Part shown: one piece after another, positions 1 through 64,000 of the stretch | Layout: every line of letters starts with the position of its first letter | Position numbering within the stretch: position 1 is the stretch's first letter | NCBI GenBank assembly: GCA_016841745.1 | Contig: JAENYO010000001.1 | Location: 246,799-310,798 of the forward strand | From: Acetomicrobium hydrogeniformans | GTDB lineage: Bacteria; Synergistota; Synergistia; Synergistales; JAFGMB01 | Length of the DNA stretch: 64,000 nucleotides | Reading direction: 5' to 3' | Notes under the pieces: generated by a model | Databases searched by the model: none | Told to the model about the DNA's origin: nothing | The model's input: only the letters and a program-made list of their open reading frames with translations | Position numbers and translations under genes: made by a program

Positions 1-192
1 TGCTCTGGAAAATGACAACGGGTCATTTCCTACATAGTAGGAAGGATATGCACACTCAGGAAGGATGATGAGATCTGCACCTTTCTCGCAGGCTTCCACA
101 ATACGATCAAGGATCTGTCTTTCAGCCTCAAGATAATCAGCAACATCCATCGCCTGGATCTGAATACATGCAGCCTTGAGTTTCTTGCTCAT
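1..192 (-). CDS. Carbon-nitrogen hydrolase (nitrilase superfamily), N-terminal part only
   Basis: Only the first 64 codons lie in the window; the gene runs off the left edge. The translation starts MSKKLKAACIQIQAMD and contains DLIILPE, where the Glu at about residue 46 is the expected first member of the Glu-Lys-Cys triad of nitrilase-superfamily amidases. The ATG follows a clear AAGGAG site. It lies 18 bp downstream of the nitroreductase gene on the same strand, so the two are probably cotranscribed. The substrate cannot be told from this fragment. Confidence 0.85.
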   Translation of the reverse strand, partial: MSKKLKAACIQIQAMDVADYLEAERQILDRIVEACEKGADLIILPECAYPSYYVGNDPLSFSRA

Positions 193-210
193 TGTTTCTC
201 CTTTCACGAT

Positions 211-711
211 TTACCAGTGATTCCGGTGAATCCTTGCCGGATCAAAACGTTTGGACGGAAGTTTTTCCATAGCCGGATATCCCAGAGATACCAAAGCAAA
301 GGGTTGGATGTTTTCAGGTAATTCCAATAACCTCGAAAGCCCCTTCATCAGTTCTTCCTTTGGATATACACCCAGCCATACTGATCCAAGCCCACAGGAA
401 TTAGCTGCAAGGAGAATATTTTCTGTAGCGGCAGAACAGTCCTGAGGCCAGAATTCAGGGCTTGAAAGATTCGAAGTATCAGCACAAACGAGAATTGCAA
501 TGGGCGCGTGCAGGAGCATACTGGAATAGGGATGAAAATCCGGGATCCTACCAAGAACTTCTCTGTCATCAATAATCACAAACACCCATGGCTGCTGGTT
601 ATGGGCTGAAGGTGCACTCATTGCAGCTCTTAAAAGAGATACAACCTTTTCTTCTTCTACCGGTGCTGTTGTATATTTCCTTATGCTCCTTCTTGAAAGA
701 ATAAAATTCAT
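211..711 (-). CDS. Nitroreductase-family FMN oxidoreductase
   Basis: A 166-residue protein of the short nitroreductase family. It opens with the family signature RRSIRKY (residues 7-13, FMN phosphate binding) and carries APSAHNQQPW (about 33-42), the flavin-contacting loop. The C-terminal half has LGSVWLGVYP. Such enzymes reduce nitro groups or quinones with NAD(P)H as homodimers, but the physiological substrate is usually unknown. It is slightly shorter than typical members (about 170-220 aa). The ATG has an upstream AGGAGG-like site. It is the probable first gene of a two-gene operon with the nitrilase-family gene. Confidence 0.85.
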   Translation of the reverse strand: MNFILSRRSIRKYTTAPVEEEKVVSLLRAAMSAPSAHNQQPWVFVIIDDREVLGRIPDFHPYSSMLLHAPIAILVCADTSNLSSPEFWPQDCSAATENILLAANSCGLGSVWLGVYPKEELMKGLSRLLELPENIQPFALVSLGYPAMEKLPSKRFDPARIHRNHW

Positions 712-1043
712 TTTCTCTACCTCCTTTTAATAAAAGATTATCTCTCACTAATTCATGAAAAGAATCTCCATCACTAGCATAACTGCACAGACCCTATGGT
801 TTTACAAAATACACAGGATATGGCCATACTGACATCTATAATACCAGTTTTTGCACTACTGATTTATCTTTTTACTCTGTAAATTATACTTCCTGGAAGA
901 TAGGGATAAAAGGTTTGCTTAACTGGCCAGAATTAGAGGTTAGAAGATCAACTTGTCCTATTATAGATATGGGAAATAAAGGAGTGGGTAACTGGTTCCG
1001 ATAAGTGATTTTGCTCTATAAGAATCGATTTATGAAAATTAAG
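712..1043. other. Gene-free stretch upstream of the nitroreductase gene
   Basis: I see no ORF with a ribosome-binding site and no RNA structure here. It must hold the promoter of the leftward nitroreductase operon; A+T-rich sequence follows the AGGAGG site, but no convincing -35/-10 pair stands out. Confidence 0.5.
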
Positions 1044-1066
1044 AAAGAGGGGAGAATCCCCTCTTT
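1044..1066 (-). terminator. Intrinsic terminator of the riboswitch-controlled gene
   Basis: A 9-bp perfect stem (AAAGAGGGG / CCCCTCTTT) with a 5-nt loop lies 25 bp beyond the stop codon of the gene at 1091-1609. On the minus strand it is followed by a modest T-rich stretch. Confidence 0.7.
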
Positions 1067-1090
1067 TGACCAATAATCAGAGGACAGACT

Positions 1091-1609
1091 TTATACTTCG
1101 AGGACCGTTTCGTCCCCTTCAATAAAAAGGTTTACCCCGGCAAGGGAAATGCTGTTCCCTGCTTCCTTTGTCAAAGCCATTCCACATAGCTCTTCGCCGT
1201 CAACAAAAACTCGAACATTGATCTGTTCTCCAACCTGTCGTATCCTAAGGGTCTTTTTCATTTTGGCACCTCGACTTTCCTTTCCTCTCTCAGGAGAAGG
1301 GGTATATCCCTGGACATCATCAGTTCCGGTAGCAGCAAATTCAGACCGGTAGGAAGATGTAGTTGTGGCTTCTGCATTTGAGGGTGCATCATTCATAGGT
1401 CTGGTGAAGTCATGGGCAATTACTTTTCGGGAGCTATCAACAGCGTTATTTACGTCAGAACCGGCCTGGACAATCGTACCGGGGTTATCGGAATTCTGAA
1501 TAATTATCTCCCCATCGGATTTTGGATCATTTGACTGCCGTTCCTGATCATTTTTACCTATTTCTTCCTCCAGGATTGAAAAGATATCAGCACTGCTGAG
1601 ACCGGCCAT
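1091..1609 (-). CDS. Unknown protein under c-di-GMP riboswitch control
   Basis: I do not recognise this 172-residue protein. The ATG at 1609 follows GGGGGTGA at a good distance; a longer reading to 1708 would start inside the riboswitch terminator and is not used. It has three parts: a short helical head (ADIFSILEEEIG), a long Ser/Asn/Asp-rich low-complexity middle (about residues 20-115) and a basic-to-mixed C-terminal segment starting MKKTLRIRQVGEQINVR that reads like a small beta-rich domain. No signal peptide or membrane segment is visible. Its leader holds a c-di-GMP-I riboswitch and an intrinsic terminator, so expression should follow c-di-GMP level. That suggests a role in surface, motility or sessile behaviour, by inference only. 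Confidence 0.75.
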   Translation of the reverse strand: MAGLSSADIFSILEEEIGKNDQERQSNDPKSDGEIIIQNSDNPGTIVQAGSDVNNAVDSSRKVIAHDFTRPMNDAPSNAEATTTSSYRSEFAATGTDDVQGYTPSPERGKESRGAKMKKTLRIRQVGEQINVRVFVDGEELCGMALTKEAGNSISLAGVNLFIEGDETVLEV

Positions 1610-1638
1610 ACGATCACCCCCATGATAATGTATAACTT

Positions 1639-1676
1639 CAAAAAAATAAGCCTTCCGGTTTCCCGAAGGCTTATTT
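1639..1676 (-). terminator. Riboswitch expression-platform terminator
   Basis: On the minus strand an 11-bp perfect stem (AATAAGCCTTC / GAAGGCTTATT) closes an 8-nt loop and is followed directly by T6. It sits between the riboswitch aptamer and the start codon at 1609, the classic place for a ligand-controlled transcription terminator. Confidence 0.85.
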
Positions 1677-1684
1677 ATAAACCA

Positions 1685-1771
1685 TGTCTTCGGCAACCCA
1701 GCCATCATAGCCTCTCGGCTTTAGACCCGTGGTTTTGCGTCATCGCCTTTCGGCGATTTTGCCCTTTCGTA
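1685..1771 (-). promoter_or_regulatory. Cyclic di-GMP-I (GEMM-I) riboswitch aptamer
   Basis: Read on the minus strand, the segment contains in order GGGCAAA, a hairpin with a GAAA tetraloop (CGCC-GAAA-GGCG), GACGCAAAACCACGGGTCTA, a second hairpin (AGCC...GGCT) and GGCTGGGTTGCCG. These are the conserved blocks of the GEMM-I class: the tetraloop, its receptor helix and the ligand-binding three-way junction. A terminator follows within about 10 nt, so control is probably transcriptional. I cannot tell from sequence alone whether the variant prefers c-di-GMP or 3',3'-cGAMP. Confidence 0.9.
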
Positions 1772-1900
1772 TAAAAAAACTACCTCAGTTTCAAAATATA
1801 AATCATTAACTTCATTTTGTCAAACACTATTTACTTTTTCGTACTAAGTAAAGAAATATTGTCTTTACGAGATTAAGTTTAAAACACTTTCTGTAAATTC

Positions 1901-2311
1901 TCAATCTCTAATCACTATTATTTGTTCAGGACTTCGAACTCCTTTCATATCCCTGGCAGTAACTGTGATAATATTTTTACCATACATTAATGGTATAGCA
2001 CCTATAAACCATTTGCCATTGAGATTGGGTTCCTTATAATTGCCTATCCTCAGGATTGCCTGACCTCCTCCACCCCTGCTGTTCCGCCATGTAAGGGATG
2101 TAATTCCGGGACGAGATGCAACGGAACCAGAAAGGAAGATAAGTTTTTCTGAAGTTACATTATCTTCTGCGATTTTATTATTTAACATAAGAGGATCAAT
2201 GGATACCACGGTTTCTTTGTTATAGGCAAAGGCCATAGTACAACAAAACATTGTTAAAAGAAGCACTACCAGGAAATGCAATTCACTCGTTCTTCTCATT
2301 CTTCCTGACAT
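1901..2311 (-). CDS. Exported protein with a bacterial Ig-like domain
   Basis: A 136-residue precursor. Residues about 8-30 form a signal peptide (hydrophobic LHFLVVLLLTMFCCTMAFA, cleavage likely after AFA). The mature part reads as one Ig-like sandwich: SGSVASRPGITSLTW, then NSRGGGGQAILRIG, then GKNIITVTARDMKG at the last strands, the pattern of glucodextranase-B/PKD-like repeats normally found as modules of large surface proteins. Here it stands alone, directly followed by the stop codon. It probably acts in the periplasm or at the cell surface; the partner is unknown. Confidence 0.7.
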   Translation of the reverse strand: MSGRMRRTSELHFLVVLLLTMFCCTMAFAYNKETVVSIDPLMLNNKIAEDNVTSEKLIFLSGSVASRPGITSLTWRNSRGGGGQAILRIGNYKEPNLNGKWFIGAIPLMYGKNIITVTARDMKGVRSPEQIIVIRD

Positions 2312-2422
2312 TTCGATACACTTCCTTCATCAGAATTTCGCATATTATACCTGTTTAGCATATCACCTTAGTGTGTTTTTATCAATTCCAGGTCACGAAG
2401 GGGGGATTAAAATCCTTTTCCT

Positions 2423-2458
2423 AAATAAAAATGGCCCTCTACTGGAATGAAGAGGGCC
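2423..2458 (-). terminator. Intrinsic terminator behind the 35-codon small ORF
   Basis: On the minus strand GGCCCTCT...AGAGGGCC (8-bp perfect stem, 10-nt loop) is followed by ATTTTTATTT. It lies 60 bp past the small ORF's stop codon and ahead of the next gene, so it isolates the small transcript. Confidence 0.8.
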
Positions 2459-2517
2459 TGGTGTGAACGACCTGAAATGAATTAAATTGGAACCAGACTT
2501 GATTAAAGTGAACACAA

Positions 2518-2625
2518 TTATCTAATAGCGCACCTCTGAAGAAAGGTAACAGGAATAAGGTTTCTTATAAACCTGAAAACCCGATGTTTATTGAAAAAAT
2601 CTGCATCACAAAGCATGTTGGACAT
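2518..2625 (-). CDS. Small ORF, 35 codons, with its own promoter and terminator
   Basis: The sequence starts MSNMLCDADFFNKHR, continues with a basic/hydrophobic tail (VFRFIRNLIPVTFLQ, then RCAIR) and ends at TAA. The ATG is preceded by GGAGGTGAAGGTA, an excellent SD. Upstream lies a consensus sigma-70 promoter, downstream a strong terminator, so the unit looks like a dedicated roughly 200-nt transcript. No family is recognised. The amphipathic, Arg-rich C-terminal half would suit membrane association or binding to a protein or RNA, but this is speculation. The transcript could instead act as a small RNA. Confidence 0.6.
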   Translation of the reverse strand: MSNMLCDADFFNKHRVFRFIRNLIPVTFLQRCAIR

Positions 2626-2657
2626 TACCTTCACCTCCATAATGTTTACTGTGTGTA

Positions 2658-2685
2658 ATTATAGACCATATTTACTATCTGTCAA
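2658..2685 (-). promoter_or_regulatory. Consensus sigma-70 promoter of the small ORF
   Basis: On the minus strand TTGACA (2685-2680), a 16-bp spacer and TATAAT (2663-2658): both hexamers match consensus exactly. It is the strongest promoter I noticed in the window and it drives only the 35-codon unit. Confidence 0.85.
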
Positions 2686-2919
2686 TATGTTTTTTATACT
2701 AACAAACTATTTTAGCTATATGAATTTATAATTGCTTTGAATCTTTGTTTTTAATTCGGCATAACAATGGAGGAAGAAAACATACGGCGGGAAAAGATCT
2801 TTAAAAAGAACTTAGCAGTTCTATGGGTTTATTCGGTTTCTAGAAATCGAATAATAAACCAGATTCCCTCGTATAGGTTACTATTAAGCAAAATAGCGTG
2901 TATTCGAGGAGACTATAAA

Positions 2920-3831
2920 TTGAAGATTCGATTTAATCTTGATTTTCTCCCCATTTTAGCCGCAGGAATATTCTGGGGAACTATGAGCCCTGCAGGAAAA
3001 CAACTCGCAATTCTTAATACAGACATGCTGAGTGTTGCATTTCTGAGAACTATTCTTATGTCTTCCACTATTGGTATATATATTTTTTTAAGAAAAAAAG
3101 AACTCTTCAGAATAACAACCCGCCAATGCTTATTCCTGTTCCTTTTATCAGGAATTACAATAGGTGGAATATACGCAGGTTACTTTTTCTCACTGCAGCA
3201 TCTTTCCGTTTCTCTTACAGTTGTTATTTTTTTCAGTCACCCTCTTATTACAGCCCTTGGTTCAGCTATCATAACAAGGGAACCACCCACTAAATTCCAG
3301 ATCGCAGGTGCTATTCTGACTGTTGCAGGAGTCAGCACTGCTGCTCTTAACAGCTTCAATGGACCAGGATCTTTCGATCTTACTGGCATTCTATGGTGTC
3401 TATTTGCTGCCCTGGCCATGTCTATTTATTCAATTTCAGGCCGTTTATCAGCTAAAACCGGGTTTGTAAATCAGACTGCTCTATTCTTTTATATACAGTT
3501 TTTCGGTATTTTATGGATGGCATTCATCAAAACTTTTGCTTCAGGATGGGCTGACATACCGACCCTCCAGTGGGAACAACTGAAATGGATTCTTCATATC
3601 AGTCTTATTGGAAGCCTTATAGGTTATTCCCTCTATTTCATTGGCCTGCGAAGGGTAAACGCCACAACTGCCAGCATAGTATCATGCATTGAGATAGTAA
3701 CAGCCATGTCACTTAGTGCCCTGTTCCTGAATCAACCTCCTATGATAACTGAGGTTATTGGGGGAATCCTCATAATTATGGCTATAGGCATTGTATCAAG
3801 CGAAAAAACATTAAAAAAGGTCAGCCCCTGA
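2920..3831 (+). CDS. EamA-family (drug/metabolite transporter) permease
   Basis: An inner-membrane permease of about 304 residues with about ten hydrophobic segments in two EamA repeats. Typical signatures are ILAAGIFWGTMSPAGK near the start, FSHPLITALGSAI before the repeat boundary, and the C-terminal ATTASIVSCIEIVTAMSLSALFL. I choose a TTG start at 2920 because GAGGAG lies at the right distance and the hydrophobic EamA start follows. The longer ATG reading from 2767 would add a 51-residue basic stretch unlike the family. Substrate unknown; relatives export amino acids or metabolites. It ends in a hairpin shared with the convergent glnS. Confidence 0.8.
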   Translation: MKIRFNLDFLPILAAGIFWGTMSPAGKQLAILNTDMLSVAFLRTILMSSTIGIYIFLRKKELFRITTRQCLFLFLLSGITIGGIYAGYFFSLQHLSVSLTVVIFFSHPLITALGSAIITREPPTKFQIAGAILTVAGVSTAALNSFNGPGSFDLTGILWCLFAALAMSIYSISGRLSAKTGFVNQTALFFYIQFFGILWMAFIKTFASGWADIPTLQWEQLKWILHISLIGSLIGYSLYFIGLRRVNATTASIVSCIEIVTAMSLSALFLNQPPMITEVIGGILIIMAIGIVSSEKTLKKVSP

Positions 3832-3845
3832 ACGGACTGACCTTT
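3816..3845 (-). terminator. Terminator between convergent EamA and glnS genes
   Basis: A 9-bp stem AAAGGTCAG / CTGACCTTT with a 12-nt loop. On the minus strand it is followed by T-rich sequence, so it mainly serves glnS. It overlaps the last codons of the EamA gene. Confidence 0.75.
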
Positions 3846-3859
3846 AGTATCTAGATAGT

Positions 3860-5539
3860 TTAACCCTTTCGCTGCATCTTGGCCCAGGTATCCTTCAGAG
3901 AAACAGTTCTGTTGAATACCAGCTTTTCAGGTCTGCTGTCGTAATCAATACAGAAATAGCCATGGCGAAGGAACTGGAATCTATCCATAACCTGAGAATT
4001 CTGAAGAGAAGGTTCAACGAAACATTCGGTCAGGATTTTACGTGAATCCGGATTAAGATAATCTTTATAATCCTTACCCTCTTCCATTTCATCCATATTG
4101 CTAATAGTAAAGAGGTGGTCATAAAGGCGAACTTCCACCTTAAGGGCATGTTCAGCAGAAACCCAGTGAAGGGTTCCCTTAACCTTTCTTCCGTCGGGAG
4201 CATCCCCTCCCTTTGTTTCAGGGTCGTAGACACACCTGAGTTCAACTATTCCTCCATTCTCATCTTTGATAACTTCCTTGCAGGTAATGAAATATGCATG
4301 TTTCAGACGAACTTCCCTTCCGGGAGCAAGTCTGAAGAACTTTCTGGGAGGCTCTTCCATAAAATCATCTTTTTCAATATATATGGTCCTGGTAAAAGGA
4401 ACCTTTCTGTAGGTCGGCTCTTCAACTTCCGGGTTATTGAGTGCATCAAGGTATTCAGTCTGTCCCTCCGGATAATTCTCTATTACAACTTTCAGCGGGT
4501 TTAAAACAGCCATTACACGGTCAGTAGTACGATTTAGTTCCTCTCTTATGCAATACTGAAGGAACTCAATATCCACAAGACTATTGGCCTTCGATACACC
4601 TATATCCCGACAGAAACGTCTTATTGCCGAAGGAGAGTAACCTCTCCTTCTTACACCACTTATGGTTGGCATACGAGGGTCATCCCAGCCCGAAACATAT
4701 CTCTGGGTAACAAGTTCAAGGAGCTTCCTCTTGCTCATCAGGGTATATGTAAGGTTGAGTCTGGCAAATTCATACTGATGCGGACGGCTCGGCACACTCA
4801 CATTGTCAAGGAACCAGTCATAAAGTGGTCGGTGAGCCTCAAACTCAAGGGTACAAATGGAATGGGATACACCTTCAATGGCATCTTCAAAACCGTGGGC
4901 AAAATCATACATGGGATATATACACCATTTATCACCTGTATTATGGTGAGATTGTTTCAGGATCCTGTAAAGTATGGGGTCACGCATGTTAAGGTTGGCG
5001 TGAGCCATATCTATCTTCGCCCTGAGAACACATTCGCCTTCTTCGAATTCTCCGTTTTTCATTTTCTCAAAGAGTTCCAGGTTTTCTTCAGGAAACCTGT
5101 TTCGATAGGGAGATTCCATACCTGGTTCCTTTAACGTGCCCCTGGTCTGCCTGATCTCTTCTGCCGACTGGTGGTCCACATAGGCTTTACCGGAATCTAT
5201 AAGTTCAATGGCCCATCCGTAGAACTGGTCAAAGTAATCAGAGGCAAAACGGAGGTTGGCCCACTTGAAACCAAGCCATCTTACATCTTCCTTGATGGAT
5301 TCGACATACTCTGTTTCTTCTTTGGATGGATTGGTATCATCAAAACGAAGATTACATTCCCCTTTAAACTGCTCAGCAATGCCAAAATTCAGACAAATGG
5401 ATTTGGCATGTCCTATATGGAGATAACCATTAGGTTCAGGCGGGAAACGGGTGATTATTTTACTGACCCTACCCGCTTCAAGATCATCAAGAATGATCTG
5501 TTCGATAAAATTGGTGCCCTTCTGTATTCGTTGTTCCAT
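3860..5539 (-). CDS. glnS: Glutaminyl-tRNA synthetase
   Basis: A 559-residue class I synthetase that charges tRNA-Gln with glutamine. The HIGH motif is at about residues 41-44 ([15 protein letters not shown]) and the KMSKS loop at 268-272 (MSKRK). [15 protein letters not shown] and the following region are the beta-barrel anticodon-binding domains of GlnRS. The length matches bacterial GlnRS (about 550). The start codon is the first ATG with a GGTGGA-like SD. Possession of GlnRS implies direct Gln-tRNA charging, rather than reliance only on GatCAB transamidation. Confidence 0.97.
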
Positions 5540-5705
5540 AGTTTATTCATCCACCTTCTCTATCAAGGATTAGAATTTTAAAAAGCCTTACATTGAAAAC
5601 GTAGCTATCATTATAGCAATTAACTCTACCACTACTGGTAGTACTAGAACAAGGTCGGGTTGAAAATACATTAAATAGAGGTATTGCAGAATAAAACTAC
5701 GAAGG

Positions 5706-5742
5706 ACAAAAAAGGACAGATCCTGATTCACAGGAGCTGTCC
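5706..5742 (-). terminator. Terminator of the aldolase-fucI-araB operon
   Basis: On the minus strand GGACAGCTCCTG...CAGGATCTGTCC (one internal mismatch) is followed by T6. It lies 56 bp beyond the araB stop codon. Confidence 0.85.
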
Positions 5743-5797
5743 AAATATTCGGATAGTTCTGTCATGCAAGAATAAGAATTCAGTTCAGTAACCTGCT

Positions 5798-7462
5798 TTA
5801 AAATTTAGCAGCCTTAAGAAACTCCATTACCGGGTTTTCTCCCCTGCCAAAATAATCGTGAAGTTTTCTGAACTCGTCAAACAATCTATTGTAGATACTG
5901 ACATTTTCCGGGATAGGTTCATATCTCTTTTCCTCTATTGAAGCCATTCTGGCCACGGCATCTTCTATTGAATCGTATCCACCGCCATCACTCCCGGCAG
6001 CAAGGGCTCCAAACATTGCTGCTCCAAGGGCTGAAGCCTGCCTGGAAGCAGCAACTCTGATCTGGCGTCCTGTCACATCCGCATAGATCTGCATAAGCAT
6101 TCTGTCTTTATGGGGCATTCCGCCACAGGCATAAAGTTCTTCTATTTCAACCCCATTTTCTACAAAAGTATCGATGATCATCCTCGTGCCAAAAGCAGTT
6201 GCCTCTATCATTGCCCTGAAGACCTCTTCTGGTTTCGTATTAAGGTTCAAGCCCAATATCATTCCGGAAAGATTGGCATTATTAAGGATGGACCTGTTGC
6301 CATTCCACCAGTCAAGGGCCAGAAGTCCATTTTCTCCCGGTTTCAGTCTGCATGCTTTTTCCTCCAGAAGGTCATAAATAGTTATACCCTTTTCCAGGGC
6401 CTCTTTTTCATAAAACCCGGGGGTAAAATTTGAAACAAACCAGTCAAAACTATCCCCAACAGCCGCTTGTCCAGCCTCGTACCCAAAATATCCTGGAAGT
6501 ATCCCATCCTCTACTACACCCGGGATCCCCTTTATAAATTTCTGACTAGAATCCAGAAGCATATGACATGTGGATGTTCCCATTATAAGGACCATCTTGC
6601 CAGGTCCGGTCACTGTAGAACCAGGGACAGCGGCATGGGCATCTATTATTCCCACCGCGACAGGTGTTCCTGTTTTCAATCCGGTTTTTTGAGCCATATA
6701 TGAAGTCAGACCACCTGCCCTGGAACCTGCAGGGTAAATATCCGTCGAGAGTTTTTTCCTTACCACATCCTTCAAATCAGGACTGAGGGCAGCAAAAAAG
6801 TCCGGAGAAGGATAACCTTCTCTTTTGTCCCAAATAGCCTTATAACCGGCATTACAGGAGCTGCGTCTTTCTTTGCCCGTCATTTGAAGCACTATCCAGT
6901 CTCCAGCCTCAATAAAACGATGGGCTGCCTTGTATATTTCAGGTGCTTCTTCCAGAACCTGCCATATCTTGGGCAACATCCATTCCGAGGAGACCTTTCC
7001 TCCGTAACGGGATATAAATTTTTCTTTACGCATGGAAGCAATATCTCTGAGCCTGTTTGCATGAGGTTCTGCTGCATGATGCTTCCATAGTTTGACCCAG
7101 GAATGGGGATGCCCTTTCCATTGATCGTACATACATAAGGGAACTCCTTCTTCATCAATGGGCAGAATGGTAGAAGAAGTAAAATCGACACCGATTCCTA
7201 TGACATCTTCCGGAGAGACACCTGATAGTTGTAAAACATCAGGGACAGCATGTTCCAGAACTTCAATATAATCGGCAGGATTCTGAAGTGCCCAATCCAG
7301 GCCAAGTTCTATATCACTGCCGGGAAGGGATTTGTCTATAACACCGCAACTATAGGCATATACTGACGTGCCGACCTCTTCACCCGTATGTACATCCACA
7401 AGAAGCGCCCTGCCGTTCAATGTTCCAAAATCGAGGCCAAGAGCATATTTACTCATCCTCAA
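5798..7462 (-). CDS. araB: Ribulokinase (AraB-type FGGY kinase), probably acting on D-ribulose
   Basis: A 554-residue FGGY-family sugar kinase. LGLDFGTLNGRALLVD (about 8-23) is the phosphate-1 loop, GIGVDFTSSTILPID follows, and the second half has VAVGIIDAHAAVPGS and GTSTCHMLL with the C-terminal ATP site GGMPHKDRMLMQIYADV. The whole resembles AraB. Family members phosphorylate several 2-ketopentoses, including L- and D-ribulose. Here it follows fucI by 6 bp, and neither AraD nor FucA is present, so the likely job is D-ribulose to D-ribulose 5-phosphate, which enters the pentose-phosphate pathway directly. The ATG context and overlap support the given start. It is the last gene of its operon. 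Confidence 0.9.
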   Translation of the reverse strand: MRMSKYALGLDFGTLNGRALLVDVHTGEEVGTSVYAYSCGVIDKSLPGSDIELGLDWALQNPADYIEVLEHAVPDVLQLSGVSPEDVIGIGVDFTSSTILPIDEEGVPLCMYDQWKGHPHSWVKLWKHHAAEPHANRLRDIASMRKEKFISRYGGKVSSEWMLPKIWQVLEEAPEIYKAAHRFIEAGDWIVLQMTGKERRSSCNAGYKAIWDKREGYPSPDFFAALSPDLKDVVRKKLSTDIYPAGSRAGGLTSYMAQKTGLKTGTPVAVGIIDAHAAVPGSTVTGPGKMVLIMGTSTCHMLLDSSQKFIKGIPGVVEDGILPGYFGYEAGQAAVGDSFDWFVSNFTPGFYEKEALEKGITIYDLLEEKACRLKPGENGLLALDWWNGNRSILNNANLSGMILGLNLNTKPEEVFRAMIEATAFGTRMIIDTFVENGVEIEELYACGGMPHKDRMLMQIYADVTGRQIRVAASRQASALGAAMFGALAAGSDGGGYDSIEDAVARMASIEEKRYEPIPENVSIYNRLFDEFRKLHDYFGRGENPVMEFLKAAKF

Positions 7463-7468
7463 ATGCCT

Positions 7469-9265
7469 CTACCTTCTGCCGTATAATGGGCCATAACTCT
7501 TACATACCCTGAAATCCGCACCTTCCAGGCCACAGGTACCAAAGGAGGCCCAGGCTTTTGGTCTGAAGATCTTTTCTTCCGGTATATTGTGCATGGAAAC
7601 AGGTATACGGAGCATGGAGGCTAAAGTTATGAGATCCTTGCCTATATGACCGTAACTGATAGCACCATGATTGGCACCCCAGTTATTCATTACTGAATAG
7701 ACATCCCTGAAAGCTCCTTTTCCAGTAAGACGGGGAACGAACCATGTGGTAGGCCAGGTAGGATCCGTCCTGTCATCAATGGTACGATGAATTTCAGGAG
7801 GAAGATCCATTGTATGGCCTTCAGCGATCTGGATAACAGGCCCAAGTCCCATTATCAGATTTACCCTGGCCATAGTGACAGGCATTACCCCCCTGGTACG
7901 GAAGGTTGAAGAGAAGCCGCCTCCTCTGAAATACTCCAGGCTCGCTGGAGACCATTTTGTACTTTCGAGACAAGCCTTCGTTTCTTCCTCGGTTATCTCC
8001 CAGAAGGGCTTCATTACAGATTCTCCATTCTTCTTCTGTTCACCCGTAGCATCCAGCGTAGTAGACCCTGAATTTATAAGATGGAGAAAACCATTAACGG
8101 CAAGTCCCTTCAATTCCATACCAGTTACCCGTTTAACAGCTTCGGGGCTCCAGTAGGTCCTGATGTCAGAAAAGATCTGGGCCCTATCACTCAGAAGATG
8201 GTTGAAAAGCATGGTAATTCCATTGAGGCTGTCATTTTCTGTGGCAAACACAAAGGCTTCTCTGATCCCGTTCCAGTCGAAGGAAGAATTGAGAATGGTT
8301 TCTGTAAAATCTCCGTTCGGGAAATGGTCAGTCCACTGCCTTTGTCCCTGGAAACCTCCAACTATGGCATTATGCCCCTCCCCTTCTTCTTCATATCCAA
8401 GTGATCCAAGCCTTTCGTTGCCGACCATCAGATCCCTTGCTATGAGGGTCATTTTTACTACCATTTCCCATTCTTCATCTTTGCGCAAACGGGAGTGCTT
8501 TATTTCATCCCTGTTACGATCCTCTCCTTCCGGACAGTTGATCCTCACCCACTCAAGAGCTTTTCTGAATTCTTCTTCATCATAGATCTTTTCGTCTACC
8601 CTGCGTATGATTTCGGACATATCCACATATTCAGTTCTCATACCCAGGTAATCCTGAAAGAATGAAGCATTGACCTGAGAACCGGCTATTCCCATGGAAA
8701 CACTTCCGATGGATAAATATGATCTGCCCCTCATAGTTGCAACAGCCAGACCTGCTTTAGTAAACTGGAGTATCTTTTCCTGAACATCATCCGGGATAGT
8801 TTTGTCATTGGCATCCTGAACATCTTGGCCATATATACCGAAAGCAGGAAATCCTGCCTGGTCATGAGCAGCCAATGCTGCAGAAAGATAAACTGCTCCA
8901 GGCCTTTCCGTACCGTTAAAACCCCAGATAGCCTTTGGAATAAGGGGGTCCATATCTATGGTCTCCATTCCATAACACCAGCAAGGGGTCACAGACAGGG
9001 AAACACCTACGCCTTCCCTTGCGAACTTCTGGGCACATTTTGCAGCTTCAGCTACACCGCCAATGGTCGTATCAGCAAATATGCATTCCACAGGAGACCC
9101 ATCAGGATGCCTGAGTTTCTCCGATATAAGTCGGCCGGCAGCATGAGCCATGGCCATGGTCTGATCTTCAAGGGATTCCCTTATACCTCTTCTGCGACCA
9201 TCGATAACAGGACGTATGCCAACCTTGGGCATTGCTCCCTGAAGTCTATTTTTAACTATCGCCAT
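7469..9265 (-). CDS. fucI: L-fucose / D-arabinose isomerase
   Basis: A 598-residue ketol isomerase aligning by eye along its whole length with E. coli Fuc[34 protein letters not shown] and [12 protein letters not shown] near the start, and [16 protein letters not shown] near the end. The Mn-binding residues appear intact as E343 (ATEND), D367 (IFSDIRTY) and H533 (NWGANHG). FucI enzymes also isomerise D-arabinose to D-ribulose. Without fuculokinase or fuculose-phosphate aldolase nearby, and with a ribulokinase directly downstream and a pyruvate-type aldolase upstream, D-arabinose is the more likely substrate here. Inference: it handles the D-arabinose released from KDO. Confidence 0.95.
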
Positions 9266-9367
9266 CTTTTACCCCTCCTTAATACTTGTCCAGCAAGATG
9301 GTTCTGTAAAATACCAGGTAATAGGAAAACTCATCCATCGAAGGCCCGTTCCTGGACCATAAAAGAA

Positions 9368-10261
9368 TCAGATATAGTTGGCCATTATTTCATCTATATC
9401 TTTCTGAAGTCCTTTTTTCTCACCCTCTTCGAGATCCAACAGGGGTTTCCTCGTAAACATGGGCCGGCAGCCCCTGCATAAAAGGGCATGTTTAAAGTAA
9501 GCAAGATTCGCACCATTTTTTAAAAGGTTGGCAATCCGGTTTATAAGGATCTGCTGGGTATGAGCCCGTTCGTAGTCTCTGTCATGCATGGCCTTATAAA
9601 AATCCAGGAATATTTCCGGAAATACGTTGGCATTCCCGGAAACACTTCCCTTTGCACCATAAAGGATAGCTGACAAAAGGATGTTATCTGCCCCTATCAG
9701 AACATCAAAATCATCCGGTGTCTCATCGATGAGCTGGCTCAATCTGAATATATCTGGCATGCTGTTCTTTATACCTACAATATTTGTGATTTCAGCGAGA
9801 TTTGCAACTGTTCGGGGAAGAAGGTCGTTGGTGGAACACCCGGGAATGTTATACAGGTAAACAGGAAGATCTTCACTCACACTTCTTGCTATTTCAAGAT
9901 AATACTGTTCCATTTCCCGTTGGGTAACATGAAAATAAAAAGGAGTAACAGCTCCAATTCCTGCAACTCCAAGGCTTTCAGCATGCCGTGCAAGTTCACA
10001 GGTCTCCCTGGTCGAAGAAGAGCCTACATGAACAAAGACATTGCCTTTATCTGACACGTTATCTACAACAAGTTCTGTAATCCTTTTCCTTTCCTCCTTG
10101 TCCATCAGAAAGACTTCCCCAGTCGTTCCCAGAATATAAAAATTCTGAACCCCAGCTCTGATAAGAAAATCAAAGAGATCCCGAATGCCCAGCGGATCGA
10201 CTTCACCATTTCCATCAAAGGGAGTAATAACAGGTACTACAAGATCTTGCATCCTGACCAT
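9368..10261 (-). CDS. DapA/NanA-superfamily pyruvate aldolase, candidate KDO aldolase
   Basis: A 297-residue class I aldolase of the DHDPS/N-acetylneuraminate lyase superfamily. Visible landmarks: ITPFDGNGEVD (12-22), GTTGE (45-49), catalytic Tyr137 in YLYNIPG and the Schiff-base Lys165 in GIKNS. The positions equal those of E. coli NanA, although the GTTGE loop is DHDPS-like. Members split or join pyruvate and an aldehyde; family membership alone does not fix the sugar. Context does suggest one: the next genes isomerise D-arabinose and phosphorylate D-ribulose, and KDO cleavage gives pyruvate plus D-arabinose. DHDPS, KDG aldolase or sialate lyase remain possible. SD GTAGGAGG precedes the ATG; it heads its own operon, with a terminator upstream. 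Confidence 0.85.
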   Translation of the reverse strand: MVRMQDLVVPVITPFDGNGEVDPLGIRDLFDFLIRAGVQNFYILGTTGEVFLMDKEERKRITELVVDNVSDKGNVFVHVGSSSTRETCELARHAESLGVAGIGAVTPFYFHVTQREMEQYYLEIARSVSEDLPVYLYNIPGCSTNDLLPRTVANLAEITNIVGIKNSMPDIFRLSQLIDETPDDFDVLIGADNILLSAILYGAKGSVSGNANVFPEIFLDFYKAMHDRDYERAHTQQILINRIANLLKNGANLAYFKHALLCRGCRPMFTRKPLLDLEEGEKKGLQKDIDEIMANYI

Positions 10262-10387
10262 AGGACTATGCCTCCTACTCTTAATACTGTACCCCTTTAA
10301 TAGAATATATTATCACTAATTCACCTGGTTTTGGCATCAGGTAAGGAGATATCCTGCATAGATTTCAGATATTCAGAATTTTATGGG

Positions 10388-10420
10388 TAAAAAGATACCC
10401 CTGGAGAACCTCCAGGGGTA
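10388..10420 (-). terminator. Terminator after kdsB, separating the two sugar-acid operons
   Basis: An 11-bp perfect stem (TACCCCTGGAG / CTCCAGGGGTA) with a 3-nt loop, then TCTTTTTA on the minus strand. It ends the TRAP-kdsB transcript about 130 bp before the aldolase start. Confidence 0.9.
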
Positions 10421-10463
10421 AAATCAGTACTCCTTTGAATTGAGCAGCTATTTAAAAAACCCT

Positions 10464-11201
10464 TCAGACTCCCCTGTTTTGTATTATCCGTCTGGCTTCT
10501 TCAAGATCTTCCTGAGTATCTATGCTTAAAGCGTGATACTCATGTTTTGTTTCCACTACAAATATCCTGTAACCATGCTCCAGAACCTTCAACTGTTCCA
10601 GTGATTCTGTCATTGATAAGGGAGTATCCTCCAGAGCTATGTATTTTTTGAGGAAGTCCTTCGTATAACCATATATGCCAAGGTGTTCATATACCTTGAT
10701 AGCATCTGCCTTTCTGGGAAAAGGGATCATGGAACGGCTGAAGTAAAGGGCATTACCATGAATATCTGAAACAACCTTTACAACATTCTCGTTTGTAAAG
10801 GTTGTCGGGTCAGTCAGCTGATAACAGAGAGTAGCCATTGAGATCTCGGGGTTCTTTATCATAACTTCAAGAAGCTCATCGATCATAACGCCCCTTATGA
10901 ATGGTTCATCACCCTGGATATTGATAACCAGATCCACATCCATAGACTCAACTGCCTCGGCTATCCGTGAGGTACCATTGGGATGTTCCGGGGAGGTAAT
11001 TACAGCCCTTCCGCCAAAGCTCTGAACTTCTTCCACTATTCTTTCATCATCAGTTGCAACAATGACCTCATCGATCATTGAAGCACCCTGAACGGCTTCA
11101 TATACCCTTTGAACCATGGATTTTCCACAGATATCTTTCAATGGTTTACCTGGGAGCCGTGAGGAACCATATCTTGACGGAATAACTCCTATTGTTCTCA
11201 T
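10464..11201 (-). CDS. kdsB: CMP-KDO synthetase (3-deoxy-manno-octulosonate cytidylyltransferase)
   Basis: A 245-residue cytidylyltransferase making CMP-KDO from CTP and KDO for lipid A-core synthesis. Signatures: IPSRYGSSRLPGKPL (residues 7-21, nucleotide loop), VIVATDDERI, HPNGTSRIAEA, NIQGDEPF and YFSRSMIPFPR, then HLGIYGYTKDFL. These fit KdsB and not sialate-type NeuA (no PARGGSKGIPGKN). Unusually it is not beside LPS genes but is the last gene of a TRAP transporter operon, about 70 bp after dctM. The simplest reading is that the transporter imports KDO, or a close ulosonate, and KdsB uses part of it. Confidence 0.95.
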   Translation of the reverse strand: MRTIGVIPSRYGSSRLPGKPLKDICGKSMVQRVYEAVQGASMIDEVIVATDDERIVEEVQSFGGRAVITSPEHPNGTSRIAEAVESMDVDLVINIQGDEPFIRGVMIDELLEVMIKNPEISMATLCYQLTDPTTFTNENVVKVVSDIHGNALYFSRSMIPFPRKADAIKVYEHLGIYGYTKDFLKKYIALEDTPLSMTESLEQLKVLEHGYRIFVVETKHEYHALSIDTQEDLEEARRIIQNRGV

Positions 11202-11271
11202 TAGTACTCTATCCTCCTGCTTATTTCAATAATTGGGATAACAAGAAAATGGTCAAAACACTGTTAATGCA

Positions 11272-12564
11272 CTATGGCATATATCCAGCCATCTTGGGAA
11301 GAAACAAAATAATATCCGGAATATACGTACAAGTTAACAAGACAAAGATAAGAACACCAAGGAAGGGCCACATCTCCCTTATGATGCCTCCTAAAGGCAC
11401 CTTTGATAAGGCACTTACAATGAACAGGTTTTCCCCATAGGGTGGCGTCGATAGACCGATCATGGAATTAAGGACCGAAACAACTCCCAGATGTACCAGG
11501 TCAACCTCGAAAAATATAGCGATGGGAACAAGAATAGGCATGACGATAAGTTCTCCGACTATAGGATCCATAACACATCCAAGAAGAAGTAAAAGAACAT
11601 TTACGAACAGCAGAAAGGTATACTTGTTGGTTATTATTCCCGAGTTCATAACAAAATTAGTTAAAAGTGCAGGAAGCTGCTCACGGGAAACTATGTAGCT
11701 GAAAAGAAGAGCTCCAGCCACCATAGCAGAAACATAACCGGTACTGAGGGCAGCATCCTTAAAAATATGCACAAGTTTTCTAAACCCCAGTATGCGGTAG
11801 CCGAATACTGAAAGTATCAGAGCATAAAGAACTGTCACAGCAGCAGCCTCTGTAGGGGTAAAAACTCCGCCATAAATTCCCCAAAGGAGAATAACCGGGG
11901 TTAACAACGGGAAAAAAGCCTTGTAAAAGGACCTTCCAAGGGATTTGAGATGAAAGGGTTCCCCCGATGGATAGTTCCGTTTATGTGAAATATAAGCGAT
12001 ATAAACCATCATTGATATCCCGAGAAAAAGACCTGGAATTACGCCGCCAATAAACAGGTAACCCAGAGAGGCACCTGAGATCATGGAATATATAACCATA
12101 GGTATGCTGGGAGGTATGATCGGACCAATGGTCGCACTCGCAGATGTAACAGCACAGCTGAATTCGGGATCATATCCTGCATCGTTCATCGCCTTGATCT
12201 CAATTAAACCAAGTCCCGAAGCATCTGCAATTGCCGAACCTGTCATTCCTGAAAAGATTATGGAAACCAGCACGTTAACGTGTCCCAAACCACCCTTTCG
12301 GGAACCCATCATCCTGTTTGCAAAGTCAAAAAGACGCTCTGTTATAAGACTTTCATTCATTATCTTGGCCGCAAGAATAAAAAGAGGTACCGCAAGGAGA
12401 ACAAACTTTTTCTCGAACCCTATTACCATCTGATCCATGATAACGGCAGGACTTACTCCCGATAAAAGTATATAGATCATGGATGGAACAGATATTGAAA
12501 AAAGGATAGGATATCCAAAAATGAACATAATTATAAATGCAACGATCCATATTGTAATCAGCAT
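11272..12564 (-). CDS. dctM: TRAP transporter large permease (DctM family)
   Basis: A 430-residue inner-membrane protein with about 12-13 hydrophobic segments, the length usual for DctM. Family marks include PLFILAAKIMNES, GMTGSAIADASGLGLIEIKAM and ASATIGPIIPPSIPMVIYS. It is the transport subunit of a Na+-coupled TRAP system. It shares one base with the dctQ stop region (overlapping start/stop), indicating translational coupling. Substrate inferred from neighbours as KDO or a similar sugar acid. Confidence 0.93.
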   Translation of the reverse strand: MLITIWIVAFIIMFIFGYPILFSISVPSMIYILLSGVSPAVIMDQMVIGFEKKFVLLAVPLFILAAKIMNESLITERLFDFANRMMGSRKGGLGHVNVLVSIIFSGMTGSAIADASGLGLIEIKAMNDAGYDPEFSCAVTSASATIGPIIPPSIPMVIYSMISGASLGYLFIGGVIPGLFLGISMMVYIAYISHKRNYPSGEPFHLKSLGRSFYKAFFPLLTPVILLWGIYGGVFTPTEAAAVTVLYALILSVFGYRILGFRKLVHIFKDAALSTGYVSAMVAGALLFSYIVSREQLPALLTNFVMNSGIITNKYTFLLFVNVLLLLLGCVMDPIVGELIVMPILVPIAIFFEVDLVHLGVVSVLNSMIGLSTPPYGENLFIVSALSKVPLGGIIREMWPFLGVLIFVLLTCTYIPDIILFLPKMAGYMP

Positions 12565-13082
12565 TACCCATGATCTCCAGTTCTTTTTACATCCCCTGCA
12601 TGGTAAAGGGCCTTTACATCACCAACTATGAAACTGATATTATGAATTATTGTCAGGATAAGAAAAATGGGGAAAACCATGAACACATAGGTCCAGGGTA
12701 TTTTAAGGGCAACTGATTTTATCCTGTAATTGAAAAGAAGGTAATCCCAGTTAGGCCAGAATATAAGAATAAAAACGACAGTTGTAGTGGTATTGAAAAT
12801 AATATTTACTATCTTCTGCACTTTATAAGGCAATTTATCATAAATAATGTTAAACCTTACATGGTAGCCTTCTCTAACCCCCCATGCCGCCCCAAGGTAA
12901 AGGGTCCATATATAGGCATGGATCGAAAGTTCGAAGGGCCAGTCAAGGGAGATATTCAGGGCATACCTGTAGAAGACCTGTATCACAATGGCAGCAGCAC
13001 AGATCACCAGTGCCAGCATGGAAAGATATTCCTCAAGAAAAACAACAACAAACTCATATGTCTTTTTCAGATATCCCGCCAC
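12564..13082 (-). CDS. dctQ: TRAP transporter small permease (DctQ family)
   Basis: About 172 residues with four hydrophobic segments and the family motif region NISLDWPFELSIHAYIWTLYLGAAWGVREG. I choose the GTG at 13082 (protein M-AGYLKKTYEF) because AAAGGTG lies 8-9 bases upstream and this matches the family's N-terminus. The longer ATG reading from 13205 would run back through the hairpin that separates dctP and dctQ. Confidence 0.88.
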   Translation of the reverse strand: MAGYLKKTYEFVVVFLEEYLSMLALVICAAAIVIQVFYRYALNISLDWPFELSIHAYIWTLYLGAAWGVREGYHVRFNIIYDKLPYKVQKIVNIIFNTTTTVVFILIFWPNWDYLLFNYRIKSVALKIPWTYVFMVFPIFLILTIIHNISFIVGDVKALYHAGDVKRTGDHG

Positions 13083-13159
13083 TAATATCACACCTTTAGA
13101 ATAGATATTACATCCACTTCTGAATCTATTATAAGGAAAATACCCGACCATTATAAAGA

Positions 13160-13196
13160 AGTCAAAGGGCAAAAGATATTCTTCTGCCCTTTGACT
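13160..13196 (-). terminator. Intra-operon hairpin between dctP and dctQ
   Basis: A 12-bp perfect stem (AGTCAAAGGGCA / TGCCCTTTGACT) with a 13-nt loop. On the minus strand it is followed by TCTTTATAAT rather than a full T-run, so it probably acts as a leaky terminator or 3'-end stabiliser giving more binding protein than membrane subunits, a common arrangement for solute-binding proteins. Confidence 0.7.
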
Positions 13197-13227
13197 TGTA
13201 GCCAATATTGTACCAGATCAGGAAAAG

Positions 13228-14256
13228 TTATTGAGCTTCGTAGACATTTGCACTTTCGTTCTGAATTTTTTCGTATACTCCTTCTCCCCAGATCTTCTCA
13301 TTTTTCACGTAAACTTTCTTGGTGTTTTCCATGAAAGCAACCTTGTCAGGAATGATTATTTCCATCCCAAACTCGTTCTGGAATTGGGCAAGCAGTTTGG
13401 CTTCCTGCTCCAGTACAAGCTGATTGCAGAGATTTCTTCCAATGAGAAGAGCTTTCTTCATGTAAACCTTGTAATCCTCAGGCATACTGTTCCACAGCTT
13501 TTCATTGATGGTTGGATTGATAATGGTCATCTGATGATCGGTCAATACGATATAGTGGGTAACTTCATAGAACTTGCTGGAAAAGTCAGTAGGAAGGGGG
13601 TTATCCTGTCCATCGATAGTTCCGGTCTTCAGGGCCATGTAAACCTCGTTGAATCCAAGGGGAGTCGGCTGGGCACCAAGACCGCGCCCGACATCCATCC
13701 ATGCTTCTGAACCAGGCATCCTGAGTTTTACGCCCTTGAGATCTGCCGGTTTTTTTACCACACCAGCTTTCTTGGTGAGGTTCAGTTCTCTTGTTCCCAG
13801 GAACCATGTGTCAAGAACTACCATTCCTGATCTTTTCCTGAGCTCATCCCAGTACTCTTTGCCTATGGGGCCGTTTACAACTGCATAGAGATGATCCAGG
13901 CTTTTGAAAACATAGGCTGCTTCAAGAACTCCAATTTCGGGATAGGGAACGAGATCGGCATACCAGGAAGGAGACCCGTCACACATATCAATATCACCGC
14001 GCATGGTTCCAAGAACCTGGGTTTTCTGGTCTGCCAGCTGTCCAGAGTGATATATGGTAACCTTGATATTACCTCCGGTAAGCTCTTCGATAATCTCTGC
14101 AAATTTCATGAAACCCTTGGTCTGGGGCTCCATGGGGGTTGCGGCCGTAGAGAATTTCAGCTCATATTTCGGCATATCCGCACCAAATGCAGAACCCGCG
14201 ATGACAACAAACAGGCAGACTGTTACCAGTGCTATCAATAATTTACACTTTCTCAT
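13228..14256 (-). CDS. dctP: TRAP transporter solute-binding protein (DctP family)
   Basis: A 342-residue periplasmic binding protein. Signal peptide at residues 1-25 (LLIALVTVCLFVVIAGSAFGA). The mature part has the DctP core: HSGQLADQKTQVLGTMRGDIDM, then DLKGVKLRMPGSEAW, where the Arg is the conserved carboxylate-binding residue, and NEVYMALKTGTIDGQDNPL. The conserved Arg means a carboxylated ligand. It is the first gene of the dctPQM-kdsB operon. SD AAGAGGAGGAAT precedes the ATG. Ligand proposed, not shown: KDO. Confidence 0.93.
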   Translation of the reverse strand: MRKCKLLIALVTVCLFVVIAGSAFGADMPKYELKFSTAATPMEPQTKGFMKFAEIIEELTGGNIKVTIYHSGQLADQKTQVLGTMRGDIDMCDGSPSWYADLVPYPEIGVLEAAYVFKSLDHLYAVVNGPIGKEYWDELRKRSGMVVLDTWFLGTRELNLTKKAGVVKKPADLKGVKLRMPGSEAWMDVGRGLGAQPTPLGFNEVYMALKTGTIDGQDNPLPTDFSSKFYEVTHYIVLTDHQMTIINPTINEKLWNSMPEDYKVYMKKALLIGRNLCNQLVLEQEAKLLAQFQNEFGMEIIIPDKVAFMENTKKVYVKNEKIWGEGVYEKIQNESANVYEAQ

Positions 14257-14789
14257 TATCTATTCCTCCTCTTCTTTATGAAAAATGTGTAACACCTTTA
14301 GTAGGCTTCCAGAAACATAAGCCATAAAATTGGGTATGAAAACTATCACCTCCCGCTTCTACCACAAGTCAAGGTAGAATTATGATTTATGCTTCAAGAC
14401 CTCATTCTGAACATCTAAACAGAAACAGATACAATGAGCGTATCTTTTCATTCTCTAGCAGAAAACATTCAGCATGTTACCATCCTAACGCTAGAGATAA
14501 TTAACTTCAAGACTTAATAACGATACCAGATTTTTTAACTTTGTTAAAGGGAAAAATGGAATATAACTTAGAAGAGCAGGAAGTTCGGGGGGATTTGTTT
14601 ATGGTTGACTTCAAAAAGAATATAAGTTTCTCAGGCCTGAAATGAACTGCAGAGATCAACACCATAAGAGCTCTGACTCTCATAAACTGTAATGGTAGAT
14701 TCAATGTCTCTTATCTCCCGGGAATGGGCCCTTCTCCATTGACAGATTATTGCGTAGGGTTAATTCATGAAAAGAAATCCAGTTTATTC
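14257..14789. other. Gene-free region upstream of dctP and grx
   Basis: This holds the leader and promoter of the leftward TRAP-kdsB operon. A possible minus-strand promoter is TTGACT with TGATAG at 18-bp spacing near 14340-14370; the -10 is weak. No regulator gene and no convincing ORF: a 65-codon minus-strand frame at 14507-14704 has no SD and no protein-like pattern. Confidence 0.4.
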
Positions 14790-14818
14790 TTGACACCAGA
14801 CTTCACAGGGTGTAATAT
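14790..14818 (+). promoter_or_regulatory. Sigma-70 promoter of the glutaredoxin gene
   Basis: TTGACA (14790-14795), a 17-bp spacer and TAATAT (14813-14818), about 37 bp before the TTG start. The -10 lies inside the left arm of a perfect palindrome. Confidence 0.8.
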
Positions 14819-14840
14819 ACCCCTAATAGGTATATTACAC
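14810..14840. repeat. 12-bp perfect inverted repeat, probable operator of grx
   Basis: GTGTAATATACC and its exact complement GGTATATTACAC, separated by 7 bp, cover the -10 box and the transcription start. This is where a repressor would block RNA polymerase. The central TACC...GGTA resembles sites of the CsoR/CstR repressor family, but I cannot assign the regulator. The transcript may also form a hairpin just before the SD. Confidence 0.75.
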
Positions 14841-14854
14841 AAGGAGGGATTCTA

Positions 14855-15091
14855 TTGTCCATTAAAGTTTTTTCAACACCAACATGTCCCTGGTGCACAA
14901 AAGTCAAGGATTATCTCAAGAATAAAGGAATAGAGTTTGAACACATAGACATAAGTACTGACCGAAGCTCAGCCATGGAAATGGTTCGCAAAACAAAACA
15001 GATGGGTGTCCCTGTGACACAGATCGGTGAAGAGTTCGTTATAGGCTATGATCCTGAAAAAATAGATGCACTTCTGGCAGAGAACAACTGA
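14855..15091 (+). CDS. Glutaredoxin-like thiol redox protein
   Basis: A 78-residue thioredoxin-fold protein of the NrdH/Grx type. The redox motif is CPWC at residues 11-14 (STPTCPWCTKVKDYL), the cis-Pro loop is GVPVT (about 51-55) and the end is GYDPEKIDALL. The TTG start at 14855 is chosen because AAGGAGGG lies just upstream and the protein begins at the usual place. It is monocistronic, with promoter and operator upstream and a perfect terminator downstream. A reductant role for ribonucleotide reductase or for protein disulfides is possible. Confidence 0.9.
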   Translation: MSIKVFSTPTCPWCTKVKDYLKNKGIEFEHIDISTDRSSAMEMVRKTKQMGVPVTQIGEEFVIGYDPEKIDALLAENN

Positions 15092-15140
15092 TAAGTCAGT
15101 ACTATTGTTAATAGAATTTGAGGCATGAACCGGTTTAGAT

Positions 15141-15180
15141 GTAAAGAATAACTCCCCTGGCCAAGGGAGTTATTCTTTAC
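15141..15180. terminator. Bidirectional terminator after the glutaredoxin gene
   Basis: A 16-bp perfect stem (GTAAAGAATAACTCCC / GGGAGTTATTCTTTAC) with an 8-nt loop. Read either way the distal stem is A/T-rich; it can serve grx (+) and the leftward EamA gene (-). Confidence 0.8.
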
Positions 15181-15312
15181 TATTCATCTTTCATACCACA
15201 AAGATTCAAACGGATTACCTGCAGTAGTATCCCCGGACTAATCATTAAGACACCAGGAGGCAATACAGGCTGTTAATTTTCTGATCAGGAAACAGTTTCC
15301 TTGACGTTATCC

Positions 15313-16221
15313 CTATATTTTTTCCTCAAGGATCGATCCTTCAGGCGACCGCTCCATGGACAAGCTGACTATGCCCAACAGTACCAGTGTACCTCCGATC
15401 AAGGCTGCTCTTTCAGGGATCTCTGAAGAAATAAGCCATGCCCACATCATGGAAAAGGGTACCTCACACATTGTGGATATGGACGCCACATTTCCCGAAA
15501 CCCTTCGAAGAGCCAACATCAGAAGTCCAAACGGAACAAGAGATGTAGCAATTGCCAGATAAACAAGCACAAGCCAGCCTTGTAAAGGTACAGTAAGTAG
15601 TGAGGATAACTCACCTCGGATGAGAACCATTACCCAAAGCATTGTTGTGGCTAAAAGATACGTTTGCAAAAATGATCTAAAGGGAGCATCCCTGCCGGTA
15701 CCGTAATGCCCGTTGAGAATATAAAAGGAGTAGCCTACAGCACCTGCCATCGCTCCAGCCAGACCTGCAATGTCCAGAGTACCCATGTTTCTGGCTCCTC
15801 CAACAGCAACCCAGACGCCAGCAATTGCCAATGTGAAAGCCCCAATCTGCCAACGCGTAGGTTTATCCCTTTCAAGCAGCCATGAGCCAACCATTACCCA
15901 GCATGGTGCAGAATAGTAGATAACCATGGCAAGGCCGACGGAAATATGGAGGAAAGCTATGTTAAGCCCCAAAGCACTTATTATCATCCCGCAAGCTCCA
16001 AGGAGGAAGAGGGGTGATAGCTCTCTGCGGGAAGGTTTGATAACCTCTGGATGAAGCATAAAAGCTATCAACAGGATAACAGCACCGCTTAGAGTAAAGC
16101 GGACTATATTAACCTGCAGTATGCTAATGCCATAGCCGTCAGCCATCCGCATAAAGGGTCCAGAAGTACCCCATAAAAGGGCGGCCATCATCCCCAGTAA
16201 GATCCCGATAAATTGGTTCAC
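15313..16221 (-). CDS. EamA-family permease
   Basis: A 302-residue inner-membrane transporter with about ten hydrophobic segments in two EamA repeats. Typical parts are GMMAALLWGTSGPFMRMADG at the N-terminus, GLAMVIYYSAPCWVMVGSWLLERDKP at the end of repeat one, and GNVASISTMCEVPFSMMWAWLI in repeat two. It appears monocistronic. It is the second of three EamA proteins in the window; they share family features only. Substrate unknown. Confidence 0.88.
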   Translation of the reverse strand: MNQFIGILLGMMAALLWGTSGPFMRMADGYGISILQVNIVRFTLSGAVILLIAFMLHPEVIKPSRRELSPLFLLGACGMIISALGLNIAFLHISVGLAMVIYYSAPCWVMVGSWLLERDKPTRWQIGAFTLAIAGVWVAVGGARNMGTLDIAGLAGAMAGAVGYSFYILNGHYGTGRDAPFRSFLQTYLLATTMLWVMVLIRGELSSLLTVPLQGWLVLVYLAIATSLVPFGLLMLALRRVSGNVASISTMCEVPFSMMWAWLISSEIPERAALIGGTLVLLGIVSLSMERSPEGSILEEKI

Positions 16222-16501
16222 AAATTCACATCCCGTCCAGGCTCATGGTATAAAAAATAACCTCTTTAGTAAACATATCCCAAGGAACAATATCTTCATT
16301 GAACCTCCTGAGAAAGTATTTAGCCTTACCAGCAACCTGGCTCAGAAAAGTTCTCTCTTAATCCTGGAAACATCGAAATATGTCCGCAAGGGAAGACAAT
16401 TGCCCAATAAAAAAATTCCCTCCCATTATTTTGGAAAGGAATTTGAAAAACTCCATAAATGTCATTTTACTAGTTATTCTGTAAGGCCTTTTCAACATTC
16501 T
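16222..16501. other. Intergenic left flank of the element, with a relic hairpin
   Basis: No gene. At 16407-16444 an imperfect hairpin (ATTCC.../GGAAT) begins with a 17-base stretch, 16407-16423, identical to 36435-36451 just upstream of the integrase at the other end of the element. This may be a relic of the same tRNA-terminator/integrase leader, left by an earlier insertion or carried by homologous exchange. Confidence 0.5.
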
Positions 16502-16557
16502 AACTCGTGACCTGCGGTTCCGTAGACCGCCGCTCTATCCAGCTGAGCTACCGGCGC
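16502..16557 (-). pseudogene. Truncated tRNA-Arg(ACG) copy
   Basis: The first 56 of 77 nucleotides of the intact tRNA-Arg at 36561-36637. The 3' part, including most of the T arm and the acceptor strand with CCA, is replaced by unrelated sequence, so it cannot fold. Confidence 0.9.
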
Positions 16558-16567
16558 ACCTTAAAAA

Positions 16568-16649
16568 TGGCGGTGGGTGAGGGATTCGAACCCTCGAGGG
16601 AGGTTTGTGCCCCCCTACTCGCTTAGCAGGCGAGCGCCTTCGACCGGCT
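16568..16649 (-). pseudogene. Truncated tRNA-Ser(GCT) copy
   Basis: Matches the intact tRNA-Ser at 36648-36742 except that the first 13 nucleotides (5' acceptor strand and part of the D arm) are missing and replaced by element sequence. The promoter found upstream of the right-hand copy is also absent, so it should be silent. Confidence 0.9.
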
Positions 16650-16792
16650 GAAGTAATCACAGTGCAAATCTTCTGGGTTTCCCTTTCGTCTTTCCTTTGT
16701 TTGTTCTTTCAGGTCCTACGGACCTTGAAAGTTACATATAAGAAATAAAAGGAACCTGCAGTATCACTTGATAACGTGAATTTAACCAGAAA

Positions 16793-17488
16793 TTATAATC
16801 CCGTATAAATTTCCTGCAAGCTCCTCAATAATTCAACGAGTTTAAAGACGGTAGTTGAAGGATTAGTGCAAGGATCCGGATAATAAGAATATAACAGTTG
16901 AGCATTTCTAATGGCATCATCCATCTTTTTTTCTAAATATGAATATATTTGGGAATCGTTTTTCTTATACTTGAAACCCAAGAACTTGGATAATTTTCCA
17001 CAATACTGAGACCTTGATAAACCACTATGTAAAAATGAAAAATGCAACAAATACCAGAGCTCAAAAGCTTCGTTAGAATGTGCTATTTTGATATTTAATT
17101 CCCTTGCCATCTTATGATTAATCATGGAAAAAGCAGCATTAAAGTGTTCTTTAGGAAAACTATCTCTGTCAAAAACACACCAGATTTCATCATATGACTC
17201 ATTATTTTGTGCTGCTTCTTTCCCCATAGAAACAGCTTTAGCAACAATTTGCTTAGTATTTATCCCAAGACCCTCGATATCGACAGTGTGAATAGAAGAA
17301 ACCTCAAAAGAATCAAAATATTGTGGCTCAGTTTTTGTCCCTTCGCATAATATTAAAATACGTTTTCTTTCATTAAGTTTCCCGACAGGTCTCTGATAAG
17401 ATTTCGCAGTACGTTTTCGTCCATCACATATTTCCTTTTTACGTTTGTTTTCCTTTTTTCGATCGTTCGACATCAATCTTATTCTCAC
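16793..17488 (-). CDS. RloB-like protein (AbiLii-type), TOPRIM-like
   Basis: About 231 residues matching RloB proteins. ILILCEGTKTEPQYFDSF (44-61) carries the metal-binding Glu49, and DEIWCVFDRDSF has D108 and D110, together a TOPRIM-like acidic set; SNEAFELWYLLHF is a further family block. The start is GTG at 17488, overlapping the rloA stop as GTGA; an ATG 15 bases on is possible. RloA/RloB pairs correspond to the abortive-infection system AbiL. The likely role is the effector nuclease or regulator partner of the ATPase; which of the two is toxic is not established here. Last gene on this side of the element. Confidence 0.85.
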   Translation of the reverse strand: MRIRLMSNDRKKENKRKKEICDGRKRTAKSYQRPVGKLNERKRILILCEGTKTEPQYFDSFEVSSIHTVDIEGLGINTKQIVAKAVSMGKEAAQNNESYDEIWCVFDRDSFPKEHFNAAFSMINHKMARELNIKIAHSNEAFELWYLLHFSFLHSGLSRSQYCGKLSKFLGFKYKKNDSQIYSYLEKKMDDAIRNAQLLYSYYPDPCTNPSTTVFKLVELLRSLQEIYTGL

Positions 17489-18849
17489 TTATCAGAAGAA
17501 GTTTCTTCAAGAAGCTTTTTTTCTAATTCCATTAACTCTTGATATTCACTTTCTTCCTGTTTTCGATTTGAAAAGATATCACGATATTTGATATTAGGAA
17601 TGCCTCCATATCTACCTGATAGATAATCTTTTTCAATAATTCGATCCTGGCGTGGTTTATAAGCAAGGAGAGGAATTAGTCGGGAAGAAGCATACCGATC
17701 TTTTTCCACAAACCAGATCTGATCTCTCCTTAATTCTTTTTTGTTCAAAGGTTTTGTATTTTGGGTTGAAAAGATTAATTGAGCATTATTCGGATTTGTC
17801 TTTTTAGAGTTGAACAATTTTAGAATAAAACTTATCAATAAACTATGAAATCTTGAATCAAGTTCGTCAATAACAAGAACTGACCCATTTCTTATTGCAT
17901 TAAGTATGGGTCCGAGTATAGCAAAATACTTCTGGGTCCCATCTGACTCTTGAGTCGTTAGATTAAATTCAATAAAGTCAACCTTTTCCCCTTTATCATT
18001 GAAAATAGGGTGAGAAAACTCAACAACTGAGGAGGCTTCTATATCTATATCAGACTTTTTAGCAAATTCTTCGAACTTCTCTCGTGCTTTCTTCGGTAAA
18101 TCTTTAAGTGATTCTTGAATAGATCTAACGTTAAAGCTTTCTATATTTAAATCAGCAACTTGCAAATATTTCACAATAATGTCTTTAAGGGAAGGATTCT
18201 TTTGGAGCATATCTAAAATTACATAACGATAGTCTTCATCATCTATTCCAGAAATAAAAAGGCTCTGTTGAAACCACTTTAGAACTTCTTTCCCCACTAA
18301 ATTATTCCATTGCGACGCAACGGAAATAAATAAGGCATTATCTCGAGTTTTGTCGATAAGATCTCTGGCATTTTTCATTTGTGGACCAAGTTGGAAAGCT
18401 TGAAATTCCCTAATAAATAATTTTGCTTCTCTACTACTTGTTGATTTGAATAACCATTCTCTATGAATTTTTTTCCCATCGACTTCAAAACCATATCGAT
18501 ATTGTGCTTGATTTTTCAAGAAAGTAACTTCAAAACAAGAAGGATTATGGCGAGTTTCAGCGTTTAGCAAGAAAGGTGTTACAGGAATAAGTTCATCTGA
18601 CTGAGATTCTTTTGCAGAATTAAGGACTAATGATCTCATGAAAGCAAATGCAAGAAGCATATTTGTTTTTCCACTAGCATTGGCACCCAATAAAGCAGCA
18701 CATGTTAGAATACGATTTGCAATTCCCTTCTTAATATCATGTTTAATAGTGTGACTCTCTTCTAATTCCTTTGCATGTGAAGCTACCATACTGAGTCTTG
18801 TTTCATCTTTAAACGAAAGAAAGTTTTTAAAATTAAACTCAATTAACAC
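17485..18849 (-). CDS. RloA-like AAA15/ABC-type ATPase (AbiLi-type)
   Basis: A 454-residue SMC/ABC-like ATPase of the AAA15 group. Walker A is GANASGKT at 55-62, the signature-like ESDGTQKY at 301-308 and Walker B VLVIDELD at 324-331, followed by the His-containing D-loop/H-loop region SRFHSLL and STQNT. The N-terminus IEFNFKNFLSFKDETRLSM is typical of the family. With RloB it forms an operon, joined by a GTGA overlap. The pair is expected to act as an anti-phage abortive-infection unit; the trigger is unknown. Confidence 0.88.
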   Translation of the reverse strand: MLIEFNFKNFLSFKDETRLSMVASHAKELEESHTIKHDIKKGIANRILTCAALLGANASGKTNMLLAFAFMRSLVLNSAKESQSDELIPVTPFLLNAETRHNPSCFEVTFLKNQAQYRYGFEVDGKKIHREWLFKSTSSREAKLFIREFQAFQLGPQMKNARDLIDKTRDNALFISVASQWNNLVGKEVLKWFQQSLFISGIDDEDYRYVILDMLQKNPSLKDIIVKYLQVADLNIESFNVRSIQESLKDLPKKAREKFEEFAKKSDIDIEASSVVEFSHPIFNDKGEKVDFIEFNLTTQESDGTQKYFAILGPILNAIRNGSVLVIDELDSRFHSLLISFILKLFNSKKTNPNNAQLIFSTQNTKPLNKKELRRDQIWFVEKDRYASSRLIPLLAYKPRQDRIIEKDYLSGRYGGIPNIKYRDIFSNRKQEESEYQELMELEKKLLEETSSDK

Positions 18850-18988
18850 AAGCCAGTCCTCCTAATTAAAACAAAAAACTACGTCTGAAAGAGATTTATT
18901 GAGATATTTTCTCAATTTTAATATTTTCGAATCACAATATGACTATAACTCCGTACAACCACATTGTCAAAGAAAAATCGTTTTTTAC

Positions 18989-21900
18989 CTATCCCACCCC
19001 TACAAAATCAGCATTAGCATTTACCTGATCCAACAAATTCACAATCTCAGTCGCCTCTGCAGGTTCGAATACACCATCGAGCCCTTCAAAGTGAATAGCG
19101 GTAAAAGGCTGCTCATAAAGAAGCCCTGGGTCCATAGTTCCTTTACTGGTCAAATAATCAATTATCTTTTCTATGAAACGGATTTGACTGGTATTGAAAC
19201 TGGTCTCGTCCATATACTTCGAAAACAGCTTAATGGCTGCTTCTCTATCTAGCCCGACAAGAGACCTGATGAAGACTGGCAATTTCTGTTTTCCATAAGC
19301 CTTCTCAAACAGCTCTTTACTCTGGGCTTCACCGGATTCAAAGAGGAATCTTTCCAGTTCAGACAGGTCAGTGGGCGTAAGAGGAAGATTATGTTTAAGC
19401 TTTTGGATAGCCACGTGATCCTGGTTCGACCTGATAAAATACTCCACCTTTTTCTTGTATTGCTTTATATTGATCCCGGTTTGAAAGGAGCCTACCTGCA
19501 CTTCTTCCTCTTCTCTGATCTCGTCCTGCAAAACCGTATAGACAGGCTCACTTCTCCTCTTTTCGATGAATTGAATGAGATCACGCAGCTTCTTTCTCAG
19601 ATTCTCTATTATGGGAAGTGTTATATCCTGCCAGTATTCGTCCGTCTGAACATCCAGAATCAGGTCCATTTGAGCTTTTACCATGGGGATGGTCTCTTTG
19701 TATTCCAGGTCGGAAGCCATCTCCTGAACCTTTTGTTTCAACCTCTCAAAGGAGACAGATTTCTCCATCAGGGCAAGCTGCAATTTGAGGCAGGTCAGGT
19801 CAAAGAGTTTAGCTGTTATATCTTCTGCCTCCTGTTCAGTGGGAAGTCCTGCTATGTAATGATAAAGCTCGCTCAGTTTCTCCATGTCAAGATTATTCCA
19901 GGCTTCTCTGTTCTGGAATCGATCAACATATCTTCGTTTTACCCTGACAATGAAATTATCCACGTTCATTGCAGATACTTCCCTATACAGAAGATCAATG
20001 GTTTCCAGGCGCAACTGTTCAAGTGGATCATCTTCTTCTGAATTACCAGAAGCTAGTGTTCCCATATTAGAAGGACCCTCCACAAAGATGTTCTGGATAG
20101 TCTCTATCAGTTGGAGTCGATACTTGAATATTTTCTTGGACAGAGGTTCTGCCTCAATGCCCTTGACTCCTTCAGGGTTTTCCCCGAAATACTCCATGTT
20201 TCCGCAGTAATCAAAGACATAGAAAAACGTCTTATCCTCATCCGGTCCAAATAGGTCTTCACAAAGCCGGGTCCCTCTCCCTATCATCTGGAGAAATTTC
20301 GTTCTGGACCTTACTATCTTGAAAAAGACAAGGTTCACCACTTCTGGAACATCTATGCCCGTATCAAGCATGTCTACAGATATGGCTATCTGTGGATATT
20401 TCTCTACGGAACTGAAGTCATCGAGGATGCTCTGGGCATATGTCTCATAGTTATCTATAACCCTTGCAAAATGTCCTTTAAGATGGGGATAGTGGATGTT
20501 AAAGCGTTTCTGGATAAACAGGGCATGTTCATGGTTCTTGGCAAAGATAATGGTTTTGCCCAGCTTGTCTCCACCTTCTACCTTCTGTCCCTTCTCCATA
20601 AGATGTTTCAACACCTTATCCACAGTATCCTCATTGAAGAGCCATTTATTCACTTCATTGGCACCTACAGAATCGGGGGCTCCATTTTCGAAGCGATCTC
20701 CCCAGTCGAGGCTTTCCCAATGGTCCTTTTCATCCTCGCTCAACTCGTCGTAATGGATACCTTCTCTGACAAACTTAAGAGGTACCGATACCGCTTTAGG
20801 TGGAACCAGGAAGCCATCTGCCACCGCATCTTCAAGCCCATAAGCGTCTGTGGGTATTCCTGTTTCCAGGTCGAATAAATGATAAGTGTCATGGTGCACT
20901 TCATCCCTCGGAGTAGCCGTAAGTCCAACCAGCAGTGAGTCAAAGTATTCGAAAATAGCACCATATTTCTGATAGACACTTCTATGGGCTTCATCTATAA
21001 CCACCAGGTCGAAATATCCCACGCCAAACCTTCTCTGGTCTCCTTTCATCCCATCTATAAGCCCCATCATGGTGGGATAGGTGGAAACATACACCCTTCC
21101 CTGGGAATCCTTTTCAGTAACTAGATTGACAGGGCTCGATTCAGGTAAGTGAGCCTTAAAGGCATTCACCGCCTGATTCACAAGGGCTACTCTATCTGCA
21201 AGGAACAGAACCCGTTTCACCCAGTTACACCTCATAAGAACATCCACAAGGGCAATGACTGTCCTTGTCTTTCCAGTACCTGTAGCCATCGCTAACAATC
21301 CCTTGCGCTGTCCCTTCATGAATTCCTCACTTAAGGATTCCATGACTCTTTTCTGGTAATAGCGATCCACTATGTTTTCTTTAACCTTCTGTCCATGCAA
21401 ATCTTTTCTTATACTTCTTCTCTCTATAAGTAGCTGAAGTTCATCTTTAGAATAGAAGCCCTGAATTAACCTCGGGGGATAGAACTTGTCGTCCCATATC
21501 CATGTCTCATATCCATTGGTGTAAAAGATGATGGGACGTCGACCTTTCACTTTCTCCAGACAATCGGCATATAGTTTTGCCTGCTGTTGCCCTACATGGG
21601 GATCAATGGTAGTTCTTTTCGCTTCTACTACTGCCAAAGGCAGTCCATCCTGTCCCCAGAGAACATAATCAACAAATCCTTCACCCTTGACATTGGGCAT
21701 CCCTGTAACAGGAAACTCCTCCGATACATCTTTACCTATGACCCAGCCTACTTCCTTGAGAAGAAGATCTATTATGAGCTTTCGTGTTTCATGTTCAGAA
21801 TAGTCATGATCATCCGGTATCTGGAGATTCTTCGCCTTTGCTACTGCCAGCTCTTCCCTTACCCGTACCAACTCTGCATTTAGTTCTTGCAATCTGGCTT

Positions 21901-22483
21901 CACGTTCCTCCAGCGTCATTGCTTGAGAAGAAAGGATAGCTTCCTGTTCCTGAAGTTGTCTATTCCTTTCTTCCCACTTCTGTTCCTGTTCAACTTCTAA
22001 CTGTTGAAGGGTTTCAATGGTTGAAGAATAAGCTGCTGGTTCTGCCTGGGCGGGTAGATCTGCATTGAAGGTAATATCCAGTTCTTGTGGGTTGCTTTGA
22101 CGAATATATGTTCTTGCAAGCCAATATAGAAAATGGAAAAGCTCCCTGCATATTTTTAGAGAGTCATGCTGCTGGAAAGGTCGTTGTGAATGGGCTGCCT
22201 GGTTTCCTGCCTTCTGAATAGCTCTCACCTTGTAAAAGAGCTGACTTGGGAGCAGATCCTTGAAGGTTGGCTCATGGATCATGGCTCCCAGCTTATTCTG
22301 ATAAGGTCTCCTCAGGGTTCTGTCATGGTCATAAAGCCAGTGAACGGCAAGTTCCAAGGTGAGCCTGGCATAGAAACAGCTTCCTCTGGGATCTGAATAA
22401 GCAAGATCCTCTACCCGTTTGGAATTGATAAAGAGCTCCTCAAATTCATCCTTCAAAAATGCAAAGTTGCTCATAGCGGTCAC
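18989..22483 (-). CDS. hsdR: Type I restriction enzyme R subunit
   Basis: A 1164-residue translocase-endonuclease. Order of parts: an N-terminal DUF4145-like helical region (about 1-135), a coiled coil rich in Gln/Glu (155-215), the nuclease core with VDYVLWG (D272) and E287-A-K289 in VVEAKR, Walker A ATGTGKT (400-406), DEAH (497-500), then helicase motifs including GLTATPRDEVH and RSRTKFLQMIGRGTRL, and a helical C-terminus for HsdM binding. All key motifs are intact, so cleavage should be active. GTG start overlaps the hsdS stop (GTGA); an ATG three codons on is an alternative. Third gene of hsdM-hsdS-hsdR. Confidence 0.95.
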   Translation of the reverse strand: MTAMSNFAFLKDEFEELFINSKRVEDLAYSDPRGSCFYARLTLELAVHWLYDHDRTLRRPYQNKLGAMIHEPTFKDLLPSQLFYKVRAIQKAGNQAAHSQRPFQQHDSLKICRELFHFLYWLARTYIRQSNPQELDITFNADLPAQAEPAAYSSTIETLQQLEVEQEQKWEERNRQLQEQEAILSSQAMTLEEREARLQELNAELVRVREELAVAKAKNLQIPDDHDYSEHETRKLIIDLLLKEVGWVIGKDVSEEFPVTGMPNVKGEGFVDYVLWGQDGLPLAVVEAKRTTIDPHVGQQQAKLYADCLEKVKGRRPIIFYTNGYETWIWDDKFYPPRLIQGFYSKDELQLLIERRSIRKDLHGQKVKENIVDRYYQKRVMESLSEEFMKGQRKGLLAMATGTGKTRTVIALVDVLMRCNWVKRVLFLADRVALVNQAVNAFKAHLPESSPVNLVTEKDSQGRVYVSTYPTMMGLIDGMKGDQRRFGVGYFDLVVIDEAHRSVYQKYGAIFEYFDSLLVGLTATPRDEVHHDTYHLFDLETGIPTDAYGLEDAVADGFLVPPKAVSVPLKFVREGIHYDELSEDEKDHWESLDWGDRFENGAPDSVGANEVNKWLFNEDTVDKVLKHLMEKGQKVEGGDKLGKTIIFAKNHEHALFIQKRFNIHYPHLKGHFARVIDNYETYAQSILDDFSSVEKYPQIAISVDMLDTGIDVPEVVNLVFFKIVRSRTKFLQMIGRGTRLCEDLFGPDEDKTFFYVFDYCGNMEYFGENPEGVKGIEAEPLSKKIFKYRLQLIETIQNIFVEGPSNMGTLASGNSEEDDPLEQLRLETIDLLYREVSAMNVDNFIVRVKRRYVDRFQNREAWNNLDMEKLSELYHYIAGLPTEQEAEDITAKLFDLTCLKLQLALMEKSVSFERLKQKVQEMASDLEYKETIPMVKAQMDLILDVQTDEYWQDITLPIIENLRKKLRDLIQFIEKRRSEPVYTVLQDEIREEEEVQVGSFQTGINIKQYKKKVEYFIRSNQDHVAIQKLKHNLPLTPTDLSELERFLFESGEAQSKELFEKAYGKQKLPVFIRSLVGLDREAAIKLFSKYMDETSFNTSQIRFIEKIIDYLTSKGTMDPGLLYEQPFTAIHFEGLDGVFEPAEATEIVNLLDQVNANADFVGVG

Positions 22484-23661
22484 AACTCCCCGTTAAATGC
22501 TCTTTGTTGGAGGGAAGAGAAAAGGGTATTAATTCGTTCAAGACTTGCCTGAAAATCTGATTTTTCTATTTTTAAACAATCATAGAATTTCGAAAACCTT
22601 AACTGCTCTTCTATCGGTGGAATATAAAGTTTAATCTTTACCATACGTGTTAAACCGAGATCTTTATTTGCGATACCATGGGTATATCGTTGTGACTGGA
22701 CGTAACAATAGTTTGTATTCAACATTGCCTCAAGCCATTTGGGATCAACTTTATTTTTTCTAAGTTTTAATAATGCAACATGGACCCATACAGCTATCGG
22801 TTGATCAAAATCTATATGGGTAGCAATACCTGTCGTCCCACCTTTAGAGTAAAGAATATCACCCTTCACGGGCTTGCACTTCTTCCAATGCTGTTCTGCT
22901 TCTTCAAGATCAATGAACTTTAAATCTTCCCAAATTACCTCTCCGAGGCTGATATTCCTTGTAGAAAGAAACGGAATTCCATTTTCCGAATATGATGGGC
23001 TGACATGAGGTCCATCTTTTGCTGAATAAATCACTTCACCCAGGACTCCAAAATCCCACCCCTTTGGATTCGTCACAGGATCCCCGAACATATCCAGAAA
23101 AACAGACTGAAGCAGTTCATCCAGTTTGGCAATTGCCTGCTGGCGTTTTTGACGGAGGGCATCAGCTTTGTCAAGAATGGTAGCTATGCGTTTCTGTTCT
23201 TCCAGCGGGGGAAGGGGGATTTCAAAAGACTCTAGCTGCTTTGGGCTTATGTTAACTTGAGCAACACCTACCGCCATTTGAGAAATTTTTCTTTGAAATA
23301 ACTCAGACATTAAGTAATGGTGTAAGAAATCTCGGTTGATTTTTGTATCATCTAATATCTCAAATCTCGCAATACGTTGGTTTAAATAAACCGGCTCTGT
23401 AATATGTAAGGGCATAATCCCTATTTTCCCTATACTACCGGAAAGACCCATAAGAATATCATCAGGGAAGACTTGATATTTCTGTTTACCTTCTACTTTT
23501 GTTAGAGGTATCCGAATGGCTCCTTTAATATCTACAGTCCCCCCACCAATATTGCACATTCTAATCACGGGACATCCTTTATCACTAAAGTCCTTAGATT
23601 TAAAAGCAAAACCACCAATTACCCTTACATACTCTTCAAGAAAGTGCCTGGAAACAATCAC
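22480..23661 (-). CDS. hsdS: Type I restriction-modification specificity subunit
   Basis: A 393-residue DNA-recognition subunit with two target-recognition domains separated by conserved helices. The first TRD covers roughly 1-150 and ends with PLPPLEEQKRIATILDKADALRQKR (the coiled spacer). The second starts near NPKGWDFGVLGEVIYSAKDGP and ends IPPIEEQLRFSKFYDCLK. The recognition sequence cannot be read from the protein. It is joined to hsdM and hsdR by GTGA overlaps, so stoichiometry is set by coupling. Confidence 0.94.
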   Translation of the reverse strand: MIVSRHFLEEYVRVIGGFAFKSKDFSDKGCPVIRMCNIGGGTVDIKGAIRIPLTKVEGKQKYQVFPDDILMGLSGSIGKIGIMPLHITEPVYLNQRIARFEILDDTKINRDFLHHYLMSELFQRKISQMAVGVAQVNISPKQLESFEIPLPPLEEQKRIATILDKADALRQKRQQAIAKLDELLQSVFLDMFGDPVTNPKGWDFGVLGEVIYSAKDGPHVSPSYSENGIPFLSTRNISLGEVIWEDLKFIDLEEAEQHWKKCKPVKGDILYSKGGTTGIATHIDFDQPIAVWVHVALLKLRKNKVDPKWLEAMLNTNYCYVQSQRYTHGIANKDLGLTRMVKIKLYIPPIEEQLRFSKFYDCLKIEKSDFQASLERINTLFSSLQQRAFNGEL

Positions 23662-25142
23662 TTCAACATATCCTCCAGCTCAGTAAGTCCTGCCTGGATC
23701 TCTGATTCAAGATCTTTCAAATCAATCAGGATCTTGTGGGGAGAATCATATTCAACTTCCTCATATACTATCTCCTTATATCTGTTGATGGAAAGGTCAT
23801 AACCGTTCTCAGCAATTTCTCCTTTGGGTACAAAGAAAGATTGATCAGTTCGTTTCCTTACATCCTCTTCTTGCAGATTTTTCCAGCGAGAAATTATATC
23901 TGCAATGTTGTTGTTTCCATGCTTCCCATCGTTGAGAGGGGTACGTTTATCATCCAGGGAGTAACCATCTGCCTGCATGTCATAGAACCATACCTTGTCT
24001 GTCCCACCAGAGTTGGTCTTAGTGAAAACCAGCACCGCCGTGGAAACCCCTGCATAGGGCTTGAACACTCCAGAAGGCATTGAGATGACAGCATCCACCT
24101 TCTGATCTTCCACAAGAATCTTACGTAACCCCTTATGAGCTTTTGAAGAACCGAACAACACACCATCGGGAACAATAACTGCAGCTCTTCCACCTGGCTT
24201 TAGGAGTCTGAGGAAAAGGGTAAGGAACAACAATTCTGTCTTTTTGGTCTTAACAACTTTGAGCAGATCCTTGGAGCAGCTTTCATAATCGAGGGAACCT
24301 GCAAAGGGGGGGTTAGCAAGGATAAGAGTATACTGTTCCTCTATTCCTGCATGGTCTTCTGAAAGAGAGTCCCTGTTCTGAATGTCCGGGTTCTCGATTC
24401 CATGCAGAAGCATATTCATGGAACCTATCCTCAACATAGTGCTGTCAAAATCGAAACCGTTGAATGTGTCATGGTTAAATCGTCGCATAGCTTCTGGATC
24501 GGTAAATATCTCCGGGTGATTATTTCGCAAGTACTCTGAAGCAGCTACCAGGAATCCGGCAGTTCCACAGGCAGGATCACAGATAATATCCGTGGGTTTG
24601 GGAGCAACAAGCTCCACCATCATCTTGATGATATGACGAGGAGTTCGAAATTGACCATTCTGACCAGCTGTAGCTATCTTTCCAAGCATATATTCATAAA
24701 GGTCACCCTTAGTATCACGATCATCCATGGGTATCTCATCGAGCATATCCACTACTTTTGCCAGTAATGCTGGGTTAGGTATTGTAAACCGTGCATCCTT
24801 CATGTGCTTTGTGTAGGTAGATTTTTCCCCATTGCCGAGATTTTTTATGAAGGGGAATACCTTTTCACTAACCACTTTGTACATATCTTCAGGAGATCCA
24901 AGGGATTTGAACTTTGACCATCTTAATTCTTGTTCTTCAGGGTTGAAGATAGGCTTTTCTATCGGTCGGTTTAAGCGATGAGCTCTGCTTTCCCTGGCAG
25001 TATGAAGTTCATCAAGCCTCTTAATGAAAAGAAGATAGGTCATCTGCTCGATGACCTCCATGGGATTTGCAATACCTCCAGCCCAAAACGCATTCCATAC
25101 CCGGTTAATTTGATTTTGAATTTCTCCAGTGATCAAGTACAT
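23658..25142 (-). CDS. hsdM: Type I restriction-modification N6-adenine methyltransferase
   Basis: A 494-residue methyltransferase. N-terminal HsdM_N helical domain (about 8-135), SAM-binding motif DPACGTAGF (189-197) and the catalytic NPPF (277-280) with ILANPPFAGSLDY, typical of m6A enzymes. SD GGAGGTAG stands directly before the ATG. First gene of the operon, which matches the usual need to modify host DNA before HsdR appears. It is preceded by a promoter-like sequence at 25209-25238. Confidence 0.95.
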   Translation of the reverse strand: MYLITGEIQNQINRVWNAFWAGGIANPMEVIEQMTYLLFIKRLDELHTARESRAHRLNRPIEKPIFNPEEQELRWSKFKSLGSPEDMYKVVSEKVFPFIKNLGNGEKSTYTKHMKDARFTIPNPALLAKVVDMLDEIPMDDRDTKGDLYEYMLGKIATAGQNGQFRTPRHIIKMMVELVAPKPTDIICDPACGTAGFLVAASEYLRNNHPEIFTDPEAMRRFNHDTFNGFDFDSTMLRIGSMNMLLHGIENPDIQNRDSLSEDHAGIEEQYTLILANPPFAGSLDYESCSKDLLKVVKTKKTELLFLTLFLRLLKPGGRAAVIVPDGVLFGSSKAHKGLRKILVEDQKVDAVISMPSGVFKPYAGVSTAVLVFTKTNSGGTDKVWFYDMQADGYSLDDKRTPLNDGKHGNNNIADIISRWKNLQEEDVRKRTDQSFFVPKGEIAENGYDLSINRYKEIVYEEVEYDSPHKILIDLKDLESEIQAGLTELEDMLK

Positions 25143-25208
25143 CTACCTCCAACTGTGAATAAGGTGGGGAGTGATAAGAAGAACATAGCTATCCTAGCAA
25201 CTTCTATT

Positions 25209-25238
25209 CTATTATTACACTACAAATAGTGAGGTCAA
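25209..25238 (-). promoter_or_regulatory. Putative hsdMSR promoter with a small palindrome
   Basis: On the minus strand TTGACC, an 18-bp gap and TAATAG. The spacer contains CACTA-TTTG-TAGTG, a short inverted repeat that could be an operator. The -10 is imperfect. Confidence 0.5.
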
Positions 25239-25395
25239 GTTAATTCTCCATACTAAAAAGAGGAAAACTCCATAACTCACTGTTTACCTTACACACACAG
25301 AATTGCAGCAAACAGAAAGCAGATAATTATAATTTGACCTTGTTGTAACAGCCTTTCCTAGATCAATAACACGAATGGATAAGAAAGAAGTTGTT

Positions 25396-26601
25396 CTATC
25401 CCAACTTTGACATTCTCCAGAATCTAGACTTGCAAGCATTGCTACAGTATTTTGTCGGTTTTCCTTTTATATTCCGGATAAAAGGAACCCCACAAGGACA
25501 AAATCCAATGTCAGTAACATTTTCGCCCCAAACCCAAAGAAGAAGTGCCGCTTCTAAATAACTCGAAGGTTGATAAAAAATACCTATCCAACTTGTTTCT
25601 CCCTTGGGTGGTTCAAACCCCAGTCCTTCAAGTCTTTTTTCACTTTCTCTTCTTGAATGATCTGAAACGAGTTTTCCTAAAGATGAAAGTTTGTAATTTC
25701 CTAAAGATGAAAGTCTAAAGATAGAATGCCTTGCTCTTGATAATGTGACATTCAGCCATTCGTCAATTTCTTCCATTACAAGTCCAGGAAGATTCTCTTT
25801 TTGTTTATATTTTTGCATCAAAGCAGCGGAAAAAAGCTTGTTTGGAAAATACAATTCTTCGTGTTGAGTTGTATGCTGAGTTTCTTCCTGTGTTTCATTG
25901 GGAGATTCTGCTTCTAGGACCTCTGCTGAATTTTGTTTTGATTTATGTTTAACTGGTGGAATTTGCCTCTCACACAGATAATATATTTTCTGGGAAATAT
26001 CAGCATTCACAGAATCCAAATCTGGAAGAAATGAAAACCATGGAGAAAAAGGGTCCTCTTCTCTTGGATAGAATGCTGTCTTATAAAAGAATGGATCAAG
26101 AAAACAATTCATCGTTGTTGGGAAAATGTTGTTTTCTGAACCTTTTGCTCCAGAATTGGCTATAGGCTCAACTACTTTGGGAACAGGCACTTTAATCAGC
26201 TCATTTTGTAAGGTCTCAAGATCTCTTCGTTGAGCCGATTTATAAAGCTTAAAGATTCTATAGATAGACTTGGCAGAGTCTTCGAAAGAATCTGATTCCA
26301 AGTCAATAAACTGTACACCCCGAAAATCTATTCCTTTATCAATTTTCTTCGAATAATTTTCATAAAAGAAATCTCTTACCTCAGGAACAGTTTGGCTTTC
26401 TCTATTCTCCTCATATTCCCCACTAGCAACAGATTTTCCAGGGGGAACTAGTTTCCCTATTTCGAGTCTTTCTCCTGCTCTAACTAATAGTGGAAGGAAA
26501 AAAGGATGAATAGATCGGTGGTTTTTTACTGATCTTCCTGTTCTTGAAATACATTGCCCAACTTGAACAATTGTTTTCTCCCTCTTTAAGGTAAAGCTCA
26601 T
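25396..26601 (-). CDS. Unknown protein with a C-terminal zinc-finger-like motif
   Basis: I do not recognise the 401-residue protein. It appears soluble, with a charged, Glu/Gln-rich middle (about 215-255) and a C-terminal Cys cluster FCPCGVPF...YCSNACKSRFWR (last about 38 residues), which resembles a CGNR-type or treble-clef zinc finger and would suit nucleic-acid binding. An in-frame 24-bp duplication repeats LSSLG (about residues 300-315). It is divergent from the Xre-like regulator at 26718, so the two may share a control region; in phage-like elements such a pair often flanks the lysogeny switch. Function is not assigned. Confidence 0.65.
   Translation of the reverse strand: MSFTLKREKTIVQVGQCISRTGRSVKNHRSIHPFFLPLLVRAGERLEIGKLVPPGKSVASGEYEENRESQTVPEVRDFFYENYSKKIDKGIDFRGVQFIDLESDSFEDSAKSIYRIFKLYKSAQRRDLETLQNELIKVPVPKVVEPIANSGAKGSENNIFPTTMNCFLDPFFYKTAFYPREEDPFSPWFSFLPDLDSVNADISQKIYYLCERQIPPVKHKSKQNSAEVLEAESPNETQEETQHTTQHEELYFPNKLFSAALMQKYKQKENLPGLVMEEIDEWLNVTLSRARHSIFRLSSLGNYKLSSLGKLVSDHSRRESEKRLEGLGFEPPKGETSWIGIFYQPSSYLEAALLLWVWGENVTDIGFCPCGVPFIRNIKGKPTKYCSNACKSRFWRMSKLG
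25673..25714. repeat. In-frame 18-bp direct repeat (24-bp period) within the zinc-finger gene
   Basis: TTTCCTAAAGATGAAAGT occurs at 25673-25690 and again at 25697-25714. The 24-bp offset equals eight codons and duplicates the LSSLG-containing peptide, so the reading frame survives. Confidence 0.85.
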
Positions 26602-26717
26602 ATGCTCATCTCCCGAGATAGAAACTTTAATCTACCATTTTAAAGTCAGAACTAGGGTGTATTTTCTCTTAAAATCAGATTTATAGCAAATATATATGAG
26701 ACAAAGGAGGGTCTTAA

Positions 26718-26930
26718 ATGATTAGCAGGTTATTGGTAGAAAGACAAAGAAAGACTGGCACAAATCGTAAAGACTTTTGCAAACAGTACCGTATCCCTTA
26801 TCAGACATATGCAAAGGTTGAAACAGGTTACCAGAAATGCAGTCAACCTATGCAAAAGAAACTGGCACAGATTTTTCAAGTGAAAGAAGAAGAACTTTTT
26901 GAAGGAGGCTTTGTTAAGAACTGGAGATAA
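26718..26930 (+). CDS. Xre/Cro-like small DNA-binding regulator
   Basis: A 70-residue protein that is nearly all one HTH_3-like domain: VERQRKTGTNRKDFCKQYRIPYQTYAKVETGYQ holds helices 2-4, and QPMQKKLAQIFQVKEEELFEGG is the usual tail of phage-type regulators. SD ACAAAGGAGGG. It is divergent from the unknown gene at 25396 and leads the rightward replication cluster, the position of a phage or satellite switch regulator. A hairpin (ACCCTGTG/CACAGGGT, 26939-26961) follows the stop and could attenuate transcription into the next gene. Confidence 0.8.
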   Translation: MISRLLVERQRKTGTNRKDFCKQYRIPYQTYAKVETGYQKCSQPMQKKLAQIFQVKEEELFEGGFVKNWR

Positions 26931-26977
26931 AAAAATAAACCCTGTGCTGGAACACAGGGTCAAAGGAGATTAATATT

Positions 26978-27313
26978 ATGAAAATAGAAATTCGGCAAAA
27001 TGAAGACGGTTGGACTTACTACGTCAACAATCTTCCACATGGAAGATTCTACACCAAAAGCAGGTCCTTCTTCAAGCAAGAGAAACCCCATGGTAGATAC
27101 CGCAATCTTCCTGACGGTCCTGGACACGGGTTCCCCGTAATGGTTCTTAACAGGCTAGCGAATGATGAATGCAAGTGGATCATTATTCGGGAAGGCAATA
27201 TCAGATATGTGATCTCCTTCAGAGACTTTGCAGAGCACAAGGAATACAGGAACTTGAAGAACGAAAAGAAAGTATTCTGCTCTCTCAAGTGGTTCACCAG
27301 GAAGGCTGGTTGA
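26978..27313 (+). CDS. Hypothetical protein in the replication cluster
   Basis: A 111-residue basic protein, no family recognised. It has no signal peptide or membrane segment. GDG-free but rich in Arg/Lys/aromatic residues, with the pattern GWTYYVNN...HGRFY, suggesting a small nucleic-acid-associated fold; that is a guess. SD AAAGGAG upstream of the ATG. It lies between the regulator and the replication initiator and is probably cotranscribed with them. Confidence 0.65.
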   Translation: MKIEIRQNEDGWTYYVNNLPHGRFYTKSRSFFKQEKPHGRYRNLPDGPGHGFPVMVLNRLANDECKWIIIREGNIRYVISFRDFAEHKEYRNLKNEKKVFCSLKWFTRKAG

Positions 27314-27319
27314 TAATCA

Positions 27320-27514
27320 ATGGCAGTAACCATAGACGAAGAACTTTCACGTGAACACCCCTGGATATACAAAGAACATGACTCGATAAGGGTTCTTCTT
27401 ACTAATCGAGGGCTTTGTCTCAGAAAGAACGGTGAATCCCTAACCCTAATGGATGAAGAATTAGAACAGCTTAAGGACATACTTTCCCAACATCCATTGA
27501 AAGGGGAGGAATAA
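27320..27514 (+). CDS. Small hypothetical protein
   Basis: Sixty-four residues, acidic, starting MAVTIDEELSREHPW and ending with a helix ELEQLKDILSQHPLKGEE. It starts 6 bp after the previous stop and ends 3 bp before the next start codon, which supports real translation within the operon. No family recognised. Confidence 0.6.
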   Translation: MAVTIDEELSREHPWIYKEHDSIRVLLTNRGLCLRKNGESLTLMDEELEQLKDILSQHPLKGEE

Positions 27515-27517
27515 AAC

Positions 27518-28375
27518 ATGTCCCGATACACTGCAATTCACTCAATAATCTGGAGGGATGATGTCTTTAATAGCCTCAGCGAGAAGGGGAAGTTGTTCTT
27601 CATCTACACTCTCACTTCTCCACACTCGAACATGCTGGGACTGTATCTGCTACCCAAATCATACATAACCTACGACATGCACTGGTCACCAAAGGACGTT
27701 GACGAGATTATCCAGGAACTTCAGGAGCTTGATTTCATCCGCTATGACGAAAACGAAATGATCTACATTCCCAAGTTCTTGAAACACAATCCAATAACCA
27801 ACATTAACCAGATGAAAGGGGCTTCAAACACCCTTTTAAACCTACCTGAAAACTCCTTTCAAGAAGATGTCCTGAACATCCTTAAAGCTAGTGTTAACAA
27901 TGCTTCGGACAAACAACAGGAGTGTATGGATTCCGTTTACAAGGGGCTTATAAGGGGCTTGGAAGGGGCTTCGAAGCGGCTTGTAGGGGGCTACGAGGCG
28001 GCTACGAAGGAAAGAATAAAGAATAAAGAAACAAGAATAAAGAAACAAGAAACCCGTGATAGCCAGAAAGTAGCAGAATACAATAAGGTGATTGAAGATA
28101 GGTTTGAGGACTTCTGGAACTCCTATCCTCGGAAGACGGACAAGAGAAGAGCCCGATCTCGCTTCGCGAGTTTGTTTCCCCTTGATATGGACAAAGAAAA
28201 ACGCCAGAAGAGGCTTCAGCATATGGGACTACATCTTCACCAGTATGTCGAGGAAACATCTGACCTTGAGGAAAGGTATGTCAAGCACCCTGCTACTTGG
28301 CTTAACAGTGTGGACTTCGACTTTCCACCAGATCCGAAACCTAATCATCAGCTTCAATGGGGTGATGCTCAATGA
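27518..28375 (+). CDS. Phage-type replication initiator / replisome organiser
   Basis: A 285-residue protein. The N-terminal half (MSRYTAIHSIIWRDDVFNSL..., GKLFFIYTLTSPHSNMLGLYLLP, YDENEMIYIPKFLKHNPITN) is the winged-helix domain of phage replication proteins related to DnaD/replisome organisers. A linker follows, then a C-terminal DEDRF...WNSYPRKTDKRRARSRF-type helicase-loading tail. The linker is encoded by six tandem 11-bp repeats, so the gene probably contains its own origin, as lambda O does. SD GGGAGGAA. The stop overlaps the next start as ATGA, coupling it to the ATPase. Confidence 0.8.
   Translation: MSRYTAIHSIIWRDDVFNSLSEKGKLFFIYTLTSPHSNMLGLYLLPKSYITYDMHWSPKDVDEIIQELQELDFIRYDENEMIYIPKFLKHNPITNINQMKGASNTLLNLPENSFQEDVLNILKASVNNASDKQQECMDSVYKGLIRGLEGASKRLVGGYEAATKERIKNKETRIKKQETRDSQKVAEYNKVIEDRFEDFWNSYPRKTDKRRARSRFASLFPLDMDKEKRQKRLQHMGLHLHQYVEETSDLEERYVKHPATWLNSVDFDFPPDPKPNHQLQWGDAQ
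27941..28006. repeat. Six tandem 11-bp iterons inside the initiator gene
   Basis: Consecutive units start at 27941, 27952, 27963, 27974, 27985 and 27996 with consensus AAGGGGCTTNN; units 4-6 vary at one to three positions. The period equals about one helical turn, which suits side-by-side binding of an initiator. A purine/A-rich stretch follows at once. Confidence 0.9.
28007..28052. other. A-rich putative unwinding region beside the iterons
   Basis: About 45 bp composed almost only of A, G and T on this strand, including a 14-bp direct repeat AAGAATAAAGAAAC at 28019-28032 and 28033-28046. Adjacent to the iterons it has the layout of a DNA-unwinding element of a lambda-type origin. Confidence 0.6.
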
Positions 28376-29526
28376 TCAGCGATATCCTCATGAAGATGAA
28401 GGCTTTAGACATGGACATCGACCTTGAACGGGAGAAAATTAGACTAGTGAAGGTCTTTACGGAAGATTACTATAAACGTGGTCTGAAACCCTATGAAATT
28501 CTCCTTCAGCTAAGGGATGACGTGAATAAGGTCGGTACTCCCCTATCCCAATCAAAGGTATGGCAAATTGTGGTTCAAGCCTATAGGGAGTGCATAAGGT
28601 GCAACAACCTGGATGAAGCCTTAAACAATTTCTACATCGCTAATCCTTCTGAATATCTCAACAAGTATGCGGATGAAACCCGGACATGGCGAAAGGTTCC
28701 GCTCCTTCGTACAGGGATAGATAAACTGGATAATTCTTCAGGAGGAGGATTGTTACCTGGTCAACTCCTAGTCATTACAGGGGGTGAGGGAAGCATGAAA
28801 ACTTCCCTCGCTCTCAAGATGATCGAGACATACCTTAAGGAAGTCCAGGAAACGGTCTTGTTCTTCTCCCTGGACATGGAAGCAGAAAGAATTGTCTTTA
28901 GAAGGCTTCTCCCTCTAATGGGAATGGGTTACAAGTCAGCAATCAATGAAATGCAGAAAGGAACGGATGAATACAGAGATGCTGTGGCAAAGCGTGAGGA
29001 AATTGACAATGGGAATTTCCGAATTGTTGATGGTACTCACGACCTGGAGAAGATCAAGACGGTAATAGAGTTTGAAGCCCCCTCAGTGGTGGTCATTGAC
29101 TACCTGACATGTATTGAGGGTTTCAGAAACGAGCTTGACTCTGCAAGGGAATCAATTAAGCGTATCCGTGAATGGAAACGTGAGTACGGCATAACCTTTA
29201 TCACCCTGAACCAGTTGAGCGAAGCAAGTAAGGCAAACCAGAGACAGGGATATCTCAATCCCCCTGCTATGGGAGGCGGGTCAAGCCAACAGGCAGCAGA
29301 CGTAAAGATAGACCTGTTCAAGGACATGCCTTCCCAGGATGAAGAATGGTTGCAAACCAAGCCCAGGATAATAGCCACCATATCAAAGACCAGAGATGAG
29401 GTTGCAGGAAGATCCTTTGACCTGGAATACAGCGGTCAAACGATGTCCTTTACTGGTAATTGCAAGGAGGTTTTCAGGCTCAAGGAACAGAAAGCGATAT
29501 TTGCAGACTGCGAACTTCCGATATGA
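28372..29526 (+). CDS. DnaB/RecA-like ATPase, probable element helicase
   Basis: A 384-residue P-loop ATPase of the DnaB/RadA group. An N-terminal helical region (1-105) precedes Walker A GGEGSMKTS (137-145), Walker B VVVIDYL (239-245) and downstream ITLNQLSEASK...QAADVKIDL, the sensor and arginine-finger region. It has no DnaB-type N-terminal dimer domain, so it may be a replicative helicase of phage type or a loader. Coupled by ATGA overlap to the replication initiator, it completes a self-replication module. Confidence 0.8.
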   Translation: MISDILMKMKALDMDIDLEREKIRLVKVFTEDYYKRGLKPYEILLQLRDDVNKVGTPLSQSKVWQIVVQAYRECIRCNNLDEALNNFYIANPSEYLNKYADETRTWRKVPLLRTGIDKLDNSSGGGLLPGQLLVITGGEGSMKTSLALKMIETYLKEVQETVLFFSLDMEAERIVFRRLLPLMGMGYKSAINEMQKGTDEYRDAVAKREEIDNGNFRIVDGTHDLEKIKTVIEFEAPSVVVIDYLTCIEGFRNELDSARESIKRIREWKREYGITFITLNQLSEASKANQRQGYLNPPAMGGGSSQQAADVKIDLFKDMPSQDEEWLQTKPRIIATISKTRDEVAGRSFDLEYSGQTMSFTGNCKEVFRLKEQKAIFADCELPI

Positions 29527-29560
29527 AAACCTCTTTTCTGCATGAAAGGAAGTCTTGTTA

Positions 29561-29752
29561 ATGAGTGACAGCAAGGATACCGAAAAGCACAGACTGGTAG
29601 ATATCCACTGCTCTACTTGCGGTCAATACCTCTGTTCAACCTATGCTCAAAGCAGGGTCTTCTGCGAAAGGTGCAGGAAGTGGACTGATGGTACCAAAGC
29701 AGACAAGGGGGAATGGCATATAAGGAGGCATTTCATGTTACAGATTACATAA
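29561..29752 (+). CDS. Small Zn-ribbon protein
   Basis: About 63 residues. CSTCGQYLCSTYAQSRVFCERC has two CxxC pairs 16 residues apart, the layout of a zinc ribbon such as phage Com-like regulators. ATG at 29561 follows AAAGGA; a TTG two codons earlier is possible. Last gene of the rightward cluster. Confidence 0.6.
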   Translation: MSDSKDTEKHRLVDIHCSTCGQYLCSTYAQSRVFCERCRKWTDGTKADKGEWHIRRHFMLQIT

Positions 29753-29757
29753 ACATA

Positions 29758-29829
29758 GGGTTCCTAGCATCATCAACTCCCTTAAAGCTAGTCAGATATT
29801 TATCAAGGAGTTGATGATGCTAGGAACCC
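29758..29829. repeat. 23-bp perfect inverted repeat with 26-bp spacer
   Basis: The arm 29758-29780 (GGGTTCCTAGCATCATCAAC, then TCC) is matched without error by its complement at 29807-29829. It begins 5 bp after the Zn-ribbon gene's stop codon. No T-run follows either arm, so it is not a standard terminator. It could be a replication terminus, recombination site, single-strand origin or stable RNA. Confidence 0.9.
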
Positions 29830-30579
29830 GCCAAAGCATCTAGTCCCAAATACTGAGCACTACTAAAACGGGGGGGGAACAAATGAGCATGCGAAAAGAA
29901 ATTTCGTGCTCTTACCTGTACTATCGGGTACACAAATAAAAAAGATATATTTTACATATCAAACTGACTTATCCCAGTAGCCAGCGGTATTTACGAGGAG
30001 GCTCCATGATTTCCTAAGACAGCTATATATGATCATTTACTCAGACGATAAACACACTAAAATGGATGCTGGGGAAAGCCAGATTTCATTGAAAAAAATA
30101 TATATTGATCAATCTTCGCGCTCATTTTTGAGCATCTTAAGCTTAGAAATCCATAAGCGACGCTCAAAACACACATTCTCCAAAAATAATAAATCTTTCC
30201 ATGGCTTTAGGGTGGGTAACAAATAGATAAGAAGCAAAACGATCATTCATACAGAAATCGAAATCAGCGGGTAAACACGAGTTGAGAAGACAGTTCACAA
30301 AACTCGTTGAGAATTCATTATGTTCAAGCAACCCAAATTATAGAAAACTGATCAATTCTTTGGACAATGCATAGAGTAAGAAGTCCCATATACAGTAAAA
30401 TTCGGAGAGGGGAAAGGATTGTTTAACACTACTCCTCAATAGATAAGCCCCTCCCCCCCCATGCTTCAAGTCTAACCACTAAGAAAAATTGCGAGATTCA
30501 CCATAGAGTAACAACCCAACAAAATGATTCACAACCTAGTCTCTGTCTTGTCGAAAAAGGGTGGATCTTAATCAAAATT
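29830..30579. other. Noncoding region of the element
   Basis: About 750 bp without a supported gene; a 65-codon frame at 30029-30226 lacks an SD. An imperfect hairpin GAGCATGCGAAA...TTTCGTGCTC occurs at 29883-29912. G8 and C8 runs occur at about 29871 and 30446. The 3' end of the leftward HEPN-like gene faces it. The size and structures suggest an origin, packaging/recombination locus or noncoding RNA. Confidence 0.5.
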
Positions 30580-31350
30580 TTATTCTAAAAATGCAATAAT
30601 CGCTTTACAACATTGGCGACAAGAATTGTACCTTCCTACTCTAGACAAACTCTGACGTAACTTCTCCATTTCAATTGTCCTCTCAATAAGTCTCGCTACA
30701 GAAAGACACCACTCCTTAAAATCACCAACCTGATTGTAATGGAGAGTATTGGGAGTACAGTGAATGAAGTTATTTCTTACCTCTCTTATCTTTTCCAAAA
30801 CTTCAAATTCCTTATTGCTCACTTGAAGTGGTGGATTGATAAAATTAATGTCACGACATTTTTCTAAGATTTTATTAAATGGAAGGATCTGTTCATGGAA
30901 TAAAAGATAGTTTTTTTGATCATCTAAAGACAAATTTTTCCAGTCGGGGATTTTATTAATGAAATCTTCGATATCTCCTAACTCTTCAAGAATTACATCT
31001 TCAATATCATCTTCTGTCATCTCACCATTTACAAAGCTCAACTTGTATTCTTCTTCCAGTTGAGCTTTGTAATCTTCATATTCCATTTCTTTCATTTCTT
31101 GAATAAAAGAAATATATGAAGGTGTATATTCCCCTCGTTTTTTGATTATTGGACATTTATATACATGAAATATCTTATATCCCGACAACAAGCATACACA
31201 CATAGAGTATAGAGAATGATATAAGGAAATAATTACAAATTGCCACATGTATTTTGCTCTAGGGCATAAAGTAACTAATGTAAGAGTCATTTCTAAGTAA
31301 TCACTTCCGATAGATTGAAGGTCTGTCGAAACATAATCTTTTTCACTCAA
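30580..31350 (-). CDS. HEPN-like protein (RX4H motif), candidate RNase
   Basis: About 256 residues from a TTG at 31350, chosen because AGGTGG lies 6 bases upstream; an earlier TTG at 31368 has a poorer SD. The pattern AKYMWQFVIISLYHSLY (helix 1) and VRNNFIHC, with R192 and H197 of an R-x4-H motif, fits HEPN-fold proteins, many of which are RNases in defence or toxin-antitoxin loci. The C-terminus has CRQCC. Third gene after the SIR2 and 972-aa genes, with a gap of about 30 bp, so probably the same transcript. Whether it is an effector or an immunity-type partner is unknown. Confidence 0.65.
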   Translation of the reverse strand: MSEKDYVSTDLQSIGSDYLEMTLTLVTLCPRAKYMWQFVIISLYHSLYSMCVCLLSGYKIFHVYKCPIIKKRGEYTPSYISFIQEMKEMEYEDYKAQLEEEYKLSFVNGEMTEDDIEDVILEELGDIEDFINKIPDWKNLSLDDQKNYLLFHEQILPFNKILEKCRDINFINPPLQVSNKEFEVLEKIREVRNNFIHCTPNTLHYNQVGDFKEWCLSVARLIERTIEMEKLRQSLSRVGRYNSCRQCCKAIIAFLE

Positions 31351-31381
31351 GGCAATCCACCTATTCAAGGAATAAACCTAA

Positions 31382-34300
31382 TTATTCCAGTATTTTTTTG
31401 ATCAAGCGATAGTGGAAATCTCGTAAATCCAATTCTCCTTTTCCGCCTAAACCATTGACAACCCTATTAAGAGCCAATAGATCTTCTTTTTCTTGTGCTA
31501 AACTGCATAATTTTTCTATCATGTCTTTCAAAACATCTCGATAGTAAATCAAGTTTGAAGGATCTTCGTCATAACAAACGATATTCTCAACGATATGAAT
31601 AACCTTAGAAAAGAACTTCGGAAGATTTTTATTCATAACTGATAGAACCTGTTTGGGTCTCTCAATTAGTTGAATATCGCTTGTAATGTTAAAAAGCAGA
31701 TTGATTGACCATTCATAATTAAATTTTTCTGAAGCAAACCATTTCCCGAAAAGGGATAACTCTCTTATCATTGTCTTAGGTTTATTCTGATATCTAAAAA
31801 TCGATAGTCTTTCCTTAATAAGTGTTTGTAATCTTTTTTTTACGTCTTCCGGCATCTCTTCTTTAATTCGTTTTAAACTTCTTCCAACAAAATCCATTGC
31901 ATAATCCCTGTATCTTTGATCATATTCTCCAAAAAAGATTTCATGATGCAGGCACATGGATCTTTCATCAAAGGTACCCCACCAATACAACATCAATATA
32001 TGTTCGATAAGCCTTTTTTCAACATTTGATAATTCCTCATTTCCTCCTTGATCTCTGATTGACTGGCAATATCTCAAGGTCTCCCAATACACAAATTCAA
32101 GGAAAGGAAATATGGAAAAACTAGGCGAATTCGTTTGCAAATATGAATCAAATATAGCTTGACGATGTCCTTCAAACCCTTCAGATAACTGGATAATTGA
32201 CATTATGCTCTTAAATAATTCTCGATCTACTCGGAATAAAAAATCGAAATATTCTCCATATACAGAATGGACAATTACAGAGGGTTCATTAGCTAAATCT
32301 AATCTCTGTTCAAGGAATTCCTTTGTTTCAGCAGGAATCAAAAATTGTTCTTCATCTCTGTTCTCGTATAACCAAGAAATATAGATCAATACGCAGCGCA
32401 TAGCTATTCCCCTAACGGTATTTAGAGAGAGAGTCAAAGAATCGCTAGGATATTTTCCCAATAAATCCTCCTTTTCTGAAGACACAGAAGGAGATTCTTT
32501 GTCTTCAGACAATCGAATAAGGATATTCCATATGTCATCTTTAAAACCAAGTGGAATTAAATTCTCCTTCCTATCAAATAAATTCTCAATCAACCTTGCT
32601 ATCTCAATATAAGTTAGTGACTTCGACGAAGCACCTGGATATTCTCTCAGCGTCGGATCTTCGTCAAAATATTCATTTTCTTTATCTAGAATCGACTTGA
32701 TGAACGAAAAAAGTTTATGCCAATTCATGATTTTCTGATCTCCTGCTTCGGATAAGCCACGGAGTATTCCTCTAAGATAAAAGGGTTTCAACTCGGAAAA
32801 AAGGAGAAGGTCAGGGATTACGAATTCCCCTTGCTTAAACACATTTGTTAGAGTCCTCTCTAACCCTTCATATGAAGAACTCAGCAGTTCGTCGCTAGGT
32901 TTCCAATTCTCTATATATTTTTTAAGTCCTTCAGTATCCATGCTCATTAGCTCTTTAACGGTCTTAGGGCTTTTATATCCCCAATGGGGACCACTTGTGA
33001 AAACCGGGAAATCAACATGCTTGTTCTCACCAAATTTTGCAACCACATTTGTATAAATTTCATCCCATGGCTCTGCCAGGAAAGAAGATATTGGAGATAG
33101 ATACTTATATCTCCACCTTTCAAATTTTTCTTTAGATTCATTACAATCAAAGTCCTCTTTTGGAAAATGCAACATATGCCACTCCTGGCTGAAGTTTGAA
33201 TCAGCAAAATATCCTAAATACTGCTTCTGCGTAGTTTTAGAAAAGTTTTTGAAGTGATTTCTGAGAAGATAAAAATATTCATGCCTTAAAGACACATCGT
33301 TTAATATGTTTTGCTTTAACACTAATTTTTCAGTACTTGGTTGCATAAGATCTAAGAATTGAGACCTCAAATAAATTCCAATTCTTTGAAATATTTTATA
33401 TGGTCTTTCTTCAAGTTCAGTTATAACCCTTGGATCATGTGTTTCTTGCAATATCTCTGTAGCTAAATCCCTGATGCTAGCAGCAAGCAAGCTTTTTTTG
33501 TCACTTGTATCCCTATTCTGCTCATGATCTTCAACTGCGGGTCGCCACAAATTTGAGTAATCGTAAATGGAATGTTTACTTTCTGTATTTTTAGTCTCAA
33601 GACAAATGTAATTGATCAGAGTATTGCAAAGGAGATCAAGTGTTTTCTTGGGCTGTCTAACAAATAAATCTGAGCAAATCGGACCCTTTACAATTGTTTC
33701 AAAATGCCAATAATCCAAATTGCGCATACGCGCACTACTCTCTTGGGATGAATTCAATAGGTCATTTGTAAGTGTGTACGCTTCATAATAAAAATTGTTT
33801 TTTGAAAGCTTGGATATCAGTTGCCCTAATTGGTCCATCATGATTGGATAATTCCCGACACTAATCCATTCACAAATTCTACTTGATAACTTCTTCGTAT
33901 TTGTAGGGTTAGTCACCAATGCAATCTCAATGTAATCCTGAAGAATCCAGATATTATCGTTCCTAGGTATTACATTTTCCATTATTTCAACAACTTTATT
34001 TTCATCATCTTGAACCATATTTCGAAGGAGAATACTAGTAAGACTCCATCGTGGTATTATCCAAGTATCCTTTTCTTTAGCAGGAATTTTTTGGGGAATT
34101 TTTTTAAACTCTTCATTTTCACAAAAAAAATCTAACCACTTAGGATTATGTGTTTTAGATATCTCTTCATAAAAATAAGCGATTGATACATCTTCGAGAA
34201 GAAGTGGTTTTAGTTCCGTGGAATAATCAGAATTCCCTGGACCTTTTCTAATAATGTTGTCAAATCGGTCAAGCCGTTCAAAAAAAAGAAGATTTTTCAT
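31382..34300 (-). CDS. 972-residue helical protein partnered with a SIR2 enzyme
   Basis: No enzymatic motif could be found: no Walker A, no nuclease or protease signature. The sequence is uniformly alpha-helical with alternating hydrophobic/charged segments, as in HEAT/TPR-like solenoids; W, Y and F are frequent. It starts 10 bp after the SIR2 stop, so the two are coupled. Large helical partners of SIR2 NADases act as sensors of phage proteins in known systems, where they are often fused to the SIR2 domain; here the parts are separate. Resemblance to the DUF4020 type of SIR2-associated domain is possible but unchecked. The region is clearly A+T-rich. Confidence 0.7.
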   Translation of the reverse strand: MKNLLFFERLDRFDNIIRKGPGNSDYSTELKPLLLEDVSIAYFYEEISKTHNPKWLDFFCENEEFKKIPQKIPAKEKDTWIIPRWSLTSILLRNMVQDDENKVVEIMENVIPRNDNIWILQDYIEIALVTNPTNTKKLSSRICEWISVGNYPIMMDQLGQLISKLSKNNFYYEAYTLTNDLLNSSQESSARMRNLDYWHFETIVKGPICSDLFVRQPKKTLDLLCNTLINYICLETKNTESKHSIYDYSNLWRPAVEDHEQNRDTSDKKSLLAASIRDLATEILQETHDPRVITELEERPYKIFQRIGIYLRSQFLDLMQPSTEKLVLKQNILNDVSLRHEYFYLLRNHFKNFSKTTQKQYLGYFADSNFSQEWHMLHFPKEDFDCNESKEKFERWRYKYLSPISSFLAEPWDEIYTNVVAKFGENKHVDFPVFTSGPHWGYKSPKTVKELMSMDTEGLKKYIENWKPSDELLSSSYEGLERTLTNVFKQGEFVIPDLLLFSELKPFYLRGILRGLSEAGDQKIMNWHKLFSFIKSILDKENEYFDEDPTLREYPGASSKSLTYIEIARLIENLFDRKENLIPLGFKDDIWNILIRLSEDKESPSVSSEKEDLLGKYPSDSLTLSLNTVRGIAMRCVLIYISWLYENRDEEQFLIPAETKEFLEQRLDLANEPSVIVHSVYGEYFDFLFRVDRELFKSIMSIIQLSEGFEGHRQAIFDSYLQTNSPSFSIFPFLEFVYWETLRYCQSIRDQGGNEELSNVEKRLIEHILMLYWWGTFDERSMCLHHEIFFGEYDQRYRDYAMDFVGRSLKRIKEEMPEDVKKRLQTLIKERLSIFRYQNKPKTMIRELSLFGKWFASEKFNYEWSINLLFNITSDIQLIERPKQVLSVMNKNLPKFFSKVIHIVENIVCYDEDPSNLIYYRDVLKDMIEKLCSLAQEKEDLLALNRVVNGLGGKGELDLRDFHYRLIKKILE

Positions 34301-34310
34301 CTCAACAACC

Positions 34311-35378
34311 TCATCTTTTTACAAAAGGATCTAGTTTTCCCACAGGCGAAACAGTATCTAACAAATTCTGGACCTGTTTTAGAATTCTTGAAATATCAGC
34401 AAAATCCTCAACTCTAATCGTGCGAACTCCCAATTCCAAGAATATCTTATTCTCCTCTTCTTCTTGTGCATAATCTCTTTTCGAAGGACTCCCCTCAAGA
34501 ACAGTACGTTTTGTTCTAAGAATAATATACTTGGGTGGAAGTTCCCAGTTTGGATGCCTCGTTTGCAATGTCTTGAATATTTCCGACATCTTCTGGAAAA
34601 TTTTCTGAATCGGGTCTTCGCTAAGGCTATAACCAATAAATATAATTGAATTCAACTTCAACAATTCATTCAAAAAAGAGTCAACAATAAAGGAATATGT
34701 TGGTTCACTAAAATCCCTTGATGTAAAAACCAGGTTTTTTGCTGAAGGATGAGGAGAAGTGTCTGCTGGGAAAATATAGCCATGCATATAGAAAAGAGGC
34801 AAACGTACCCCTATTTCTCTCCAATCACCAATATCTTTGGAAACATAGTTAGGATAATCGTTAATCGAATATTTAATCGGATTTCCCCCAAAATGTCGAC
34901 TCACAGCTTTAGCTAATAAGGGATCAAAATTCGTTGTTAGAAACCCAGCTATAGGAAGATGCAATAAAAGAGTAATCTCTTCAGGAATACAAGCAGGGTC
35001 TTTGCTAAAAAGATCGATTAACGTTTCTTCATATTTATCTAAGTTTACATTTTTGCATTCATGTGCTTTCCCCAAAAGAACACAAGACGTAGCTGTTTCT
35101 CCACTTTCAATTGGAGGTACACCACATTTTTCACACAGTTCCTGAACTGTCTGTTTCCAATCAAGATATTGAGCTTGCTTTGATACCCCAGAACCTATCC
35201 AGATATAGGTTCCAGATTGAGCTAGTAATACATTTTTAAGTTCGGAAGCTACAGATGAAATATTTTGACTCAACACAAAAGAACCCCTATCCCAACGCAA
35301 ATATTGACTGATTGAACTGTAGAAAAACATATCCGAATAATTTTGTATTATCTTTTTAATAATATCATTATTAAACAA
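34311..35378 (-). CDS. SIR2-family protein, candidate defence NADase
   Basis: A 355-residue SIR2_2-type protein. IGSGVS (61-66) is the NAD phosphate loop, TTNFDPLL has N150 and D152, YMHG has the catalytic-position H199, and FIGYSLSED (247-255) closes the site, so the catalytic residues look intact. No Cys-pair zinc module typical of deacetylases is seen. SIR2 domains of this type in defence islands deplete NAD+ after phage sensing. First gene of a three-gene operon in a mobile element full of defence genes, supporting that role. Confidence 0.85.
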   Translation of the reverse strand: MFNNDIIKKIIQNYSDMFFYSSISQYLRWDRGSFVLSQNISSVASELKNVLLAQSGTYIWIGSGVSKQAQYLDWKQTVQELCEKCGVPPIESGETATSCVLLGKAHECKNVNLDKYEETLIDLFSKDPACIPEEITLLLHLPIAGFLTTNFDPLLAKAVSRHFGGNPIKYSINDYPNYVSKDIGDWREIGVRLPLFYMHGYIFPADTSPHPSAKNLVFTSRDFSEPTYSFIVDSFLNELLKLNSIIFIGYSLSEDPIQKIFQKMSEIFKTLQTRHPNWELPPKYIILRTKRTVLEGSPSKRDYAQEEEENKIFLELGVRTIRVEDFADISRILKQVQNLLDTVSPVGKLDPFVKR

Positions 35379-35494
35379 CCATTGCTTTTAAATTAGAAGT
35401 TGCCACTAAAAATTATAGACCAGAATATAACTCAATAACTTGACCATAAAAAAAATCGACTGCTATTTCCCAAATCCTGTCTCGAACAAACGAA

Positions 35495-36436
35495 TCATTT
35501 TTCAAACCTTCTCTTTCTATCTTTGCTATCAGAGATAACCGACAAGGGTGTTCCTATGCTATGTTGTTGCCTCACATCCCCTTCAACTAAATGGACATAT
35601 CTTTCTGTCATCTGCATAGTTGAGTGTCCCATGATCCTCTGTAGTGCAAGAGCATTCCCACCGTTTCTCAAAAACAGGGTGGCAAAGGAATGACGAAGCA
35701 TATAAGGGGTTACCTTTGATGGGAGTTTCCTGCTGTATTTATTCAGCCTTTTTCCCCACCAATCTCCGGACATTTTAGTTCCTTCAAAAGTAGAAAACAC
35801 TGGAATATCCTTTCTCCAATTGGGGTGTCTTGCTACTAATAGCTTCTTGATAACCTTCACTGTTGTAGGGCTCAGAGGGAGGGTTCTGGATGTTCGGGTC
35901 TTTGCTATTGGCGCTGGAACCCTTACTTCCAGACTAGATAGGGTAAAGTCCGCCTCTTGTAAAGATAGGGCTTCTCCGGGGCGTATACCCGTATCCAGTG
36001 TAAAGATTATAAGGGCATAATCCCGATATCCTGCAAAGGTCTTTTTATCAGGCAAGCATAAGAGCTTTTTCAGGACCTCAGCATCAACCTCAACAAACTT
36101 TCCAGGGTTCTTCCTTTTCTTCAATCCTTGTGTGGGATCTGAAGGGAATATTCCCTCCTCCATTCCCCATGAGAAAAATACACGAAGATTTGAAAGTCTT
36201 AGGTTGTGTGTAGTAGGTGTTTGAGCTGATGCAATGAAGGAAAGGACAGAGGAACGGGTCTTGAGGGTTGTTGAGTAGGCTTCAGGATAAAGCTTGAAGA
36301 AATGGGAAATGATCTTCCTGTAATCTTTAACGGTTCTGTCAGCCTTCCCTAAAGCTCTCTGAAGGTTCAAGAAATCCCGCAATGCTTCTTGGAAATCTGG
36401 TCTCTGCCACCTTTTCATTTCCACTACTTTAGCCAT
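35495..36436 (-). CDS. int: Tyrosine recombinase (element integrase)
   Basis: A 313-residue phage/XerC-type integrase. An N-terminal SAM-like DNA-binding domain (about 15-100, FLNLQRALGKADRTVKDY) precedes the catalytic domain with R152 (DTGIRPGEAL), K179, Y245-x2-R248 (PYMLRHSFAT, Tyr in place of the usual His), H271 (IMGHSTMQMTERY) and nucleophile Y280. It lies about 125 bp from the intact tRNA-Arg, as expected for an integrase next to its att site. Its start codon follows a terminator hairpin whose 3' arm contains the SD (GGAGGGAA), which may limit its translation on read-through transcripts. Confidence 0.95.
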   Translation of the reverse strand: MAKVVEMKRWQRPDFQEALRDFLNLQRALGKADRTVKDYRKIISHFFKLYPEAYSTTLKTRSSVLSFIASAQTPTTHNLRLSNLRVFFSWGMEEGIFPSDPTQGLKKRKNPGKFVEVDAEVLKKLLCLPDKKTFAGYRDYALIIFTLDTGIRPGEALSLQEADFTLSSLEVRVPAPIAKTRTSRTLPLSPTTVKVIKKLLVARHPNWRKDIPVFSTFEGTKMSGDWWGKRLNKYSRKLPSKVTPYMLRHSFATLFLRNGGNALALQRIMGHSTMQMTERYVHLVEGDVRQQHSIGTPLSVISDSKDRKRRFEK

Positions 36437-36470
36437 AAAAAAATTCCCTCCTTTTGACGAGAGGGAATTT
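36437..36470 (-). terminator. Hairpin between tRNA-Arg and int that also carries the int SD
   Basis: On the minus strand AAATTCCCTC / GAGGGAATTT (10-bp perfect stem) is followed by T7 and then the int ATG. It is a good terminator for the tRNA transcript. The 3' stem arm is GGAGGGAA, the only SD for int, so folding would both stop transcription and mask translation. Confidence 0.85.
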
Positions 36471-36560
36471 CAGCTCCGACGGTCTTTAAGTTTTTACAGG
36501 GACCACTTTTACTGTTTAGATAGAGTTTTTTAGCTAGTTCCTGCAAAGCTTTGTAAGAAA

Positions 36561-36637
36561 TGGCGCGCCGGACAAGATTCGAACTCGTGACCTGCGGTTC
36601 CGTAGACCGCCGCTCTATCCAGCTGAGCTACCGGCGC
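36561..36637 (-). tRNA. tRNA-Arg (anticodon ACG)
   Basis: A 77-nt cloverleaf: acceptor GCGCCGG pairing with CCGGCGC, TAGCTCAG D-arm start, anticodon stem GCGGT/ACCGC with loop CTACGGA, TTCGAATC T loop, discriminator G and encoded CCA. The 3' 21 nucleotides lie outside the 148-bp repeat, so the element appears to restore or supply this end. Confidence 0.97.
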
Positions 36638-36729
36638 ACCTTAAAAATGGCGGTGGGTGAGGGATTCGAACCCTCGAGGGAGGTTTGTGCCCCCCTACTC
36701 GCTTAGCAGGCGAGCGCCTTCGACCGGCT
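36582..36729. repeat. Right boundary repeat of the element (148 bp, attR side)
   Basis: Identical in sequence and orientation to 16502-16649. It starts within the T arm of tRNA-Arg and ends in the D loop of tRNA-Ser. Both tRNAs are complete on this side. Confidence 0.95.
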
Positions 36730-36742
36730 CGGCCAACCCACC
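36648..36742 (-). tRNA. tRNA-Ser (anticodon GCT)
   Basis: A 95-nt class II tRNA: acceptor GGTGGGT/ACCCACC, anticodon loop within CTCGCCTGCTAAGCGAG, a long variable arm (GGGGGGCACAAACCTCCC), TTCGAATC T loop, discriminator G and encoded CCA. It lies 10 bp upstream of tRNA-Arg, and both share a promoter. Confidence 0.97.
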
Positions 36743-36762
36743 ATTCATCAAGTGCGGGATTT

Positions 36763-36791
36763 ATTCTATTCAAGTATCTGGCTTATGTCAA
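36763..36791 (-). promoter_or_regulatory. Promoter of the tRNA-Ser/tRNA-Arg operon
   Basis: TTGACA (36791-36786), a 17-bp spacer and TAGAAT (36768-36763) on the minus strand, about 20 bp ahead of tRNA-Ser. Read-through would reach the element's integrase. Confidence 0.85.
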
Positions 36792-36860
36792 TAGTAATTC
36801 TGGGCCAGAAACCGGTTTGTTGCTATTGGATCCTGAATAGCCCCACTCCAATCAGCTTTT

Positions 36861-37913
36861 TTATTCTGTGGGCTTATCAGCGCTTACTTGTTCAGCTAAT
36901 TCTTCTGTTTTTTCTTCAGGTTTCGGGAAAAGGCTCTCATCAAGGATCTTTACATTAGTTTTGCTCTTGATCTCTTCAATGTATTTGCTCTGAGCCTGCT
37001 GTTTTTTCTGTCCCTCTATCATCTCTCTGACATCTCCACTAACTTCTTCAAATGGAGTAAAACTTTCTTCGACTTTACCTGTTTTCATAACAAGGAGGAA
37101 ATCGTCACTTGCTACCTCGAGAACCTCACTCACCTTGTTGAGAGGCAGATCCCTGACTGATTCAAGCTGTCCGGTAAAAGCTGCAACAGGGACAAAAGCA
37201 GTAGCATCTCCGCTTGTGACATCGGTGATATCTGATGAAGACACAACTTCAAGAGCTTCATCCCAGGTCCAGTAGTTGTCAAGGAACTGATAGACATCCT
37301 GAGCTGAATCTTTTGTTTTAAACCTCGCAAGTTTAACAGTGAAGCCCTCGGGCTGATGGAAGAAAACGGTTTTGGCTTGTTCATAGAAATCCGCAACCTC
37401 TTCATCAGATGTTTTGATAGCCATTGTGGACTCTTCAATAAGCCTCATCTGGGCTAGCTGATCTGATATGCTCTTGCGGAGATCCTTCATATCTATACCA
37501 TTTTGCTCAATGTACTGCTGGAATGCCTCTTTAGTCGGGAACTGGTTCTCTATCTCCTTGATCTGTGCCTCGACCTCTTCCTCAGTGGCTATTACGCCAA
37601 GAGCTTCTGCTTCTCTGGAAAGAGCGGCCTGGATAACCATGTTGTCCAGAGTTGCCTGGTATAACCCGGGAATATCAGCAGAAGTAATATCTTTAATATT
37701 AGCTCTCTCAACATAAGAGCTGAGATTCCGCTCAAGGGCAGATCTCATTACCTTTTTCCCGTCAATTTCAGCAATTGCATAATCCTTAGCCCCGGTTTCC
37801 TTCTTTGGACCTCTGCTTCCAAAACCATACATTCCAAAGATTGAAAGACAGAAAAGTATAACAATTGCTACCATTATCCATTTAACATTTTCACGAAGTG
37901 TTCGCATTACCAA
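36861..37913 (-). CDS. SurA-N-domain periplasmic chaperone (PpiD/SurA-like)
   Basis: A 350-residue membrane-anchored protein: short cytoplasmic N-terminus, one TM segment (WIMVAIVILFCLSIFGMYGF, about 11-30), then an extracytoplasmic SurA_N-type helical domain (about 45-190: IAEIDGKKVMRSALERNL, EEVEAQIKEIENQFPTKEAFQQYI). A degenerate parvulin-like region follows (about 190-300), and the tail is Glu/Lys-rich. Such proteins help outer-membrane or secreted proteins fold, consistent with a diderm cell. Whether PPIase activity remains is unclear because the usual parvulin motifs are weak. It is about 90 bp downstream of polA on the same strand. Confidence 0.8.
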   Translation of the reverse strand: MVMRTLRENVKWIMVAIVILFCLSIFGMYGFGSRGPKKETGAKDYAIAEIDGKKVMRSALERNLSSYVERANIKDITSADIPGLYQATLDNMVIQAALSREAEALGVIATEEEVEAQIKEIENQFPTKEAFQQYIEQNGIDMKDLRKSISDQLAQMRLIEESTMAIKTSDEEVADFYEQAKTVFFHQPEGFTVKLARFKTKDSAQDVYQFLDNYWTWDEALEVVSSSDITDVTSGDATAFVPVAAFTGQLESVRDLPLNKVSEVLEVASDDFLLVMKTGKVEESFTPFEEVSGDVREMIEGQKKQQAQSKYIEEIKSKTNVKILDESLFPKPEEKTEELAEQVSADKPTE

Positions 37914-38002
37914 GGTTAATCGTCCTCCCTCTTGTATGCCTGTACCGACTGGTTATTTTACCACAAGTACTGGTCAGTAATTACCACTATTTTGAAAATA
38001 GA

Positions 38003-40582
38003 TCAAATATCAGCTATGGAGCTTCCGGACTTTGCTTCCACTTTAAGAGGTACATCAAGAGTAGCGGCTTTTCCCATTATTGAGACAAGCTGTTTCTGAA
38101 CTGTTTCTCTTTTCTCAAGTGAGCATTCACAGACAAGTGAGTCATGAACCTGAAGGACAAGATTCACATCCGGATCATCCTTAACCACCTGTCTATGGAA
38201 ATTTATCATGGCTATTTTAGCTATATCTGCTGCTGTCCCCTGTATAGGACTGTTCACTGCAACTCGTTTAAGTGCACCAGCATCTCTGCCATTTATTGTT
38301 GTTACTTCATCAAGGGGTCTGATTCTTCCAAAAAGTGTTTTTGTATATCCATCCCTCCTGGCCTGTTCATAGGTTTCCTCTATGAATGCTCTTACACCTG
38401 GAAGGGCACTGAAGTACCTGTTGATCATCTGGGATGCTTCTGACCTGCCCAGACCCATTCTCTGGGCAAGGCCGAAAGAGCTCATCCCGTAGAGGATGCC
38501 GAAGTTGATCATCTTCGCTACTCTTCTCAATTCAGGTGTTACAAAAGAGGGCTCTAGATTAAATACCCAGGAGGCTGTTTCTGTATGGATATCCCTGTCT
38601 CCTCTAAAAGCCTGAAGAAGTTTTTCATCACCGCAAAGGTGAGCAAGTACTCTTAGCTCAACCTGGGAATAGTCTGCCGCCACAAAACACCTCTGGGGTG
38701 AATGAGGTACCAGGCCCTCTCTCATTCTTTGTGACCAATATCCATAAACGGGAAGATTCTGAAGATTTGGATCCCTGCTGCTGAGCCTTCCAGTTCCTGT
38801 TGTGGTGGTTTCAAAGGTCCCATGTACACATCCTGTAGATTGATGGACTGCCTTTAAAAGGGGGTCTACAAATCCTGAGGACATTTTGGAGATCTCCCTG
38901 TGTTCAAGAAGAAACTTAGGGATTATGTTCGATGGTTCAGGGAGGCTGGCCAGTTCTTCCAGTACTTGAATATTAGTAGAATATCCTGTTTTTGTTTTTT
39001 TATGTGCGGGTAGACCCATATGTTCAAAGAGAAGCCATGCCACCTGTTTGGGAGAATTCAGGTTAATTCGGGTTTTAGCTGCTTCTGCAATTTCCAGCTC
39101 TATTTGCTCTATTCTTGAATTAAGGTCTGACCGCAATTCAAAGAAATGATCCTGGTCCAGTTTTATTCCATAATTTTCCATGGACAACAGAACGGGGATA
39201 AGGGGCAGATCAATATTCCTTAACACACTTTCGAGGCCTTTTTCTGCAATTTGAGGAGCAAGCATATCTTTCGCTCTCCAGATAGAGAGCAGGGTATCTG
39301 TCTCATTACCAGGTTTTGATCCAAGTACAGCTTCCAGATCATGAGAAGAACTATCGGGATGAAGCAGGTAGTGGACGGTCTTTATATCAAAGACATTATC
39401 CGGCATGGGTGAATTTTCTCCAAGTAGTGCAAGGAGAGTTTTAAAATTATCCGTTACAAGACTGTTTTTCTTGAACCATGTTTTCAGGGTATGGGGCAGT
39501 TCTTCTCCATTGATATTAACCATACAGTATTTTCCATCTTCTGCCATAAGAGAAAAAGATCTCAGTTTAAGATCAAGGGGATATGTTCCCTCCATAATAA
39601 AGCTGCAGGCAAGTTCAGTATTTCCGAGTAGTTCTTCCAGGGAAACCAATTTTATTTCCCTGCTGGAATTACGTTGAGCTTCCACGGTCCCCTCTGTGGC
39701 TTCTCCACTGCCTATCCTGTCCATTGTCCTTTCGAGGATCTTTTTTAATCCCAGTCTTTCGCAAAATTCGATAAAAACAGCGGGATTAATGTCTTCGTTT
39801 TGACCATCTCTTGCCACGAAGGGTACATCTGTTTTGAGAAAGACCAGATCTCTGCTTGCTATTGCCTGATCAAAGTTTTCTTCCATTTTTTTCTTCAGAG
39901 ACGGCTTCAGTTCCGCCATTTTCTCTTTTATAGCTTCAAGTGACCCGTAACTGATGATAAGCTCTGACGCTGTTTTCTTGCCCACTCCAGGCACACCTGG
40001 TACATTGTCTATTTTATCTCCCAGAAGTGCCAGGTAATCGGGCATTTGAGAAGGGGCAAAGCCATACTCCTCTGAAAAAGATTCACTATCATATATCTTG
40101 AACCTGGTTATTCCGACAAGGGGACGTATCATCCTTATTCCAGGGCGAAGGATCTGCATAAGGTCCTTGTCAGAAGAAAGAGCTAAAACCTGTCGTCCTT
40201 CCTGACTTGACTTGATAGCAGTAGATGCTATCACATCATCCGCTTCAACTCCCTCCTGTATTTCCACTTTCATGCCAAAGGAGCGAAGCATTGACTGGAG
40301 AATGGGGAGCTGGATCTTGAACTCCTCCGGTGTGGGTTTTCTACCTTTTTTGTAATCTTCATAGATCTCATGTCTGAAGGTCGGTCCCTTGGCATCGAAT
40401 ACCACTATTACTTCAGCTGGATCCCATTCATCCATTATTTTCAGTATCATATTAAAAAAACCTAGTATTGCATTGGTAGGTGTTCCATCAGGGGCTGTCA
40501 GTTCAGGCAACGCATAAAAGGACCTGTAGGCCATGGCATGACCATCTATAAGCAGCAACGTATTTTCCTGCAGCGTAAACAC
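38003..40582 (-). CDS. polA: DNA polymerase I
   Basis: An 859-residue family A polymerase for repair and Okazaki-fragment processing. The 5'-nuclease domain (1-290) begins TLLLIDGHAMAYRSFYALP and has the acidic EGVEADDVIAS and PGVPGVGKKTA. Polymerase motif A is DYSQVELRVLAHL, motif B RRVAKMINFGILYGMS, motif C QVHDSLVCE near the C-terminus. In the middle domain (about 300-470) the DxE metal site expected for 3'-5' proofreading is absent (FIMEGTYPLDL at its place), as in Bacillus and Thermus Pol I, so the enzyme probably lacks proofreading. Confidence 0.96.
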   Translation of the reverse strand: MFTLQENTLLLIDGHAMAYRSFYALPELTAPDGTPTNAILGFFNMILKIMDEWDPAEVIVVFDAKGPTFRHEIYEDYKKGRKPTPEEFKIQLPILQSMLRSFGMKVEIQEGVEADDVIASTAIKSSQEGRQVLALSSDKDLMQILRPGIRMIRPLVGITRFKIYDSESFSEEYGFAPSQMPDYLALLGDKIDNVPGVPGVGKKTASELIISYGSLEAIKEKMAELKPSLKKKMEENFDQAIASRDLVFLKTDVPFVARDGQNEDINPAVFIEFCERLGLKKILERTMDRIGSGEATEGTVEAQRNSSREIKLVSLEELLGNTELACSFIMEGTYPLDLKLRSFSLMAEDGKYCMVNINGEELPHTLKTWFKKNSLVTDNFKTLLALLGENSPMPDNVFDIKTVHYLLHPDSSSHDLEAVLGSKPGNETDTLLSIWRAKDMLAPQIAEKGLESVLRNIDLPLIPVLLSMENYGIKLDQDHFFELRSDLNSRIEQIELEIAEAAKTRINLNSPKQVAWLLFEHMGLPAHKKTKTGYSTNIQVLEELASLPEPSNIIPKFLLEHREISKMSSGFVDPLLKAVHQSTGCVHGTFETTTTGTGRLSSRDPNLQNLPVYGYWSQRMREGLVPHSPQRCFVAADYSQVELRVLAHLCGDEKLLQAFRGDRDIHTETASWVFNLEPSFVTPELRRVAKMINFGILYGMSSFGLAQRMGLGRSEASQMINRYFSALPGVRAFIEETYEQARRDGYTKTLFGRIRPLDEVTTINGRDAGALKRVAVNSPIQGTAADIAKIAMINFHRQVVKDDPDVNLVLQVHDSLVCECSLEKRETVQKQLVSIMGKAATLDVPLKVEAKSGSSIADI

Positions 40583-40707
40583 TCCTTCCTTTTCCTTTTC
40601 CTTGGGTTATAATAACCAGCAGTTTTACAATTTCATTGTACATGTTCCCGAATTCCATGGGAATCTATTTCTGCATCAGAAAGAATTTACAGGGGAGGAA
40701 ATTTGAC

Positions 40708-42021
40708 ATGAATGAACAGGTCCGTGTACGTTTTGCCCCAAGCCCCACTGGAGCTCTACATATCGGAGGTGGACATACGGCTCTTTTCAATTGGCTGTGG
40801 GCCAGACATAATAAGGGAAGGCTGATCCTCCGTATTGAGGATACTGACCGTCTAAGATCCACAAAAGAATACGAAGATACCATTATGGCAGGCATGAAGT
40901 GGCTGGGTCTTGATTGGGATGAAGGCCCTGATATTGGCGGTGAATATGGTCCTTACCGCCAATCAGAAAGGCTTGAACTTTATCATAAATATGCTCAGCA
41001 GCTTGTGGATGAAGGGAAGGCCTATATGGAAGGCCCGGCCATAATCTACAGAGTACCCCATGGTAAAAAACTTGTCTTTGATGATGTGGTCTATGGCCAT
41101 ATCGAGGTTATGAGTGAAACTCTAAAGGATATCGTTCTTATCAAGAGCGATGGCATGCCTACCTATAACTATGCTGTTGTTGTCGATGACCACTGTATGG
41201 ATATAACCTACGTGATCAGGGGAGAAGATCATATTTCCAACACTCCCAAACAGATACTCGTATATGACGCACTTGGCTGGGAAGTACCGAAATTCGCCCA
41301 CCTGCCTATGATCCTGGGTAAAGACAAGAAAAAACTTTCCAAAAGGCATGGAGCTACCAGCGTTTACGAGTACCGTGACCAGGGTTTCATTCCAGAGGGA
41401 ATATTCAATTTCCTTGCCATTCTAGGCTGGTCAGCGGGAGATGAAAAAGAAGTCTTCTCAAGGGAAGAAGCGGTAGAATTATTTGATCTCTCAAGGGTAA
41501 CCAAAAAAGCTGCTGTTTTCGATACTGACAAACTCCACTACATTAACCAGGAACATCTTAAAACAATGGAACCCTACGAGAGACTGGACCTTGTGGAACC
41601 ATTCTGGAGAGAAACCGGTCTTCCTGTGGATGATCATTCAAGGGAATACCTAGCTGCGGCCCTGACCCTTCTGGGTGGAAGAGGAAGAACTACAAGAGAA
41701 GCAGCACATTACTCTGATTATCTAATCACTTTTGATGTTGTAAAAGAACGATATGATGCCTCTGACGTAGATGAAGATAACAGAAAGATCCTGAATTTAT
41801 TTTTCGCTGAATTCCTTGGTCTCGAAAACTGGTCAATTGAAGAGATGGAAGATTTTACCAGGAACTGGGCAAAGGAACGGGAACTCAAGGTCAAAAACCT
41901 GCTGATGCCTATGCGCTGGGCAATTACAGGCGTGAAAGTAAGTCCTGGCATATTCGAAGTGGCGGATTTCCTGGGAAAGGATGAGGTAAAACGCAGGCTG
42001 GAGTTTTACAATTTTATATAA
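40708..42021 (+). CDS. gltX: Glutamyl-tRNA synthetase (compact)
   Basis: About 437 residues. The ATG at 40708 follows AGGGGAGGAA and gives the canonical N-terminus MNEQVRVRFAPSPTGALHIGG; the longer reading from 40636 lacks an SD. KLSKRHG is the KMSKS equivalent. It is shorter than usual (about 470-490): after AYMEGPAIIYRVP the segment that normally carries the Cys-rich (often zinc-binding) insertion is missing, so AYME joins directly to the IIYRVP strand. Divergent from polA. Since glnS is present, this enzyme probably charges tRNA-Glu specifically. Confidence 0.95.
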   Translation: MNEQVRVRFAPSPTGALHIGGGHTALFNWLWARHNKGRLILRIEDTDRLRSTKEYEDTIMAGMKWLGLDWDEGPDIGGEYGPYRQSERLELYHKYAQQLVDEGKAYMEGPAIIYRVPHGKKLVFDDVVYGHIEVMSETLKDIVLIKSDGMPTYNYAVVVDDHCMDITYVIRGEDHISNTPKQILVYDALGWEVPKFAHLPMILGKDKKKLSKRHGATSVYEYRDQGFIPEGIFNFLAILGWSAGDEKEVFSREEAVELFDLSRVTKKAAVFDTDKLHYINQEHLKTMEPYERLDLVEPFWRETGLPVDDHSREYLAAALTLLGGRGRTTREAAHYSDYLITFDVVKERYDASDVDEDNRKILNLFFAEFLGLENWSIEEMEDFTRNWAKERELKVKNLLMPMRWAITGVKVSPGIFEVADFLGKDEVKRRLEFYNFI

Positions 42022-42063
42022 CTGCAATATACCAGGCTATCTCTAAAGATATCTGCTGAAAAT

Positions 42064-42102
42064 AAAAAAGACCGGAAGAGAAATTCCCTTCCGGTCTTTT
42101 TT
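42064..42102. terminator. Bidirectional terminator between gltX and mbhN
   Basis: A 15-bp perfect stem (AAAAAAGACCGGAAG / CTTCCGGTCTTTTTT) with a 9-nt loop; T-runs occur in both directions. It ends gltX (+) and the long mbh operon (-). Confidence 0.95.
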
Positions 42103-42116
42103 ATTTTATTGCACTA

Positions 42117-43037
42117 TTACTCAGTTTCTTCTTTCTTTTTTCTCGGAGACCTCTTTCGAGCAGCAGGTTTTGTGCTTTTAGGTGCAGTTTTAGTCGGGGC
42201 GGCTTCGGGAGTTACTTCTTCTTTTTTTTCTTCCGCCATTTCTTCAACTACTGCTGTTTGGGCTTCTTCAACAACTTCAGGTGCGGCTGGCTTCTCTACT
42301 ATTTCGGAAGGAGTGTTATCTTCTTTTTTCTCCAGATCTTCGAGAAGAATAGCTCCGACCGGACAGCCATCAGCACACTGACCGCATGCAATACATACCT
42401 CTTTATCGATAACATGAGGCTCCTTAACTTTTCCTGTGATCGCATCTACAGGGCATAGCCTTGCACATTTCGTGCATCCGATGCATTTTTCAGGGTCTAT
42501 TTCATACTTGGGTTTCACTTCTTCTTCGATAGGCTCTTCCTCTACAAGAACGTCTGCCTCAACCTTGGCTGGTTCAGCTTCCAGGACTTTTACGACATTG
42601 CCCAACTTCACCTTGATCTCACCGGAATCTTTTACTATTACCTCTCCTTCATTTCTTTCATAAGAGGCAAAGGCAAAATCGTTTGACATGGCCAGGCAAT
42701 TGACGGGACATATCTCTGTGCACTGGGCACAGAAGCAGCAGCGGTCAGAGTGGACCTGAACTTTCTTTTCTTCCTCAATGAAGGTAATTGCATTGGCAGG
42801 ACATATTTTAATGCACATCTTGCAGCCAATACATTTGGTCTTGTCGTAAGAAACCCTGCCACGGAAACGCTGTTCCTTAAGATTTAAAGGAACCGGAGCG
42901 TTAAGGCTTATGTCGCCTCTTTCCGCAGCCTGGAGTGCTTCTCCAAGTTCTTCAGGCATGTGGGCAACTGGAAAGGGATTTGTAAAAGTCTTGTCTACCC
43001 ACTGTCTTAGCATTTGAAGGGACATCAGATTAAACAT
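42117..43037 (-). CDS. mbhN: Hydrogenase ferredoxin-like subunit MbhN, extended form
   Basis: A 306-residue iron-sulfur protein, the 8Fe-8S subunit carrying electrons from ferredoxin to the [NiFe] module. The core has two CxxCxxCxxxC motifs (C69-72-75-79, C100-103-106-110) as in NuoI/MbhN. Unusually it continues with a Glu/Val-rich linker, a second dicluster domain (C185-188-191-195, C215-218-221-225) and a low-complexity Ala/Glu/Lys/Pro/Arg tail from about 240. Archaeal MbhN is about 140 aa (from memory). The extra clusters could extend the entry point of the electron chain. Last gene of the operon; a terminator follows. Confidence 0.9.
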   Translation of the reverse strand: MFNLMSLQMLRQWVDKTFTNPFPVAHMPEELGEALQAAERGDISLNAPVPLNLKEQRFRGRVSYDKTKCIGCKMCIKICPANAITFIEEEKKVQVHSDRCCFCAQCTEICPVNCLAMSNDFAFASYERNEGEVIVKDSGEIKVKLGNVVKVLEAEPAKVEADVLVEEEPIEEEVKPKYEIDPEKCIGCTKCARLCPVDAITGKVKEPHVIDKEVCIACGQCADGCPVGAILLEDLEKKEDNTPSEIVEKPAAPEVVEEAQTAVVEEMAEEKKEEVTPEAAPTKTAPKSTKPAARKRSPRKKKEETE

Positions 43038-43054
43038 TCATTCACCCTCCCCTC

Positions 43055-44047
43055 TTAAAGTAACACGTCAAGAGACAGCAGAATCATACCGGCAATGGAA
43101 ATACCGGCGACCTTAACCCAGTAGAAGTGAGAGGCCTGCCAGATCTTGAAACGTCCAAAAGCTGTTCTGATCAAAGTGACGCCCAGAATCCCCACTCCAA
43201 ACACCTTTATCCAGAACCAGATAAAGTCCATGCCAAAAAGGAGTGATCCCTTCAAGTTAAGCCACCCGCCGAGAGACCACGGGAGAAAAAGGGCCACGAT
43301 AACTGCTGACATTGCAAGGCCACGGAGGGATACGGAAAGGTGCAGCAGAGCAAGATTCACCCCGGAATATTCAATGGAAAGCCCTTCCAGGATCTCGGTT
43401 TTGGCTTCAGGTATATCCATGGGGCCCTTTCCAGTTTCACCCGGTACAACCAGCACAAGGGAGATGAAGAGCAGGAGTATACCCAGCACTCCAGGTTTTC
43501 CGACTACTCCCCATACAGACATGCTGCTGAAGGTTTCCAGGCTGAAGGGCTGACCAGGCATACCGACACGATAGGCAAGCCAGGCCATGGTGCTTATAAC
43601 AACTGCAAGGGGAAGTTCATAGCTCATCATAAGGATCATTTCACGCTGGGCACCTACATTCGCTATGGGGTTTCCGCTCGCAAAACCGCCAAGGGCCATG
43701 CAGACACCAGATAGACCTAGGAGGTAGATTATAAGTATCATCCCACCGCCAGTTCCTGAAATAGCCGGGAGAGATCCCACTGGTATGTACATGAACACAA
43801 GGAGCATTATTGCAACAGAAAACCAGGGCGCTGTATTGAAAAGCCACTTATTCGCCCTGCGGGGAACAATGTTCTCTTTGCCAAGGAGCTTGAGAATATC
43901 ATAGAAAGGCTGAAGAAGAGGAGGCCCCCATCTTCTCTGCATTTTGGCATGGAGGACTCTGTCTACCCCTTCAAAAAGGATAGCAAGAACTCCTGTCAGA
44001 AGCATCAACGCAGCTCCGGCGATTATCTTCAGAATGAAGGACATCAT
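43055..44047 (-). CDS. mbhM: Hydrogenase membrane subunit MbhM (NuoH/EchB family)
   Basis: A 330-residue inner-membrane protein with about eight hydrophobic segments, the family's usual length. It has the NuoH signatures VLHAKMQRRWGPPLLQPFYDILKLLGKEN (about 31-59) and PFDIPEAKTE-like GPMDIPEAKTEILEG, with the conserved acidic loop coupling the hydrophilic arm to ion pumping. It connects the [NiFe] arm to the antiporter module. Its start overlaps the mbhL stop (ATGA). Confidence 0.93.
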   Translation of the reverse strand: MMSFILKIIAGAALMLLTGVLAILFEGVDRVLHAKMQRRWGPPLLQPFYDILKLLGKENIVPRRANKWLFNTAPWFSVAIMLLVFMYIPVGSLPAISGTGGGMILIIYLLGLSGVCMALGGFASGNPIANVGAQREMILMMSYELPLAVVISTMAWLAYRVGMPGQPFSLETFSSMSVWGVVGKPGVLGILLLFISLVLVVPGETGKGPMDIPEAKTEILEGLSIEYSGVNLALLHLSVSLRGLAMSAVIVALFLPWSLGGWLNLKGSLLFGMDFIWFWIKVFGVGILGVTLIRTAFGRFKIWQASHFYWVKVAGISIAGMILLSLDVLL

Positions 44048-45282
44048 GACTGCATCAACCTCCTTGTCTTTTCCCTACATTTTTCAAGCAGTTCTGCTTT
44101 GCTAACTACCTGTTTTGCATCCGACGACCTGTCAGTGATCAGCATCCTCTCCATGCAGGAAATACATGGATCAACACTGTTGATGATAAGGGGAGCATCT
44201 GCCAGTTCATTATTCCTGAACATAAGCGGCCAGGATACAGCATTGGCATAAGTAGGAGCACGGACTTTCCACCAGGTTACGTTCTCCTGTCCTCCTGTAA
44301 GTCTGACCACGTGAGTATCGTCTCCTCTTGGTGCTTCGATGGCACCCCAGCCCATTCCGTCAGCCTTTTTAAGGTGTGCAAGAAGTTTGGGCAGTTTGGG
44401 TTCCCACATTAGCGGACCTTCAGGAAGTCCATCCATTACATTTTCTATGATATCCAATGACTGGTAAACCTCCAGGACCCTGACGAGGAAACGGTCAAAG
44501 ACATCTCCATAAGCCTTGCCGTAATAGTCCTGGGGAACGATGGGTTTGATATCCATATCACCATAGGCTTCATAAGGTGCGGACCAGCGAAGGTCACAGC
44601 GAATACCGCTCGCCCTTGCAGTCGGACCAAGGGCACAGTACCTGATGGCCTCTTCGCGGGTAAGCACGCCCACTCCCCTCATCCTTGCCTTCGCTATTGG
44701 ATCTTCGGTTACTACATCATAAAAAGCATCAAACTCGTTGCGGTAGAAGCTGACCATTTCCCTTACAGTCTTGTCAACCTCAGAAGTTACATCCCACCTT
44801 ACTCCTCCAACCGTACCCATACCATAGTTCACTCTATTTCCGGTAAAGGCCTCCAAAACGTCCATTACTTTCTCTCTGAGAAGCATCCCCAAATGGAAAG
44901 CAGAATCGTAACCTATGGAGTAGCAGGCAACTCCGGCCCACAGAATGTGAGAATGGAGTCTTTCCAGCTCAAGTACCAATGCTCTTATGTACTGAGCCCT
45001 CGATGGAACGGGTATATCCGCGACATTCTCAACTGCCCTGACAAAGCAGGTCACGTGGGAGAAAGAACAGATGCCACATATTCTTTCAGAGAGAGATATA
45101 ACCTGGATCGGATTTCGATCTCTTGCCATAAACTCTATTCCCCTGTGAATAGCACCTGGCCTGATAGTTGCATTTACTATCTTTTCTCCATCAATGTCCA
45201 ACCAGGCAGTAATCGGTTCTTTCAATCCTACATGGACGGGGCCGATGGGGAGCTTATAAGTAGAAACATTCTCGCTAGCCAT
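44044..45282 (-). CDS. mbhL: Membrane-bound [NiFe] hydrogenase large subunit MbhL
   Basis: A 412-residue catalytic subunit producing H2 from reduced ferredoxin. Both nickel-binding pairs are present: C69-x2-C72 in SERICGICSFSH and C373-x2-C376 in DPCISCMERM. This separates it from Nuo/Mbs-type homologues, which lack them. The C-terminal extension after the second pair (about 36 residues) could be a maturation peptide or simply the family's tail; group 4 enzymes differ here. It lies 14 bp after mbhK. The neighbours match P. furiosus Mbh exactly in order. Confidence 0.96.
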   Translation of the reverse strand: MASENVSTYKLPIGPVHVGLKEPITAWLDIDGEKIVNATIRPGAIHRGIEFMARDRNPIQVISLSERICGICSFSHVTCFVRAVENVADIPVPSRAQYIRALVLELERLHSHILWAGVACYSIGYDSAFHLGMLLREKVMDVLEAFTGNRVNYGMGTVGGVRWDVTSEVDKTVREMVSFYRNEFDAFYDVVTEDPIAKARMRGVGVLTREEAIRYCALGPTARASGIRCDLRWSAPYEAYGDMDIKPIVPQDYYGKAYGDVFDRFLVRVLEVYQSLDIIENVMDGLPEGPLMWEPKLPKLLAHLKKADGMGWGAIEAPRGDDTHVVRLTGGQENVTWWKVRAPTYANAVSWPLMFRNNELADAPLIINSVDPCISCMERMLITDRSSDAKQVVSKAELLEKCREKTRRLMQS

Positions 45283-45296
45283 TAAATCACCCCACT

Positions 45297-45845
45297 CTAG
45301 GAAAGCTCCCTGACAACTTCAGGACCAGGTCCTGTTTCATCACGTCGCCAGGGTTTGATAGTCTGATCCCAGTCCTCTGGAAGAAAGACAAGGGCCTTGT
45401 TGGGAAGTCCGTCAAAATCTACACCAAGCATTTCACGGATCTCCCTTTCACTGTACTCAATGCCAGGTATTCTATCGAAAAGTGATGGCATTACGAGATC
45501 TTCCTTGGGTACAGCCACGCCAACCGTCATACCAAGCCTTTTTCCCTGTTCCGCAACTCTGAAGAGAGAAAAATGGTAGTAAAGGGTAACCACATCTCCA
45601 TCATCATTACCAGAAGTAATGTGAAAATGGAGGAAATCAAACTCGAAGAGCTGGTCAATGAGCTCAAGAAAACGTTCTCTCGTTATCGTCAGCCATACTT
45701 CATAGAACTGGGTTTCGTTCTTGATCCCCGCCTTCTGTTCTCTGAAGATATCTATAGATACATCTTTTTCGAACTTTTCCGTAATACAAGCTACTACTTC
45801 GTGGGGATCCTTGCTTTCTTTGACATAATCTTTACGACATGGCAT
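45297..45845 (-). CDS. mbhK: Hydrogenase subunit MbhK (NuoC/EchD family)
   Basis: A 182-residue soluble subunit corresponding to NuoC of complex I. Core motif LFDRIPGIEYSEREIREMLGVDFDGLPN plus the end WRRDETGPG. In complexes of this class it brackets the large subunit on the cytoplasmic face. It ends 14 bp before mbhL and overlaps the mbhJ stop by one base. Confidence 0.9.
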   Translation of the reverse strand: MPCRKDYVKESKDPHEVVACITEKFEKDVSIDIFREQKAGIKNETQFYEVWLTITRERFLELIDQLFEFDFLHFHITSGNDDGDVVTLYYHFSLFRVAEQGKRLGMTVGVAVPKEDLVMPSLFDRIPGIEYSEREIREMLGVDFDGLPNKALVFLPEDWDQTIKPWRRDETGPGPEVVRELS

Positions 45846-46336
45846 TATTCAGCACCAGCCTTTACAACAGCGGGAGCTTCAGCTGCACCCTGGAGAAGCT
45901 GCTTTTTCATTTCTTCAAGCTTCAGGACCGCCTTAGCCGCACCTTCAATTATTGCCTCCGGTCTTGGAGGGCAACCATGGACATAAACATCGACAGGTAT
46001 GACGTTATCTACTGGACCAACCAGATTGTATGATTTGTAAAAAACGTCACCCGAGCAACCACAGTTACCGATCACCATTACAACCTTGGGATCAGGTATC
46101 TGGGCATATATCCTTTCAAGTTTCGGTTTCATAAAACGGGTAACTGGTCCTGTAACTAGCAGAACATCTGCATGTTTGGGTGTTCCTACCAGTTTCATCC
46201 CGAAGCGCTCAATATCATATCTGGGGCTTATAGTTGCAACTATTTCAATATCGCAACCATTACAAGAGCCGGAATTACAGGCGAAGACCCAGAGGGATTT
46301 CGGTAATACTTCGAGGTATTTTTCCAGTTTCATCAT
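45845..46336 (-). CDS. mbhJ: Hydrogenase small subunit MbhJ (NuoB/EchC family)
   Basis: A 163-residue [4Fe-4S] subunit carrying the proximal cluster. The four ligands read as C25, C28 (GSCNGCDIE), C92 (IGNCGCSGD) and C122 (HGCPPRPE), the NuoB arrangement. It transfers electrons from MbhN to the Ni-Fe site. Lies 12 bp after mbhI. Confidence 0.93.
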   Translation of the reverse strand: MMKLEKYLEVLPKSLWVFACNSGSCNGCDIEIVATISPRYDIERFGMKLVGTPKHADVLLVTGPVTRFMKPKLERIYAQIPDPKVVMVIGNCGCSGDVFYKSYNLVGPVDNVIPVDVYVHGCPPRPEAIIEGAAKAVLKLEEMKKQLLQGAAEAPAVVKAGAE

Positions 46337-46348
46337 ATTTTCACCCTC

Positions 46349-46690
46349 CTAAAGAAGTACGATCAACGCTGTAATTATGGCTATGGACAGAACAAAATAT
46401 CCTAAATAATCCTGAGCCAACCCATTGTGAACGGAAAGCATAACGTCGTAATATGGACGGAACACCTTAATAAAACCCCAATAGGCTGAATCTGCAGGAA
46501 CTGAAATATCCTGGCCATCTTCCGGAACATCATTACCAGAGAAATAAATCTCATCCTGATAAGTCCCCTCTTTGTAATCCTGACGTCCGCTGTTCCGGAG
46601 CCAGAGAGTGAAGAAGGAAGCAATGGCCAGGAAAATAAGCCATGAGTAGACATCCCAGTATCCAAAACCGGTAACTACTTTAGTCCACAT
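46349..46690 (-). CDS. mbhI: Hydrogenase membrane subunit MbhI
   Basis: A 113-residue protein with two hydrophobic segments: VYSWLIFLAIASFFTLWL near the N-terminus and DYLGYFVLSIAIITALIVLL at the end. In archaeal Mbh this small subunit bridges the antiporter and hydrogenase modules. Identified mainly by position and topology. Confidence 0.75.
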   Translation of the reverse strand: MWTKVVTGFGYWDVYSWLIFLAIASFFTLWLRNSGRQDYKEGTYQDEIYFSGNDVPEDGQDISVPADSAYWGFIKVFRPYYDVMLSVHNGLAQDYLGYFVLSIAIITALIVLL

Positions 46691-48255
46691 CAGAAGGCAC
46701 CTCCCATGATGGCAGCAATATAGCCAGCCTGATCAACAAGCGCCTTAGCAGCCGGCTCTACAAGATGAGAAAGGGCCCATGTCGGGAAGAATGTCAGCAA
46801 AAGAACTGCGACCGTAAGTATCCCCATTCCTACAAGCATGGTGGCAGGAACTTTTTTGACATCCGCCATCCGGTCCTGTTCAGGACCCAGGAAAGCAGTC
46901 TGGAAAACCTTCACAAAGGAAGCCAGAGTCAATATGGAAGTTACAAGGGCCACGACTGTCAGCAGGGGATGCACTGCAAAACTGGACTGGTAAATCAGCA
47001 GTTTTGAGGCAAATCCATTCATAGGAGGAAGTCCTGCGATGGCTGCTGCAGCAACAACGAACATGAATGCTGTCCATGGCGATTTTCTGACCAGCCCTCC
47101 CATTTTATTGAGATCCCGGGTTCCCGTCATGTAGTAAAGAGTACCTGCTGTAAGGAAAAGAAGTCCCTTATACATGGCATGGTTGAAGATGTGGAAAACT
47201 CCACCCTTCAATGCCGTAAAACCATACTCTGCAAGGGCCTGTGAATTTCCAAGCGCAAGGAGACCTACGCCTACACCCAGAAGCATGTAACCCGTCTGGG
47301 ATACGGCGTGATAAGCCATCAAACGTTTGACCTCATGCTGAATAACAGCCATGGATACTGCAATGAACATGGACAGCAATCCGAATATTATGAGTATCCA
47401 GGCTACGACCTTGTTTGACATGGCCAATCCGTAAATTGAGAAACAGACTCTGAAAAGTCCATAAAGGGATGCCTGGCTGACAGTTACAAGAAGGCAACTG
47501 ACACTAGCAGGGGCTTCACCATATGCATCAGGGATCCAGAGGTACATGGGAAAGGCTCCGCATTTAAGGGCAAGGGCCGATATCAGGAAAGCAAGGGCGA
47601 CCTTTTCGACAATACCCATGTGGATCAGGCTTCCTATAGCGGCCATGTTGAGAACGTTATATCTTCCATACAGGAATCCTATGGCAACAAGAACAAGCAT
47701 GGCTGCCAGCTGAGAAAGAAGCATGTATTTAAAACTTGCCTCTATTGCCTGTGGTCTGTCCCTCCAGAATGCCACAAGACCATAAGAAGCTACGGAAGCG
47801 ATCTCAAGGAAAACGAAGAAATTGAACAGGTCTCCGGTAATCATCATTCCGAGCATTCCAACGGTCAGGAGGAGATAAAGAGAAACGAACCGGGAAAGAC
47901 CTGTGAAACGGTCCATGAAGCTCAAGGAGAACCAGGCTCCAGCAAGGGAAGTTATAGACCCGGCTAACGCCATAAAAGCGCTTAGGGCATCAACTTCAAG
48001 GATTATCCTTACCGGTAACTTCATTCCGGATGGAAGGCTCAGGGCAAACTGCTCTGCTCCCATTACATAGACCTGTATGCCATTGACGGATACCTGGTGC
48101 CAAAGGGCCAGGGCAATGAGAAATACAGATGATGATATGACTATAAACCATGCATTTCTGAGGGTCTTGCCCCCCATATTAAATACTGGTGTAGCAAAAG
48201 CTCCAAGCAGTGGAACGGCAAGGAGGAGTGCGGGTAAATGAGCGTGCCAGTTCAT
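46690..48255 (-). CDS. mbhH: Antiporter-like subunit MbhH (MnhD/NuoN family)
   Basis: A 521-residue, about 14-TM protein of the proton-conducting antiporter family. KGGVFHIFNHAMYKGLLFLTAGTL includes the conserved Lys/His, EVDALSAFMALAGSITSLAGAWFS has the conserved Glu, and GLPPMNGFASKLLIYQSS is the family's signature. It is the only such subunit in the operon, as in hydrogenase-type Mbh complexes; the related sulfane reductase Mbs/Mbx has two. Confidence 0.93.
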   Translation of the reverse strand: MNWHAHLPALLLAVPLLGAFATPVFNMGGKTLRNAWFIVISSSVFLIALALWHQVSVNGIQVYVMGAEQFALSLPSGMKLPVRIILEVDALSAFMALAGSITSLAGAWFSLSFMDRFTGLSRFVSLYLLLTVGMLGMMITGDLFNFFVFLEIASVASYGLVAFWRDRPQAIEASFKYMLLSQLAAMLVLVAIGFLYGRYNVLNMAAIGSLIHMGIVEKVALAFLISALALKCGAFPMYLWIPDAYGEAPASVSCLLVTVSQASLYGLFRVCFSIYGLAMSNKVVAWILIIFGLLSMFIAVSMAVIQHEVKRLMAYHAVSQTGYMLLGVGVGLLALGNSQALAEYGFTALKGGVFHIFNHAMYKGLLFLTAGTLYYMTGTRDLNKMGGLVRKSPWTAFMFVVAAAAIAGLPPMNGFASKLLIYQSSFAVHPLLTVVALVTSILTLASFVKVFQTAFLGPEQDRMADVKKVPATMLVGMGILTVAVLLLTFFPTWALSHLVEPAAKALVDQAGYIAAIMGGAF

Positions 48256-48602
48256 CCTCTTAACCTCCTTAACTCATCCACATTAAGCGTTCCGTAATGC
48301 TTGTAAATCAGCATTATAACGGAAAGCATCAAGGCTGAGGTTGCAAGGGCTATGACAATGGCTGTCAGTGTGAGTGCCTGTGGTGTAGGCATAACCATTA
48401 CATCCACATCACCCGAGAGAAAATACACAGGAATGTCACCACTTAATCTGTAACCCAACGTAATAAGCAACATGTTGACAGCTGATTCAATTATGCTGAT
48501 ACCAATTGCAATTTTGATCAGATTCTTTTCCCTGAGGATTGCTAGAACTCCCATAAGAAAAAGGATTCCGACCACAAGGAAGGGCATATTACCTACTGTC
48601 AT
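48252..48602 (-). CDS. mbhG: Antiporter subunit MbhG (MnhC/NuoK family)
   Basis: 116 residues, three TM helices, NuoK-like with IAIGISIIESAVNMLLITLGYR and the conserved Glu in IIES, then LTLTAIVIALATSALMLS. Overlaps mbhF and mbhH on either side. Confidence 0.9.
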   Translation of the reverse strand: MTVGNMPFLVVGILFLMGVLAILREKNLIKIAIGISIIESAVNMLLITLGYRLSGDIPVYFLSGDVDVMVMPTPQALTLTAIVIALATSALMLSVIMLIYKHYGTLNVDELRRLRG

Positions 48603-49077
48603 GGCCTGTTTCCCCTCCCATCTCTATCAAGTTGAACATACGGGTCCCCTTGAACATGTAAAGCAGGATCAGAGTCAGACCACCTGTAACTTCGATACCT
48701 ACAGCTATATCCATAAGAGCGATTGTCCCTGAAGGAGGAATTATCCCGTGAGCTCCGCCAGCAAGGGCTACAGCCTCTGGCACAGCAAGAAAATTGTAAA
48801 AGAAAGAATTGGCCATTCCTGAGAATCCAAAAAGAAGGAAAAGAAGCAGACCAACTATCAGAAGTCCATTATAGAAACTGAACTTTACCCAGGAAAGGAC
48901 CTTCTCCCCTCCGTAGGCCACCAGCAGAAGGGCCATGAATGTAGCAACTATGGCTCCACCCTGGAATCCACCACCGGGAGTAACATCCCCATGTATTATC
49001 ACGTAGGATCCGAAAACTACCATGAACCATGCAAACATATCACAGCAAGTTCTAACAACAATAGAAAGAGGTTTCAT
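48589..49077 (-). CDS. mbhF: Antiporter subunit MbhF (MnhB family)
   Basis: 162 residues with four hydrophobic segments and the MnhB signature HGDVTPGGGFQGGAIVA, followed by MDIAVGIEVTGGLTLIL. Part of the Mrp-type Na+/H+ antiporter module. Overlaps mbhG. Confidence 0.9.
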   Translation of the reverse strand: MKPLSIVVRTCCDMFAWFMVVFGSYVIIHGDVTPGGGFQGGAIVATFMALLLVAYGGEKVLSWVKFSFYNGLLIVGLLLFLLFGFSGMANSFFYNFLAVPEAVALAGGAHGIIPPSGTIALMDIAVGIEVTGGLTLILLYMFKGTRMFNLIEMGGETGHDSR

Positions 49078-49346
49078 TATTTCTTAGCCCCCTCTCTGAA
49101 GAGTGCCAACACAGAACAGACAGCAGTAAATAGCACTGCAGCCTCGCCAATGGTGTCAAAACCTCGATAATCGAACACTATGGAAGTAACCACATTTTCA
49201 GAGGAACGATCCTCCAGGGCATGGTGAAGGAAATATTCATCCATAGGCACATTTCCAGGCTCCCCGAAGGGATGTATGCTATCAAGGGCACCAAGCATTA
49301 ATCCGCCAAAAACAAGAGCAGCTATTATGAAGATAGTTTTTCTCAC
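49077..49346 (-). CDS. mbhE: Antiporter subunit MbhE
   Basis: 89 residues. One N-terminal hydrophobic segment and a C-terminal one (GFDTIGEAAVLFTAVCSVLALFR), which corresponds to the C-terminal extension of MnhA/MrpA. Named from position, size and the GEAAVLF motif. Confidence 0.82.
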   Translation of the reverse strand: MRKTIFIIAALVFGGLMLGALDSIHPFGEPGNVPMDEYFLHHALEDRSSENVVTSIVFDYRGFDTIGEAAVLFTAVCSVLALFREGAKK

Positions 49347-49606
49347 CGCAGGCCACCCCCGTTACCTTTTTTGAGCCTTCCACAGGCTCTTAAAGCAATA
49401 AGATAGATAGCAGTGCTCAGGCCTGCCCCTATAGCTGCTTCAGCTATAGCGACATCAGGTGCCTGAAGTATGTAGAACTCCAGGGACAGAACTAGGCTGA
49501 AAGCAGCCAGAGCAAGGATAGATGAAAGAAGATCTCGGAACCAGATAGCATAAAAGGCGGAAATAATCAGTACCAACAGTACAAACAGGTGTAAATATTC
49601 CGTCAT
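49343..49606 (-). CDS. mbhD: Antiporter subunit MbhD
   Basis: 87 residues, three hydrophobic helices, APDVAIAEAAIGAGLSTAIYLIAL is the DUF4040 signature found in MbhD and MrpA. Overlaps mbhE by four bases. Confidence 0.87.
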   Translation of the reverse strand: MTEYLHLFVLLVLIISAFYAIWFRDLLSSILALAAFSLVLSLEFYILQAPDVAIAEAAIGAGLSTAIYLIALRACGRLKKGNGGGLR

Positions 49607-49974
49607 TCCTTAACACCACCTTTTCTTGCTTTCTCTACCAGTCTGTCTACGACTGCAAATTTGGGGGAAACCCCGCTACGATGAGCAGCCCTTGCAATCG
49701 CATGGGCGCTTGTTGCATTGGTAATAAGAAGCGCAAATACCGCTATCAGCGTATGAATTATCAGGACCAGAAATCTTCCTTCGCCCAGGGATACATATTT
49801 TGAAATAGCAAAAGCTATAACAGCAAGGGATGTAAAGATAGAACCGAAGGTGGTACATTTTGTCGCACCATGCATACGAGTGTACACATCAGGAAACCTG
49901 AAAAGGGAAAAAGCGCCAAGGGTATTAAATACAAGACCTATTCCAAGCAGGATAGCTACAAAAAATATTTCCAT
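49603..49974 (-). CDS. mbhC: Antiporter subunit MbhC (MnhG family)
   Basis: About 123 residues from the ATG at 49974, which follows GGAGGG and starts MEIFFVAILLGIGLVFNTLG; the longer reading to 50040 would run inside mbhB. MnhG signature LFRFPDVYTRMHGATKCTTFG. Three TM helices. Confidence 0.9.
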   Translation of the reverse strand: MEIFFVAILLGIGLVFNTLGAFSLFRFPDVYTRMHGATKCTTFGSIFTSLAVIAFAISKYVSLGEGRFLVLIIHTLIAVFALLITNATSAHAIARAAHRSGVSPKFAVVDRLVEKARKGGVKE

Positions 49975-49978
49975 GGTC

Positions 49979-50239
49979 TTACATCCCTCCCTCAATGTAG
50001 CGCGCAATAAAGATAGTCCCGACAAATGATAATGCTGCATAAACTATCGCAACGTCGATCATAACGACAGAATCATTTATCACTCCAACAATTATCATAG
50101 CGGCTACTACAAGAGTATTCAGGGAATCAAGAGCTACAGCCCTGTCAGGTTTTGTAGGACCAGCGATCAGCCTGAAGGATATCACAAAAACAAGAATCCC
50201 TAGAATGGCCGCTGCCCCGATGAAAAGCTGGATACTCAT
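49979..50239 (-). CDS. mbhB: Antiporter subunit MbhB (MnhF family)
   Basis: About 86 residues from the ATG at 50239 (MSIQLFIGAAAIL), with SD GGAGG and an ATGA overlap with the mbhA stop. MnhF signature IAGPTKPDRAVALDSLNTL. Three TM helices. Confidence 0.9.
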   Translation of the reverse strand: MSIQLFIGAAAILGILVFVISFRLIAGPTKPDRAVALDSLNTLVVAAMIIVGVINDSVVMIDVAIVYAALSFVGTIFIARYIEGGM

Positions 50240-50727
50240 TCCGCCAACCTCCTTGCCCACTTGGCAAATGGGCCGTAAACATCTTCTTCGCTGGGAGAAA
50301 CATCCTTGACATATATCCAGTGAATGTAGAAGGAACCGTCCTCTTCATCTACATCAACCGTGATAGTACCAGGTGTCAGGGTAATTGAATCTGCCAGGAT
50401 TGTCATAGCAAGACCGTTTTTCAACCCAGGATTAAGCTTGACAATACCAGGTCTGATGTCACCTGTGATAACACGCATGGCAACATCGAGATTAGCCTTG
50501 ATCAGTCCAAGGGCAAAAGGACCAAAGAGATAATAGATAAAACCTATCCATCTCATAGGGTTAAGTCCTTCGAGCCCCAAGCGCTTTCCAGAAGTCCAGG
50601 TACGGGCCGCATATGCAAGCACTAGTCCCAGAAGAGCTCCTATAACTATCTCTACGGAACTAATGCCACCTCCGCCCGACCAGACTAAAAGAAGGTAAAG
50701 GATCAAGGAGAGGAAAAAAATGACCAC
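50236..50727 (-). CDS. mbhA: Antiporter subunit MbhA (MnhE family)
   Basis: About 163 residues. The GTG at 50727 is preferred because GGGAGG lies 6 bases upstream; the GTG at 50736 overlaps that SD. MnhE signature NPGLKNGLAMTILADSITLTPGT and DGSFYIHWI. First gene of the fourteen-gene mbh operon. Confidence 0.9.
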   Translation of the reverse strand: MVIFFLSLILYLLLVWSGGGGISSVEIVIGALLGLVLAYAARTWTSGKRLGLEGLNPMRWIGFIYYLFGPFALGLIKANLDVAMRVITGDIRPGIVKLNPGLKNGLAMTILADSITLTPGTITVDVDEEDGSFYIHWIYVKDVSPSEEDVYGPFAKWARRLAE

Positions 50728-50793
50728 ACAATGCACCTCCCATCATAATATTAACTCCGTGTGTAGAAGGAACTGAACACACATTTAGAATAC

Positions 50794-50823
50794 ATTATAC
50801 ACACTGCTCTTATACTTTGTAAA
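50794..50823 (-). promoter_or_regulatory. Putative promoter of the mbh operon
   Basis: On the minus strand TTTACA, an 18-bp gap and TATAAT, about 67 bp before mbhA. TGTGTG motifs flank the -10 (TGTGTATAATG and TGTGTGTTCAG), which may be an operator; no regulator is adjacent. Confidence 0.6.
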
Positions 50824-50902
50824 AATAGTTAAAATAGTAACAATGAAATTATAAAAGAGATATTTTGACATATTTTTGCGATCTTTCAGTCTCATTTATT
50901 TT

Positions 50903-51340
50903 TTAAATGGAAGAGACAATTTCCGCCTCCATACCGGAACTTATTACCCCTCCCTTCTGAACAGCAAGGAAGTATCCGCAATAAGGCAGGAGACACCATC
51001 CCATGTAGTCATAAGAATGGGGTTCTTCCGGACGTTTGCCCTTTTCGATCACTTTGAGAATTACATCTCCTATCCTGATCAGGGTGCCTATCTCAAGAGG
51101 ATCGGGGGAAAGACCCTGGACCAGGAGGTTTTCTGCAAGTGATCCCGGGGGGAACTTTATGCCTGCTTTCAATTCTGCTTTTTCTACATCTTCGCTCAAC
51201 AGAAGGCTAACTTCCCTATCAGAAAAACCGAAATGCGAATCTCCTTCTACCCCTCCATTTTCCACAAACAAGGCTCCCGGAACAGGTATTTTAGGCTGAT
51301 TTCGCTGTTGACTGATACATATAGCTAAAACTTTTCCCAT
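50903..51340 (-). CDS. MOSC-domain protein
   Basis: About 145 residues from the ATG at 51340 (SD GGAGG 9 bases upstream); the longer reading to 51388 has a poor start. MOSC fold marks: NGGVEGDSHFG, REVSLLL, PGSLAENLLVQG and IGTLIRIGDVILKV. MOSC proteins bind molybdenum cofactor or handle sulfur; these short ones are often near molybdopterin genes, none of which are here. The catalytic Cys position is not certain. Monocistronic. Confidence 0.85.
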   Translation of the reverse strand: MGKVLAICISQQRNQPKIPVPGALFVENGGVEGDSHFGFSDREVSLLLSEDVEKAELKAGIKFPPGSLAENLLVQGLSPDPLEIGTLIRIGDVILKVIEKGKRPEEPHSYDYMGWCLLPYCGYFLAVQKGGVISSGMEAEIVSSI

Positions 51341-51622
51341 GGTAGAGGACCTCCTGAAAAATGGAAGAACTGATAATGAGGAGAACATTTCGAATATAAC
51401 AACTAAATTAGGGAAACGAAATGTCGCAGGTCACTAGGAAATTTTAGCAGAACCATTGCTAGAAGTCCCGATATTTCTGTATTTCATTACATTTCTTTCT
51501 TAAGGAATGGATAGTTGGCTGGAATTATGTTAGATTTGTCGGGCTTGTCCGGAGCCGAAGCTATTGGCCCTGGAATTTCCAGGTTCAGATTCTGATTATC
51601 TAACGACAGGAAGTGTCTTTAC

Positions 51623-52546
51623 ATGAATAGATTCCACAACAGGGTCCTTTTCGCTGACAGTGCACTGCTTATAGTTGCCTTATTCTGGGGACTGGGCTTT
51701 GTAGCGATGAAAGATGGACTTGATTCTTTTCCCATTTTCTGGCTAACAGCTGTTCGTTTCGGATCGGCATTTGCTATTATGCTGGCCCTGTTCTGGAGTA
51801 AGATTATTGACATAAAATACAGGGAAATTAAAGCAGGTACTATCATTGGAATATTTCTTTTTATGGGTTTTGTCACGCAGACTCTGGCCTTAAAATACAC
51901 GACTGTTGGCAAGGTAGCTTTTTTAACCACGATCTATGTTATCATGGTTCCCTTTATATCCTGGATATTCTTGAAAAAACACCCAGGGATAACTGCATTT
52001 ATTGCATCCCTGATCTGTCTTGCTGGAATGGGTCTTTTAACACAGGACTCTGGCTTTTCCGCAGGAACAGGTGAATTTCTGACTCTGACATGCGCCGTTT
52101 TTTTTGCTATTCACCTTCTTCTGATAGAACACTTTGTAAAACAGATGGATCCTGTTTTAATCGCTGCAGTTCAGATAGGTGTGGTTGCATTATGCAGTCT
52201 CTTGGCAGCAATGGCAATTGAAACCTGGCCTTCACAGATTTCATCTTGTTCACTATGGAGTATAGGCTTTTCTTCTATTTTTTGTACAGTTCTTGCCTTT
52301 CTCATACAGACAACTGCACAGAAGTTCACACCCTCAACCCATACTGCTATAATTCTGAGCCTGGAATCTGTTTTCGGTGCAATTTTCGGGATTATTTTAC
52401 TGGGAGATCCTTTCACAATAAAAATAACAGCTGGTTTTCTCCTGATCCTGATCGCCGTGTTAATTACAGAATTAATGCCCTACCTGAAAAATATTACTCT
52501 CCGATCAAAAGGTAATTCTTCAACTGCTATCCTGAAACAGGAATAA
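51623..52546 (+). CDS. EamA-family permease
   Basis: A 307-residue inner-membrane transporter with about ten hydrophobic segments. It begins DSALLIVALFWGLGFVAMKDGLDS and has ALKYTTVGKVAFLTTIYVIMVPFISWIFLKKHP in repeat one and ILSLESVFGAIFGIILLGDP at the end of repeat two. Third EamA protein in the window. Substrate unknown. A clear terminator follows. Confidence 0.88.
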   Translation: MNRFHNRVLFADSALLIVALFWGLGFVAMKDGLDSFPIFWLTAVRFGSAFAIMLALFWSKIIDIKYREIKAGTIIGIFLFMGFVTQTLALKYTTVGKVAFLTTIYVIMVPFISWIFLKKHPGITAFIASLICLAGMGLLTQDSGFSAGTGEFLTLTCAVFFAIHLLLIEHFVKQMDPVLIAAVQIGVVALCSLLAAMAIETWPSQISSCSLWSIGFSSIFCTVLAFLIQTTAQKFTPSTHTAIILSLESVFGAIFGIILLGDPFTIKITAGFLLILIAVLITELMPYLKNITLRSKGNSSTAILKQE

Positions 52547-52548
52547 AA

Positions 52549-52580
52549 AAGTCCCGGCACTTTTGTGAGAGCCGGGACTT
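52549..52580 (+). terminator. Terminator of the EamA gene
   Basis: A 10-bp perfect stem AAGTCCCGGC / GCCGGGACTT with a 12-nt loop; A-rich before, T-containing after. It may also serve the converging membrane-protein gene at 52619. Confidence 0.85.
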
Positions 52581-52618
52581 GATATATATAGACTATCGAT
52601 TGAAAATAACCCGAAATA

Positions 52619-53011
52619 TCAGACCAGGAACATGGTTATGTAAAGGAAGAGCGATACTGACCAGAGTGTAACACTCATCAGGATCATCTTTGCCCTGTTG
52701 AGGTAACATAACTCTTTCTCTGTATTGAATCTGCTTATTATGCCACTTTCAATGATCGAAGTTCCTAAAATCCATACAACAGCAAGAAGGAAAAACTTGA
52801 AGATGCTGACAAAATAATAAGAGCTGTCAATGTAGGCAAAAGCCACTACAAACTGTGAAACCAGCAGAAAACCAATAAGCCATCTCAAGGGACGTATATT
52901 TTTATTTGTAAGTTCCATATTCAGAAGACTGTAAGGATTAACTAAATACCTGCAACAATTGTGAGCCCCAGTAGAGATGTTCTGTTTGATAGCAATATCT
53001 TCCATATCCAT
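52619..53011 (-). CDS. Small membrane protein of unknown function
   Basis: About 130 residues starting MDMEDIAIKQNIS after GAAGGGGAA. Three hydrophobic segments: WLIGFLLVSQFVVAFAY, FFLLAVVWILGTSII and MILMSVTLWSVSLFLYITMFLV. A soluble N-terminal stretch of about 40 residues precedes them. No family recognised. Monocistronic. Confidence 0.65.
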   Translation of the reverse strand: MDMEDIAIKQNISTGAHNCCRYLVNPYSLLNMELTNKNIRPLRWLIGFLLVSQFVVAFAYIDSSYYFVSIFKFFLLAVVWILGTSIIESGIISRFNTEKELCYLNRAKMILMSVTLWSVSLFLYITMFLV

Positions 53012-53181
53012 TTCCCCTTCTTTTAAAATTGGGATACCTGCAAAAACCAGTACAAAAAACACACTGTAGGATGCATCTCATCCTATCTTAGTTATAATAC
53101 CACTTCTTTTCCCTTCAATTCCCTCTATCTGAAAAAAACACAGCAATAATATAAATTCTTTACAGAATTTGCATTATTCGG

Positions 53182-53225
53182 AAAACAGGAAGGGGCTCAC
53201 CGATAAACCTGTGAGCTCCTTCCTG
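53182..53225 (-). terminator. Terminator after the small coiled-coil gene
   Basis: A 15-bp stem with one mismatch (CAGGAAGG-GCTCAC / GTGAGC-CCTTCCTG) followed by T4 on the minus strand, 46 bp past the stop at 53271. Confidence 0.85.
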
Positions 53226-53270
53226 TGAAAAACACTAGAAGAATATATAAACATCCGGAATTGATCATAT

Positions 53271-53489
53271 TCAGGATATTAACTGTCTGAGATGGCTTAT
53301 GTCCCTTTCAATACTGGCAAGGAATGCCAAGCGTTTCTCCTGTTCTATCTCAAGAGCTTTGGGATCAGTTTCAAGATAACGCTTTCTTTTTTCCAGTAAT
53401 GCCAATCTCTCCATCCTCTCCTTAAGAGCCTTCTCTTCATCGAGAAGGGCAAGGCGGCCGTCGTCTTCGCGGACAAAAGCCCTGCTCAT
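53271..53489 (-). CDS. Small helical (coiled-coil) protein of unknown function
   Basis: 72 residues, nearly all Glu/Lys/Leu/Arg in a heptad-like pattern (EEKALKERMERLALLEKRKRY). Good SD (AAGGAAGG) and its own terminator, so likely real. No family recognised. Confidence 0.6.
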   Translation of the reverse strand: MSRAFVREDDGRLALLDEEKALKERMERLALLEKRKRYLETDPKALEIEQEKRLAFLASIERDISHLRQLIS

Positions 53490-54136
53490 GACGTTCCCTT
53501 CCTTTCTATTTTAGCTTTCGAAATAATTTAAAGTTATTCGCGGGAGAGATTCAACAAAAAAGTCCCTGCCCCCTTAGGTCCTTTTAATGTCGAATTGAGG
53601 CTACTACCCACGTCCATATATCATAAAGAATTGCAATTAGATCACAGTTATTTTCTATACATTCAGACTTTATACAAGCTTCTCTTACAACTCGATCTCA
53701 CTCCAAATTCATGTTGAAAGTGCTGAATTCCAGAATAAAAGTATTATAGTCAGTATTGGTGAAATGTCAAGGAAGATTCATTCATACTAATTCATCTCAT
53801 ATTCCAGATAGAACAATAGAATTCTGACATTCATAGTATAATTTCCAATTCTAACTGTAAACAGAGAGTAAATCCTGGACAACCAACGTCTAGCGATATA
53901 TAAAAGATAAGTTAGAATTCAAAAAGACCAAACAAAGATTTTCCACAGGTAAATCTTTCATTCCGCCTGTCTAGAAAAAGGATGTAAAAACAGTTCAACC
54001 AGCTCATATCATCCTTGAAGGGGGAAATTCATTAGCTGGCCTTTTGCCGTGAATGGCCCTTAAACTGAAGGTATTCATTTATATTCAAGGTAAAACCGCC
54101 TTTTCTGATACTGGTAATCCAAGTGGGGAGGGAATA
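53490..54136. other. Long intergenic region upstream of azlC
   Basis: About 650 bp with no gene or RNA family that I recognise. It must contain promoters for the leftward small gene and for azlCD. The reading from 54053 adds 28 codons to azlC but has no SD. Confidence 0.5.
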
Positions 54137-54847
54137 ATGACGAATTCCAAAAAGGAATTTCTTCGCGGAGGTAGAGCCATAACACCCATTCTTATAGGGA
54201 TCATGCCCTTCTCTGTTGTTTTCGGGTATGCCATGAAAAATGCTGGACTTACGGGAATTCAGAGCTCTTTTTTTGCTCTTTCCCTTCTGGCAGGGGCATC
54301 ACAACTAGCAGCAGTCCAATTATATGCTGCCCACACACCGGCTTTTATCATCATTGTAACGGCACTTGTAATAAACCTGAGATACGCAATGTACAGTCTT
54401 TCTCTTCAGCCAATTCTAAAACAAAGATCTTTTGTAAAACGTCTTTTTGCTGCTTTCATAATGTCCGATCAATCCTATGCTTTTACGATGTCAGAAGGAG
54501 AAAATAATCCAGGAAACAGATTCCTTCCCTCGTTCTTCCTGGGAGCTTCATTAGTCCTATATTGCTCATGGCAGGCAGGAATATTCCTTGGATATAACCT
54601 TGGAACGATCATTCCTGAAAGACTCTCTCTGGACTTTGCCATTCCTCTGGTATTCATGTCTCTCCTGATACCTCACCTGAAAGGAAGAGACAGGCAGATA
54701 TCCGCTCTTGCCGGAGCCGTTGCTGCCGTTATCCTTGTACCCAGATTCCCTCTTCAGTCAGGACTATTGATATCCATTTTCATAGGAATAGGATCTGGAA
54801 TGGCTTATCGAACTTTTCAGGAAACCTGGATGAGGGATAACCGATGA
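54137..54847 (+). CDS. azlC: AzlC-family branched-chain amino acid exporter subunit
   Basis: About 236 residues. ATG at 54137 with SD GGGGAGGGAAT. Five to six TM helices; family marks GIMPFSVVFGYAMKNAGL, SLLAGASQLAAVQL and LVINLRYAMYSLSLQPIL. With AzlD it forms an exporter for branched-chain amino acids. The stop overlaps the azlD start by four bases. Confidence 0.92.
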   Translation: MTNSKKEFLRGGRAITPILIGIMPFSVVFGYAMKNAGLTGIQSSFFALSLLAGASQLAAVQLYAAHTPAFIIIVTALVINLRYAMYSLSLQPILKQRSFVKRLFAAFIMSDQSYAFTMSEGENNPGNRFLPSFFLGASLVLYCSWQAGIFLGYNLGTIIPERLSLDFAIPLVFMSLLIPHLKGRDRQISALAGAVAAVILVPRFPLQSGLLISIFIGIGSGMAYRTFQETWMRDNR

Positions 54848-55164
54848 ACTATTATCTACTGTTCGCCATTATTGCTATATCTTCTCTGGTTGTTAAAGGT
54901 CTTTTTCTGTGCTTTATTCCTCTTCGGAAAGTGACCCCCTTTTTCGAGAAGATTCTCAGGTATATACCTCCTGCCGCTCTAGCTGCACTGGTAGTACCTT
55001 CACTTGTATATTCAAAAGGCTCAGCCGGGATAGCCATCTCTTTTCCAAGGATACTTGCCGGTACCATAGCCTTTCTTGTGGCTCTCAAAAGCAGGAATAT
55101 TTTTGTAACAATTGTTTCGGGAATGATCCTGTTATGGATCTTTTCATTCGCCATCCACTTTTAG
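54844..55164 (+). CDS. azlD: AzlD-family branched-chain amino acid exporter subunit
   Basis: 106 residues, four hydrophobic segments, with the family motif FEKILRYIPPAALAALVVPSLVY and the end LVALKSRNIFVTIVSGM. It is translationally coupled to azlC through ATGA. Confidence 0.9.
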   Translation: MNYYLLFAIIAISSLVVKGLFLCFIPLRKVTPFFEKILRYIPPAALAALVVPSLVYSKGSAGIAISFPRILAGTIAFLVALKSRNIFVTIVSGMILLWIFSFAIHF

Positions 55165-55364
55165 TTATCCTTCCCAATTAGTCTATTCATTTCACTCTCT
55201 TTACCAGGGAAGAGGTTCGGGTGCAGATCAGCTTCAAGACAATAAAAAGAGCACCCTATAGAAGGATTGTTGTTGACTGTTCTTTTGTATATGATCAAAT
55301 ACATCCCCCAAGCTTGCGAGGATTCTCCCTTTACATTTCTTTGCTAGAAGCAGGATATTATATT

Positions 55365-56225
55365 TTATCGGAGCTTCTCAAGATATCCGCAGCTCAAAGC
55401 GTTTCGAGAGTTTTCCAAAAGGGGGCGCTTTTTTCTTATATCATATAGATAATCCATATCTATATCACAATGAAGAACACATTCTTTCAGGGGGGGCAAC
55501 ATACAAACAATCTCTCCTCTTGGATCAATAACGTAAGAGCCTCCCGCACAGAACGTTTTACCTTCCATCCCTGCCTTGTTGCAACAAACGAACCAGCACG
55601 TCTGGGACATAGCCTGACCTTGGCTTATGATATGCCAGTTTTTCATGCACTCTAAAGCAGTATTGGGATCATTTACACAGGCTGCTGATGGATTGACCAG
55701 AATCTCGGCACCCATTTGAGCAGATACCAGAGCGTTTTCAATGTGCCAGGAATCCTCACAGACCAGCAATCCAATTTTTGCGTTTTTCCCATCGGCCACA
55801 GTGATTTTATCACCCTGCTCAAAATTCAAATGTTCAATGTATCCTCCATAGTTACAAAGATGGGTTTTGCGATGAACAGCCACAGCATGTCCGTTGGAAA
55901 CATATTCGCAAGCGATATACATCCGATGGAGTTGCTCGCCATCAAAGGTGGGATAACTGATTATGACGTCAACAGAAAGTTCCCGGGACATTTTTCTTAT
56001 AGAACGCATATTTTCTTCAATTTCAACCACAAGTTTTTTTCTTTTAATCTCACTGAGTGAGTTTTTCTCTATGCTGTATCCAGTCAGGAACATCTCTGGG
56101 AATACGACCATTTCACTTGCTGAATTCAGGACACTGTCGCTGATAATTTTTTTTGCTTTTGCAGCATTGCATGAAACATCCAGAAGGACGCTGGCAACTT
56201 GAGCAATTGTAACGGTAAACTTCAA
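55365..56225 (-). CDS. Carbon-nitrogen hydrolase (nitrilase superfamily)
   Basis: A 286-residue amidase with an intact triad: E44 (VVFPEMFLTGY), K120 (HRKTHLCNYGG) and C156 (GLLVCEDSW). The ending region NKAGMEGKTFCAGGSYVIDPRGE is typical. It hydrolyses an amide or carbamoyl compound; the substrate is not clear. It differs from the partial relative at the left edge. Monocistronic, converging on azlD. Confidence 0.9.
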   Translation of the reverse strand: MKFTVTIAQVASVLLDVSCNAAKAKKIISDSVLNSASEMVVFPEMFLTGYSIEKNSLSEIKRKKLVVEIEENMRSIRKMSRELSVDVIISYPTFDGEQLHRMYIACEYVSNGHAVAVHRKTHLCNYGGYIEHLNFEQGDKITVADGKNAKIGLLVCEDSWHIENALVSAQMGAEILVNPSAACVNDPNTALECMKNWHIISQGQAMSQTCWFVCCNKAGMEGKTFCAGGSYVIDPRGEIVCMLPPLKECVLHCDIDMDYLYDIRKKRPLLENSRNALSCGYLEKLR

Positions 56226-56318
56226 GGTTACATCACCTCGTTCAATTCATAATAAACCAATAAGAAAGGAAATAGATTTTTCACATTCAGCAAGTCAAAG
56301 TCCCCCAATAGTCAAGTC

Positions 56319-56486
56319 TCAAAACGGGTGTAATAGATCCTCTGCCTGCAGTAAATAGTTCATTTCAGTACGTCCAAAGACCTTGCGAACATCTATAGGT
56401 ATGGCAATACGAAAATAATAGATTTCACCTTTACGAAAAAGATAGGTAGATATCTTTCAGATTCTAACACTTGTGACGGCTGGCAT
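56319..56486 (-). pseudogene. Integrase N-terminal remnant with an in-frame stop
   Basis: On the minus strand an ATG at 56486 follows AGGAGG at a normal distance. After nine codons a TGA interrupts the frame, and the same frame then reads ISTYLFRKGEIYYFRIAIP and DVRKVFGRTEMNYLL before a stop at 56319. YLFRKGEIYYFRIAIPIDVR is the start domain of many phage-type tyrosine recombinases (DUF6538-like). The catalytic domain is absent, so this is the relic of a second mobile element. No tRNA lies nearby. Confidence 0.7.
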
Positions 56487-56654
56487 GGTAGACCTCCTTC
56501 CCGGGTATGAAACAAGCCAAGCCCGGAAATGGACTTGGTGCATATTCAACAAGATATTTGAACTATAATTCTATTTTTCTAATATTTGGATACTTTTACG
56601 GTCATTTTATGGAATTCGACAGGAAAATCTGGAAACAGAAAATATAAAAAACAC

Positions 56655-56698
56655 AATAAAAGTAGCCAGCGGATACATACTTACTGACTACTTTTATT
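56655..56698. terminator. Hairpin in the intergenic region after the MFS gene
   Basis: A 15-bp stem with one mismatch (AATAAAAGTAGCCAG / CTGACTACTTTTATT); both flanks are A/T-rich, and on the minus strand a run of T follows. It could end the MFS transcript, though it is about 200 bp downstream. Confidence 0.6.
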
Positions 56699-56893
56699 CA
56701 TCTGGGGGAGGCGCGGGTACTCCACACCTTCACCAGAAATCTCTGGATGTTTGCAATCACTACACTGTGATTTTGAACATTGTCTGAGAATGTACCAGTT
56801 ATTTGTACCAGTCTGATCTACTCAGTCTTTCCGAAAGATCATTAACCGGCATCTCTCAATTTTTGAACTATTTTCAATACTCTCTTCGCATAA

Positions 56894-58054
56894 TTATTTT
56901 TCTGGCTTCAATGCCAAAGCAATAAGTCCCGCTAATACAACTGCTGCAAAAGTTGAAAAGAGCATTCTAAAACCAAGAAATCCGCCTAAATTGGCCATCA
57001 ATGGGGGCAAAAGAAAATAACCTATACCCCAGAGAAGGTAGAAAACCCCCGAAATAGAGCCTTTCATGGAGTCTGGAACTGCTTCGTTAAGCAGAGCCAG
57101 GGAGGAAACACAAAACATGCCCAGTCCGAAGCTTGCCAGGAACAAAAAAACAAATATCCACTTTCCCATCAACCACATGAAAGGAGCTAACCCAGATACG
57201 ACCAATATCAAACCAATATACATGGTGAGGTCTCTTCCCCGCCTGTCAGAGAATTTCCCTGCCAAGACCTGGGATATGCTTATCGCAATATAGAACAGAG
57301 CAAAAAAAAGAGCTACTTCGCTTTGACTAAAGGATTTCTCCCTCAGGAGAACTCCAGGTATAACAGTAAGAAATATCCCATAAGCTCCACCATAGAGGCC
57401 AATGCCCGTATAGATTGCAGGTCTACGGATCTCCTTCAGCGCTTGAAATATCCTGGAATAATTTATGGGATCTTTTTTCAGACCTTTAACACTATGTGTA
57501 GGCTCTTTAACAAAAAGAACCACTATCATAGCCCCGATCAGGCCAGTAGCCGCGTAGAGCAAAAATGCCTCATTCCCACTCCATACAGTGTAAACATAGA
57601 TACTTACCATGCTTCCAACCGTTAATCCAAGGTGCAATGATGCATTATACTTTCCAATAGCTTCACCCTTGGAGTTTCGATAAAGCAGAGATAGTAAAGC
57701 TGGAGCCAGAGCCCATACCGGTATCTCTCCTATTCCCTGTAATGCTCTGCCACCGAGGATACTCAGCACATTTTCTGCCTTAAAATAGACTAGCCCTGTC
57801 AGACAGGAAATGATATATCCGCCCACAAGAAAGATCTTGAAACCGTATCTATCCCCAAGGCGACCTACCGGAAGTTGAAAAAGAACAAATGGAACAGCGA
57901 AAGCTGAGGCAATATACCCTACATAATCCATAGAATTGGACAGATGGATCACTCGACTGGGAAGAAGCGCTACGATCAACCCCACACCAATCATCTGTAT
58001 AAAAACAGCTGCACAAAGCGCAACTGAAGAAGTACCGGATTTCATAAGTAACAA
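56894..58054 (-). CDS. Major facilitator superfamily transporter
   Basis: A 386-residue permease with about twelve TM helices. FQLPVGRLGDRYGFKIFLVGG is the loop 2-3 motif (G-x3-D-R-x-G), mirrored by LAGKFSDRRGRDLTMYIG in the second half. The size suits drug or sugar efflux families. Substrate unknown. It appears monocistronic; start codon with weak SD. Confidence 0.9.
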   Translation of the reverse strand: MLLMKSGTSSVALCAAVFIQMIGVGLIVALLPSRVIHLSNSMDYVGYIASAFAVPFVLFQLPVGRLGDRYGFKIFLVGGYIISCLTGLVYFKAENVLSILGGRALQGIGEIPVWALAPALLSLLYRNSKGEAIGKYNASLHLGLTVGSMVSIYVYTVWSGNEAFLLYAATGLIGAMIVVLFVKEPTHSVKGLKKDPINYSRIFQALKEIRRPAIYTGIGLYGGAYGIFLTVIPGVLLREKSFSQSEVALFFALFYIAISISQVLAGKFSDRRGRDLTMYIGLILVVSGLAPFMWLMGKWIFVFLFLASFGLGMFCVSSLALLNEAVPDSMKGSISGVFYLLWGIGYFLLPPLMANLGGFLGFRMLFSTFAAVVLAGLIALALKPEK

Positions 58055-58559
58055 CCCCCTCTTCAGGTGGGAAACAACATCTATCCCTCACATAACGAGG
58101 CACACACAACCATTCCCGCTGATATATAAACAGTAGGCTCAACACAGACCAGAAATCAAGATCACGAGATCTAGCTTTTAAAAACTATGCGGTGGGGGTG
58201 AACACTGTAAGAAGAGGTGCATCTTTTTCCTCCCCTGATGCAAATTGAGTTAAATAATATTCTACTCTATCTGTTTAATATAACAAGGACTATTACAATA
58301 GACTTTTCTGAATTGACAAATAGATTGTCGGATCGGCGAATTTTTAAAAGGCTTAAAGTTTTTTTCATACTTTCTTTGAGCTTAGTGATTACTGTTCTTC
58401 TTGAAAACCAGAATTCAGCCTCATCGGAAATTATTTACCGGGAGCAGTTCAACTCATAGGCGCCCTGTGTGTCACGAAATATAAGTCAAGTGATACAATG
58501 ACTTTAATCAAAGTGCAGGACACATCGCAGGTAAGATACCTTTAAGGGGAGGTTTTTTT
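58055..58559. other. Intergenic region between MFS and glutamate-synthase-like genes
   Basis: Divergent promoters must lie here. An 80-codon frame at 58217-58459 has no SD and is hydrophobic by A/T bias; I do not accept it. No regulator or RNA family recognised. Confidence 0.4.
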
Positions 58560-60065
58560 ATGACGTTTTCACCTAGTTTGAGTTCAGGTTTTACAGGAGC
58601 AAGAAACAGAAGTAAGTATATTTCTCCTCAGTCAGGAATGTGCTCTTTGTGTACGGAGGAATGCATAGGAACTTGTGAGATTACTCAAGCGGCAGTTCTG
58701 GGGAAAATGACGGTCTATCCAACAACGACAGGTGCTAATCAGATTGCGTCGGAAAAGGATTATCCGGTAGATTTCTCTCATTTCAACATAAACGGTCGTG
58801 CCTTTGGTGCCATTGGGACAGAGGCTGATTATGAACATGCAGAGATATTTAACGTTAATCTGGCTTCCGAATATGGTAGCGATAATAAAATAAAGCTGGA
58901 TCTGCCTCTTGTTTTGCCTGCTTTGGTGAAAATGAACTGGCTTGATTATTTTGGTGGTGCTGCTATGGCAGGAGTTACCTGCATGGTAGGTGAAGATGCA
59001 AGGAACAAAGACGCTGAACTAAAAATAGAGAACGGCAAGATTACGTCATTCCCTATGCTTCAGGAAATACATGATAGTTTCTATAAATATTACCGGGGAG
59101 CAGGGCAGATGGTGCTTCAGTGTAACGTGGATGACCATCTTATGGGTGTTCCTGAGATAGCTCTGAATAGGTATGGCTTCGAAGCTCTGGAATTCAAGTT
59201 CGGCCAGGGTGCCAAGGGGACTCAGCCTATGAACAGGCTTAAGGGCTATGATGAGGCCGTAAAAAAAGTTGAGTGTGGAGCTCTTGTCCGCCCCAATCCA
59301 TTTGATCCTAAAATAATAGAACTTAAGGAAAAGGGCTGTTGTCCTAATTTTTACACTTACGGAAGACTACCAATATGGACGGAAGAGTCGATGGCAAAAC
59401 GAATTTCCGAACTCCGTGCCATGGGTATGAAAAACGTCTATTTCAAGATGGCTGGGTTTGATCTGACTGATGTGGAACGTGTAATCAATATGGCGATAGA
59501 AAACAGAGTCGACATGATAACATTTGATGGCGCAGGTGGCGGTTCAGGCTATAGTCCCTCAAAGATGATGAACGAATGGTCTCTCCCGACAATTGTGCTT
59601 GAAAAAGCTGTCGTAGATATCTGTGCAAAACTGCAAAAACAGGACAAGACCTTTCCTGCAATGGTCATGACCGGTGGTTTTGCCAGTGAAGATCAGGTGT
59701 TCAAGTCCCTTGCATACGGAGATGGATTTATAAAGGCTATTGGTGTCTGTCGTGCCGCAATGGCAGCTGCCATGACAGGAAAGACAGTTGGAGACGAGAT
59801 AAAGGCAGGTAGAACGCCTGAACTTTTCAAGAAATTTGGCAGTACGATAGATGAGGTTTTTTGTGATCTGGCTGATCTCAGGGGGATATATGGAAAAGAA
59901 GCTGATAACTTTTCTACAGGAGCAATTGGAGTTTTCTCCTATCTCAATAAATTGGGATGTGGCCTGAGACATTTTTCGGCTTTGAACCGTAAGTTTGACC
60001 TGAAATATTTGGACAGGAGCGATTTGATCCCGCTTACTTACTATGCAAGCGATCTTATGGGTTAA
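58560..60065 (+). CDS. FMN-binding glutamate-synthase-domain protein
   Basis: A 501-residue protein equivalent to the central FMN/synthase domain of GltB, without glutaminase or small subunit. Marks: GAGGGSGYSPSKMMNEW (glycine-rich phosphate loop), VMTGGFASEDQVFKSLAYG and NKLGCGLRHFSALN. The N-terminus carries a Cys-rich segment CSLCTEECIGTC. Such stand-alone forms occur in anaerobes and archaea; they may make glutamate with a separate partner or do another amidotransfer. SD AAGGGGAGG. Strong terminator follows. Confidence 0.85.
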   Translation: MTFSPSLSSGFTGARNRSKYISPQSGMCSLCTEECIGTCEITQAAVLGKMTVYPTTTGANQIASEKDYPVDFSHFNINGRAFGAIGTEADYEHAEIFNVNLASEYGSDNKIKLDLPLVLPALVKMNWLDYFGGAAMAGVTCMVGEDARNKDAELKIENGKITSFPMLQEIHDSFYKYYRGAGQMVLQCNVDDHLMGVPEIALNRYGFEALEFKFGQGAKGTQPMNRLKGYDEAVKKVECGALVRPNPFDPKIIELKEKGCCPNFYTYGRLPIWTEESMAKRISELRAMGMKNVYFKMAGFDLTDVERVINMAIENRVDMITFDGAGGGSGYSPSKMMNEWSLPTIVLEKAVVDICAKLQKQDKTFPAMVMTGGFASEDQVFKSLAYGDGFIKAIGVCRAAMAAAMTGKTVGDEIKAGRTPELFKKFGSTIDEVFCDLADLRGIYGKEADNFSTGAIGVFSYLNKLGCGLRHFSALNRKFDLKYLDRSDLIPLTYYASDLMG

Positions 60066-60076
60066 ATAAATTTATT

Positions 60077-60109
60077 CAAAGAGACCGGCCATTCTGACCG
60101 GTCTCTTTG
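60077..60109 (+). terminator. Terminator of the glutamate-synthase-like gene
   Basis: A 12-bp perfect stem CAAAGAGACCGG / CCGGTCTCTTTG with a 9-nt loop, followed by AGGTTAATAG, so only a weak T-run; the stem itself is strong. Confidence 0.75.
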
Positions 60110-60475
60110 AGGTTAATAGCTCCATGATGAAGTATTTATAAGTGCAATGCTTAAAGAGAGAGGAATTTTGCAATGGCTCGCTCTTCACTGTTTGGATTAT
60201 TTGACTGCAATAACTTTTTTGTTTCCTGAGAGAGGACCTTTCGTCCTGATCTCAGAGAAGCTCCTCTTTTGGTACTTTCCTCTAACGTTTGATTTATTAG
60301 CAGCAAATCTTTTACTGCGCTTTTCATATTTGGATACTAATCAGATCGTTTTATGGAACTCGAGGATCAATGTTCAAATATTGATCAGCTTGAAGGCAAT
60401 AAAAAAGCAGCCAACAGAAGTATCTATGATGACTGCGAATGAATATTTTATGGCCTTATTCTAATGGGAGATAAT
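60110..60475. other. Intergenic region with a diverged repeat
   Basis: No supported gene (the 105-codon frame at 60147-60464 lacks an SD). 60327-60362 resembles 56582-56617 (ATATTTGGATAC... TTTTATGGAA.TCGA), about 30 of 38 positions equal, suggesting two decayed copies of one sequence. Confidence 0.4.
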
Positions 60476-61117
60476 CTAGAACCCCAGGTTTTCTCCCACA
60501 ATAAACACATGAATATTAGACAGTAATGGTTGTTTGTGCAAAATAGTCGTCACATTGCAAATCCTGGTTGGTCCCTGGCAATCCATACATTCTCCAGTCT
60601 TGGTACAAGGATTTGGCAATCCGAGACGCTTGTTATTGATTGGAGCAGCAATTGATTGTATTCTCTCCATCGCTGCTGTTAAATTCTGTACGATCTTGTT
60701 AATACCAACTACTATAATTACTTTATGGGGTCCATAGATCATTGCTGCAACCCTATTGCCCGTACCATCCACGTTTACCAGTTCACCATCCATTGTTACA
60801 GCATTAGTTCCTGTCAGAAAAACGTCACAGGTAAGCTGTTGCCGCCTGATCTCATTTTTTTCCTCCATACTCAATCCGGCTTTACCATGATTCAATATTT
60901 TGTTGCCTCGGGCAGCAATTTCATCCGGCAAACCCAACTCTCCTACAGTCCACGAACCACCCATACCCACTGTTGCCCCATTCGGGATTTGATCAAGAAT
61001 CGCTACGGAAGCTTCTTTCGCAGTGTTGCAATAGGTTGAAGAAAAACCATTTTCAATCAGGGCTTTAACAACTTTTTCACCTGTTATATCATGATGCCAC
61101 TTAATAGATTCATTCAT
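60476..61117 (-). CDS. LUD-domain protein (lactate-utilisation family)
   Basis: A 213-residue LUD (DUF162/LutC-like) protein: PNGATVGMGGSWTVGELG (about 45-62), LTGTNAVTMDGELVNVDGTGNRVAAMIYGP and KVIIVVGINKIV. The C-terminus has CTKTGECMDCQGPTRIC, four Cys that could hold a metal. Family members take part in lactate oxidation or unknown redox steps; LutA/LutB are not nearby, so the role is open. Good SD (AAGGAGG). Confidence 0.88.
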   Translation of the reverse strand: MNESIKWHHDITGEKVVKALIENGFSSTYCNTAKEASVAILDQIPNGATVGMGGSWTVGELGLPDEIAARGNKILNHGKAGLSMEEKNEIRRQQLTCDVFLTGTNAVTMDGELVNVDGTGNRVAAMIYGPHKVIIVVGINKIVQNLTAAMERIQSIAAPINNKRLGLPNPCTKTGECMDCQGPTRICNVTTILHKQPLLSNIHVFIVGENLGF

Positions 61118-61403
61118 GCCAAAGACCTCCTTCTACAATTTTTTCTACAAAATATCATATATCACTTCTTGGGGGATAATCTATGAAAAATAATGCAGAC
61201 CTGCCCCCCAGAAAATAGTCTATATCAAGATATAATCAAATATAAATGACCCTCCGATGACCTGGTAATTCTATCTTACCAAATAATGGGGAAGGTGCCC
61301 ATCTTCCCGCAACATGTCTCTTTTTTTGTAATTTGAATACTAACATACCCCTTTTCTGGAGCTAACCTTAAAAATCCGAGATCTGAATTATCTCTAAAAC
61401 ATG
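61118..61403. other. Intergenic region between LUD gene and tmRNA
   Basis: Only promoter sequence for the leftward LUD gene is expected; no gene or structure stood out. Confidence 0.4.
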
Positions 61404-61439
61404 AAAAAGCAGCCAAAAGAATAATCTCTTTAGGCTGCT
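61404..61439 (-). terminator. tmRNA terminator
   Basis: On the minus strand AGCAGCC-TAAAGA...TCTTTT-GGCTGCT followed by TTTTTC, 10 bp beyond the tmRNA 3' end. Confidence 0.9.
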
Positions 61440-61448
61440 AATAAGTTA

Positions 61449-61799
61449 TGGTGGAGGCGCGGGGAATCGAACCCCGGTCCGACAAGGGCCAGTAGTGGAA
61501 GCCCTACGGGTGTAGTTCCTGTTTAGTGTCGAGCCAAATACCCCAGGAACAGGATATTCAACTCCAATCTCCGTTAATCTTTCCCACCCGGACCGGAGCT
61601 TGCCGGATGAGGCATTCGCCTGTTATGACGTCGGCAGGAAACCCGGCGACGAAATTCCCTGAGACGTGGCCGCTATCTAGGCAGCCAGTGCGTAATTATT
61701 ATTGGCAATTATTGTTTTTTTCCGTTTGTTAACGAGGTTACGGAGACCTCGACCCGCTCTTCCATACCCTCCAACTTGCCGTCGAAACCAGTCGCCCCC
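61449..61799 (-). ncRNA. ssrA: Transfer-messenger RNA
   Basis: About 351 nt. The 5' end GGGGGCGACTGGTTTCGACG pairs with CGCCTCC at the 3' end, which carries GGGGTTCGATTCCCCG and CCA. The internal reading frame GCC AAT AAT AAT TAC GCA CTG GCT GCC TAG encodes a tag ending ANNNYALAA, the standard -ALAA degron. Pseudoknot-forming GC-rich segments follow the tag. It is 21 bp after smpB, its protein partner. Confidence 0.97.
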
Positions 61800-61820
61800 A
61801 TAAGTTTTATCTTAAACCGT

Positions 61821-62276
61821 TCAATCCCTGTTTTTCAAGGCTTGTTCCATGGAACGCCTGGCGTCCCGTTCAGCAATACTGTCACGCTTATCATGCTCAC
61901 TCTTACCCTTAACAAGGGCTATCTCCACTTTTGCTCTACGGCCACCCTTGATGTAAACCGACAAAGGAACAAGAGTTAGCCCTTTCTCCTTGACCTTTCC
62001 CAGCAACCTCATTATTTCATGGCGATGCATTAGAAGTTTTCTAGGTCGGACCGGTTCATGATTGTAGAAACTTGCTTTCTCATATGGAGAAATATGGACA
62101 TTCCATAGCCAAAGCTCTCCACCCTTGATACTAGCGTAACCATCCTTGAGATTCAACCGGCCGGCCCTTACCGATTTAATTTCTGTACCTGTAAGAACTA
62201 CACCGCACTCAAAAGTATCCAGGATAAAGTAATCATGTCTGGCTTTTCTATTCTGTGCTACTTTATGGTCATCCAT
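61821..62276 (-). CDS. smpB: SsrA-binding protein SmpB
   Basis: A 151-residue RNA-binding protein for trans-translation. Signatures: NRKARHDYFILDTFECGVVLTGTEIKSVRAG at the N-terminus, WLWNVHISPYEKAS, and the tail KGKSEHDKRDSIAERDARR which enters the decoding centre. Immediately upstream of ssrA on the same strand. Confidence 0.97.
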   Translation of the reverse strand: MDDHKVAQNRKARHDYFILDTFECGVVLTGTEIKSVRAGRLNLKDGYASIKGGELWLWNVHISPYEKASFYNHEPVRPRKLLMHRHEIMRLLGKVKEKGLTLVPLSVYIKGGRRAKVEIALVKGKSEHDKRDSIAERDARRSMEQALKNRD

Positions 62277-62411
62277 GAATTCCCCTCCGATGCAGATTAT
62301 AACAGGTTAGTCAGCATTAATCAAGGCAAGACGAAACGTTTCATAATCAAAAACTTCGTCAAGAAAAAAACAAAAATCCTGGCAGGAAATGCCAGGATTT
62401 CGTTCCATAAT

Positions 62412-62489
<78 letters not shown>

Positions 62490-62498
62490 AACGGCGGA

Positions 62499-62527
62499 AT
62501 TGTATCATTCCGACAAGTCTGCGTCAA
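62499..62527 (-). promoter_or_regulatory. Promoter of tRNA-Pro
   Basis: TTGACG, 17-bp spacer, TACAAT on the minus strand, 9 bp before the mature tRNA 5' end. Confidence 0.85.
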
Positions 62528-62597
62528 ACATTAAAATACATCCTACATTGATGAGAGATACAATATCCTTCGTTTTAGATCCTGAAATTAAACTATC

Positions 62598-63224
62598 TTA
62601 TCGACTATTACTGTTTCCATCATCTTCAAGGGGTGCATTAGGCTTGCTGGAAGAACCCTTCCTTGGATTTTTCCAGTCAAGTTTTCTACCAGCAACTGGA
62701 TCATGACTTATTGGTATCTCTGACCATCCCCAGGGAGTCACCAGTATGAAATGAAAAGTTACCCCTTCGCTGTTCAGAGCCCTGATATGCTGAAGGTATC
62801 TTATTACTTCTCCCATTATCCAGTTATCACAAAGGATCCAGACCCTTTTACACAATCCCCTTGCGAAAAGGGCCGAATGATCAACGGCTATCCTCATTCC
62901 ATCATCGAAATCAGCAGGACCCAGGCAAAGCACTATCATATCCTTTTGACCCGAAGGTTGAGAGGTCCCAGGAAACAGATCGGCAAAGTCCTCTACCCAT
63001 TCCAGTTCTCTTATGAGTTTTTCAGGATCACCAGGAACTGAACTATCCATCATGGAATAAAGGTCTCTTTCAGTCTCATCTCTGTCTTCATATATAAGCT
63101 CAGACATCCAATTCTGAACCTGGTCTATCACCCTGGTAATAAAATGGGGAAATCTTGGGGTAGACATTTCCCGAAGTATTTCTCCAATAGTCCATTCCTT
63201 ATCTTTATCATGACGGGAATGCAT
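62598..63224 (-). CDS. Hypothetical soluble protein
   Basis: About 208 residues from the ATG at 63224, downstream of GGAGGGGG; TTG a few codons upstream is possible. Starts MHSRHDKDKEWTIGEILREM. An acidic, helical N-terminal half precedes a Rossmann-like beta-alpha segment (KDMIVLCLGPADFDDGMRIAVDHS, CKRVWILCDNWIMGEVIRYL) and a basic Ser/Asn/Pro tail. No family recognised and no catalytic motif seen. Confidence 0.65.
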   Translation of the reverse strand: MHSRHDKDKEWTIGEILREMSTPRFPHFITRVIDQVQNWMSELIYEDRDETERDLYSMMDSSVPGDPEKLIRELEWVEDFADLFPGTSQPSGQKDMIVLCLGPADFDDGMRIAVDHSALFARGLCKRVWILCDNWIMGEVIRYLQHIRALNSEGVTFHFILVTPWGWSEIPISHDPVAGRKLDWKNPRKGSSSKPNAPLEDDGNSNSR

Positions 63225-63429
63225 ACTTTCCAAACCCCCTCCTGTAAAAGGCATTTTGTCCGATTTTTGCAAGCATAGCACAAAGACATGGAAATGCAAC
63301 ACAGGAAAAATGCGTAGAACAGAAAGTACTATGGTTATGATCCTTCGTATGTGTTATAAAATGCAGTAAGTCATAAGCCTTTAGAGTAATTGATTATGAA
63401 TGGTTCTTTTGGAAGGAGAGATAATTTTA

Positions 63430-63993
63430 ATGACACCCTTTACGCTAAATATAGATAAGGCCCAGTTTCTTATGATCGATATACAGGAAAAACTTCTACC
63501 GGCTATAAACGGTCATGATAAGGTCCTCCGAAACAGCATTAAACTCGCAAGGGCAGCTATAACTCTGGATGTTCCCCTTAAATATACAGAACAATATCCC
63601 CGCGGACTGGGGGGGACTTCGGAAGATCTGGTTAAAGTACTTCCGCCTAATTCGGAAAGGTTCGAAAAAACCCACTTTTCCTGCATGGCCGAACCGGGTT
63701 TTGAGGTATTCTTGAATAATCAGATCAGAGAACAGGTCGTTGTATTCGGCATTGAGAGTCACATATGCGTCTTTTCGACTGTAATGGCAATGCTTGAGAA
63801 AAGAATTAAGGTAATAGTAGCGGTTGATGCATGTGGGAGCAGGGTATGTCAGAATCATACTTATGCCATGGATACCATGGGCCGATATGGTGCTATGATA
63901 ATCCCATCAGAGTCAGTCATTTACCAGTTGATCTGCAGAGCAGGTACCACCCAGTTCAAGGAGCTTCTGCCTTTATTCAAGGAAACGGAGTAA
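63430..63993 (+). CDS. Isochorismatase-family cysteine hydrolase
   Basis: About 187 residues; ATG at 63430 follows GGAAGGAGAG. The triad is D17 (FLMIDIQEKLLP), K80 (ERFEKTHFSC) and C113 (IESHICVFST), with the cis-peptide before Cys. Closest in layout to YcaC-like hydrolases. Substrate unknown; nicotinamidase is less likely because its metal-binding His set is not seen. Confidence 0.9.
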   Translation: MTPFTLNIDKAQFLMIDIQEKLLPAINGHDKVLRNSIKLARAAITLDVPLKYTEQYPRGLGGTSEDLVKVLPPNSERFEKTHFSCMAEPGFEVFLNNQIREQVVVFGIESHICVFSTVMAMLEKRIKVIVAVDACGSRVCQNHTYAMDTMGRYGAMIIPSESVIYQLICRAGTTQFKELLPLFKETE

Positions 63994-64000
63994 GAACATT

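Follow-up and report, generated by a model that had tools for sequence, protein, structure and literature searches.

An integrative element and its initiator gene

The window analysed here, a 64,000-nucleotide stretch of the Acetomicrobium hydrogeniformans genome, contains an integrative element of ~20 kb that is bracketed by 148-bp direct repeats and carries its own integrase (Table 1). Defence cargo occupies 16793-25142 and 31382-35378, and includes a type I restriction-modification system (hsdR/S/M), a Dsr1-like protein of 972 residues beside a SIR2/ThsA-like protein, and a two-gene pair at 16793-18849, one gene for an ATPase-like protein and the other for a small one. Among the proteins scanned, no phage structural genes were noticed, and the element looks, as read from its sequence, satellite- or ICE-like, with a replication module of its own.

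Table 1. Coordinates of the element, its replication genes and the proposed origin features within the window
Feature	Position	Strand	Evidence
Left-hand 148-bp direct repeat at the element boundary (copies identical)	16502..16649		Sequence comparison
Initiator gene, 285 residues: N-terminal winged helix, linker, C-terminal domain	27518..28375	+	ORF list; phrog matches
N-terminal winged-helix domain, about residues 1-108, putative iteron reader	27518..27841	+	AlphaFold2, winged-helix matches, HMM
N97 codon, K/N position tracking iteron class in two subfamilies	27806..27808	+	Alignment
Single AAGGGGCTT unit upstream of the array	27816..27824	+	Motif match
Six 11-bp iterons, proposed initiator-binding sites	27941..28006	+	Sequence, Tandem Repeats Finder, shuffles
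Purine/A-rich tract with 7-bp periodicity, a proposed site of melting and helicase loading	28007..28053	+	Composition, repeats
Gene for a DnaB-like replicative helicase; overlaps the initiator stop	28372..29526	+	PF03796 E=1.2e-19; phrog_19
Tyrosine integrase of the element	35495..36436	-	PF00589 E=1.5e-24
Right copy of the 148-bp repeat, covering parts of tRNA-Arg/tRNA-Ser genes	36582..36729		Sequence comparison, tRNA genes

We find that the phrog_1701 profile (DnaD-like helicase loader) matches the window initiator over nearly its full length (residues 1-268, E=1.4e-26), and it matches 37 of 59 array-bearing homologues too; phrog_270 and phrog_6251 match the window protein as well, and DnaC, P, DnaB or primase-helicase genes adjoin several named homologues. 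Sequence comparison thereby supports its identification as a replication-initiator homologue. No trusted Pfam family is found in the window protein, the only hit being a sub-threshold FliD_C (E=0.05). It gives no match to the Pfam phage replication protein O domain, to PF06970 (RepA_N), which likewise has no match among the 59 array-bearing homologues, or to the DnaD-type C-domain PF07261 (DnaB_2), which is matched by 4 of 59 relatives. As judged by Pfam, the window initiator is outside the lambda O and RepA_N families.

AlphaFold2 predicts a confident winged helix for the N-domain (about residues 9-108, with pLDDT of about 95 over most of residues 11-108), and the C-terminus is poorly predicted. 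Structure comparison of the N-domain model retrieves generic winged helices without a clear nearest initiator, the staphylococcal RepA_N structures 4pql, 4pt7 and 5kbj scoring Z 7.7-8.2, tied with LexA and CRP; no solved structure is related by sequence to the window initiator, the matches being low-complexity. Just 3' of the replication operon, a perfect 23-bp inverted repeat (29758-29780 and 29807-29829, with a 26-bp spacer) is a candidate terminator, single-strand or plasmid-type site.

Iterons and an adjoining tract within the initiator gene

The first-pass annotation had reported six head-to-tail 11-bp units inside the coding region, and these are indeed present after the winged helix, in the linker-coding part of the 285-residue ORF, where they correspond, in frame, to residues 142-163. 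The units start at 27941, 27952, 27963, 27974, 27985 and 27996 and read, in order, AAGGGGCTTAT, AAGGGGCTTGG, AAGGGGCTTCG, AAGCGGCTTGT, AGGGGGCTACG and AGGCGGCTACG, the array ending at 28006. Exact AAGGGGCTT occurs only in units 1-3, whose full 11-bp form is AAGGGGCTTNN, with one to three mismatches in units 4-6. Tandem Repeats Finder returns periods of 11, 22 and 33 at the array, and the 11-residue period every three units that had been pointed out holds, 33 bp being 11 codons. Shuffles that permute synonymous codons, keeping both the protein and the codon pool, never reach the lag-11 score of the array (0 of 5000) or its consensus score of 48/54 (0 of 20000; mean 36.9). Because no such shuffle reaches its scores, the array is more than chance.

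The 47 bp that follow the array consist of 33 A, 8 G, 3 C and 3 T, with periods of 7, 14 and 21 at 28011-28053 (Tandem Repeats Finder). Given a purine content of 87% and these periods, the description of nearly pure purine, A-rich DNA with a 14-bp direct repeat was correct. GC skew along the element is uninformative, showing no turning point at the array site, and no Rfam RNAs were found besides tRNAs.

Related arrays and what is conserved in them

A second initiator in the host genome (L002), with 42% N-domain identity to that of the window, also has AAGGGGCTT units: five of them, arranged as AAGGGGCTTAT-AAGGGGCTTCG, a gap, and AAGGGGCTTAC-AAGGGGTTTGG-TAGGGGCTTGC, followed by an ACAG-rich tract. 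At least 120 viral contigs, and 81 genome-contig stretches, contain three AGGGGCT motifs spaced 11 bp apart, and control searches of the viral contigs return 4 with the core scrambled and 3 with 14-bp spacing. An HMM seeded only from residues 1-112 of the window initiator, and therefore free of array sequence, recognises an initiator ORF in 144 of the 194 array loci, and in 114 of the 120 viral ones, among the matches listed; about one quarter of array matches, mostly in genome contigs, are unrelated tandem repeats or partial loci without an initiator ORF. Array and initiator ORF occur together, among the matches listed, in Clostridium, Salinicoccus, Bacteroidetes, Ignavibacteria, Parcubacteria, Alpha-, Beta- and Gammaproteobacteria, Polyangia, Elusimicrobia and Nitrospira, host names that are taken from record titles and that may be wrong in single cases because many records are MAGs.

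Relatives were also collected by protein similarity, that is, without regard to DNA repeats, so that these samples are free of motif bias. When the window N-domain served as query, two to six AGGGGCT/AGCCCCT units were present in 27 of 29 clusters, and lag-11 periodicity is significant in 17 of the 29 clusters versus none of 29 neighbouring ORFs; units are absent from L406 and from a Proteus pR997 relative. Among named phages and same-phylum genomes, about 15 of the 26 genes tested, the window not counted, have a significant lag-11 signal, and a clear 11-bp array is absent in about ten relatives. The expectation that homologous initiators would carry iterons in their linkers is thus borne out by homologues retrieved through protein alone. 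Several of the lag-11-significant genes use other sequences at the same place, namely GATACNGTATC in Geobacillus E2, ATACAGTATC in Psychrobacillus PVJ1, ACGAATCGTGG in Oenococcus Krappator27 and TATCGATA-like units in L212, so the 11-bp layout is, in the sequences compared, commoner than any single unit. The whole window initiator as query gave no matches in viral and genome contigs, where the N-domain alone did, and the L212 N-domain gave none in viral contigs.

These searches also turned up some minor points of annotation. In Acinetobacter phage YMC/09/02/B1251 (L207), where the initiator spans 2995-3891, the deposited CDS begins at 3268 and so lacks the N-terminal winged helix. Listeria phage LP-030-3 (L232) has an unannotated initiator ORF with 11-bp ATACAGTATGG units at 2001-2478, at the record end. 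The E. coli K-12 Rac gene ydaU (L244, 5120-5977) has GTGTTCAAAC/GTGTTTGAAC repeats in its linker, candidates for Rac oriJ; we rejected it as a relative, its N-domain being different (DUF1376 in RefSeq) and its lag-11 signal weak (18/33).

Orientation and frame were counted in 45 non-redundant homologue clusters with arrays. Linker arrays, read as AAGGGGCTT or AAGCCCCTT, occupy all three frames in both the opposite (10/11/8) and the same (3/7/5) orientation, and the N-domain tree of 39 clusters needs no fewer than 25 changes in orientation and frame combined, and 10 in orientation. With both orientations, three frames and this many changes on the tree, the conserved entity is, on the evidence of these alignments, the DNA and not the encoded peptide. 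This also makes an exceptionally clear example of a DNA-level signal that has persisted within a coding gene whatever the reading frame. Selection on DNA had been proposed for the window array, and both the six orientation-by-frame states of the AGGGGCT-type arrays and the failure of any synonymous shuffle to reproduce the window array agree with it; linkers that keep their protein sequence and lose the DNA repeat would have argued the other way, and we see the reverse, one DNA repeat read in all six combinations.

That selection acts on the protein, favouring a basic and repetitive linker whose peptide brings the DNA repeat along with it, is accordingly hard to reconcile with these states, with the absence of any shuffle that reaches the window score, or with the 7-bp tract periods of some clusters; the linker is variable and charged, and arrays in the N-domain are mostly constant in frame, as such selection could produce, but we consider it very improbable. 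Those N-domain arrays are second arrays, found within N-domain codons in many homologue genes and mostly in one frame, and since their frame is mostly constant, protein constraint may contribute there. In L207, L204 and L064, for example, a second AAGGGGCTT array lies at about codon 12 or 55, which puts it roughly 80-100 codons ahead of the one in the linker.

The same comparison bears on two further explanations. Replication slippage could have made functionless repeats, and array and tract are both tandem, with tract length differing among close relatives; yet one 9-bp core recurs in unrelated frames and in many phyla, which control repeats do not, and we give slippage only a slender chance. 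A G-quadruplex or other strand structure might be read from the GGGG runs that recur at 11-bp intervals along one strand of the window, but the GATACNGTATC, ACGAATCGT or TATCGATA arrays of relatives lack G runs and array orientation varies among homologues, which leaves this explanation with almost no credence.

The tract recurs too. Of 40 clusters, 30 have a 5-7-bp repeat tract on the 3' side of the linker array, mostly at a distance of 25 bp or less, and none has one on the 5' side, whichever way the iterons point. The tract period is 6 in 24 of the 30, with a mean purine content of 79% and A+T of 67%. Because some homologue tracts are AACAGG repeats, which are not A/T-rich, strand asymmetry rather than A/T content seems to be their common property.

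The residue that aligns with N97 of the window initiator tracks the iteron class in two subfamilies. In the Firmicutes-type subfamily, every one of the 20 sequence types that have GATAC iterons carries K there (S[PST]KV), and the 7 that have AAGGGG iterons all carry N, a direct contrast being offered by L158 (SPNV) and PVJ1 (SPKV). In the window-type subfamily, N goes with AAGGGG in the window and L002, and K with TATCGATA in L212 and L213. The proteobacterial subfamily breaks the rule, having K with AAGGGG. This co-variation of a residue after the winged helix with iteron class, which involves two subfamilies and few independent switches, is a lead.

A proposed intragenic origin and its counterparts

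We confirm what the first-pass annotation observed at this locus, and its functional reading, an intragenic origin, is most likely right: there is a high probability, in our judgement, that 27941-28053 is the replication origin of the ~20-kb integrative element, inside its own initiator gene. From the sequences compared, we infer binding, melting, helicase loading and origin activity in the following form. The N-terminal winged helix of the initiator would bind the 11-bp, pseudo-palindromic iterons, each one helical turn long, and bound initiators would build a nucleoprotein array along one face of the DNA. The neighbouring strand-asymmetric repeat tract would then be melted or captured as a single strand, and the C-terminal domain of the initiator would load the element's own DnaB-like helicase there. 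Weighing against this reading are the relatives that have no clear array or no AGGGGCT units, the exception that the proteobacterial subfamily makes to the K/N rule, the lack of a GC-skew turning point and the mostly constant frame of the N-domain arrays.

The repeats might instead be operators for repression of the initiator gene by its own product, and not an origin; initiators of iteron replicons often autoregulate, and initiator binding would likewise explain the K/N co-variation. However, the array is 420 bp into the gene, the tract, where found, is always 3', and array and tract together resemble proven origins (PMC6316719, PMC7466680), and we regard autorepression as unlikely.

Beyond the origin proposed for this element, we lean somewhat towards a wider rule, in which one large family of winged-helix phage initiators in many phyla would share a common origin grammar: intragenic, pseudo-palindromic 11-bp iterons of one turn, then a strand-asymmetric tract of ~6-bp period, with a 9-bp core, AAGSSSCTT, kept through at least 25 frame or strand changes and an iteron class set in part by one residue after the wing. 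Most temperate phage and satellite origins are unmapped, and if the rule is true, sequence would suffice to locate the origins in hundreds of uncultured phages and integrative elements, and a single substitution in laboratory phages could test the recognition code (K/N at one residue versus GATACNGTATC/AAGGGGCTT). An intragenic iteron origin is of a known kind. Five array strings are absent from open-access text, and a single-unit query returned nothing relevant among the top matches, subscription papers falling outside the scope of the search; within open-access text, the 11-bp, one-turn, cross-phylum iteron with a polar tract is a variant that seems not to have been described before.

The layout had been likened to that of lambda ori, and the likeness stands, with iterons and then an A-rich tract inside the initiator gene. 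Lambda iterons are about 18-19 bp long, whereas those of the window are 11 bp; the window initiator also differs in having no Pfam phage O domain, and the element encodes a DnaB-like helicase next door in place of the P loader. Lambdoid origins place their iterons and AT tract mid-gene O, and resemble the window in this central position, in an A/T-rich tract after the iterons, proposed to melt in the window, and in a helicase-partner gene downstream (PMC7466680). Bacillus phage SPP1, likened here by its published description, has oriL in gene 38, with direct repeats and an AT-rich DUE inside the initiator gene, and a set of initiator, loader and DnaB-type helicase (PMC6316719); the window parallels these features, its tract being a proposed melting region. 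The DnaD-like rep of Lactococcus phage TP901-1 likewise has repeats and then an A-rich stretch in its linker-coding part, but its repeats are 15 bp long, its N-domain is different and it has no lag-11 signal.

In the RepA_N plasmid pSK41, a winged-helix N-domain binds Rep boxes central in rep, the origin encodes the linker and the C-domain is DnaD-like (PMC5703833); RepA_N plasmid iterons are semi-palindromic (PMC7145576). The resemblance to pSK41 and pSK1 is one of layout only, an array in the central, linker-coding part of the initiator gene, and the window differs from them in having no PF06970 match, other iterons and a strand-asymmetric repeat tract after the array. By analogy, the best reading is that the window origin would work like lambda ori or the pSK41 Rep boxes. 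A useful precedent is pPR9, where a minireplicon relies on a hybrid RepA_N plasmid initiator whose N-domain is phage-like (PMC5703833).

Follow-up and report, generated by a model that had tools for sequence, protein, structure and literature searches.

DSR1 has been described as one protein, a single polypeptide in which a SIR2 effector is joined to a large helical C-terminal region, and it is represented by the PADLOC Dsr1 model and by the NCBIfam equivalog NF041818. DSR2, also one protein, combines SIR2 with a helical sensor in the same way. In DSR2, the helical C-terminal domain is by itself able to bind the phage tail tube protein. Isolated SIR2 is an inactive monomer, its pocket opens once the trigger is bound, and mutating N133/H171 abolishes the NADase activity (PMC10973363). 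The C-terminal regions of DSR1 and DSR2 show limited homology (PMC10973363). Inhibition of phage replication by DSR1 without cell death is credited to Garb et al. (2022) in the statement of PMC10952713 that cites their work. Here, we examined a 64,000-nucleotide stretch of Acetomicrobium hydrogeniformans DNA (the window), in which two adjacent reverse-strand genes, encoding a SIR2 protein (34311–35378) and a helical protein (31382–34300), very probably constitute a two-gene DSR1-like defence-associated sirtuin. The layout is new, and the kind of system is already known.

The SIR2 gene starts at TTG and encodes a 355-aa NADase-like putative effector that matches PF13289 (SIR2_2, E 3.1e-13) and the PADLOC ThsA SIR2 model (E 1.1e-17). 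Across 16 homologues, G62, G64 and S66 of the GxGxS motif, N150 and H199 are invariant; N150 and H199 are the counterparts of N133 and H171 in DSR2, which we count as support for a DSR1-like identity. The adjacent gene, which lies in another reading frame and starts at ATG, encodes a 972-aa protein with no match in Pfam or to the NCBIfam Dsr1 equivalog. Its residues 42–840 align to positions 325–1105 of the PADLOC Dsr1 model PDLC04166 (length 1227 positions; E 2.8e-34), collinearly over about 800 residues, while the N-terminal part of the same model, positions 27–210, matches the SIR2 protein (E 7.7e-5). Side by side, the two proteins thus rebuild the DSR1 layout. PDLC04166 is matched by 44 of 45 sensors of the family to which the helical protein belongs, and 31 of 43 resemble the NCBIfam Dsr1 equivalog (best 6.3e-17). 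The SIR2 protein scores 11.7 against the equivalog cut-off of 1400. Because the match falls so far below this cut-off, the pair is, as judged by profile comparison, a remote DSR1-like lineage in a distant clade rather than DSR1 proper.

The AlphaFold2 model of the helical protein is a confidently predicted all-alpha solenoid (pLDDT 84.6, pTM 0.72). Foldseek matched it to HEAT solenoids of the importin-beta, CAND1 and FANCI type (E near 1e-5, TM at most about 0.31), matches that for a predicted model give the fold class only; the solved DSR structures were not among these generic HEAT/importin hits. Sequence searches of solved structures, with the protein and its alignment as queries, returned no significant match. 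A near-invariant patch, W252-R253-x-A255-x-E257-x-H259-x-Q261-N262 together with R306, H340-E341 and N627, is a candidate functional surface. An earlier note on this DNA had described three tandem open reading frames, all of them confirmed here, and had proposed that a SIR2-family protein with intact NAD-site residues and a very large helical protein without an enzymatic motif belong to a defence module whose split layout, together with a HEPN partner, fitted no system that it could name. The pairing of a SIR2 effector with a large helical partner in a defence module holds up, and the split layout does differ from textbook DSR1.

The division of labour in DSR2, in which the C-terminal region senses and the lone SIR2 is inactive, is what a split pair would lead one to expect. 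The pair resembles DSR2 in its SIR2 and helical sensor layout and, by analogy, probably in its trigger logic, although DSR2 is one protein, the window holds two, and the pair gave no match to the DSR2 profile. From DSR2 and DSR1 we infer complex formation, a phage trigger and NAD+ depletion: the solenoid protein would be the sensor, forming a complex with the SIR2 subunit and recognising a phage product, and trigger binding would switch on the SIR2 subunit, so that NAD+ is hydrolysed and phage replication stops. Fused forms, one from Ornithinibacillus (L062) and one from the same phylum as the window (L018), argue that the two halves act as one unit. The same fusions could be taken to mean that a single DSR1 gene was broken by a frameshift in the window. 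However, 32 other loci and a Vibrio plasmid also have SIR2 and sensor as adjacent but separate genes, mostly with start/stop overlaps of 1–44 bp, and in the window the genes lie exactly 10 bp apart, with an ATG opening the second. This conserved two-gene layout refutes the frameshift, to which we attach almost no probability.

Other SIR2-containing systems offer further comparisons. ThsA of Thoeris is the top match of the SIR2 domain in both PADLOC and PDB, which might suggest a ThsA-like dependence of the SIR2 protein on a small-molecule signal. Nevertheless, that match covers the SIR2 domain only: Pfam detects no SLOG domain in the window protein, no ThsB/TIR gene was found among the neighbouring genes scanned with Pfam and PADLOC, and the partner is a Dsr1-type protein. 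A ThsA-like mode of action is therefore very improbable. SIR2-HerA (Nezha) likewise has a SIR2 NADase as its own gene beside a large partner; there the partner is the HerA ATPase, whereas in the window it is an alpha-solenoid without a Pfam domain. The DSR1-like pair remains our preferred reading; its distance from the DSR1 equivalog, the long branch of its sensor on the tree described below and the lack of solved DSR structures among the fold matches count against it.

To place the sensor, 84,980 genomes were scanned once with a three-sequence sensor profile. The scan recovered 59 loci from many bacterial phyla and from Nitrososphaerota, counts that represent a sample rather than a census, since the peptide patterns used were taken from SIR2-linked sensors. 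In 33 independent loci the sensor is strictly paired with a SIR2 module immediately upstream of it; SIR2 is a gene of its own in 32 of them and is fused to the sensor in L062. A different helical module takes the place of SIR2 in 22 loci, fused in 14 and separate in eight, and carries conserved H-x2-R-[ED] and AH motifs. Its two subgroups are related to each other; four members of one match PF18165, "predicted pPIWI-associating nuclease" (best 1.8e-5), and in sequence the module weakly resembles that family. One further locus has a STAND NTPase as a separate gene (L077, nSTAND3 4.1e-8), and three are incomplete, L047 and L068 being cut by contig ends and L066 degraded. No complete locus among the 59 has two modules. 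The sensor half of DSR1 thus forms a family of its own, present in at least 59 genomes, that pairs with one of three upstream modules and never with two. PDLC04166 also matches the SIR2-less sensors L028, L020 and L043, so automated DSR1 calls may misjudge the effector, and annotation with this profile lumps SIR2 systems with SIR2-less copies.

The family also occurs on plasmids, as the two-gene pair of Vibrio, as one copy in Streptomyces and as further copies in haloarchaea; no sensor was found in the viral contigs scanned. In the haloarchaeal plasmid proteins L004, L005 and L007, an ATP-binding, STAND-like region, assigned by eye and from their annotation, is fused N-terminally to the same solenoid family, which extends the sensor family to archaea. 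In three loci the pair starts right after an HsdS gene (L051, 4156–6273, gap 0; L052, 4693–6924, gap 0; L056, 4264–6278, 4-bp overlap) and so seems nested in type I restriction-modification operons. Separately, L022 (913–10377; genome G095, same phylum as the window) encodes a fused SIR2-helical protein of 1274 aa, a canonical-type Dsr1 relative, flanked by an SNF2-type helicase gene and a gene judged by eye to be PglZ-like, an arrangement resembling a BREX/DISARM-like operon.

The history of the pairing was examined on a maximum-likelihood tree of 63 sensors obtained by a quick search. Module type changes seven times on this tree (minimum two), and the branches supported at 95 or higher require the SIR2 label to have changed five times or more. 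A single SIR2 origin, with all SIR2-linked sensors held together, was rejected (p-AU 0.001) in an AU test made once the groups were known. One large clade is SIR2-only; in the other, sensors linked to SIR2, to the helical module and to STAND are intermingled. The window sensor falls in this mixed clade on a long branch, its exact place being unsure. The restriction to one module per locus and the module changes on the tree indicate, on sequence evidence, that the helical protein serves as a common alpha-solenoid sensor whose N-terminal partners can be exchanged. Swapping of effector modules on one sensor in this way seems to be undescribed, and our literature search of open-licence papers found no split or effector-swapped DSR1. 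A separate sensor makes the division between sensing and effector function testable, by purifying the sensor alone, seeking its trigger and swapping modules.

Directly downstream of the pair, on the same strand, lies a HEPN-like gene (30580–31368, 262 aa). The likelier start is the TTG at 31350 behind AGGTGG, giving a 31-bp gap, and the first TTG would give 13 bp; the tandem spacing of 10 and about 30 bp reported earlier agrees with these measurements. The protein shares with the HEPN_Cthe2314 family (PF18730) an RX4H motif (R198-N-N-F-I-H203), also noticed earlier, and a weak profile match (6.3e-4), which is under the curated Pfam cut-off. Its structure model is of low confidence (pLDDT 58.9), and a fold search with it matched nothing. 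Searches of the 59 sensor loci, of 188 genomes from the window's phylum, and of plasmids and viral contigs found no homologue, and a phage search gave only a weak match (E 0.1). The sole clear distant relative is L091, a solitary gene for a 191-aa protein in candidate division LCP-89, with 31% identity in an alignment interrupted by a long gap; the RX4H motif is conserved there, and the window protein carries an insertion of about 95 residues by comparison. More distant members on two plasmids are likewise not beside SIR2 genes, and no conserved genomic partner emerges. Compared with the SIR2-replacing helical modules, the HEPN-like protein proved unrelated.

Whether this gene is a third component has to be weighed against what occupies the same position elsewhere. 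In L051 a HEPN_LA2681 gene (5.8e-75) directly follows the pair after a 2-bp gap, and in L059 a DUF4145 gene (4.5e-9) follows with a 4-bp overlap. DUF4145 has been classed as HEPN (PMC3710099), although the L059 site has no clear RX4-6H. Together with the tandem arrangement in the window, these neighbours would fit a system with a dual effector, in which the solenoid activates the SIR2 NADase against NAD+ and the HEPN RNase against RNA. Yet the HEPN-class genes of L051 and L059 belong to other families, other loci have a Fic, HNH, AAA or helicase gene in this position, and seven SIR2-linked loci of the window's clade (L024, L031, L035, L036, L042, L044 and L057) have no recognised HEPN gene there. 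A three-component system is accordingly unlikely. A broader proposal, in which the solenoid is a modular phage-sensing platform that has repeatedly swapped effectors in bacteria and archaea (SIR2 NADase, STAND NTPase or a helical module resembling a nuclease) and here drives SIR2 NADase and HEPN RNase together, is likewise unlikely.

Since two other loci have HEPN-class genes of unrelated families behind the pair, a cargo slot is the best interpretation of this position. The window gene is then probably cargo and no conserved component of the system; a functional connection with the pair has a minority probability. The HEPN-like gene likely codes for a regulator, or for a toxin or defence protein that works independently, and merely shares the transcript, as the solitary L091 relative, the plasmid members and the varied occupants of the slot suggest, even though its close spacing and orientation in the window would also suit a closer tie. 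The earlier note had put forward the trio as a candidate new defence system and had called for a count of its co-occurrence. The pair recurs in 32 other loci, the HEPN-like gene in none of the 59, and the pair matches the Dsr1 profile, so a new three-gene system is not supported; this is the outcome that the note itself had named as refuting its proposal. Of the idea of two effectors in one operon, what survives is that HEPN-class genes can follow the pair; the window's own gene is not conserved in that role.

The pair lies in a mobile element of 20 kb, bounded by 157-bp direct repeats (16493–16649 and 36573–36729) that a repeat search showed to be 99% identical. The latter repeat overlaps tRNA-Arg (36561–36637) and tRNA-Ser (36648–36742), both on the reverse strand and located by ARAGORN, which mark the integration site. 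A reverse-strand tyrosine integrase gene (35495–36436; PF00589, 1.5e-24) adjoins the SIR2 gene on one side and the two tRNA genes on the other. Two further defence systems are encoded on the same strand: AbiLii (16793–17488) with an AbiLi/AriA-like ATPase (17485–18849; PADLOC 2.3e-29 and 1.2e-94), and a type I restriction-modification system of HsdR, HsdS and HsdM (18989–25142), identified by the PADLOC models REase_I (2.7e-172), Specificity_I (8e-80) and MTase_I (8.2e-198). The defence-rich mobile element proposed earlier is thereby confirmed, and its two additional systems are counted as support for a defence role of the pair. Beside the type I genes, a 401-aa open reading frame (25396–26601) has no significant Pfam, PADLOC or NCBIfam match. 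Promoter and terminator scans gave results at chance level. Between a DnaB-like gene and the HEPN-like gene, the non-coding DNA contains an inverted repeat (29758–29829) whose 23-bp arms match perfectly around a loop of 26 nt, a possible origin or terminator.
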